NCBI GenBank assembly: GCA_003221635.1
Contig: QHSR01000062.1
Location: 1-32,910, forward strand
Length of the DNA stretch: 32,910 nt
Direction of reading: 5' to 3'
Source: Candidatus Rokuibacteriota bacterium
GTDB taxonomy: Bacteria; Methylomirabilota; Methylomirabilia; Rokubacteriales; CSP1-6
Position 1 is the first letter of the stretch. Each line of letters opens with the position of its first letter. The notes below the pieces were generated by a model that made no database searches, was not told the DNA's origin, and saw only the letters and a list, made by a program, of their open reading frames with translations. Below, one piece after another: positions 1 through 32,910 of this stretch. The translations under genes and the position numbers were made by a program.

Positions 1-152
1 CCGCGGCCCGCGCCGCGGCCAACGGCACGGGGGTCACCGTCATCGACGCGCCCGTCCTCGCCAACGGACGCCTGGAGCTCCGCTGGTATCTCCGGGAGCA
101 GACGGTCTCCCGCGTCCTCCACCGCTATGGCAGCGTCGCGGCTACCGGGTGA
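1..152 (+). CDS. C-terminal end of a probable P5C/proline-type aldehyde dehydrogenase (partial)
   Basis: The open frame begins at base 3 and ends at TGA 150-152, giving the last 49 residues of a protein that starts outside the window. The readable tail contains LELRWYLREQTVSRVLHRYG, which resembles the C-terminal tail of delta-1-pyrroline-5-carboxylate dehydrogenases (the glutamate semialdehyde oxidising step of proline breakdown), where a YLREQ...HRYGN-like ending is common. No catalytic residues are visible, so the call rests on this tail alone. It converges on the minus-strand operon, and its last 11 bases overlap a possible small ORF on the other strand. Confidence 0.4.
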   Translation, partial: AARAAANGTGVTVIDAPVLANGRLELRWYLREQTVSRVLHRYGSVAATG

Positions 153-228
153 GGCGCTCCGTTGTTACTTCTTGCCCCGCGCGACCGATCTGCTCGATCA
201 CTTCGTCCTTGCCGATCTTTTCAGCCAT
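142..228 (-). CDS. Possible 28-aa small protein overlapping the end of the SelA-like gene
   Basis: On the minus strand an ATG at 228 opens a 28-codon frame ending with TAG at 142-144. The peptide begins MAEKIGKDEVIEQIG and ends ERLTR; it is charged, helical in character and free of the Arg/Pro/Ala-rich composition typical of random frames here. The ATG overlaps the TGA of the SelA-like gene by 8 bases (ATGGCTGA), the arrangement expected for translational coupling, and a GAAAGG sequence lies just upstream. I do not recognise a family. It could be a genuine last gene of the operon, or the true C-terminus of the PLP enzyme displaced by an indel. Confidence 0.35.
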   Translation of the reverse strand: MAEKIGKDEVIEQIGRAGQEVTTERLTR

Positions 229-1519
229 CGGACCTTTCGCTCACCCCTCCCGTCTTGCCGCCGCGGGTTCCGCCGCCACGAGCCTCATCGTCGGTCTTCG
301 TCCCTTTCAGGGCGTCACCGAACAAAAGGTGCTTGATGCGCTCGGGCTCGCGGAGCAGCCGCCCGAGACGGGTCAGGGCCGAATCGACGGCGTGCGCGAC
401 CTTGTCCGGCCCGCCGAACCGCTCGAGCGTTTCCGGTCGGACGAACTTGAAGAGGATGTTGGCCGTGCCCGGCGGCATGCCGACGAAATGGACCGTGAGC
501 ATCCGATGGTCCTCGACGATCGGCGGCTCGTCCACGCCACCGCGCTCCATGGCGATGGTGAGGAGGTCGTCGGCCAGGAGCTGGGCCGTCGTGGGCGTCT
601 CGTGGAGCCGGGCGCCGACGATGGGTCGGAGCGCGTCGGCGACGCGCCGGGTCGAGGCGATGAGCTCGCGGACGCGCTCGGGACGATACTGCTCGAGCGT
701 GCGCACGACGGCGGCGTAGAGCATGGGGCGCGCCTCGAGGCCGCACTCGAAGCCCTTCGCGCGAATCTGCCCCACCAGCGTCTTGTCGCCGGCCATGAGG
801 CCGAAGCGTGGGCCGATGGTGCCGTACTTGTCGAGGCCGGTGGCGCCCAGGTCCACGCCAAGCTCCAGCATCCGGGGATGGTCGAAGGCGGCGGGAGCCA
901 CGCGCGCGCCGCCCGCGTCGTCGACGTAGACCCGCGCGTTCTTGTCGTGCGCGAGCTTCACCGCCGTCCGGATCGCGTCGAGCGGCATCAGCTCGTAGGT
1001 GACGGCGAGGCGCGTGAGGACCACGAGCGCCACCGCGGGCTCGCGCTCCAGGGCACGCGCGAACTCGTCGACGCCCACGGTATCGACGAACCGGGCGCCG
1101 GCCAGCGCGGCCGCGCGGATCACCGTCGGGTGGCTGTGGCTCGCCGAGACGCCGACCACCACGTCGCCGGGCCGCACCAGCGTGAGATGGGTGGCCAGGG
1201 TTGCGGCGGTCAGCCGGTTGAAGACGGCGATGTCGTGGAACTCCTCCGAGCCCCCCAGATGCTGGAGGGTGAGCGCCTTCAGCCGGTCGAGATAGATCGC
1301 CGGGGCCAGCTCGTCGTCCGCCCACTGGATCTCCTCCGCCGTCATCGCCAGGCCGTGCTCGAGGCCCGTGAAGACGAAGACCGACGCGGGGCCGTGCGTG
1401 CGGATGATGCTCCAGCATTGGCGCAGCTTGCGGAAGTCGTCTTCGGTGCTGGTGAGGATGCGCCCGCGCGCGTACGGGAGCGCAGGCGCGTGCGGGTTAC
1501 CGAATCGGTCCTTGTTCAT
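221..1519 (-). CDS. SelA-like PLP-dependent enzyme (aminotransferase fold type I)
   Basis: This 432-residue protein looks like the PLP-dependent branch related to selenocysteine synthase SelA and D-glucosaminate-6-phosphate ammonia-lyase. The PLP-binding Asp lies in YVDDAGGARV (about residues 198-207), and the Schiff-base Lys is K231 in TGLDKYG. A His-rich SASHSHPT stretch (about 125-132) sits where the cofactor ring is stacked in this fold. The start at 1519 is supported by AAGGAG 6 bases upstream. The last 35 residues are a Gly/Arg/Lys-rich, probably disordered tail, unusual for the family. It lies 21 bp behind the TPP enzyme as a late gene of a minus-strand operon. A lyase, beta-eliminase or aldolase role is plausible; the substrate is not visible. 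True SelA is unlikely because no selenocysteine genes are nearby. Confidence 0.6.
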   Translation of the reverse strand: MNKDRFGNPHAPALPYARGRILTSTEDDFRKLRQCWSIIRTHGPASVFVFTGLEHGLAMTAEEIQWADDELAPAIYLDRLKALTLQHLGGSEEFHDIAVFNRLTAATLATHLTLVRPGDVVVGVSASHSHPTVIRAAALAGARFVDTVGVDEFARALEREPAVALVVLTRLAVTYELMPLDAIRTAVKLAHDKNARVYVDDAGGARVAPAAFDHPRMLELGVDLGATGLDKYGTIGPRFGLMAGDKTLVGQIRAKGFECGLEARPMLYAAVVRTLEQYRPERVRELIASTRRVADALRPIVGARLHETPTTAQLLADDLLTIAMERGGVDEPPIVEDHRMLTVHFVGMPPGTANILFKFVRPETLERFGGPDKVAHAVDSALTRLGRLLREPERIKHLLFGDALKGTKTDDEARGGGTRGGKTGGVSERSDG

Positions 1520-1540
1520 GCGTGACTCCTTCAGTCCTCG

Positions 1541-3142
1541 CTAGTCGTACACGGTGTCGAGGTAGTGGCTGGGGTCGACCGTGGCCTCGATCACCGTCGG
1601 GTGGTCGGCGGCGAGGGCGTCCTTCAGGGCGCGAGTGAGCACCTCGGCGGAGCGTGCTCCGACCACCGGCACACCGAAGTAGTGGGCCGGTGGATCCGCG
1701 TGCGCGTGCTCGCCGAGGTCGGTTCCGTATACGCCGAAGCGACGCCGTACCTGCTTGACCTGGATCAGGGAGAGCCAGCCGTCGTCGAGCACGACGATGG
1801 GCAATGACAGTCCGAGCCGACGGGCGACGGCCACCTCGCCACACGTCATCTGGAAGCACCCGTCTCCGATGAGCGCCACCACAGGACGCTCCGGGCTGGC
1901 GAGCTTGGCGGCGATAGCCGCCGGAAGCCCGAACCCCATCGACGACCAGCCGTTCGTGATCAGAAACGTGCGGGGCGCGTGCGCCGTCCACTGGGACGCG
2001 ATCTGATGGGTGTGGGCTCCCACGTCGAAGGCCAGGATTCCGTCGCGCGGAAGCACACTGCGAACCACATCGATCGCATGATGGGGCGCGAATCCGGCCA
2101 GCGGCGGTCGAAGCGAGCGGTGAAAACGGTCGCGGTGTTGCGCGACCATGTCGGCCGGCCATTCGGGTCGAACGGGCGAAAGCTCCGCCAGCCACGCGAG
2201 CGAGGCCTCGAGGTCGCCGATCACCTCGTGGACAATCGCTACATTCGGGTCCGCATCCACGGGATCCACGTCGATCGACAGCAGGGGGACCTTGCCGATC
2301 CAGGCCTCGTACTCGACCTCGACGACGTCATAGCCGAGCCCCACCACGAGATCAGCCGTGCGCAAGAGCTCGCGCTGCACCTGACGGCGAGCCCGTTCGA
2401 TGCAGCCCAGTGAGAGCGGATGATCCTCGGAGATCATGCCCTTGGCCATGGTGGTCGAGGCAAAGGGAAGCCGGTGCCGTTCGATCACCGACTGTAGCAA
2501 GCGTGGATTCCGGAGGCGCATGGCCGACGAGCCGAGGACCGCCAGCGGCCGGCGCGCGGCGCGCAGGATCTCGGCCGCGCGCCGCATGGAGGCCTCCGGC
2601 GCCGCGCGGAGCCGTCGACCCGCTGGACTCGGCGGCACGTCCTCGGTGGCCGAAGCCAGCGCGACGTCCTCGGGTAAGTCCAGGTGAACGGGTCCCAGCG
2701 GCTCGCTCAGGGCGATCTCGAGGGCCTCGGCCAGAGCCGAGGCGACCCCGCCTTCCCGGAGGGCAAGAGTCGCCTTCGTGATCGGCTTGAAGAGCGTGTG
2801 ATGGTCGATGGCCATCTGGATACGCCGCCCGAGCTGCGACGTGGGCAGATTGCACGTGATCGCCAGGAGCGGCGAGCGATCGAGGTAGGCGTTGCCCACG
2901 CCGGTTGTCAGGTTGGTGGCGCCGGGCCCCAGTGTCGCGATGCAGAGCCCAGGCGCGCCCGTCAGTCGCCCCATGACGTCGGCCGCGAACGCCGCCGAGC
3001 CCTCGTGAGCCGTGAGCACGTACGGCAGCCGGCCGACCCGCATGGCCTCGAGCAGGGGAAGCACGTTCCCGCTGGGAATCCCAAACCCGTGGCTCACCCC
3101 CGCCGCCCGCAGCGTCTCGACGATGAGCTCGGCGTTATTCAT
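1541..3142 (-). CDS. Thiamine diphosphate-dependent enzyme, acetolactate synthase-like
   Basis: At 533 residues this has the three-domain length of the acetolactate synthase/benzoylformate decarboxylase superfamily: an N-terminal PYR domain, a central domain and a C-terminal PP domain. The cofactor-activating Glu is E47 in TAHEGSAAF. The diphosphate/metal motif begins GDG at 426-428 and ends LDDGW (about 452-456), where most relatives have an Asn pair, so one ligand position is Asp. No regulatory small subunit is adjacent, so a catabolic 2-keto-acid decarboxylase or carboligase is likelier than branched-chain amino acid synthesis. It lies 16 bp after the asparaginase-like gene and 21 bp before the PLP enzyme in one operon. 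No convincing ribosome site precedes the ATG at 3142, so it may depend on coupling. Confidence 0.75.
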   Translation of the reverse strand: MNNAELIVETLRAAGVSHGFGIPSGNVLPLLEAMRVGRLPYVLTAHEGSAAFAADVMGRLTGAPGLCIATLGPGATNLTTGVGNAYLDRSPLLAITCNLPTSQLGRRIQMAIDHHTLFKPITKATLALREGGVASALAEALEIALSEPLGPVHLDLPEDVALASATEDVPPSPAGRRLRAAPEASMRRAAEILRAARRPLAVLGSSAMRLRNPRLLQSVIERHRLPFASTTMAKGMISEDHPLSLGCIERARRQVQRELLRTADLVVGLGYDVVEVEYEAWIGKVPLLSIDVDPVDADPNVAIVHEVIGDLEASLAWLAELSPVRPEWPADMVAQHRDRFHRSLRPPLAGFAPHHAIDVVRSVLPRDGILAFDVGAHTHQIASQWTAHAPRTFLITNGWSSMGFGLPAAIAAKLASPERPVVALIGDGCFQMTCGEVAVARRLGLSLPIVVLDDGWLSLIQVKQVRRRFGVYGTDLGEHAHADPPAHYFGVPVVGARSAEVLTRALKDALAADHPTVIEATVDPSHYLDTVYD

Positions 3143-3158
3143 GGCACGCGCCGCGGGC

Positions 3159-4105
3159 TCAGTACTCGTCGAACATGCGCTGCACCTCGGCCACGTCGTC
3201 CGTGCGAGTGAGGGCCAGCATGGCGAGCACGCGCGCCTTCTGGGGCGTGAGGTTGTCGGCGACGACGAAGCCCTGCTCGCGCAGGATGGTCCGGGGCAGG
3301 ACGCGACCGCTCCCGGCCCGGCTCGAGAGCACGATGAGAACGCCGCGCCGGCGCGCCTCCAGGAGTGCGTCGGTCTCGCCCGGCGTGGTCACGCCGGGCG
3401 GGAGTGACGCAGACACGATCGCGCGGGCGCCGGCGGCCACGAAGGCCCGGATGGCCGCGCCGTCCGCACCGGCGTACGACGCGGCGATGTCCACTCGCGG
3501 GAGGGCGGCGCGGCCGCGCACGTCGAACTCCGCCTCCGGGGCGTGGCGCCGCGTCGGGCGCCGGTAGATGGCGACGCGACCGTCCGCTTCGTGACCTCGC
3601 GCGCGGCCTGGATCTCGTCGTTGAGGAGCACGAGCACGCCGAGCCCGCGCGCCTCGGGCGCTCCCGCGACGCGCACCGCGTTGACCAGATTCAGCCCCGC
3701 GTCCGAGCTGAGGCCCGTGGCCGGCCGTTGCGATCCGACCAGCACGACGGTGGTGTCGACCTTGAGCGTGAGGTTCAGGAAGTACGCCGTCTCCTCGAGC
3801 GTCGCCGTGCCGTGCGTGATGACGACGCCGTCGAGCGGCGCTTCGCGAAGGACGGCATCGTGCACGGCCGCGTCGAGCGCCAACCAGTCGGGCGGCCCGA
3901 CGGCCGCGCTTGACATCGCGCGGAAGCGGACGGACACGATCTCCGCGGCCTCGGTCACCTCCGGAAACCTCACCAGGAGCTCGTCAGGCTCCGCTTTGCG
4001 GCCGGCATCCATGTACTCCCAGAGGTCGAGGCTCCCCCGGCCGATCGAGGAGATCGTCCCGCCGGTGCCGATGAGAGCCACCCGTCGCTTCGCGTGCGTG
4101 GTCAT
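3159..4105 (-). pseudogene. Type II asparaginase-like amidohydrolase, frameshifted
   Basis: The N-terminal frame starts at ATG 4105, which overlaps the upstream LLM stop (ATGA). It shows the asparaginase signatures GTGGTISS (nucleophile Thr), THGTATLEETAYF, GSQRPATGLSSDAGLN and the Lys of REVTK. Reading then fails near 3587. The rest of the protein (from about DGRVAIYRRPTRRH through LPRVDIAASYAGADGAA) continues in another frame to the stop at 3159. Restoring one base after the REVTK codons gives about 315 residues, close to the family length of about 320-330. In the second active-site motif the usual Asp of HGTDT is Ala, so even a repaired protein lacks the substrate-binding Asp of E. coli asparaginase II (D90). 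The frameshift may be a sequencing error or real. Confidence 0.75.
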
Positions 4106-5319
4106 CGCGCTGCCGCGGCCTCGACGGCCCGGCGCTGTCGCCCCTTCTCTCGATCCGGCTGATACGCCTTGATGGCAGGGATGACCTCGCGCGTCATCAA
4201 ATCGATGCCACGCACGGCGACCTCGTGGGACATCAGGCCCTCGCGGCCCCAGAAGATCATGGACCCCGGATCGACGACGTCGATGATGCGCTGCAGCTTC
4301 TTGATCACGGTGCCAGGGTTCCCGGAGACGATCTGGTAGGTGGCATGGGCCTCTTCGTAGCTGAGGCTGGGGCCGCCCGGGGTGACATTGGCAGACCCCA
4401 CTCGCGCTTGCTCGCGCCGGCTCTGCGTGGCCGCCCGGCTCACGTAGCCCGGGGGCTGCAGCCAGTGACGGGGCGCGACCCCGAACGACGTCCCCAGCTG
4501 CCAGAAGAAGTGCCGGCCCTCCTCGTAAGCCTTTTCGTCGGTGTCGGCGACGCTCACGCGGATGACGTAGCCGCGCTGATCGCAGGTCGGGGTGAATCCG
4601 GTCTGTGCCGCGACCTCGTCGTAGAGATCGTAAATCTCGTCGGTAACGTGCAGCGGCGGGGCGAGCGCCACGTACGGGTAGCGATGCTCGGCCGCCCACC
4701 GAACCGACTCCGGGCTGACCACGCCGGGAATCCAGATCGGGGGATGAGGCTTTTGCAGCGGCCTGACCCACGGATTGACCACGCGATACTCGTAGTGCCG
4801 GCCCTCCCATCGGAAGGGTCCAGGCGTGGTCCATGCCTTGATGATCAAGTTGTGGGCTTCGTCGAACCGCTCCCGGTTGTAGATCGGATTGGCGTTGGTG
4901 GCGATGCTTTCCTGGCCCAGCCCGCGCACGAAGCCGCAGACCACCCGCCCTCCGGAGAGAATGTCGATCATCGCGACTTCTTCGGCCACCCGCAGCGGGT
5001 TGTCGTGGATGGGGAGCACGTTGCCCAGAAAAACGATCCGGCCCTTCCTGGTCGTCCGGGCCAGGACGGCTCCGATCACGTTCACCGACGGCATCATGCT
5101 GAGCGGGTTGTTATGGTGCTCGTTGATCATGACGCCGTCGAAGCCGGACTCCGTGCAGTACTGCAGCTCGTCGAAGTACATGCCGTAGAGCTGTTGCGCC
5201 CGTTCCGGGCTGAAGTGCTCATTGGGAAACATCAAGTTGTTGAAGCCCCGCCGGCGCGCTTCATCTTGCGGATACGCCGTGTACCCCATCTCCGTGAAGA
5301 AGTAGACTTCCTTGACCAT
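4102..5319 (-). CDS. LLM class flavin-dependent monooxygenase
   Basis: This 405-residue protein is a bacterial-luciferase-like (beta/alpha)8 barrel. Diagnostic segments are the N-terminal strand VYFFTEMGYTAYP, DGVMINEHHNN (about 80-90), the DILSGGRVVCGFVRG flavin-site stretch, and the central KPHPPIWIPG. Such enzymes use FMNH2 or F420H2 for monooxygenation or hydride transfer; this one resembles FMN-dependent alkane- or nitrilotriacetate-type members more than F420 enzymes. The start at 5319 has an excellent AGGAGG at 5326-5331. It lies 27 bp behind the alpha/beta hydrolase, and its stop overlaps the asparaginase start, which argues for coupled translation in a degradative operon. The substrate is unknown. 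Confidence 0.85.
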   Translation of the reverse strand: MVKEVYFFTEMGYTAYPQDEARRRGFNNLMFPNEHFSPERAQQLYGMYFDELQYCTESGFDGVMINEHHNNPLSMMPSVNVIGAVLARTTRKGRIVFLGNVLPIHDNPLRVAEEVAMIDILSGGRVVCGFVRGLGQESIATNANPIYNRERFDEAHNLIIKAWTTPGPFRWEGRHYEYRVVNPWVRPLQKPHPPIWIPGVVSPESVRWAAEHRYPYVALAPPLHVTDEIYDLYDEVAAQTGFTPTCDQRGYVIRVSVADTDEKAYEEGRHFFWQLGTSFGVAPRHWLQPPGYVSRAATQSRREQARVGSANVTPGGPSLSYEEAHATYQIVSGNPGTVIKKLQRIIDVVDPGSMIFWGREGLMSHEVAVRGIDLMTREVIPAIKAYQPDREKGRQRRAVEAAAAR

Positions 5320-5346
5320 ACAGAACCTCCTGATCCGGACGTCGCG

Positions 5347-6153
5347 TCAGGTGCCGGGCGCGAGGAAGTCCAGGACCATCTTCACGAACGCGCTGGGTTG
5401 CTCCATCTCCGGCAGGTGGCCACACCGTTCCAGGACTTTCGCCGTCGCCCCGGGTATCGCGTGCTGATAGCGCTGGCAGGCGTCGAGGGGGATGATGGCG
5501 TCCTCACGTCCCCAGATCACCAGGGTGGGCGTGGCGACTCCCCGCAACAGCGCGGCCAGCGTGTGGCTGCGCATGTACGGCTTCCAGAGCAGGCGGGCCG
5601 CCATCTCCCGGTTCTGCTCCGCCTGCCTCTCGTCCTCGGGCCTCCATGCTCTGCCGAAGTACTGCGCGTACTCCGGCGCTGTCGCCGGGTCATAGAACGC
5701 CTGGGTGAGCGCCTCCTGGTGGGAGTGAATGAAGTAGTCCCAGACGTGGCCTTCGGCGGGCGGCAGGCCCGCGGCGCCCACCAGCACCATCTTCGTGAAG
5801 ACCTGGGCGTTCATGGTGGCGATCTCCGCCGCGACCCAGCCGCCCAGAGAAAACCCGATGGCCGGCAGGGGCAGGGACAGCTTCAGATCGCGGACGAACC
5901 ACGTCACCCAGGCGGCGAGGTCGCGGACGCTGACGATCCAGTCCGGGCGCGCGGACTGGCCGAAGCCCGGCAGCGACGGCACGTAGACCGTGAAGTGCCG
6001 GGCGAGCTGCTCGTATGCGCGGAGCCAGCCGGGGACGCCGAGCTCGCTGTGCAGAATCAGCAGCGGCGCTCCGCTGCCGCCGCGGCGAAGCTGGATGCGA
6101 ACGCCCGCAACCTCCACAAGATCTTCCGCGCAGGCGGCTTCCGCAGTCGTCAT
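5347..6153 (-). CDS. Alpha/beta hydrolase, intact catalytic triad
   Basis: A 268-residue alpha/beta hydrolase of the size of ring-cleavage-product hydrolases and epoxide/lactone hydrolases. The nucleophile is S102 in GFSLGG, the acid is D218 in GREDAIIP, and the base is H246 in RCGHLPEME. The oxyanion-hole region reads LILHSELG. I chose ATG 6153 because it overlaps the amidohydrolase stop as ATGA and gives a normal N-terminus; the longer upstream reading is in the wrong frame for the amidohydrolase. Placement between a decarboxylase-like amidohydrolase and an LLM monooxygenase suggests hydrolysis of a C-C bond or ester formed in the same pathway. That role is inference. Confidence 0.85.
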   Translation of the reverse strand: MTTAEAACAEDLVEVAGVRIQLRRGGSGAPLLILHSELGVPGWLRAYEQLARHFTVYVPSLPGFGQSARPDWIVSVRDLAAWVTWFVRDLKLSLPLPAIGFSLGGWVAAEIATMNAQVFTKMVLVGAAGLPPAEGHVWDYFIHSHQEALTQAFYDPATAPEYAQYFGRAWRPEDERQAEQNREMAARLLWKPYMRSHTLAALLRGVATPTLVIWGREDAIIPLDACQRYQHAIPGATAKVLERCGHLPEMEQPSAFVKMVLDFLAPGT

Positions 6154-7531
6154 TTTCGCTGGGCCAGCACTGCCGCCGCTTGCTTCTCGACCACCGTGCC
6201 CTTGAAGAAGTCCGGGTTCACCTCGCCCCAGAAACGCACGGCGTTGGTGAACATGAAGTCGCGGAAGTCGTCGTCGGTGAGCAGCCCATGCTCGACCAGC
6301 TCGTAGGCCTCGGGGACGACGTCGGTCATGTCCGGAACGTCGAAGTGGCCGATGTCCGAGCTGAAGAACGCGTTCAGGCGCGCGTTCATCGGGTTGGCCT
6401 TGCGATTGAAGGCCCATGCGTTGATCGGATCATCGGCCTCGCAGCCGAAGTAGAAGCGCGAGATGTAGAGGTCGCGGAAATCTTCCTTCCGGGCGATCTT
6501 GCAGCGCGAGTAGTCGTCGAGGTTCTCCACGCCGCCGGTGCCATCGCCGTTGTCGTCCAGGCCATCGCCCCGACGCACCGCGTCCACCACCGTGGCCGAC
6601 CCGTACTTCTGAGCCAGCGCGAGCAGGGCCGCCCGGTCGAGCCGCGCCGGGTTCGTCCCACGCCGCCTTCCAGGAACGCGAAGTTCAGCTCCGGAAAGCG
6701 GCGGGTGACGCCGCCGAAGAAGAGGGCCTTGGCCATGGCCTCGCTGGCGGAGGCGAAGTGGCCGATGTGGTTGTAGCAGAAGTTCGACGGCGAATTGCGC
6801 AGCAAGATCGAGCGCGCGCCGTTGTGGAAGCTCGGCGCGATACGCAGCTCGCGGCATTTCTCCCACACCGGATCGTAGTCGTACTCGCTGTCGATGGCGA
6901 TCGGGTCGTACCACTCGACGAACTTCGAGGCCGCGGGGTGCTCCTCGACCAGCGCGGGGATGGGGCGGCGAATGAGGCTCCCCATCATGACGACCTTGAA
7001 GCCCAGCTGTCGCGACGCGAACTCGAGCTCCTCGATGGCCTCCTCGGGCGTGTACATCGGGATGATCGCGGCGGGAATGATGCGATCGTTGAACGGACGG
7101 AACTGATCGGCCGTGAACACGTTGTAGGCGCGACAGAGGGCCCGGCGCAGCCGATCCGGCGGCAGGCGGTAGTAGCCGAGCCCCGCCGTGGGGTAGACCA
7201 CGCAGAAGTCGAGGCCGAGGTCATCCAGGCGCTCGTACAGAAGGCGCGGCATCATGGCCGTCGCGCGGTCGAGCGTGTTCTTGGTCGGCAGGAACCAGAA
7301 CGCCTCCTGGCCGATGCGGCGGCGTCGCCGCTCCGCCACGGACATCGAGAGCGAGTTGGGGATGCGCTGGCTCGCCATGGCCAGCGCCTCCACCGCCGTG
7401 TCCCCGCCGATGCGGCGGAACTCCTCGCGCATCAGGGGCGCGTACTCGGCCCAGTGGCCGTCCGCGTCGATGATCGGGTGCTTGAGACGATCGTGAATCT
7501 TGCGCGCCTCGGTCTGACCGTTGGTGAGCAT
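6150..7531 (-). pseudogene. Amidohydrolase family 2 (ACMSD-like) enzyme, frameshifted
   Basis: The N-terminal frame starts at ATG 7531 (GGAGGG upstream) with IIDADGHW, the metal-binding beta-1 motif variant of the amidohydrolase-2 family, and continues through PSFHNGARS (metal His) to FLEGGVG. Near 6655-6662 the frame is lost. The C-terminal part (TNPARLDRAALLALAQKYG ... YFGCEADDP ... FFSSDIGHFDVP) continues one frame over and ends at 6150. The shift corresponds to 3n+1 missing bases, and homologues I recall carry extra sequence after GGVG, so a short segment may also be lost. The family includes ACMSD and resorcylate-type decarboxylases and other metal-dependent hydrolases. It is the first gene of the operon and faces the VOC gene divergently. 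Confidence 0.75.
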
Positions 7532-7616
7532 GGGCGCCCTCCGGGGCAAAGCGTCGTCTGGCGGGATGATACCCCGATGTGACATCATCGGGCGAACTCG
7601 GACAGGAGAGACCACC
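7532..7616. promoter_or_regulatory. Divergent intergenic region with perfect inverted repeat
   Basis: This 85-bp gap separates the divergent amidohydrolase operon and the VOC gene. It contains CCCGATG (7573-7579), a 6-base spacer and CATCGGG (7586-7592), a perfect 7-bp inverted repeat. Nested inside is GATGT-G-ACATC (7576-7586), a second perfect palindrome. Two-fold symmetry centred between two divergent genes is what a dimeric repressor or activator site looks like. No clear -35/-10 pair is visible for either gene. Confidence 0.45.
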
Positions 7617-8543
7617 ATGCTGCCAGCTCCGGGCTTCCATCACCTCCATCTGAACTCCGTCGATCCCGACGCCGCGATCGGTTTCTACGTCCGGCAGTTC
7701 CCGACCTCCGCGAAGGCGAGCTGGGGCGGCCTGCCGGCGCTCGCCGCGCCGAACAACGTCCTGATCCTATTCAGCCGGGTCGCCGCCGCGCCCGCGACGG
7801 CGCCGCAGACCGCGATCTGGCACTTCGGCTGGCATGTCACCGACACGCGCCAGAGCCTCGAGTCGTACAAAGGCCGGCCGGACACCCGGCTCTTGCCGCT
7901 CTACACCACGGATGAAGGCGGCTCGGTGTTCATCAGCAGCGACACCTGGCCGAGCACCGGTGGCACACCCGGCCTGACGAAGGCACAAATCGCCGACGCC
8001 AAGACCAAGGGCGTTCAGCCCACCCGCACGGGCGGCTTCGGCTACATGCAAGGCCCCGACAATGCGCTCGTGGAGTACGCGGGCAACCATCCCGCCGAGC
8101 GCTTCAATCACGTGCACATGTACCAGGACGATCCGTTCTGCGCGCAGCTCTGGTATCAAAAGCACCTCAACGCCCCGGTATTCGCCGGGCGCACCAGCCT
8201 CACGCCCCTGACCGAGACCACCTGCCGGGTGCCGCGAGGACCGGATCGCAGCTGGCCGGCGCTCGAGCGGGCGGGGATGTTTCGGGCGCCATCGGCCGCG
8301 GTCGTGTTCGGGGATGTGGCGCTGCCCTGGTACATGCGGCAGGGCGAGCGGCCGCTCGTCAGCTCGCGCGGGCACGTGTACGACCACCTCGCGCTCAGCG
8401 TCGCCGATCTCGACGCCTGGGTCGCCAAGCTGCGCGCCGAGGGCGTCCCCTTCCTCGAAGAGCCCTACACGCTCGGCGCGACGCGCGCGGTGATGATCGA
8501 GGGCCCGAGCCGCGAAGCGCTGGAGCTGGTCGAGATCACATAG
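7617..8543 (+). CDS. Two-domain VOC family protein (extradiol-dioxygenase-like)
   Basis: A 308-residue protein made of two vicinal-oxygen-chelate halves. The first contains FHHLHLN (H8-H11), WHFGWHV (H69/H73) and VEYAG (E153). The second contains FNHVHMYQDDP (H165/H167), YDHLALSV (H257) and ALELVE (E303). The second half thus keeps the His-His-Glu set that binds Fe(II) or Mn(II) in type I extradiol dioxygenases. The start at 7617 is chosen for AGGAGA 7 bases upstream; the longer open frame runs into the divergent promoter. It lies opposite an operon with a decarboxylase-like amidohydrolase and an alpha/beta hydrolase, a combination typical of meta-cleavage pathways. A ring-cleavage role is inference; other VOC functions (glyoxalase, lyase) remain possible. 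Confidence 0.75.
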   Translation: MLPAPGFHHLHLNSVDPDAAIGFYVRQFPTSAKASWGGLPALAAPNNVLILFSRVAAAPATAPQTAIWHFGWHVTDTRQSLESYKGRPDTRLLPLYTTDEGGSVFISSDTWPSTGGTPGLTKAQIADAKTKGVQPTRTGGFGYMQGPDNALVEYAGNHPAERFNHVHMYQDDPFCAQLWYQKHLNAPVFAGRTSLTPLTETTCRVPRGPDRSWPALERAGMFRAPSAAVVFGDVALPWYMRQGERPLVSSRGHVYDHLALSVADLDAWVAKLRAEGVPFLEEPYTLGATRAVMIEGPSREALELVEIT

Positions 8544-8567
8544 CGCATGGAGCGCGGTGCGCTTCAC

Positions 8568-9377
8568 CTAGGTGGCGCCGCGCCGGGCGATGAAATCGAC
8601 GGTCTCCCGCGCGCACCGCTCGGCGTCGCTCGCCGCGACGTGATAGGAGTTGCCGGGGATCACCAGCAGCTCGGAATTCCGGATGGTCTCCTGCCACGCG
8701 CGCGTTTCTTCCACCGACGCGAGGCCGCTTTCGTCGGTGGTGATCACGAGCGTGGGGCAGGCGATCTTCGGCACATCGGCCCGGATGTCCGAGTAATTGA
8801 TGGTGGCGTTGAAGCCGACGAGCGTCGACAGGGGCGCCCGGCCCATGAATGTGATCCACCACTCGACCCCGGCGGCGGGGAACCGGTCGCCGAGCCGGCC
8901 CGCCATCGTGCGGCGCGCCCAGTGTTCGACTCCGCGCGTCTCGAACTCCTCGGTCAACGCGGGTATGCGCTCGGCGCCCTTCCGGAGCGGGGGCGGCGAG
9001 CCGATCACGGTCAGCGTCATCACACGCTCGGGGCGACGCGCGGCGAAGGCCCGTGCGATCACCCCACCGATCTTCGCGCCGACGAGATGGAAGCGCTGAA
9101 CACCGAGCGCGTCCATGAGGCGGGCGTAGTCGCCGACGATCACGTCGAGCGTCCACGCAAAATCGCGCGGCATCGGCGTCGACGCGCCATAGCCGCGCAT
9201 ATCCGGGCGCACGACCCGAAACCGCCGCGCCAGGAGCGGCACCCACGCATACCACGCCAGGCTGCTCTCGGCATTGCCGTGCAACAACAGAATGGTTTCC
9301 GGCTTCGTCCAGGGCTCGGTGAAGTCGTCGACCAGATAGTGCAGTTGCAGGTCGCGAGACGCTTCGAAGATCGGCAT
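8568..9377 (-). CDS. Alpha/beta hydrolase-fold protein lacking the Ser nucleophile
   Basis: This 269-residue protein has the whole alpha/beta hydrolase layout: LLLHGNAESSLAW oxyanion loop, PDMRGYGAS, nucleophile elbow, CPTLVIT strand and a C-terminal His region. The elbow reads LVGAKIGG, so the nucleophile position (residue 102) is Lys instead of Ser, Cys or Asp. D215 and H246 occupy the expected acid and base positions. ATG 9377 is preferred because GGAGGT lies 5 bases upstream. It is divergent from the GMC oxidoreductase, with 43 bp between starts, and convergent with the VOC gene. Ordinary serine hydrolysis seems excluded; a lyase, a decarboxylase or a non-enzymatic role is possible. Confidence 0.75.
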   Translation of the reverse strand: MPIFEASRDLQLHYLVDDFTEPWTKPETILLLHGNAESSLAWYAWVPLLARRFRVVRPDMRGYGASTPMPRDFAWTLDVIVGDYARLMDALGVQRFHLVGAKIGGVIARAFAARRPERVMTLTVIGSPPPLRKGAERIPALTEEFETRGVEHWARRTMAGRLGDRFPAAGVEWWITFMGRAPLSTLVGFNATINYSDIRADVPKIACPTLVITTDESGLASVEETRAWQETIRNSELLVIPGNSYHVAASDAERCARETVDFIARRGAT

Positions 9378-9420
9378 CGAGAACCTCCAGGCGTTCGTCG
9401 AGCGCAGGGTGCGACGAGAG

Positions 9421-11103
9421 ATGGCTGAGCGCAAGCACTACGATTACGTCGTCGTTGGCGCGGGTTCGGCGGGCTGTGTCCTCGCGTACCGGCTCACCGC
9501 CGATCCCTCGGTCCGCGTGCTGCTTCTGGAGGCCGGCGGGCGCGATACGCATCCCTTGATCCACATCCCGATCGGGCTCGGCAAGATCTGGGAGCACCGG
9601 ATGTTCGACTGGGGCTACGACACGGAACCCGAGCCCCGGCTGGACAATCGCCGGATCGAGGCGATGCGCGGGAAGGTGCTCGGCGGGAGCTCCTCGATCA
9701 ACGTGATGGCCTACGTGCGCGGCCATCGCGGCGACTACGACCGGTGGGCGCAACAAGGCTGCCGCGGCTGGTCGTATGCCGAGGTCCTCCCCTACTTCAA
9801 GCGCTGTGAACGCTGGGAAAAGGGCGAGGACCCCTGGCGTGGCGGCCACGGGCCGCTCTCCGTGATCGACACGCGCAATCAAGATCCTCTGTTCGACGCC
9901 TGGCTCGACGCGGCGCGAGAGGCAGACTGGCCCTACACCGAGGATTACAACGGCAAGGACCAAGAAGGCTTCGGGCGCAGTCAGTGGACGATCCGGAACG
10001 GCCGGCGCTGCAGCGCCGCCGTGGCCTTTCTGCGTCCCGCCATGCGGCGGGCCAACCTCACGGTCGAGACGAGCGCGCTCGCGACCCGCGTGCTGCTCGA
10101 AGGGACGCGAGCGACGGGCGTCGAATACGCCAGACACGGCCGTCTCCATCAGGTCTCGACCACGCGTGAGGTACTGCTGGCTGGCGGCGTCTTCAACACC
10201 CCGCAACTCCTCATGCTGTCGGGCATCGGCGCGGCTGACCATCTCCGCGAGATCGGGATCGCGCCGACGGCGAATCTGCCTGGCGTGGGCAAGAACCTCC
10301 AGGACCATCTCTCGGTCGACGTGCACCACGCGCGGCGTGGTCGCGGCCCGTTCCACGCCGAGATGCGCCTCGATCGCACGGCGGTCAACATGATACGTGC
10401 CTACGTATTCGGCACGGGTCCCGGAACGGTACTGCCGAGCCGTTTGCACGCCTTCCTCAAGACGCGGCGCGAGCTGCCGGTACCCGACATCCAGTTTCTC
10501 TTTCGGGGCGCGCCGGCGCGCGCGACTCCGTGGTTTCCGGGCGTCACGCCTCCCTACGAGGACAGCTTCGGGCTTCGGCCGGTGATGCTCCACCCCGAAA
10601 GCCGGGGCGTCGTGCGACTGCGCTCGGCGGATCCGAGCGCTCCCGTGCGCATCACGCAGAACTTCCTGGCCACCGAGCACGATGTCCGCACGATCCGCGA
10701 GGGTGTGAAGCTTGGACGCGATATCGCGCGCCGCAAAGGGCTCGACCCCTTCAGAGGCCGCGAGACCGCGCCGGGGCCGGATGCTCGCACCGACGCCGAG
10801 ATCGACGCGTTCGTGCGCCGCACCGCAATCACCGCCCACCACCCGTGCGCGACGTGCGCGATGGGGGCCGGCGAGGACGCGGTGCTCGATCCCGCGCTGC
10901 GCGTGCGGGGCGTCGAGGGGCTCCGCGTCGTGGATGCCTCGGCCATGCCCGATCTGGTCTCGGGCAACATCAACGCCTGCGTGCTGATGATCGCGGAGAA
11001 GGCGGCCGACCTGGTGCTCGGCCAGCCGCCGCTCCCGACCGTCACGAACGCGCATCCGGACTCCCAACCAGGCCGCCGAGCGCCCTTCGGTTCCCGTCCG
11101 TGA
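9421..11103 (+). CDS. GMC family FAD-dependent oxidoreductase (choline dehydrogenase-like)
   Basis: A 560-residue glucose-methanol-choline oxidoreductase. The N-terminal dinucleotide fold VVVGAGSAGCVLAYRL (about 10-25) is followed by the FAD-binding LLLEAGG. The first GMC signature region reads GKVLGGSSSINVMAYVRGH, and the second lies around GVFNTPQLLMLSGIG. The C-terminal catalytic His pair is in TAHHPCATCAMG (about 473-474), followed by SGNINAC. These enzymes oxidise primary alcohols to aldehydes. ATG 9421 is used; a GTG at 9409 is an in-frame alternative. It leads a plus-strand group with a DUF4242 protein 74 bp downstream and a carbon-nitrogen hydrolase. The extended tail after LVLGQPP is Pro/Arg rich and probably disordered. 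Substrate unknown. Confidence 0.9.
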   Translation: MAERKHYDYVVVGAGSAGCVLAYRLTADPSVRVLLLEAGGRDTHPLIHIPIGLGKIWEHRMFDWGYDTEPEPRLDNRRIEAMRGKVLGGSSSINVMAYVRGHRGDYDRWAQQGCRGWSYAEVLPYFKRCERWEKGEDPWRGGHGPLSVIDTRNQDPLFDAWLDAAREADWPYTEDYNGKDQEGFGRSQWTIRNGRRCSAAVAFLRPAMRRANLTVETSALATRVLLEGTRATGVEYARHGRLHQVSTTREVLLAGGVFNTPQLLMLSGIGAADHLREIGIAPTANLPGVGKNLQDHLSVDVHHARRGRGPFHAEMRLDRTAVNMIRAYVFGTGPGTVLPSRLHAFLKTRRELPVPDIQFLFRGAPARATPWFPGVTPPYEDSFGLRPVMLHPESRGVVRLRSADPSAPVRITQNFLATEHDVRTIREGVKLGRDIARRKGLDPFRGRETAPGPDARTDAEIDAFVRRTAITAHHPCATCAMGAGEDAVLDPALRVRGVEGLRVVDASAMPDLVSGNINACVLMIAEKAADLVLGQPPLPTVTNAHPDSQPGRRAPFGSRP

Positions 11104-11177
11104 GAGAATCGCGTGACGACAACACCGAGGGAAGAACCCCGCTGGCGAGGAACCGTAGAACCCACAAGGAGAAAGCC

Positions 11178-11450
11178 ATGCCGAAGTTCGTGATCGAGCG
11201 TGAAATTCCCGGTGCCGGCAAGCTGTCCGCTCAAGAGCTCCAGGCGATTTCTCAGAAATCGTGCGGGGTCCTCCAGAACATGGGCCCGAAGATCCAGTGG
11301 CTCCAGAGCTACGTCACCGATGACAAGATCTACTGTGTGTACATCGCGCCTGACGAGGACACCGTGCGGCGACACGCCCAGCAGGGAGGGTTCCCGGCCA
11401 ACAAGGTCGCTCGCATTCGGTCGGTGATCGACCCGACGACGGCCGAATAG
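11178..11450 (+). CDS. DUF4242 (SCO4226-like) small protein
   Basis: A 90-residue protein beginning MPKFVIEREIPGAGKLSAQE and containing QWLQSYVTDDKIYCVY and ENTRY-like APDEDTVRRHAQQGGFPAN, the pattern of the DUF4242 family. The best-studied relative, Streptomyces SCO4226, is a nickel-binding ferredoxin-fold protein, but a physiological role is not established. The start has AAGGAGAAA at a good distance. It lies between a GMC oxidoreductase and a carbon-nitrogen hydrolase on the same strand, 31 bp before the latter, so the three may share a transcript. Confidence 0.8.
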   Translation: MPKFVIEREIPGAGKLSAQELQAISQKSCGVLQNMGPKIQWLQSYVTDDKIYCVYIAPDEDTVRRHAQQGGFPANKVARIRSVIDPTTAE

Positions 11451-11481
11451 CTGACTGCAAACCCGCCCAGCGGAAGCGCGG

Positions 11482-12246
11482 ATGAAGATTACGGTGTGCG
11501 AGTTCCCCGACGAGTCTCCACGGAAGGACCCCGCGTGGACAGACTTGGTGCGCTTCCTCCGCACGAGCCCCACGGATGTAGTCGTCTTACCTGAGATGCC
11601 CTTCTGCGACTGGCGGATGTTCATGACCAAGACGATTGATCCTGCCGTGTGGCAGGCGACCTTGGCGGTCCACGACGCAGGCATCGCCCGGTTCGCGGAG
11701 CTGCAGGCGGCCATGGTCCTCTCCTCCCGCCCGGTAGACCTCCGGGGGAACCGTCTCAACCAAGCCTTTTGCTGGACGCGTGACGACGGCTATCGGGGCG
11801 CCCATGCGAAGTACCATCTTCCAGACGAACCCGACGGATGGGAAGCCACGTGGTTTACGCCGGGTGACCGCCTCTTTGCTCCGCTGGTTGTTGGACCCCT
11901 GACCGTGGGCTTTCAACTTTGCACGGAACTGTTATTCACCGAACCAGCCCGCGAGATTGGTCGGGGGGGCGCCCACCTCATTGCCGCGCCACGGGCGACG
12001 AGCGGGCACCGGCGCTGGCGCATGGCGGCGTGCATGGCGGCAGTGATGTCCGGGTGCTTCGTGGCCTCCCCGAATCGCCGGTCCTTCGAGAGTGAAATGT
12101 TCGCGGGCCGCAGCTGGCTGGTGTCCCCGGAAGGCGAGATTCTGGCCGAGACGAGTGCGGACACGCCGTTTCTGACGGTCGAGATCGACCTGGAGGAGGC
12201 GACCCGCGCAAAGTCCACGTATCCGCGGAATCTGGCGGTCCTCTGA
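11482..12246 (+). CDS. Carbon-nitrogen hydrolase (nitrilase superfamily)
   Basis: A 254-residue member of the nitrilase/amidase superfamily. The catalytic triad is visible: E38 in VVLPEMPF, K110 in AHAKYHLPDE and C147 in FQLCTELLF. The residue after the Cys region is C-T-E rather than the commoner C-Y-D. Length matches amidase and omega-amidase type members rather than the longer true nitrilases. Substrates of the family are amides, nitriles or carbamoyl compounds; nothing here fixes which. It is the last gene of the plus-strand group that starts with the GMC oxidoreductase, and it converges on the Gfo/Idh/MocA gene. Confidence 0.85.
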   Translation: MKITVCEFPDESPRKDPAWTDLVRFLRTSPTDVVVLPEMPFCDWRMFMTKTIDPAVWQATLAVHDAGIARFAELQAAMVLSSRPVDLRGNRLNQAFCWTRDDGYRGAHAKYHLPDEPDGWEATWFTPGDRLFAPLVVGPLTVGFQLCTELLFTEPAREIGRGGAHLIAAPRATSGHRRWRMAACMAAVMSGCFVASPNRRSFESEMFAGRSWLVSPEGEILAETSADTPFLTVEIDLEEATRAKSTYPRNLAVL

Positions 12247-12270
12247 AGGTATCCGCGGCCAGGCACGCCA

Positions 12271-12312
12271 AATGAACAGCACGAGGCCTGTCGTCATGCG
12301 CATGCGTTCATT
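12271..12312. terminator. Possible bidirectional terminator stem between convergent genes
   Basis: AATGAAC (12271-12277) and GTTCATT (12306-12312) form a perfect 7-bp inverted repeat with a 28-base loop between two convergent genes. There is no T run and the loop is long, so this is a weak candidate. Confidence 0.2.
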
Positions 12313-12317
12313 CATCA

Positions 12318-13307
12318 TCACGCGATCGGTTCGCGCTGCCCCGACTGCGCGGACTTGACGATCGCCTCGAGGACCGCGACGCCGTGCACCGCGTCGTCCG
12401 GCGAACATGCATACGGCGCGCGCCCTTCGATCGCGTCGGCGAATCCTTCGAGCTCGGCGCGCTCGGTGCTTGCCTGGGGGTAGTCGATCACGGTCGGTTG
12501 CGCGTTGACCATGCAGGTCGTCAGTGACCAGGTGTGCAGGTGCGGGATCGCGCCGACCGTGGCCCAGCCCTTCGAGCCGAACACCTGCATGCGCCAGCCC
12601 TCCGCCGTCGCGATGACGGTCCCGAGATACCCGCCGGCACCGTTCGTGAACCTGAACAGCATCGACGTCGTGTCGTCGAGGCCGTAGTCCAGGGTGAGCC
12701 GAGCGCTCTGCGCGAACACCGAATCGATGGGGCCGGCGAGATAGAGCATCGAATCGACGAGATGGACACCGCGTCCGGTCATGCCGCCGGCGGGCCCTTC
12801 CTCCCGTTGTTGGCGCCAGTGCTCCTGCGGGAAGCGATACACGCTCGGCCCGTTGAAGTTGCCCTCGATGTGGAGCAACCGGCCGAGCCGGCCATCCCGG
12901 AGCATGCGCCGGATCTCCTGCAGCGCCGGCTGGTACCGCCAGTTGAATCCCACCGCCAGCACGCGCCCGGCGTCCGCGCACGCCTTCGCTGCCGCTTCGG
13001 CGCTCGCCCGCGTCAGCGCGAACGGCTTGTCGGTGAAGACGTGCTTGCCGGCCCGCGCGGCCGCGATGACCTGCTCGGCGTGCTGCGTGTGCGGCGTCGC
13101 GAGCACGACCGCGTCGATGCTCGGGTCGGCGAGCGCCTTCGCGTAGTCGTTCACGAGGGCGAGACCGTGCCGCGAGGCGAAGGACGCCGCGCGCTCCGGC
13201 GTGCGCGCGACGCCCGTCGTGAAGCGGATCCGGTCGGTCTTGCCTTGCGTGCACTCCACGAGGTTCTGTCCCCAGCGCCCCGCGCCCACGATCGCGGCCC
13301 TGATCAC
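12318..13307 (-). CDS. Gfo/Idh/MocA family NAD(P)-dependent oxidoreductase
   Basis: A 329-residue sugar-dehydrogenase-type oxidoreductase. The N-terminal Rossmann motif is AAIVGAGRWGQNLV (about 4-17). The family Glu-Lys-Pro motif appears as TDKP (92-95), retaining the Lys but with Asp for Glu. VGFNWRYQPAL begins the substrate domain and GGMTGRGVHLVDSMLY carries the conserved His. The family oxidises or reduces cyclic polyols and sugars. The start is GTG at 13307, with GGGAG upstream. It is divergent from an esterase pair, with 84 bp between, which could link sugar oxidation with deacetylation. That link is inference. Confidence 0.85.
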   Translation of the reverse strand: MIRAAIVGAGRWGQNLVECTQGKTDRIRFTTGVARTPERAASFASRHGLALVNDYAKALADPSIDAVVLATPHTQHAEQVIAAARAGKHVFTDKPFALTRASAEAAAKACADAGRVLAVGFNWRYQPALQEIRRMLRDGRLGRLLHIEGNFNGPSVYRFPQEHWRQQREEGPAGGMTGRGVHLVDSMLYLAGPIDSVFAQSARLTLDYGLDDTTSMLFRFTNGAGGYLGTVIATAEGWRMQVFGSKGWATVGAIPHLHTWSLTTCMVNAQPTVIDYPQASTERAELEGFADAIEGRAPYACSPDDAVHGVAVLEAIVKSAQSGQREPIA

Positions 13308-13391
13308 GGAAGGCTCCCTTCCCTCACGCGAGATGCCTTAGCATGGCACGGTAGGCCCCTGACGTCATCGCCTCCGCCACGAGGAGAAGCC
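13308..13391. promoter_or_regulatory. Divergent intergenic region with TGACGTCA palindrome
   Basis: The 84-bp gap between the divergent oxidoreductase and esterase genes carries TGACGTCA at 13360-13367, a perfect 8-bp palindrome, 20 bases before the GAGGAG ribosome site of the esterase gene. It is a candidate operator, but an 8-bp palindrome can occur by chance. Confidence 0.25.
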
Positions 13392-14332
13392 ATGCCGAAA
13401 CCTGCATCAGCGGAGTACCGGTCCAGCGTACGCAAGCCCGACGACTTCGATGTGTTCTGGGATGATGTGCTGCGGCAGGCGTCAGCGATCCCGCTGGAGG
13501 CCGAGGTCATCCCCGACCCGCTCCGGACATCGGAAGAGATCGAGGTCTTCCAGGTGTTCTACAGCAGCATCGAGCACGTGCGCATCGCCGCCTGGTATTG
13601 CCGCCCGGCCCGGAGGATGGAACGCACACCAGCCGTCATGCTCTTGCCGGGCTATCAGATGGACCCGCCGATTCCCAAGGAGTGGGCGCGAAAGGGCTAC
13701 ATCGCGCTGTCCGTCGCACCGCGGGGCAAGCTCCGCAGCAATCGCCAGTTCAACCCCGGGTATCCCAATCTCCTCACGCACAACATCGTGGATCGGCACA
13801 CGTACGCCTACCGTGGGTTTTACGCGGACACGTGGCGCGGGATCGACTTCTTGCTGTCGCGCCCGGAGGTCGAGCCGACTCGCCTCGGGGTGACCGGGAG
13901 CAGTCAGGGCGGTGGCCTGACATCACGACCGCCGCCATGCGGCGAGAGGTGCGCGCGGCGGCGGCCGGGGCGCCGTACCTCTGCGGCTTCATGGATGCCA
14001 TCGAGCTGACCCACACCTATCCCTACGAAGAGATCAACGACTATTTGCGCCTCCATCCCGAGAGCCGCCGTGAGGTGGAGGAGACCGTCGCCTACTTCGA
14101 TGGGATCAACTTCGCCGACCGGATCGCCTGCCCGATCATCGTGAACATCGGCCTCCAAGATAACGTCTGCCCCCCGGAGACCGGCTATGCGCTGTTCAAC
14201 CGGATCGGTGCCGGGGACAAGCACTTGTATCCCTACGATGGCCATGGCCACGACGCCGGACGTTTTCGACACAGCGCCATCGTCGACCGGTTCTTTGCGC
14301 ACCATCTCCTGGGCCGAGAGGTGAGCCGATGA
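13392..14332 (+). pseudogene. Acetyl-xylan-esterase-like alpha/beta hydrolase, frameshifted
   Basis: The first frame, from ATG 13392 (GAGGAGAAG upstream), runs through VMLLPGYQMDPP and SVAPRGKLRSN to the nucleophile motif GSSQGGGL (S171, about 13901-13919). One base is then missing: from 13919 the protein continues in the next frame as DITTAAMRREVRAAAAGAPYL and on through YPYEEINDYLRLHPESR. That part includes the acid region NIGLQDNVCPPETGY and the base YDGHGHDAGR. Restoring one base gives 313 residues, exactly the length of the downstream paralogue and near the 318-325 of acetyl xylan esterases/cephalosporin C deacetylases. The stop overlaps the next start. Repaired, it would be an active-looking esterase; as it stands, translation is truncated just after the nucleophile. 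Confidence 0.75.
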
Positions 14333-15270
14333 TGGATCAGACGCCGGAAGCGTACTGGCAGGAAACGCTCGACGCTCTGGGGCGCTGTCCCGCCTGTCCC
14401 GAGATCGACGTGCTCCCGCTCAGGAGCACGGCGTTTGCCACCCTGTACGGCGTCAGGCTCACCAGTCTCGGCCCCTATCGCCTGTTCGCCTATCTGAGCA
14501 TTCCGACCGGCACGGGGCCGTTTCCCGCGATCTACTATCCACCCAAATACCAGAGCGTCCTGGAGATCATCCCGCAGGGGACCGCGAACCTGATACGCAG
14601 CCGGTACATCACGTTTTCGCTCGCGGGGCGCGGGCAACGTAACGCCGACACGCCTTACGCCGCGATGTTTCCCGGTCTGCTCACCGAGGGCATCGACCGG
14701 GCCGCGTCGTATATCTTCCGAGGCATCGTCGCGGACAGCGTCAGGGGTCTGCAGTTCCTGCTGACCCGGCGCGAGCTGGACGCCGCGCGATTGGTCGTGA
14801 TGGGAAACGACCTGGCCTTCATCACAGCTGCGCTGACGTCAGGGGCAACGCATGTCGTCGCCGCGGCCGCGCTGTTCTACCGGACCGCTGAGCTGGCCCC
14901 CAGGACCCAGGCGTATCCGCTGGAAGAGATCAACGATTACCTTCGTCTATTCCCGGCGCGTGCCGAGGCCGTGCGCCGTACTCTGGCCTACTACGACTTG
15001 CGCACCTTTGCGCCCCGCATCACCGCCACCACGCTCCTGATGGCCGGCGCCCCTGGCACCCTGCTCGATGCGCTCGCGTTGCGGCCACTGGTGACGGCGC
15101 TGCAAGGACTGGTGACGGTCCACGACTCCGAGCAATCCCTCTACAAGGACGGTCTCTACACAGAGCAGTGGATGGCCGCACCGTGTGGCATCACGGATGT
15201 CCAGTCCATTCTTCCGGAGCACTGGCGGGAATCGCGCGACAGGGCGGGCCATCTTCAGCCGTCGGCCTGA
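14329..15270 (+). CDS. Acetyl-xylan-esterase-like protein with degenerate active site
   Basis: A 313-residue paralogue of the preceding esterase, starting within its stop codon (ATGATGG). Shared blocks include YPLEEINDYLRLFP against YPYEEINDYLRLHP, and TLAYYDLRTFAPRI against TVAYFDGINFADRI. The nucleophile elbow, however, reads VVMGNDLAFITAA, so the GxSxG serine is replaced by Asp/Asn. The C-terminal His motif is also not preserved (VHDSEQSLYKDG in place of YDGHGHDAGR), and the acid loop is AGAPGTLLDAL. It is therefore probably not an esterase by the normal mechanism. Coupled translation and equal length suggest a subunit or partner of the active copy. It could instead be a duplicate drifting to a new function. 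Confidence 0.7.
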   Translation: MMDQTPEAYWQETLDALGRCPACPEIDVLPLRSTAFATLYGVRLTSLGPYRLFAYLSIPTGTGPFPAIYYPPKYQSVLEIIPQGTANLIRSRYITFSLAGRGQRNADTPYAAMFPGLLTEGIDRAASYIFRGIVADSVRGLQFLLTRRELDAARLVVMGNDLAFITAALTSGATHVVAAAALFYRTAELAPRTQAYPLEEINDYLRLFPARAEAVRRTLAYYDLRTFAPRITATTLLMAGAPGTLLDALALRPLVTALQGLVTVHDSEQSLYKDGLYTEQWMAAPCGITDVQSILPEHWRESRDRAGHLQPSA

Positions 15271-15813
15271 TGGTCGCAGACGGCCGCAGAATTTTCGGCT
15301 GCTAATCTTCTGATCGGCCCAGGGTTCGTTGGCCACGAATCATCAGGTCGGGGAGACCGCGCAGCACCCCCGCGGATCGTGGTACGCGCTCACCCGCGCA
15401 TCGCCCGCCAGGGCCTCTCCGTCGTTGCGCTTCGGTCTCACGACGCCATAGATCTTCCCACGATGAGATCGACTTCGTACTCGTCCATCTGGAATGCACA
15501 CCGCGACCGCCGTCGACCCAGCGCCTCGATTCGAATCAGATGTCTCCGAATCGGGACCGCCCTTCGGTGGCCACGAACTCCATTCTTCTCCCTCCCATCA
15601 CGCCCTTCTCAATCGTGAGAAACCACTTGCCCAGGAATGCACCAATCTCGGCTCCGCCCACTGCGGCCTTTGCGCGACGCACGGCGTGTCACTTTTCCTT
15701 CCCTGGTGTCAGCCTGGTACGCGGTCAGGCCTCGCGAGTTCCGTCTCGCACGCCAACACGCTGATTTCGCACGTGGCGCGACTGGCACTCGAAGTGCAGT
15801 ACAGCGCCGGTCG
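15271..15813. other. 543-bp stretch without a convincing intact gene; possible decayed minus-strand coding
   Basis: The plus strand is open from 15637 into the next gene, but residues encoded before 15814 look like noise. On the minus strand short protein-like pieces appear in successive frames: a GTG-started 48-codon frame at 15536-15682 (with KAAVGGAEIGAFLGKWF), then a piece containing FQMDEYEVDLIVGRS (around 15430-15500), then IYGVVRPKRNDGEALAGDA nearby. Frame-to-frame hopping of plausible peptide suggests a gene eroded by indels. I recognise no family. No strong terminator is seen after 15270. Confidence 0.3.
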
Positions 15814-18465
15814 ATGATCGACAGGAAGATCTCAGCGTCTGGGCGGCGCGTCGAGCAGGGGGAGCGGGGCCGCGGGCTTCCCTCCAAAAAGATCGTCTAC
15901 CGCACTTTCCCCGTCGACGAGGGAGCCGTCGTGACGCGGCCACGGGTGGAAGGCAAGTTCCTCCACCTCGGATCCGAGAAGTTCTTCGTGAAGGGCGCGA
16001 CGTACGGCGCGTTTCCGCCGAATGGTGAGGGTCATCAGTTCCCGGAGCCAGCCACCGTGGCCCGCGACTTCGCGCTCATGCGGTACGCGGGCCTCAACGC
16101 GATCCTGACCTACACGGTACCTCCGCGCTGGCTCCTGGACCTGGCCCAGGAGCGCGGACTGCGGGTCATCGTGACTACGCCCTGGATGGAGTATCGCTGT
16201 TTTCTCGAGCAACGCGAGTTCCGCGAGCGGGCGCGCCGCGAGGTGCGGGAAGGCGTAGCGGCCTGCCGCTCCCATCCCGCGGTCCTCATGTATTGCGTGG
16301 GGAAGGAGATCCCTCCCGGCATCGTCCGCTGGCACGGACCCCGAAGGGTCGCGGCGTTCCTGCGTGAGCTCTATCACGTCGCCAAGGACGCGGATCCCGA
16401 CAGCCTCGTCACGTACACGAACTTCCCGACGACCGAGCACCTGGAGCTTCCTTTCGTCGATGTCTACACCTTTAATCTTTACCTCCACCAGCGGCGCGAT
16501 CTCTGCGCGTACCTGTCCCGGCTCCAGCACGTCGCCGGTGAGCTGCCGCTCGTGCTGACCGAGTTCGGGATGTGCAGCTTCCGGCACGGCGCCGACGGGC
16601 AGGCGACATTCCTCGACTGGCAGATCGAGGAGATCTTCGATCATGGGCTGGCGGGGGCAGTGATCTTCGGCTGGACCGACCCGTTCTTCCAGGACGGGTG
16701 CCTCATCGAGGAGTGGGGATTCGGGCTCGTCGACGCCGGGCGCTGGCCGAAGCTCGCGTATGAGGCCGTCCGTCGCCGCTTCCTCACCGGCGTGCCATTC
16801 CCCACCGAGCGACGGCTTCCCCGGATCTCGGTCGTCGTGGCCACGTACAACGCGGCCCGCACCCTGGACGATTGCCTTCGGTCCCTGATGAAGCTCGATT
16901 ATCCGGACTACGAGGTCATCGTCGTCAACGACGGGTCCACGGACGGGACCGCGGATATCATCCGGCGGTATCCGTTCCGCTCGATTACCACGCCCAACCG
17001 CGGCGTGAGCGCCGCCCGCAACGAGGGGCTGCGGGCCGCCACCGGGGAGATCGTCGCGTACATCGACTCGGACGCTCGGGCCGATTCGGACTGGCTGTCC
17101 TACTTGGCCGCGACCTTTCTGGAATCCGACGTCGTCGGCGTCGGCGGGCCGAACCTGGTGCCACCGGAGGACAGCTGGGTCGCGAAGTGCGTCTACCGAG
17201 CGCCGGGCGGCCCGACGCAGGTGATGCTCGACGATCGATCGGCCGAGCACATCCCGGGCTGCAACATGGCGTTCCGGAGGTGCGCTCTGGAGGAAATCGG
17301 CGGGTTCGACCCGATCTTCAAGAAGGCGGCGGACGACGTGGACATCTGCTGGCGCCTGCTCGAGCGCGGCTACCGGATCGGCTTCAGCCCGTCGGCGGTC
17401 GTCTGGCACCATCGTCGCCCATCGGTGCACGCGTACTGGCGACAGCAGGTCGGATACGGCGAGTCCGAGGCCCTCCTGGAGCGGAAGCACCCGCACAAGT
17501 TCAATCCCTGGGGCCACACCTTCTGGGCCGGTCGCATCTACGGGCCGTACCCTTTCTTCAGGCTCTTCAGCCGCCCGGTGATTTATCAGGGTCTCTGGGG
17601 GTCGGCCGGATTCCAGTCGATGTACGACCCGGGCGGCGGGGGCATCCTGACGTTCCTACCCCGGGCCATGGAGTTCCACTTCGCGCTCGTCGCGCTCGCA
17701 TTGCTCGGGGTCTTCGTCCCATGGGCCCTCGCCATCGTGGGTCTCGGGCTCGGGTACACGGCCTGGTACTGTGTCGCCAGCGCGGCCGCCGCTACGCTGA
17801 GTGACTTCGCACCGGCGGACGGTCCGGCGACGTGGCTTCGGCGGCTCTGCTGGCGCGCGACCATCGCGTGGCTCCACTTCCTCGAGCCGCTGGCCCGCGA
17901 CTGGGGTCGCCTGAGCGGAGGGCTGACGCCGTGGCGGAGCGCGCTCCCGGAGGGCGGGCTTCGGCTTCGGGGCAGTCATGTCTGGGAACGGCTTCAGCCG
18001 TTCCGGCGCCGCCCGCGCTGGGCCTTTCGCGGCGGCGTCGAGTTGGAAAAGTTTACGTTCCTGGACCGCCTGACCCAGAGACTCGCAGCGCGGGGCTGCG
18101 CGGTGGGTTGGAACGCGGACTGGCACAACTGGGACCTCAAGGTGAGGCGAGGCGCGCTCGGGGAGGCGGAGCTCCGGATGGTGGTCGAGCATCACGGCGG
18201 GCCCCGGCGAGTTGGCCGAGTCGCCGCCACGATCCGGCTGCCGAGGACGGTGTACTGGGCCCAGGGGACCCTCGTCGGCCTGGCTCTCGCGCTGGGTGCG
18301 CTCGGCCTCCGAGTGCCCGTCGCGGTCGTCGGCGCTCTCCTGAGCGTTCTGTGGATCGCGCCCATCCGCGAGGCGAACCGTCTGGAAGCCGCGGTCCAAT
18401 CGGCGACCGCCGAGGTGGCGAGGGACCTGGGGGGGAACGAGTCCGGGGAAGCCGCCTCTGGCTGA
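15814..18465 (+). CDS. Glycoside hydrolase (GH2-like barrel) fused to a membrane GT2 glycosyltransferase
   Basis: An 883-residue fusion. Residues about 50-325 form a TIM-barrel domain like the catalytic domain of GH2/GH5-type beta-glycosidases: FFVKGATYGAFPP at the start, candidate acid/base E165 in YCVGKEIPPG, candidate nucleophile E250 in LVLTEFGM. Residues about 337-600 are a GT2 domain: ISVVVATYNAARTLDDCL, VIVVNDGSTDGTAD, the DxD motif D418-S-D420, the acceptor-base region KAADDVDICWRL (507-510) and a QQVGYGESEALL tail motif. Hydrophobic segments at about 622-660 and 815-850 should place it in the inner membrane. ATG 15814 is chosen because the upstream frame is low quality. It heads the glycan locus and probably polymerises or extends a polysaccharide, trimming or sensing it with the barrel domain. 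The polymer is unknown. Confidence 0.8.
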   Translation: MIDRKISASGRRVEQGERGRGLPSKKIVYRTFPVDEGAVVTRPRVEGKFLHLGSEKFFVKGATYGAFPPNGEGHQFPEPATVARDFALMRYAGLNAILTYTVPPRWLLDLAQERGLRVIVTTPWMEYRCFLEQREFRERARREVREGVAACRSHPAVLMYCVGKEIPPGIVRWHGPRRVAAFLRELYHVAKDADPDSLVTYTNFPTTEHLELPFVDVYTFNLYLHQRRDLCAYLSRLQHVAGELPLVLTEFGMCSFRHGADGQATFLDWQIEEIFDHGLAGAVIFGWTDPFFQDGCLIEEWGFGLVDAGRWPKLAYEAVRRRFLTGVPFPTERRLPRISVVVATYNAARTLDDCLRSLMKLDYPDYEVIVVNDGSTDGTADIIRRYPFRSITTPNRGVSAARNEGLRAATGEIVAYIDSDARADSDWLSYLAATFLESDVVGVGGPNLVPPEDSWVAKCVYRAPGGPTQVMLDDRSAEHIPGCNMAFRRCALEEIGGFDPIFKKAADDVDICWRLLERGYRIGFSPSAVVWHHRRPSVHAYWRQQVGYGESEALLERKHPHKFNPWGHTFWAGRIYGPYPFFRLFSRPVIYQGLWGSAGFQSMYDPGGGGILTFLPRAMEFHFALVALALLGVFVPWALAIVGLGLGYTAWYCVASAAAATLSDFAPADGPATWLRRLCWRATIAWLHFLEPLARDWGRLSGGLTPWRSALPEGGLRLRGSHVWERLQPFRRRPRWAFRGGVELEKFTFLDRLTQRLAARGCAVGWNADWHNWDLKVRRGALGEAELRMVVEHHGGPRRVGRVAATIRLPRTVYWAQGTLVGLALALGALGLRVPVAVVGALLSVLWIAPIREANRLEAAVQSATAEVARDLGGNESGEAASG

Positions 18466-18478
18466 CATCCAAAACGTT

Positions 18479-20153
18479 GTGACGACGACCCGGTACCCGA
18501 GCCTCACGCTCTATCGGCGGTTGCTTCAGCAGGCGCGGCCCTACTGGCCACACATCGCCGGCATCTTCTTGCTGAGTCTTCTCTCGCCCCCGCTCATGCT
18601 CCTGACTCCATTGCCCCTGAAGATCGTCGTGGACAGTGTCATTGGAGCGGACCCGGTTCCCGGCTTCCTGGCCGCGCTGCTGCCGGCGGCCGCCACGAGG
18701 TCAAGGGCCACCGTGCTCGTGACCGCCGCCCTGCTGTTGGTGGCCATCACCCTGCTCATGTGCCTGCGCGGGCTGGGGGTACCACGACACGAAGGGTGCG
18801 ACCGACTCCACCTATCGCATCCAGTACGATGCTCCCGCGATCCAGTGGGTCCTGGTCAATGGCGTGACGCCGTTCCTCACCGCGGCCCTCACCCTCATCG
18901 GGATGATCGTCGTAACGGCGAGGATCGACGACCAGCTGGCGTTCGTCGCGCTGGCGGTGTCACCAGGCCTGTTCTTGCTCGCCCGGGCGTCGAGCCGCCG
19001 CCTTCGCAGTCGCTGGTATCAGGTCAAGGCTGTTCAAAGCCTGGCGATGTCAGTGGTGCAGGAGGTCCTGGCGGCCGTGCGCGTCGTCAAGGCGTTTGGA
19101 CAGGAGGACCGGGAGCAGAAACGTTTTCTCCAGCACGCGAGCCGAGGCGTCCGGGGACAGATGGAGCTGGCCTTTCTCGAGGGTGGCTTCGATCTCCTGG
19201 TCGGCCTGACGATCGCCGTGGGCACGGCCGCCGTGCTCGTGATCGGCGTCCTTCACGTGCAATCGGGCACCCTCACGCTGGGGGCACTCCTGATGGTGAT
19301 GGCGTACCTGGCCCAGCTCTACGGGCCGATGGAAACCATCACCAAGAAGATGGCGGACCTCCAGGCGTCGTTAGCCAGCGCGGAAAGGGCGTTCACTCTG
19401 CTGGACGAGCTGCCTGACGTGGCCGAACGTCCCGGTGCTCGGTCGATCTCGCGGGCATCGGGCGCCGTCGCGTTCCAGAATGTCTCGTTCGCGTACGACA
19501 AGAATCACGCGGTGCTGCACGACATCTCCTTGGAGATCGGGCCGGGAACGCGGGTGGGCATCGTGGGCACTACGGGGGCCGGGAAGACGACGCTGGTGAG
19601 TCTTCTCACGCGGTTCTACGATCCGACGGCCGGCCGGATCCTGCTCGACGGCGTCGATCTACGCGATTTCAGAATCGCCGACCTCCGGAACCAGTTCTCC
19701 ATCGTCCTCCAGGACCCCGTGCTGCTGTCGAGCAGCATCGCCGAAAATATCGGCTACGCGCGGCCCGGCGCCGGCCAGCGGGAAGTCATGGCGGCGGCGG
19801 AGCTGGCCAACGCGCACCAGTTCATCATCGGGCTTCCGGACGGGTACGAGACCCAGGTCGGGGAGCGAGGCATGCGCCTCTCGGGAGGCGAACGGCAGCG
19901 CATCGCGCTCGCCCGGGCGTTCCTGAAGGATGCTCCGATCCTGATCCTGGACGAGCCGACCAGTGCGGTCGACGCGGCCACCGAGGCCGGGATCATGGAG
20001 GCGATCGAGCGTCTCGTGCGGGGCCACACGACCTTCGTCATCGCTCACCGCCAGAGCACGTTACGGGGCTGCGACGCGCTCCTGGCCATCGCCGACGGCC
20101 GACTCGTTCATGGGGACGCCGCCGTGTCGATTTCCACGGGGGTAGGGCGATGA
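18479..20153 (+). pseudogene. MsbA-like ABC exporter (TMD-NBD), frameshifted with internal loss
   Basis: The C-terminal NBD is intact and complete: Walker A GTTGAGKTT, Q-loop SIVLQDPVL, signature LSGGERQR, Walker B ILILDEPTSAVD and H-loop IAHRQST. The TMD begins at GTG 18479 and reads well to the second helix (LLLVAITLLMCLRGLG). At about 18757-18780 the frame jumps by +1, resuming with YHDTKGATDSTYRIQYDAPA at 18780. In relatives about 35 residues (end of helix 2 plus the conserved LR..LF..LQ.L segment) lie between these points, so a piece as well as the frame is missing. Otherwise this is a half-transporter of about 590 residues that would flip or export the glycan or its lipid-linked precursor. 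Start codon usage and lack of a ribosome site suggest coupling to the preceding gene. Confidence 0.8.
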
Positions 20154-21316
20154 GATCACGGCTTCGCGTGATCGTGACGGGCCTGATCGCGCAGTACCCC
20201 CTCGGTGGCGTGACCTGGGATTACGTGCAGTACCTCCTGGGATTCGCTCGCCTCGGCCACGACGTCTACTACCTCGAGGATACGGGGCAGTGGCCGTACA
20301 ACCCCGTTGCGGGGGCCCTGGGGGCCGACTGCGCATACAACGTGGGCTATCTGGCCAAAGTGATGTCGCGGTTCGGACTCGACGACCGGTGGGCCTACCG
20401 TTTCGCCGACAAGGCGCGCCGGAAATCCGAATGGTTCGGCCTCAGTGACCTGGACCGCGCGGCCGTCGTGGAATCGGCAGACCTCCTCGTCAACCTTTCC
20501 TGCGCATTGGAGCGGTGCGAACGCTACCGGCGGGTGTCGCGGCTCGTTCTAATCGACACCGACCCAGTCTTCACCCAGATCAAGCTGGCTCGCGGGCAGC
20601 GCGACTTTGCTGCCCAGGTTGATGCCCATGATGCCCACTTCAGCTTCGGAGAGTGTCTGTCCGATCGCATTCCTCGGACGGGACACCGTTGGCGCGCCAC
20701 CAGGCAGCCGATCGTGCTTTCCGAATGGCGGCCCGCTGCCACCCCGCGGAACGTCGTCACCACCGTCATGAATTGGACCAGCTACCGCTCGGTGGCGTAC
20801 GGTGGTCAGAGCTACGGGCAGAAGGACGTCGAGTTCATGCGCTTCCTCGAGCTCCCGGGCCTCGTCTCGCCCACCGTTCTCGAAGTCGCGGTCGGTCCCG
20901 GCAAGACCCGGCGTACGCCTCGAGAACTCCTGACACACAAGGGCTGGCGCGTCGTCGATCCGGCGCGCGTCTGCCCTGATGTCGACCGCTACCGGGACTA
21001 CATCCAGTCGTCACTGGCGGAGTGGAGCGTCGCCAAGAACGGCTACGTCGTCGGCCGGCCCGGATGGTTCAGTGGCCGGTCGGCCTGTTATCTGGCTGCT
21101 GCGAAGCCCGTGATCGTCCAGGACACAGGGGTGGGGACGGTCCTTCCGGTCGGCCAGGGGATCTTGACATTCGACACGCTCGAGGCGGCGGCGGACGCCA
21201 TTCGCGAGGTGGAATCGGACTACGACCGTCACGCCAGGGCGGCGCGTGAGATCGCCGAGGCCTGCTTCGATTCCGGCAAAGTGCTTTCCCGGCTGCTGGA
21301 GGAGGCGCTGGACTGA
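20150..21316 (+). CDS. GT-B-like glycosyltransferase, first of a tandem pair
   Basis: A 388-residue protein with an N-terminal Rossmann-like start, LRVIVTGLIAQYPLGGVTWD, and GFARLGHDVYYLEDTG. The C-terminal block GYVVGRPGWFSGRSACYLAA followed by KPVIVQDTG resembles the donor-binding half of GT-B glycosyltransferases, including the CgeB-like group. I cannot assign a CAZy family. ATG 20150 overlaps the ABC exporter stop (ATGA), and its own stop overlaps the next start, so all three are coupled. It is clearly paralogous to the following gene across its length. Probable role: a cytosolic transferase adding sugar to the surface glycan, or a glycan-modifying partner. Confidence 0.65.
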   Translation: MRSRLRVIVTGLIAQYPLGGVTWDYVQYLLGFARLGHDVYYLEDTGQWPYNPVAGALGADCAYNVGYLAKVMSRFGLDDRWAYRFADKARRKSEWFGLSDLDRAAVVESADLLVNLSCALERCERYRRVSRLVLIDTDPVFTQIKLARGQRDFAAQVDAHDAHFSFGECLSDRIPRTGHRWRATRQPIVLSEWRPAATPRNVVTTVMNWTSYRSVAYGGQSYGQKDVEFMRFLELPGLVSPTVLEVAVGPGKTRRTPRELLTHKGWRVVDPARVCPDVDRYRDYIQSSLAEWSVAKNGYVVGRPGWFSGRSACYLAAAKPVIVQDTGVGTVLPVGQGILTFDTLEAAADAIREVESDYDRHARAAREIAEACFDSGKVLSRLLEEALD

Positions 21317-22509
21317 TGAAGGTCGACCGTCTGGCCAGCGGACGCCTACGCATCGTGGTGCTGGGGTATGTCGTGCGCGGGCCTCTCGGCGGGATGGTGT
21401 GGAGCAACCTGCAGTACCTCATGGGCCTCGCCCGCCTCGGCCACGACGTGTATTTCGTCGAGGATAGCGATGACTACCCGTCGTGCTACGACCCGATCAG
21501 GGATACCGTCGACGTCGACCCGAGCTATGTGCTCGACTTTTCCCGAGACGCCTTCGAGCGGATCGGGTTCGGCGGACGGTGGGCATACCACGATTCGCAT
21601 ACCTCTCGCTGGCGCGGCCCGTGCGCCGACAGGGCCCTCGACATCTGCGCTGGCGCCGAGCTCCTCCTCAATCTGTGCGGAGCGAATCCGCTCCGGCCCT
21701 GGCTGATGGAGATCCCCGTCAGGGCGCTGGTCGACGAAGACCCGGCCTTCACGCAGATACGACACCTCACGGAGCCCGGCGCTCGAGAGCGCGCCCTGCT
21801 CCACACGGCCTTCTTTTCGTTCGGGGAGAACATCGGTCACGCGGGCTGCGCCGTTCCGGACGACGGGCTGCCCTGGCGGCCGACCCGTCAACCCGTGGCG
21901 TTGGACGTGTTGCCCGTGACACCAGGACGGCCGGCCGGCAAATTCACGACGGTCATGCTGTGGGACAGCTACGCGGCGCCCGAATACCGCGGCGTGCGGT
22001 ACGGCATGAAGTCCGACTCCTTCGCGCCCTACCTGGACCTGCCCGAGCGGGCCGGACGCGTCTTCGAGTTGGCGGTCGGCAGCCCATCGGCACCGTGCAC
22101 CCTTCTGCGGCAGAAGGGGTGGACGGTGTGTGACCCGCGCGGGCCGACCCGAGACCCGTGGACCTATCAACGATACGTGGAGGCGTCCAAGGGCGAGTTC
22201 GCGGTGGCCAAGCACGGGTATGTGATAAGCCGGAGCGGATGGTTCAGCGAGCGAAGCGTCACCTACCTCGCCAGTGGTCGCCCGGTGCTGCTTCAGGATA
22301 CCGGCTTCTCCCGGTGGTTGCGGACGGGAGCGGGCGTCATTCCCTTCAATACGCCGGCGGAGGCGGTGGCCGGGATCGGCGAAATCGACGGCGCCTACGA
22401 CCGCCATTGCCGGGCCGCCCGCGAGATCGCCGAGGAATACTTTGACGCGCGCAAAGTACTCCCGGCGTTGATCGCATGTGCCATGGAGAGTGTTTCGTGG
22501 GTGGGGTGA
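21316..22509 (+). CDS. GT-B-like glycosyltransferase, second of a tandem pair
   Basis: A 397-residue paralogue of the preceding protein. Matching blocks are LRIVVLGYVVRGPLGGMVWS, GLARLGHDVYFVEDSDDYP, VDEDPAFTQIRHL (against IDTDPVFTQIKLA), GYVISRSGWFSERSVTYLAS, RPVLLQDTGFS and YDRHCRAAREIAEEYFDARK. The paired copies diverge most in the middle, between the two Rossmann domains, where acceptor specificity usually lies. The start ATG 21316 shares a base with the previous stop (TGATG), and the gene hands over to the GT4 gene in the same way. Likely a transferase acting on the same glycan with a different acceptor or linkage. Confidence 0.65.
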   Translation: MKVDRLASGRLRIVVLGYVVRGPLGGMVWSNLQYLMGLARLGHDVYFVEDSDDYPSCYDPIRDTVDVDPSYVLDFSRDAFERIGFGGRWAYHDSHTSRWRGPCADRALDICAGAELLLNLCGANPLRPWLMEIPVRALVDEDPAFTQIRHLTEPGARERALLHTAFFSFGENIGHAGCAVPDDGLPWRPTRQPVALDVLPVTPGRPAGKFTTVMLWDSYAAPEYRGVRYGMKSDSFAPYLDLPERAGRVFELAVGSPSAPCTLLRQKGWTVCDPRGPTRDPWTYQRYVEASKGEFAVAKHGYVISRSGWFSERSVTYLASGRPVLLQDTGFSRWLRTGAGVIPFNTPAEAVAGIGEIDGAYDRHCRAAREIAEEYFDARKVLPALIACAMESVSWVG

Positions 22510-23777
22510 TGCGCCTGCGCCGGGAGCGGCCGCTCATCGCGTTCTTTGACCACTGTGACGTGTTCGAGGACTTCTACCCGCACTACGGTATCGACCAGCG
22601 GAATTTTGCGACGCGCTGGGCGGGGACAGGGAATCACGCGTTCGTGTCCCTTTTGCAGCGCGAAATCGGAGACGTCATCTGGTATGCCTTCTCGTTGGCG
22701 CCTCAGCTGTCCGAGGCGCAGCATGAGCTCGTGCGCTGCCGCATCAAGATCCTGCCATCGTCGTGGCTCCACCGCCGCCTCTGGCGCCTGTTCTATCTGC
22801 CGGCGGCGGCCTGGCGCTGGCGCCGCGCGTATCCGCCCTACGCGACGGTCGCGTCTTACGTCTCGCTGGCCTCGCGATCGTTCCTCGCGACGATCCGACG
22901 CGATCGCCCGGATTTCTTTTTCGTCCAGGACTACTCGAGCGGCCGCTTCGACGTGCTGCTCGCGGTTGCGCGCGCGCTCGGGGCTCGGCTGATCGCGTAC
23001 CACTCGGGAAGTCGGCCGGACCGCTACCTCGGACGCGCGGCAAAGCGGTGGACGATTCCACGCGCCGACCGACTCGTCGTCTCCAGTCAGGACGAGAAGA
23101 AAATGCTGATCGAGCGCTTCCGTGTTGCTCCGGCGCGGATCAGCGTCATTCTCACCCCGATCGACACGAGCGCGTTTCGACCGTTCGGGCGGGCGATGGC
23201 CACGCGTCTGGCGGGGCTCGACCCGGATCGCCGCTACGTTCTGTTCGTGGGGCGGCTCGACGATTCCGTGAAGCGTGTCAGCGCGCTGATCCGGAGCTTT
23301 GCCGGGCTGGCGCCCCTCCATCCGGACGTCGACCTCCTCGTCGCGGGTGAGGGACCGGACGGCCAGGGGCTACGGCGACTGGCGGCGGAGCTCGCACCTG
23401 GCCGCGTCCGCTTCCTCGGCTGGATCACGGGAGCCGAGACGCTGGCGGCGCTGTACAACTCGGCCGAGTGCCTGGTGCTTCCGTCGCGCAGCGAAGGGTT
23501 TCCGACCGTCGTCGGGGAAGCGATGGCATGCGGGACGCCGGTCCTGGCCTCGAGCGTCGGCGGCGTGGGTGAGCTCGTCGTCGACGGGTTGACCGGCTGG
23601 CTGTTTCCGCCCGGCGACGACGCCGCGCTCGGAGACCGGCTCTCCTTTGCGCTGACGTACCCGGATGTCACGGCCCGGATGCGGCCGGCAGCGCGGCGGA
23701 TCGCCGAAGCTCGCGTCTCGCCAGCGGCCGTCGCCGTCGAGCTCCGCAGGTGTTTCTCGGGGGGAGGCAGTGGATAG
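22509..23777 (+). CDS. Family 4 glycosyltransferase
   Basis: A 422-residue GT-B enzyme with the GT4 (glycosyl transferases group 1) C-terminal domain. YVLFVGRLDDSVKRVSALI opens the domain, followed by LLVAGEGPDGQGL and RVRFLGWITGAETLAALYNS. The donor-binding EX7E motif is in SEGFPTVVGEAMACGTPV, and ASSVGGVGELV completes the site. The N-terminal acceptor domain includes a basic, aromatic RRLWRLFYLPAAAWRWRR stretch, likely a membrane-surface anchor. ATG 22509 overlaps the preceding stop by one base; a GTG or ATG slightly upstream is possible. It uses a nucleotide sugar with retention of configuration, as is typical for the family. Donor and acceptor are unknown. Confidence 0.9.
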   Translation: MRLRRERPLIAFFDHCDVFEDFYPHYGIDQRNFATRWAGTGNHAFVSLLQREIGDVIWYAFSLAPQLSEAQHELVRCRIKILPSSWLHRRLWRLFYLPAAAWRWRRAYPPYATVASYVSLASRSFLATIRRDRPDFFFVQDYSSGRFDVLLAVARALGARLIAYHSGSRPDRYLGRAAKRWTIPRADRLVVSSQDEKKMLIERFRVAPARISVILTPIDTSAFRPFGRAMATRLAGLDPDRRYVLFVGRLDDSVKRVSALIRSFAGLAPLHPDVDLLVAGEGPDGQGLRRLAAELAPGRVRFLGWITGAETLAALYNSAECLVLPSRSEGFPTVVGEAMACGTPVLASSVGGVGELVVDGLTGWLFPPGDDAALGDRLSFALTYPDVTARMRPAARRIAEARVSPAAVAVELRRCFSGGGSG

Positions 23778-25605
23778 GGAGCCCACGCGGGCGCGAACCC
23801 CTGTCATCCTGGTAGCCTCGGATGTGGCGCTGCCCGCGGCGCACCGGGTATGGGGCACGGGCGGATGGCTCCCACCTGAAGAGCGGGAGGCCCTCGACTG
23901 GTTGACCTTGTCGAGGCTGTTGGGCTGGCGTGTGACGGTCGCCCGACCGTCCGGCGCCGGTCTTCAGGAAGCGTTTGCTGCCGGTGGCCGATGCGTGGTC
24001 CTGGCCTGTGACCCCGACTCTCTCGAAGCGGACCTCGTCGCGTTCCTCGGGTCTCGGCTCGCCGTCGAGCCGCTCCTGGTCCTCGGGCGCGCCGCCAGCC
24101 GCGACAGTGCGCTCGCCGGCTTGGCCGGCGCTGCTCGGGAGCCGGACGAGCTGGTGGGCCGATCGCTATCCTGGATCGGGCCGGGACCGGCGCGCACCTG
24201 GCACTGCCGCGCGGCGCTTACCGCGAGCGCCCTGACGCTGTCGCGCGCGGCGTCGTCCTGGACGGCCCTCGAGGGCGCGTCCATCGTGGCGGCCCGACCG
24301 GTGGGTCGGGGGATGGTCGCGACGCTCGCATTTCATCCGAGCGTCGCGCGCGACGTCGACGGCGCCGTGACCGCCTTGTTGAAGCACCTGCTGATCTGGG
24401 CCGCACAGACACCAGTGGCATGGATCGACCTCGAGGGAAGCCTGGTCCTCAGAATGGATGATCCCGGCGGGTCGCAGAATGTCCACCTGCGATCATGGTC
24501 CTATCCCAAGCTCCGCGAGGCTGACTGGACGGCGATCGCCGCCGATCTGAAGCGCCGACAGGCCCGCATGGCGCTCGGCTACGTCGGAGGCTGGGTCGAC
24601 GATGGCGATCCGGCGCGAGGCGTTCTGAGAGTGGGCGGGCAGGTACCCCGCCGGATCCCCGGTCGCGTTTACTCCTCGCCGCGAGTGAAGTATTCGCCAC
24701 GAATCGAGTCGCCCTCTCGAGCCGGCTACAGGGCGGCGGGAGCGGTGCAGGACTACGAGGGCGAGTTTCGCGGCATCCAGGCTGTCCGCCGAGCGGGGTT
24801 AGGGGACGTCGAGCTGCATGGTCACACTCACATGCACCCGGATACCGCCTCCTGGGCGACTGCCGCGGATCGCTTTGAGGCGGAATCCTGGTACCGCGAG
24901 CTCGGGAGCCCAGCGGAGGCGGCTCTCGCCGCTCGCCGATCCGACCACCATCCGCTCGTTCTCGGGCTCGGCGTGCTCCGCAAGTATTTCGGCGTACGCC
25001 CGACCACGCTGATCTGCCCGGGCGACCAGTGGACCAACAGGGTCCTGGAAGTCGCGCTGGACCTGGCGCTGCGCCTCGTCAGCAGCTATTACCTGGCGCT
25101 GCGCGACGGCGATCGTTTCTGCTGGACGCAACACGTGTGCGCGCCGTACCTCGACGAACCGAATGCCGCCTGGTTCGATGCCGGGCTGCCTGTGGTGGGG
25201 TACTTTCACGACCGCGATGTCGCGCTTGGCGGCATTGACTGGCTGGGCAGATGCCTCGACCGGTGGCAGAGTGCCGGGGCCAGACGGCTGATCGATCTTC
25301 GTGAGCTCTCGACCGCGGTGGGGCATTCCTTTGACCTCGACCTGCATGATGGCGCATTGCGCCTGACGGTCACAGGCGACGGGGCGCCGCCGCTCGTGCG
25401 CCCCCTGACGGTCGGCGTGCGTACTCCTTCTGGTGAGATCCCGTCGGCGATCTCCGTCTGGATGCAGGGCTCGCGCAGCTCAATCGGGGTCCATCGGCTG
25501 GGCCATGGGGTCGGCCACGTGACACTGGCGCCGCCGGAATCGAAGCCGGGGCGCAAGGAACCGATGGGGCGACGCCGCCGGGCACCCGCGCGCTTGACAC
25601 GCTGA
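23770..25605 (+). CDS. Polysaccharide-deacetylase-like protein with large N-terminal domain
   Basis: The 611-residue protein starts at GTG 23770, which overlaps the GT4 stop and follows GGGGAGG. The N-terminal 215 residues (PVILVASDVALPAAHRVWG ... GRGMVATLAFHPSVARDVDG) look like a glutamine-amidotransferase-like or BatA-type Rossmann domain that I cannot name. From about residue 225 a NodB-like beta/alpha barrel begins: LVLRMDDPGGSQN carries the acidic pair, and VELHGHTHMHPD (His 350, 352, 354 and 356) gives the metal ligands. The barrel closes with VVGYFHDRDVAL and a C-terminal beta domain. Polysaccharide deacetylases remove N- or O-acetyl groups using Zn or Co. No signal peptide is evident, so it may act before export. 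The tail after residue 590 is basic and low-complexity and may be an artefact of the adjacent junction. Confidence 0.6.
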   Translation: MDREPTRARTPVILVASDVALPAAHRVWGTGGWLPPEEREALDWLTLSRLLGWRVTVARPSGAGLQEAFAAGGRCVVLACDPDSLEADLVAFLGSRLAVEPLLVLGRAASRDSALAGLAGAAREPDELVGRSLSWIGPGPARTWHCRAALTASALTLSRAASSWTALEGASIVAARPVGRGMVATLAFHPSVARDVDGAVTALLKHLLIWAAQTPVAWIDLEGSLVLRMDDPGGSQNVHLRSWSYPKLREADWTAIAADLKRRQARMALGYVGGWVDDGDPARGVLRVGGQVPRRIPGRVYSSPRVKYSPRIESPSRAGYRAAGAVQDYEGEFRGIQAVRRAGLGDVELHGHTHMHPDTASWATAADRFEAESWYRELGSPAEAALAARRSDHHPLVLGLGVLRKYFGVRPTTLICPGDQWTNRVLEVALDLALRLVSSYYLALRDGDRFCWTQHVCAPYLDEPNAAWFDAGLPVVGYFHDRDVALGGIDWLGRCLDRWQSAGARRLIDLRELSTAVGHSFDLDLHDGALRLTVTGDGAPPLVRPLTVGVRTPSGEIPSAISVWMQGSRSSIGVHRLGHGVGHVTLAPPESKPGRKEPMGRRRRAPARLTR

Positions 25606-25953
25606 GCGGCGCTGTCTACAGTCCACCCCCCGCCGGTCGTGCTGTTCATCTCCGGTCTCGATTCCGCCAAGGAGGAGCACGCGACGTTCGAGCGCTTCTT
25701 TCTCCAGCGCGGCCTGGCCACGCTCACGCTCGACGGCCCAGGGCAGGGAGAGACGTGGTACCGCATGAAGATGCGGGTGGACTTCGAGGTCACGGCCACC
25801 GCCGCCATCGACTGGCTGCGGGGCCGCGGCGACGTCGACGGCACGCGGGTCGGCATCTGCGGCGTGAGCCTCGGGGGCTACCTGGCACCCCGCTGCGCCG
25901 CGTTCGAGCCGCGCCTCAAGGCAGTGGCCTCCTGCGGCGGTGACACAAGATAG
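25606..25953 (+). pseudogene. Internal fragment of an alpha/beta hydrolase (FrsA/DUF1100-like)
   Basis: Directly after the deacetylase stop, and in the same frame, about 115 codons encode the middle of an alpha/beta hydrolase. VVLFISGLDSAKEEH is the oxyanion strand, TLDGPGQGETW follows, and GICGVSLGGYLAPR is the nucleophile elbow. The fragment ends at ATLKAVAS-like LKAVASCGGDTR and a TAG. The family (2,6-dihydropseudooxynicotine hydrolase/FrsA type) is 350-400 residues long, so about 150 N-terminal and 100 or more C-terminal residues, including the catalytic Asp and His, are absent. There is no ribosome site. It looks like debris left by a recombination at the edge of the glycan locus. Confidence 0.7.
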
Positions 25954-26015
25954 TCCTTCCATCTCCAGAATGGGTGTGAGCAGATCCCCTGCCTCTGCTA
26001 CCCTCGACGCACCCT

Positions 26016-26948
26016 CTACTTGCCGGCGAGCCGCGCGACGATGGGAGCGAGGACTTCCAGGTAGGGCTCGAACGTGACGAAGTAGGAGATACCCCAGCGA
26101 TCGCGGCGCGCTTGGAGGGCTTCGACCATCTCGTCCACCGTGCCGATCAACACGTAGGGAGCCTCGAGGATCTCCTCGACGCTGAGCTGCTTCCAGCTCT
26201 GCTGGAGCTCTTCGGCCGCCCGACGCCGGCGATCCGTCACGATCACTCGCTGGATCTGCACGCTCAGCTCGAGACGATCGAATCGCTGGCCGGCCGCTTC
26301 CCGCACCACTCGCATGCGCTCATCGATGCCCGCCACCTTCCATCCAGACATGTCGGGCACCGTGCCGCCTCGAGTGAACGTGATGCCCGTGAGGTTCACG
26401 GTATCGGCCTCTTTCGCCGCCAGCGCGAGGAGGCGAGGGCCATTGCCCCCGATGATGATGGGCGGATGGGGTCGCTGGACGGGAAGCGGAGGGATCCGGT
26501 GGCCTGCGACTCGGTAGTGCTGGCCGGTGAAATCGACTTCGGCCCCGCCGAGCAAGCCCTTGATGATGGCCACCGACTCGGCGAGCCGCTCGACCCTGGT
26601 CCCGCCTCGATCGAAGCGAAGCCCGGCCTGATCGTATTCGATCCGCATGTACCCCGCGCCCAGCCCCAGCTCGAGCCGGCCATCCGTCAGCATGTCGATC
26701 GTCGCCGCCTCACGCGCGAGCAGCACGGGATGGCGGAGGTCGTTGTTGAGCACATTCGTGCCGACCCTGAGGCTCCTCGTCGCGTCCGCGGCGCTCATCA
26801 CCGCCGGTATGGTCGCCAGCATGGCGGCCAGGTGATCGGGCACCAAGAGCACGGAGTAGCCGAGAGCCTCGACCTTGCGCGCCTTGTCTTGCCAGTCGGC
26901 CCGCGACGTGCCGTCCCGCACATTGATCCCGAAGCGGAACGGCTTCAT
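26016..26948 (-). CDS. LLM class F420-type oxidoreductase (TIGR03621-like)
   Basis: A 310-residue luciferase-like protein beginning MKPFRFGINVRDGTSRADWQ, with ALGYSVLLVPDHLAAMLATI, NVLNNDLRHPVLLAREAATI and LELGLGAGYMRIEYDQAGL. This layout matches the actinobacterial F420-dependent subgroup TIGR03621. The loop PHPPIIIGGNGPRLLALAAK contacts the flavin phosphate. The start ATG 26948 overlaps the TPP enzyme stop (ATGA), showing that the two are coupled. Use of F420 rather than FMN is inferred from the subgroup; no F420 biosynthesis genes are in the window. Confidence 0.8.
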   Translation of the reverse strand: MKPFRFGINVRDGTSRADWQDKARKVEALGYSVLLVPDHLAAMLATIPAVMSAADATRSLRVGTNVLNNDLRHPVLLAREAATIDMLTDGRLELGLGAGYMRIEYDQAGLRFDRGGTRVERLAESVAIIKGLLGGAEVDFTGQHYRVAGHRIPPLPVQRPHPPIIIGGNGPRLLALAAKEADTVNLTGITFTRGGTVPDMSGWKVAGIDERMRVVREAAGQRFDRLELSVQIQRVIVTDRRRRAAEELQQSWKQLSVEEILEAPYVLIGTVDEMVEALQARRDRWGISYFVTFEPYLEVLAPIVARLAGK

Positions 26949-28627
26949 GTCGCCGATGGTCGCCACGCCCGCTTGGACATCGCGTCGACGTCGCTGATGA
27001 CCTCGACGACGGCCGGGCAATTCGAGGCCAGGGCTTTGTCCAGCGCGGGCCTGATGTCCTCGGGGCGCTCCACGCGAATACCGACGCAGCCCATGGCCTC
27101 GGCCACCTTGGCGAAGTTCACCTCGTGGCTGAAGTGCCACATCTCGGTCGCGCGGCCGCGCTGCTGGCCCTTGTACGCGGAGTCGAAGAGGTGCTTCTCC
27201 TGGTTCAGCGCGTAGTTGTTGTTGACCAGCATGATGGCGTTGATGTTGAAGCGGGCGGCGGTCTCCAGCTCGGCGAGGTGATAGTAGAAGCCGCCATCCC
27301 CGCAGAACCCGATCACCGGCCTGTCGGGTAACGCGCACTTCGCGCCGAGCGTAGCCGGAAAGCCCCAGCCCAGGGAGCCGGCGCAGCGGAGGAAACGCTG
27401 CCCCGGCTTCCCGAGCCGGATCATCTGGCCGGTCCACATGCCGGAGTGGCCGGTGTCCGACAGCACCACGCCGCCCTCCGGCAGCCAATCCGAAATCTCC
27501 TTGCAGATCCGCTCCGGGCGAATGGGCACCGCGTCCGAGCTGCGGATCTGATCTGATTCTTCCCGGTATTCCCGCACCAGGCCCTGCACCCGGCTGAGCC
27601 ACTCCCGCCGCGGCCGCGCCGGCTGCACGCTGGCGATGAGCTTCTGCAGCGTCACCTTCGCGTCACCGAGCAGCGCCGCTTGCAGCGGATAATTGCGCCC
27701 CAGCTCTTCCGGATCGATGTCGAGCTGGATCGCGGCGATCCCCGGCCTGGGGACTTGCCAGTTGGTGGTGACCTGTCCGCCGGCGTGGCTGCCGATGAAG
27801 AAGACCAGGTCAGCCTCGGAGACGACCCGGTTGGCGCACCAGCGGGAGTAGGTCCCGGGAACCCCGACGTTCAACGGATGGTCGTCGGACAGGGCAGCTT
27901 TCGCGTTAAGCGACGTCGCGACGGGGATCTGCAGAAGCTCGGCCAGCTTGCTGAGCTCAGGTTCGGCGCCCGACCAGATCACGCCGCCTCCGGCGATGAT
28001 GACGGGCCGCTCGGCCTGGGCCAGCACGTGAGCCGCTGCCCGCACCGCGGCGGGCTCCGGCTCGGGCCGAAACGCCGGGACCTTCATGAAGCGCTCCTCC
28101 CAGAACGGGATCAGGTCGGCCTCGCGCTCGAGGACCTGGGCGTGGGTGCCCGACATCTCCAGATGCACCGGCCCCGGTGCCGAGCTGGTCGCGACGCGGA
28201 AGGCCTGGCGCAGCAGGTCCGGGAATCGATCCAGGGCGTCCACGTGGAAGTTCGCCTTGGTGACGTGCTCCCACATTGGGAAGTCTTCGATCTCCTGGTA
28301 GACGTGCTTGTACCGCGACGTGGCGTCGACGCCGCCGGTCAGGGCGATGACGGGCGAGCACGCCATGTAGGCGTCCCGCAGTCCGGCGGCGAGGTTGGCG
28401 GAGCCGATGGTCTGGGCCAGGCAGAGGCCGGGACGGTGAGCCGCCCGGGCGTAGCCATCGGCCATATACGCCGCCGCCTTCTCACCATGCGTCACCACGC
28501 GGCGGATATCCAGGTCCTCCATCTCGGCCATGGCCGGCAGCATGATGGTGGGAACGAAAAAGACGTGGCTGATGCCGTAGGCGTGCACCGCCTCGGCAAA
28601 ATACCGGTTGCCCGTCATGCGTGGCAT
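26945..28627 (-). CDS. Thiamine diphosphate-dependent enzyme, acetolactate synthase-like
   Basis: A 560-residue TPP enzyme with standard PYR, central and PP domains. The activating Glu is E49 in THGEKAAAYMADGYA. The metal/diphosphate motif runs from GDGG (443-446) to the canonical NN at 469-470 in LVNNNYALNQEK. The start has AGGAGGT 4 bases upstream, and the upstream LLM stop is only 9 bp away. Compared with the 533-residue TPP enzyme at 1541-3142, it has the usual Asn ligands and a different N-terminus (FVPTIMLPAM against FGIPSGNVLPLL). Likely a 2-oxo-acid decarboxylase or carboligase of a degradative route shared with the two flanking LLM enzymes. True acetolactate synthase is less likely, as no small subunit is present. 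Confidence 0.85.
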   Translation of the reverse strand: MPRMTGNRYFAEAVHAYGISHVFFVPTIMLPAMAEMEDLDIRRVVTHGEKAAAYMADGYARAAHRPGLCLAQTIGSANLAAGLRDAYMACSPVIALTGGVDATSRYKHVYQEIEDFPMWEHVTKANFHVDALDRFPDLLRQAFRVATSSAPGPVHLEMSGTHAQVLEREADLIPFWEERFMKVPAFRPEPEPAAVRAAAHVLAQAERPVIIAGGGVIWSGAEPELSKLAELLQIPVATSLNAKAALSDDHPLNVGVPGTYSRWCANRVVSEADLVFFIGSHAGGQVTTNWQVPRPGIAAIQLDIDPEELGRNYPLQAALLGDAKVTLQKLIASVQPARPRREWLSRVQGLVREYREESDQIRSSDAVPIRPERICKEISDWLPEGGVVLSDTGHSGMWTGQMIRLGKPGQRFLRCAGSLGWGFPATLGAKCALPDRPVIGFCGDGGFYYHLAELETAARFNINAIMLVNNNYALNQEKHLFDSAYKGQQRGRATEMWHFSHEVNFAKVAEAMGCVGIRVERPEDIRPALDKALASNCPAVVEVISDVDAMSKRAWRPSAT

Positions 28628-28636
28628 GGTGACCTC

Positions 28637-29701
28637 CTAGCGGAACGCGGGGGCGACGTGCTCGCCGAAGCGGCGGAGCGACGCCATGGCCTTGTCGTGA
28701 GCGAGCCCGCCCCAGCTCGCCTGGCACATGACGTGGCCGAGGCCGACGTCGCGCAGCGCCGCGATTTGCTCGGCCACGTGCTTCGGCGTTCCGTAGAGCG
28801 CGCCAGTCTCGAGGACGAAGCGGACGCCGTCAGGATGGGAGACAGCGGGATCCATCCACGGATTTATCGCCGACGCGTTCACGCGGAAGTCGGCTGGGTT
28901 GTAGGCCTCGCGCACGTGGTGCATGTGCTGGCGGTAGTGCAGCGTCGCTTCGTGGACGTCGTCCTCCGCCTGGGCCTCGCTGTCGGCGACGTAGAGGAAG
29001 CGCCATACCGACGCCTCGCCGAGGAGACGGCGCCGCGTAGCCGCGTCGTATCCCCCGGCCTCGAGGCCCTCGCGGTAGCGCTGGAGGCGCTCGGGGATCT
29101 TCGCGTTCGGCACGCGCGACATCATCACGGGGATGCCGGCCCGGCCGCACTCGACGAGCGACTCGACGGCTATCACGCTGCGCCAGATCGGCGGATGCGG
29201 CCGCTGCACGGGGCGCGGCCGGACCGCGGGCAGCCGGACCGAGAAGAACTTCCCCTCGTGGACGAACGGCTCCTCGGTCCAGGCGCGCGTGAGCACCTCG
29301 ACCGCTTCCTCCATCCGTTCACGACTGTCGTCACTCCGGAGGCCGAAGCCGACGTACTCGTACTCGTTGTAGCTGGAGCCGCGGCCGATGCCGACCTCCA
29401 GACGCCCGCGGCTGAGGTTGTCGAGCACGGCGAGTTGGATGGCGAGGCGCACGGGATGGTGGAGCGCCATCTGGATGACGGCGAACCCCAGCCGCGCGCG
29501 CGAGGTGCGCGCCGCGAGCGCGCCGGCGAATGGAATCGGGTCGGCATAGGCGCACTCGCCGGTGAAGTTGTGCTCGGTGAGCCAGAGGTAATCGAAGCCC
29601 ATCGCCTCGGCCAGCACCCCCTGCTCGAGCTGCTCATGGACGCAGGCCAGGTCATCCGCGGCCGACGGGGACAAGGACAGGGTCATCCACCCGAACTTCA
29701 T
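28637..29701 (-). CDS. LLM class flavin-dependent monooxygenase
   Basis: A 354-residue luciferase-like monooxygenase starting MKFGWMTLSLSPS, with DYLWLTEHNFTGECAYADP, the ALHHPVRLAIQLAVLDNLSRG flavin-site helix, LEVGIGRGSSYNEYEYVG, and the PRPVQRPHPPIWRSV loop. This is the FMN-dependent alkanal-monooxygenase type, in which FMNH2 is supplied by a separate reductase. It is the first gene of the LLM/TPP/LLM operon and lies divergent from a flavin reductase family gene, which suits a two-component system. ATG 29701 was chosen by alignment of the first beta strand; no good ribosome site precedes it. Confidence 0.85.
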   Translation of the reverse strand: MKFGWMTLSLSPSAADDLACVHEQLEQGVLAEAMGFDYLWLTEHNFTGECAYADPIPFAGALAARTSRARLGFAVIQMALHHPVRLAIQLAVLDNLSRGRLEVGIGRGSSYNEYEYVGFGLRSDDSRERMEEAVEVLTRAWTEEPFVHEGKFFSVRLPAVRPRPVQRPHPPIWRSVIAVESLVECGRAGIPVMMSRVPNAKIPERLQRYREGLEAGGYDAATRRRLLGEASVWRFLYVADSEAQAEDDVHEATLHYRQHMHHVREAYNPADFRVNASAINPWMDPAVSHPDGVRFVLETGALYGTPKHVAEQIAALRDVGLGHVMCQASWGGLAHDKAMASLRRFGEHVAPAFR

Positions 29702-29888
29702 GGTGTCCGAACATACGGCAGGAGCCGGTACGACGTCCAGCGCCGCCGGCAGGCGTCCTGCCATCGCGAGAGAAATTGCCTCGGGCTGTGTGTGCCGTGA
29801 CGCGCGCCGGCTCCTTCGTCCCTGCCCCCCCGGTGACGGCGGTCCGGTATACTGCCACGGCGCCGTGATCCGGCGAGGGAGGATTCAA
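29702..29888. promoter_or_regulatory. Divergent promoter region between LLM operon and flavin reductase
   Basis: This 187-bp gap between divergent genes contains TATACT at 29848-29853, a good -10 match 35 bases before the flavin reductase start, though without a clear -35 at the right distance. GGGAGG at 29878-29883 is the ribosome site for the GTG start at 29889. Confidence 0.3.
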
Positions 29889-30500
29889 GTGCAGATCGAT
29901 CCGCAGACGCTCGATTCGACCGCGGTCTACAAGCTCTTGATCAGCTCAGTGGTGCCGCGCCCCATCGCCTGGGTGTCGAGCCTCGACACCGCCGGCGTGG
30001 GCAACCTCGCGCCCTTCAGCTACTTCATGGCGATCACCGCAGAGCCGCCCACGATCGCCTTCGCCTGCTCGCCGCGCGAGGGCGCCAAGAAGGACACTCT
30101 ACGCAACGTCGAGGCAGCGGGCGAGTTCGTCGTCAACGTCGTGGACGACGAGCGCGCCGAGCAGATGAACCTCAGCTCCGGTGACTATGCGCCGGACGTG
30201 GACGAGTTCGTGCTGACGGGGCTGACCGCCGCTCCCAGCGTCAAGGTCAAGCCGCCGCGCGTGGCGGAGGCGCCGATCAGCATGGAATGCACGGTCGGCC
30301 GCATCCTGCCCGTCGGCAAGGCGCATCTGGTCCTCGGCGAGATCGTCCAGTGGCACGTGCGCGACGACATCTACGACGCGGCCACGGGCCGGCTCGACAT
30401 GCACCGCCTGCGTCCCGTCGGCCGCCTGACCGGCAACCTCTACAGCCATATCCACCAGATCTTCGAAATGAAGCGCCCGTCGGCGAGTTACCGAGGCTGA
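29889..30500 (+). CDS. Flavin reductase family protein (FMN-binding split barrel)
   Basis: A 203-residue protein of the flavin-reductase-like DIM6/NTAB family. VVPRPIAWVSSLDTAGVGN and LAPFSYFMAITAEPPTIAFA are the conserved FMN-binding strands; KDTLRNVEAAGEFVVNVV and PVGKAHLVLGEIVQWHV complete the barrel. GTG 29889 is preferred because GGGAGG precedes it at the right distance and the family consensus starts near here; the upstream open frame is promoter sequence. These proteins reduce FMN with NAD(P)H or bind it as an oxidoreductase. Its divergent position from an FMNH2-type LLM monooxygenase suggests it feeds that enzyme. That is inference. Confidence 0.85.
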   Translation: MQIDPQTLDSTAVYKLLISSVVPRPIAWVSSLDTAGVGNLAPFSYFMAITAEPPTIAFACSPREGAKKDTLRNVEAAGEFVVNVVDDERAEQMNLSSGDYAPDVDEFVLTGLTAAPSVKVKPPRVAEAPISMECTVGRILPVGKAHLVLGEIVQWHVRDDIYDAATGRLDMHRLRPVGRLTGNLYSHIHQIFEMKRPSASYRG

Positions 30501-30656
30501 GCCCGCGCGGGTGTAGACGATCGAACGCGGGCGTATGCGCCGGCGTCCTCCAAAGCCAGACCCCCCCAGATGTGGTCCTTTTTGTTTGTCGTGGCCGCCA
30601 GCCGTGGTAGTCATGGGTTGGAGTGTGCTCGAAATCGTTCGGAGAGGGGGTTCGCC
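30501..30656. other. Intergenic region with inverted repeat after the flavin reductase
   Basis: GCCCGCG (30501-30507) and CGCGGGC (30536-30542) form a perfect 7-bp inverted repeat directly after the stop, and CCCGCGCGGG (30502-30511) is itself a palindrome. This may be a weak terminator. The rest shows only a GGAGAGGGGG ribosome site before the next small gene. Confidence 0.25.
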
Positions 30657-30830
30657 ATGCCCAAGCGCAACGCCAGTAAGAAGCCGGCCTTCGGAGGATA
30701 CGCGATCAGCTTTCAGGGCCGCACGGACAGCCTGGAATCGCTGTTTGGAGCGACGCCGATCGGCCCCGCCGAGATGACCAAGAAGCTCTGGAGCTACGTG
30801 AAGCGGAAAGGTCTCGCGACCAAGCACTAA
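30657..30830 (+). CDS. 57-residue basic protein with SWIB/MDM2-like C-terminus
   Basis: The protein starts at ATG 30657 after GGAGAGGGGG. Its N-terminal third is Lys/Arg/Ser rich (MPKRNASKKPAFGGYAI), and its end, EMTKKLWSYVKRKGLATKH, matches the LW-Y-I/V-K...L helix of the SWIB/MDM2 domain. That domain is normally about 75 residues, so here only its second half is present, preceded by LFGATPIGPA. SWIB-like proteins occur as small basic proteins in several bacteria, including chlamydiae. DNA or protein binding is likely but unproven. A strong hairpin follows 6 bases after the stop, indicating a single-gene transcript. Confidence 0.6.
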   Translation: MPKRNASKKPAFGGYAISFQGRTDSLESLFGATPIGPAEMTKKLWSYVKRKGLATKH

Positions 30831-30836
30831 CCCGAA

Positions 30837-30883
30837 GACGGCCGAGCCGGGCGGCCGCCTTCGCCGCCCGTCGCTCGGCCGTC
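30837..30883 (+). terminator. Strong hairpin terminator after SWIB-like gene
   Basis: The left arm at 30837-30855 (GACGGCCGAGCCGGGCGGC) pairs perfectly with 30863-30883 apart from a 2-base TC bulge at 30871-30872. This gives a 19-bp GC-rich stem with a 7-base loop, 7 bases after the stop codon. There is no T tract, common in very GC-rich genomes. Confidence 0.75.
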
Positions 30884-30980
30884 ACCGATCTCCTCACCTT
30901 TCTCTCAGAGCCATCGGGCACATCGCCATCCATCGAAATGAAGGCGGGCATGGCGCCCGAATGCCTTCGCGCGACGACAT

Positions 30981-30986
30981 TATAAT
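30981..30986 (+). promoter_or_regulatory. Consensus -10 box TATAAT
   Basis: A perfect TATAAT lies about 100 bases before the small exported protein gene, in an AT-richer patch after the hairpin terminator. No matching -35 is evident at 16-18 bases, so this is a moderate call. Confidence 0.4.
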
Positions 30987-31085
30987 TTCGCCTACTTACG
31001 CCCGGCACACGGATTGCCTTAGCTCGCGATCACGATGCGGAGCTCGATCCAAGACCTAACTGGCCGGAGCGTGAGGAGGATGACC

Positions 31086-31382
31086 ATGGTTACCCGAGTG
31101 CTTTCAATCACCGCCGCGGTCGTTTCGCTGGCGACAGCGGCCGCGGTCGCCGGGACCCTCACCGATCGCCTGCAGACATCGAGGATGACAGTTCTGCGGG
31201 TCGACAAGGGAGCTAGTCAGTTCATGTGCGCCGAACACCGGCGCTGGACCTCCGTATCCGGCTCAGACCTGAGCACCGTCCACCCCGGCGACATCGTCAG
31301 GATCGACAGGATCGACGGAAAGCTGCCGAGGATCACCGTAGTGCGTACCGCTGCGGACGAGATCGGCAGCCCCGAGCTCTAA
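31086..31382 (+). CDS. Small exported protein of unknown function
   Basis: ATG 31086 follows AGGAGG (31074-31079) at 6 bases; the ATG at 31080 abuts the ribosome site and is unlikely. The 98-residue product has a Sec-type N-terminus (one Arg, then LSITAAVVSLATAAAVAG) with likely cleavage near AVAG-TL. The mature part of about 75 residues contains MTVLRVDKGASQFMCAEHRR and HPGDIVRIDRIDGKLPRITV, suggesting a small beta-barrel with one Cys. I do not recognise a family. Likely periplasmic. A long hairpin follows the stop. Confidence 0.65.
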   Translation: MVTRVLSITAAVVSLATAAAVAGTLTDRLQTSRMTVLRVDKGASQFMCAEHRRWTSVSGSDLSTVHPGDIVRIDRIDGKLPRITVVRTAADEIGSPEL

Positions 31383-31421
31383 CCCACGCCGATCGACCCC
31401 GAGGCCGGGCCAGCGGCCATG

Positions 31422-31455
31422 CCGTGTGGCTCACGATGCAGCGTGAGCCGCACGG
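31422..31455 (+). terminator. Hairpin terminator after exported protein gene
   Basis: CGTGTGGCTCACG (31423-31435) pairs with CGTGAGCCGCACG (31442-31454) across 13 bp with one G-T wobble and a 6-base loop. One more C-G pair extends it to 31422 and 31455. It lies 39 bases after the stop. A short T stretch (CCCCTTTC) follows. Confidence 0.65.
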
Positions 31456-31594
31456 TGCTCCATCCCCTTTCGCTGACCCGATCTCGTGTTACAGTGCGCT
31501 GGCCAGCCACTGCGGTCCCAGAGATGACGCGGGAAGCGTGCGTCGAGACCCGGTGACGAGGCGTGAGTAGGCCACCTTAACCCGGGAGCACTCC

Positions 31595-31810
31595 ATGCAG
31601 ACCATCCACGAGCGACTCACTCTCCTGCTACGGGCGTATCGAACGATTGGCTTCTGTGATGCCTGCCTCGCGCTGAAGATGGGGGCTTTCCCCCGAGAGG
31701 TCCAGAAAGCCGTGATCGTGATCGGTGACAGCTCCGGGTTCCAGATCATCCCGGGGAAATGTTCCGAGTGTCTCCAGGAGCAGATGGTCGTTCGCGCCCT
31801 TGCTGCCTGA
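31595..31810 (+). CDS. 71-residue protein with paired CxxC motifs
   Basis: The 71-residue protein starts at ATG 31595 after CGGGAGCA. CDAC (about 21-24) lies in IGFCDACLALKM, and CSEC (about 56-59) lies in PGKCSECLQEQ. The spacing of about 30 residues fits a zinc-ribbon or rubredoxin-knuckle-type site, separated by a helix and the strand KAVIVIGDSSGFQII. No family is recognised. It may be regulatory or a structural metal protein. It stands alone on the plus strand between a hairpin and a MmgE/PrpD gene 73 bp downstream. Confidence 0.6.
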   Translation: MQTIHERLTLLLRAYRTIGFCDACLALKMGAFPREVQKAVIVIGDSSGFQIIPGKCSECLQEQMVVRALAA

Positions 31811-31882
31811 CCCGAGTAGTTTCAACCCCCGGGAACCCGTTCATTCCGCCAGGAGACCTTCCGCCTTCCACGACGGGGCTGG

Positions 31883-32910
31883 ATGATGGGTAAGGCAATC
31901 GAGGAGCTGGCCCACTTCGCGGCCGGCACGCCGTGGGAGACCATCCCCGAGGCTCTGCGGGAGCACGCCAAGCTCGTGCTGCTGGACACAGTGGGCGTGA
32001 TCTTGGCCGGTTCGGTGCAAGCCGAGGTGGCCGACGTGCGAACGCGACTGACCGCGACCGGTGGTCGTGGCGCGACCGTCTACGCGCCGGGATGGCCGAC
32101 GACGGACCCGCGCACGGCGGCCCTGCTCAACGGACTGGCAGGACGCTCGATCGAGCTGTGCGAGGGGCATCGCTACGTCTCCTGCCAGGGCGCCGTGCAG
32201 GTCCTGCCGACCGCGCTGGCCAGCGCTGAATGGCTGGAACGGTCGGGCCGGGAGACGCTGGCCGCGCTGATCTTCGGATACGAGGTCGCCGCCCGACTCG
32301 GGGCGGGCCTGACGGCCCGGCCAATCGCCCATCAAAACGGCCAGGCGCCTCTACTGGGCGCGGTGGCTGCCGGGGCGCGGCTGCGCAAACTGACCGGCGA
32401 GCAGATGAGCCTCGCCCTCAGGATCGGCGCGATCCTCGTCCTCACGCCCGGCTACACCAACGCCGTGGCGGGGGCCACCGCGCTGAACGTGGCCGGAGGA
32501 ATGAGCGGCTTCGCCGGGGTGCTGGCGCCGGAGCTGGCGCTGGCCGGCGTGGTCGCACAGCCGAACGCCATCGAGGAGGCCTTCGGCCAGCTGGTCGGCG
32601 ACGGGTTCCGCCCTGAGGCCCTGACGGAAGAGCTGGGTCAGCGGTGGGAGATCGCCCGCAACTATTTCCGGCTGCGCGCCTGCTGCAACCCGATCTATAC
32701 GGCGCTGGACGCTCTCGAAGACATCCTCGCCGATCTTCGACCCCATCCCACCAGCATCGAGCGCATCGAGGTGGCGACCTACCGTTTCGCCGCGAACATG
32801 CGCGATCCCGACCCGGTCAACTATTTCGCGGCCAAGTACTCGCTGCCCCACGCGGCGGCTGCTCTGGTCCTGCGAGGCAACGCGGGCTATCACGCCTTCA
32901 CCGAGGAAGT
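31883..32910 (+). CDS. MmgE/PrpD family protein (partial at the window edge)
   Basis: The frame is open from ATG 31883 (or 31886) to the window end, giving 342 residues of a family normally near 450. KLVLLDTVGVILAGS, GLAGRSIELCEGHRYVSCQG, LIFGYEVAARLGAG and NVAGGMSGFAGVLAPEL are the all-alpha domain features of MmgE/PrpD. NYFRLRACCNPIYTALDAL and AKYSLPHAAAALVLRG are the conserved C-terminal-domain starts. The family includes 2-methylcitrate dehydratase, cis-aconitate decarboxylase and many uncharacterised lyases of organic-acid breakdown. It shows CCNPIY where PrpD itself has a C.Y.H-type pattern, so another substrate is likely. Confidence 0.85.
   Translation, partial: MMGKAIEELAHFAAGTPWETIPEALREHAKLVLLDTVGVILAGSVQAEVADVRTRLTATGGRGATVYAPGWPTTDPRTAALLNGLAGRSIELCEGHRYVSCQGAVQVLPTALASAEWLERSGRETLAALIFGYEVAARLGAGLTARPIAHQNGQAPLLGAVAAGARLRKLTGEQMSLALRIGAILVLTPGYTNAVAGATALNVAGGMSGFAGVLAPELALAGVVAQPNAIEEAFGQLVGDGFRPEALTEELGQRWEIARNYFRLRACCNPIYTALDALEDILADLRPHPTSIERIEVATYRFAANMRDPDPVNYFAAKYSLPHAAAALVLRGNAGYHAFTEE

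Follow-up and report, generated by a model that had tools for sequence, protein, structure and literature searches.

The locus described here raises the question of why a glycosidase-type barrel and a membrane glycosyltransferase would be joined in one polypeptide, and what the barrel would do to a chain made by its neighbor. It lies in a stretch of 32,910 nucleotides (the window) of contig QHSR01000062.1, from a Candidatus Rokuibacteriota bacterium, a soil organism. Positions 15814-18465 of the forward strand form one uninterrupted open reading frame of 883 codons. A sequence-only reading of this DNA had described a glycosidase barrel and a membrane GT2 in a single protein, and both the continuous frame and the Pfam matches of its product (PF02836 and PF00535) bear this out. 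The start codon of the fusion is unsettled, given a further in-frame ATG upstream, at 15637, and a variable N-terminus. The features of the locus are listed in Table 1.

Table 1. Features of the fusion gene and its surroundings, in window coordinates.
Feature	Position	Strand	Basis or remark
Fusion protein, 883 aa	15814..18465	+	Order: barrel, GT2, hydrophobic region, small soluble domain, hydrophobic region
GH2-type, clan GH-A-like barrel, about residues 44-325	15943..16788	+	PF02836; homologous barrels match PF02836 and PDB 9fz9
Lys164-Glu165, candidate acid/base Glu	16303..16308	+	Codons AAG GAG; Glu in 93/93 rows, preceding Asn in 92/93
Glu250, candidate nucleophile	16561..16563	+	Glu in 93/93 rows; aligned Glu of 9fz9 is Ala in 9g4n
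Cys254, Asp in 92/93 rows	16573..16575	+	93-row alignment
Phe291, Trp in 92/93 rows	16684..16686	+	93-row alignment
GT2 domain, about residues 336-600	16819..17613	+	PF00535; nearest NCBIfam model MftF, below cut-off
DSD motif of GT2, residues 418-420	17065..17073	+	93-row alignment
DDVD motif of GT2, residues 507-510	17332..17343	+	93-row alignment
First hydrophobic region, residues 617-650	17662..17763	+	Hydropathy
Second hydrophobic region, residues 818-854, after small soluble domain	18265..18375	+	Hydropathy
MsbA-type ABC exporter gene, N-terminal piece	18479..18778	+	Homologue comparison
ABC exporter gene, remaining piece, other frame	18780..20153	+	About 30 homologue residues missing at junction
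Glycosyltransferase-like protein (presumably CgeB-like)	20150..21316	+	Weak PF13524
Related glycosyltransferase-like protein, similar cassette partner	21316..22509	+	No Pfam family at E 0.01
GT4-type glycosyltransferase	22476..23777	+	Cassette membership uncertain; one weak match elsewhere (L101)
Thiamine-pyrophosphate/luciferase-like set	1544-3142, 26948-28627, 4105-5319, 26019-27602, 28640-29764	-	

The fusion of barrel and GT2 in this frame is real. The source is a draft genome of 335 contigs, in which an assembly chimera might be suspected, but this is extremely improbable given how often the same arrangement recurs. A scan of named genomes with the barrel (tblastn, E 1e-3) gave at least 569 relatives among 588 stretches, of which the best 80 were kept, a set biased towards the query and consisting mostly of metagenome-assembled genomes (MAGs). 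The sequence-only reading had proposed that the same domain order be sought in other genomes, and 78 of these best 80 of at least 569 loci show it, with the barrel ahead of the GT2 in a single frame; the exceptions are one locus cut by a contig end (L053) and one with a broken frame (L075). Carriers among the best 80 belong to Rokubacteria, Cyanobacteria, Proteobacteria, Binatia, Chloroflexi and Bacteroidota. The records not marked as MAGs include those of Nostoc, Scytonema, Segetibacter, Fundidesulfovibrio, Desulforhabdus and Desulfoferrobacter, and with the order present in Nostoc, Fundidesulfovibrio, Desulforhabdus and Segetibacter among them a chimera is refuted for the family. One record titled as a Klebsiella pneumoniae MAG (L036) also carries the cassette; its label looks doubtful.

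In the genome of the window and those of its relatives, the fusion or fragments thereof are present in 9 of 39 genomes. Three of the relatives have two copies, and the window's genome has three: the window copy, a second copy (C86) and a fragment with a run of N (C319). Over the phylum, 16 of 95 genomes gave a barrel match at E 1e-10. There were 22 matches in all, 19 of them within open frames of at least 745 aa. Of the three in shorter frames, two run into a contig end or a stretch of N, and the third is that of genome G078. Such a patchy spread would fit horizontal transfer. Close GT2 relatives without a barrel were considered and rejected, as the matches below the fusions and fragments in the 39 genomes fall to about 100 bits. 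In plasmid records, no relative of the Nostoc protein was found at E 1e-30. Conservation was counted in an alignment of 93 rows, comprising the window copy, 13 loci of its own genome and relatives, and 79 named loci, after exclusion of L018 and L075; three rows (L027-L029) duplicate the contigs of L019, L014 and L020, leaving about 90 distinct sequences.

The window barrel matches the GH2 TIM-barrel family PF02836 with 27.7 bits, above the gathering cut-off of 21, over residues 73-252. When 40 barrels, corresponding to 40 rows of the family set, were scanned at E 0.01, this family (GH2_C) was the commonest match, found in 38 of them. A profile built from the 40 barrels has its best PDB match in 9fz9 (E 7e-21), named as a GH2 catalytic-domain protein, and many further PDB matches are GH2 β-glucuronidases and β-galactosidases. 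The (β/α)8 fold of the barrel is predicted from the matches to PF02836 and 9fz9. The family also resembles GH72 glucanosyltransferases (PF03198), which are matched by 35 of the 40 barrels at E 0.01 with a best E of 4e-11. The GH72 score is 16.4 bits for the first barrel member and 21.1 bits for the C86 copy, against a cut-off of 25.9, and PF03198 is not among the Pfam matches of the window protein at E 0.01. GH72 is known mainly from fungal secreted enzymes. The sequence-only reading had called the barrel "GH2/GH5-like". An assignment to GH5 is rejected, since PF00150 was matched by only 1 of the 40 barrels; a GH17 assignment is also rejected, that family being absent from the Pfam matches of the window protein and of the 40 barrels. 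A barrel scoring to no glycosidase family, the outcome named as fatal to that reading, was not what we found, as both PF02836 and PF03198 are matched. The protein differs from GH2 enzymes in its accompanying domains: of the six Pfam families that its 883 residues match at E 0.01, none is the N-terminal sugar-binding or the immunoglobulin-like domain of GH2. A PHROGs search with the barrel gave no match.

Both residues proposed earlier as catalytic candidates, E165 and E250, are glutamates in all 93 aligned rows. The glutamate pair of clan GH-A, with the acid/base on strand 4 and the nucleophile on strand 7, is present, the placement of E165 and E250 on these strands being predicted from the profile alignment and from the general features of the clan. 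PDB entry 9g4n, a variant of 9fz9, carries an alanine exactly at the position aligned with E250. Depositors of glycosidase structures commonly mutate the nucleophile, and E250 would therefore fit that role. It should be mentioned that some glycoside hydrolase barrels elsewhere have lost activity, so that the barrel could in principle serve as a non-catalytic carbohydrate-binding platform throughout the family. The pattern of conservation makes this very unlikely: when gaps are ignored, 39 of 282 barrel columns are invariant over the 93 rows, and of the 22 glutamates of the window barrel only 165, 208 and 250 fall in such columns. An asparagine directly precedes the acid/base glutamate in 92 of 93 rows, the window copy with its Lys164 being the single exception.

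The GT2 domain of the window protein matches PF00535 with E 1.7e-33 over residues 339-496. The DxD motif noticed earlier is D418-S-D420, in which both aspartates are kept in all 92 rows bearing a letter there; Asp507, Asp508 and Asp510 of the DDVD motif are kept in 90 of 90 such rows. The glutamate pair and the DxD are thus conserved together across the homologues. The nearest NCBIfam model is that of the mycofactocin glycosyltransferase MftF (TIGR03965), to which the window GT2 scores 179.3 bits, below the cut-off of 280. The same model is matched by the GT2 domains of all 59 members scanned, with the lowest best E among the NCBIfam models. The QxxRW motif of processive, BcsA-like GT2 enzymes occurs in 1 of the 93 rows (L106), and there outside the GT2 domain; in this count 5 of the 93 rows are gapped at column 544 close by, and a few rows end before the region. 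A processive GT2 synthase is rejected on this basis, and with it the description of the domain as "processive-looking". The other elements of the sequence-only observation, namely the fusion, the glutamate pair, the DxD and the two hydrophobic regions, are all found, the last at residues 617-650 and 818-854.

The topology of the protein was judged by hydropathy and not by a topology predictor. In the window protein, no hydrophobic region precedes the GT2, and among the best 80 of at least 569 loci no open reading frame holding both domains has a hydrophobic segment between them. A hydrophobic stretch ahead of the barrel was seen in 4 of these 80 stop-to-stop frames, in a part where it is uncertain which start codon is used. 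The nucleotide sugars that GT2 domains use are cytoplasmic. Considering this together with the missing hydrophobic separator, the barrel is likely cytoplasmic, and barrel and GT2 probably both face the cytoplasm.

Downstream of the fusion, 58 of 68 loci have a same-strand ABC exporter gene no more than 3.5 kb away, the 68 being those of the best 80 of at least 569 that have at least 2 kb of downstream room, with L075 set aside. All 10 loci without an adjacent exporter belong to Syntrophobacteraceae or to other Deltaproteobacteria/Desulfobacterota, going by the titles or genera of their records. An exporter is also present in 12 of the 14 loci of the window's own genome and its relatives, three of which are the contigs of L027-L029. 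For the exporters scanned, MsbA-type models are best or nearly so, with every model shown below its curated cut-off, and for those tested the chvA model is far below its own. It is noted that the exporter and the fusion have not strictly travelled together, because pairwise distances over 58 loci correlate at 0.54 between barrel and exporter, far below the 0.87 between barrel and GT2. The CgeB-like partner, for which PF13524 matches are weak, is found in 38 of the 62 loci of the best 80 of at least 569 that have 5 kb of downstream sequence. A sugar epimerase match occurs in 20 of the 80 loci, and in 17 cases it lies upstream in the same orientation; hexapeptide acyltransferases are present in the Nostoc, Segetibacter and Chloroflexi loci inspected. 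No Pfam family was found for the small C-terminal soluble domain. In Nostoc (L046) the fusion protein extends no further than the first hydrophobic region, and the gene directly downstream (L046:10016-10579, 188 aa) encodes a match to the C-terminal soluble domain of the window protein (E 9e-11). As the domain is there a separate adjacent gene, it probably belongs to the machine; such separate genes form a cluster of 13, including that of Nostoc L046.

To our knowledge, few fusions of a synthase with a glycosidase-type domain are known, and two of these, Cgs and GH17-GT2, concern the synthesis of ring-shaped glucans. They are enough to qualify the earlier remark that making and cutting enzymes are usually separate proteins, even though the domains involved are different (PMC10237404, PMC10901819). 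The GH17-GT2 synthases of pseudomonads ("Orphan" and NdvB) are described as having an N-terminal TIM-barrel glycosidase-type domain that is predicted to be periplasmic, with a transmembrane region linking it to a BcsA-like GT2 that carries Q(Q/R)xRW (PMC10237404). The placement of a glycosidase-type barrel N-terminal to a GT2 is shared with the window family, which in contrast has no GH17 match, no hydrophobic separator and no QxxRW in the GT2. In the cyclic-glucan synthase Cgs (GT84-GH94), the glycosyltransferase, the cyclase and the GH94 domain are all reported to be cytoplasmic (PMC10901819); the enzyme combines GT84 and GH94 with an (α/α)6 GH189 domain (PMC10901819, PMC11842490), and an ABC transporter is known for its product (PMC11842490). 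The likeness lies in combining a glycosyltransferase with glycoside-hydrolase-type parts within a single membrane protein, in the window family probably on the cytoplasmic side as well and with a candidate ABC exporter encoded next to most copies; the domains differ, being GT2 and a GH-A-type barrel in the window family, and no GH94-type family is among the Pfam matches of the window protein. Cgs with its exporter is the closest analogue.

MftF is the closest described relative of the GT2 half among the NCBIfam models; the window GT2 remains below its cut-off, and MftF presumably has no barrel. MftF builds chains of up to nine β-1,4-glucoses (PMC7491314). This product and the Cgs precedent are the grounds for proposing a short β-glycan that would be edited by a retaining barrel and then exported.

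We thus tentatively propose, at somewhat less than even confidence, that members of this family are membrane-anchored proteins which both synthesize and edit a glycan destined for export. Working at the cytoplasmic face of the inner membrane, the MftF-related GT2 would extend an acceptor with a short β-linked sugar chain. The retaining clan GH-A-type barrel, located on that side too, would cut the chain as it grows and hand it over, with transglycosylation (chain transfer, branching or ring closure) as the most likely route and plain trimming as a less likely one. The co-encoded MsbA-type ABC exporter would move the product across the membrane, and the neighboring glycosyltransferases, sugar epimerases and acyltransferases would supply or decorate the glycan. 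The observations from which this scheme starts are the fusion, the domain order, the conservation of both active sites, the gene neighborhood and the lack of a hydrophobic separator between the domains; from these we infer the cytoplasmic side, the β linkage, the transglycosylation and the export of the product.

The barrel could instead act by hydrolysis, shortening or recycling chains that are too long or faulty and so providing length or quality control without transfer. GH2 enzymes are mostly hydrolases, and the barrel has GH2_C as its commonest match and a GH2 protein as its best PDB match; the slightly greater frequency of GH2_C than of GH72 (38 against 35 of 40) and the GH72 score of the first member, which is below its cut-off, count against the transfer reading. 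However, the GH72 glucanosyltransferase matches extend over most of the same barrels, and a constitutive cutter beside its own cytoplasmic synthase would waste product unless it were restrained. For these two reasons the balance would lean towards transfer, and hydrolysis appears possible but rather unlikely. A broader version of the transfer reading, that of a cross-phylum cytoplasmic synthase whose barrel, unrelated to the editing domains of Cgs, transglycosylates the GT2 chain (by cyclization or transfer, for example), whose dedicated ABC exporter ships it and which evolved independently of the Cgs/exporter pair, is put forward only as a doubtful candidate. As for the coupling of the two activities suggested by the sequence-only reading, the conservation of the fusion across phyla supports it, in a form that may be control of chain length, cyclization, branching or priming. 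This interpretation is upheld in part: the results that could have overturned it did not appear and coupling gains support, while the processive character is not supported.

The window copy itself is the most diverged member of the family. Four changes in its barrel that the earlier reading overlooked, N164K, Y209H, D254C and W291F, occur in this copy only, each in a column where the other 92 of 93 rows agree; position 209, for example, is Tyr in all of those rows. It is also alone in having Pro290, where the other rows have 80 Glu and 12 Asp. Its tip branch is the longest of 87 (0.555, with a median of 0.065), and it shows 13 departures at columns conserved in at least 97% of rows, the next highest row having 4. 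The exporter gene behind it (18479-20153) lacks about 30 residues present in homologues and changes frame between 18778 and 18780. With such changes, the window barrel may be impaired, working poorly or not at all. One explanation, to which we give a little under an even chance and which applies to this copy only, is that barrel catalysis has been lost, leaving a glycan-binding or scaffold domain, or that the locus is decaying.

Several features of the same copy stand against such a loss. Both catalytic glutamates are retained, the frame is open over 883 codons, and every window piece measured has a coding-like GC content at third positions (0.81-0.89). The GT2 departs from conserved columns as often as the barrel does (6 of 74 and 6 of 59, respectively), so that the barrel does not clearly stand out. 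The long branch may in part reflect sampling, since genomes close to that of the window may be missing from the named-genome scan and C319, the nearest copy (56% identity), did not have the length needed for inclusion in the tree. Finally, a short gap with a change of frame likewise occurs, at about 3890-3910, in the exporter gene of the second cassette of the same genome, L015 (G000:C86). Two exporter breaks in one draft genome suggest either an assembly fault, which would weaken the case for loss, or parallel decay. Whichever applies, we would not use the window copy for testing the family.

The fusion family is widespread and apparently undescribed. No paper describing the architecture, the neighbor genes or the PDB codes 9fz9 and 9g4n was found in the open-access literature, and among the NCBIfam models shown none is matched by the window protein above its cut-off; it is from these two results that we call the family undescribed. 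It represents a third synthase-glycosidase architecture, beside Cgs and GH17-GT2, and at least 569 genome stretches encode a relative of its barrel. The arrangement suggests a glycan that is built and edited in one place before leaving the cell. The presence of the family in cultured Nostoc, Segetibacter and sulfate reducers makes directly testable whether the barrel cyclizes, branches or trims.

Other genes in the window were also recorded. Two acetyl-xylan-esterase-like (AXE1) frames are located upstream of the fusion (12534-14006 and 14329-15267), and their match is absent from the 14 loci of the window's own genome and relatives. A 646-aa protein encoded at 23665-25605 has a weak polysaccharide-deacetylase match (PF01522, E 0.003). 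The glycan genes are flanked on both sides by two thiamine-pyrophosphate enzymes and three luciferase-like monooxygenase matches.
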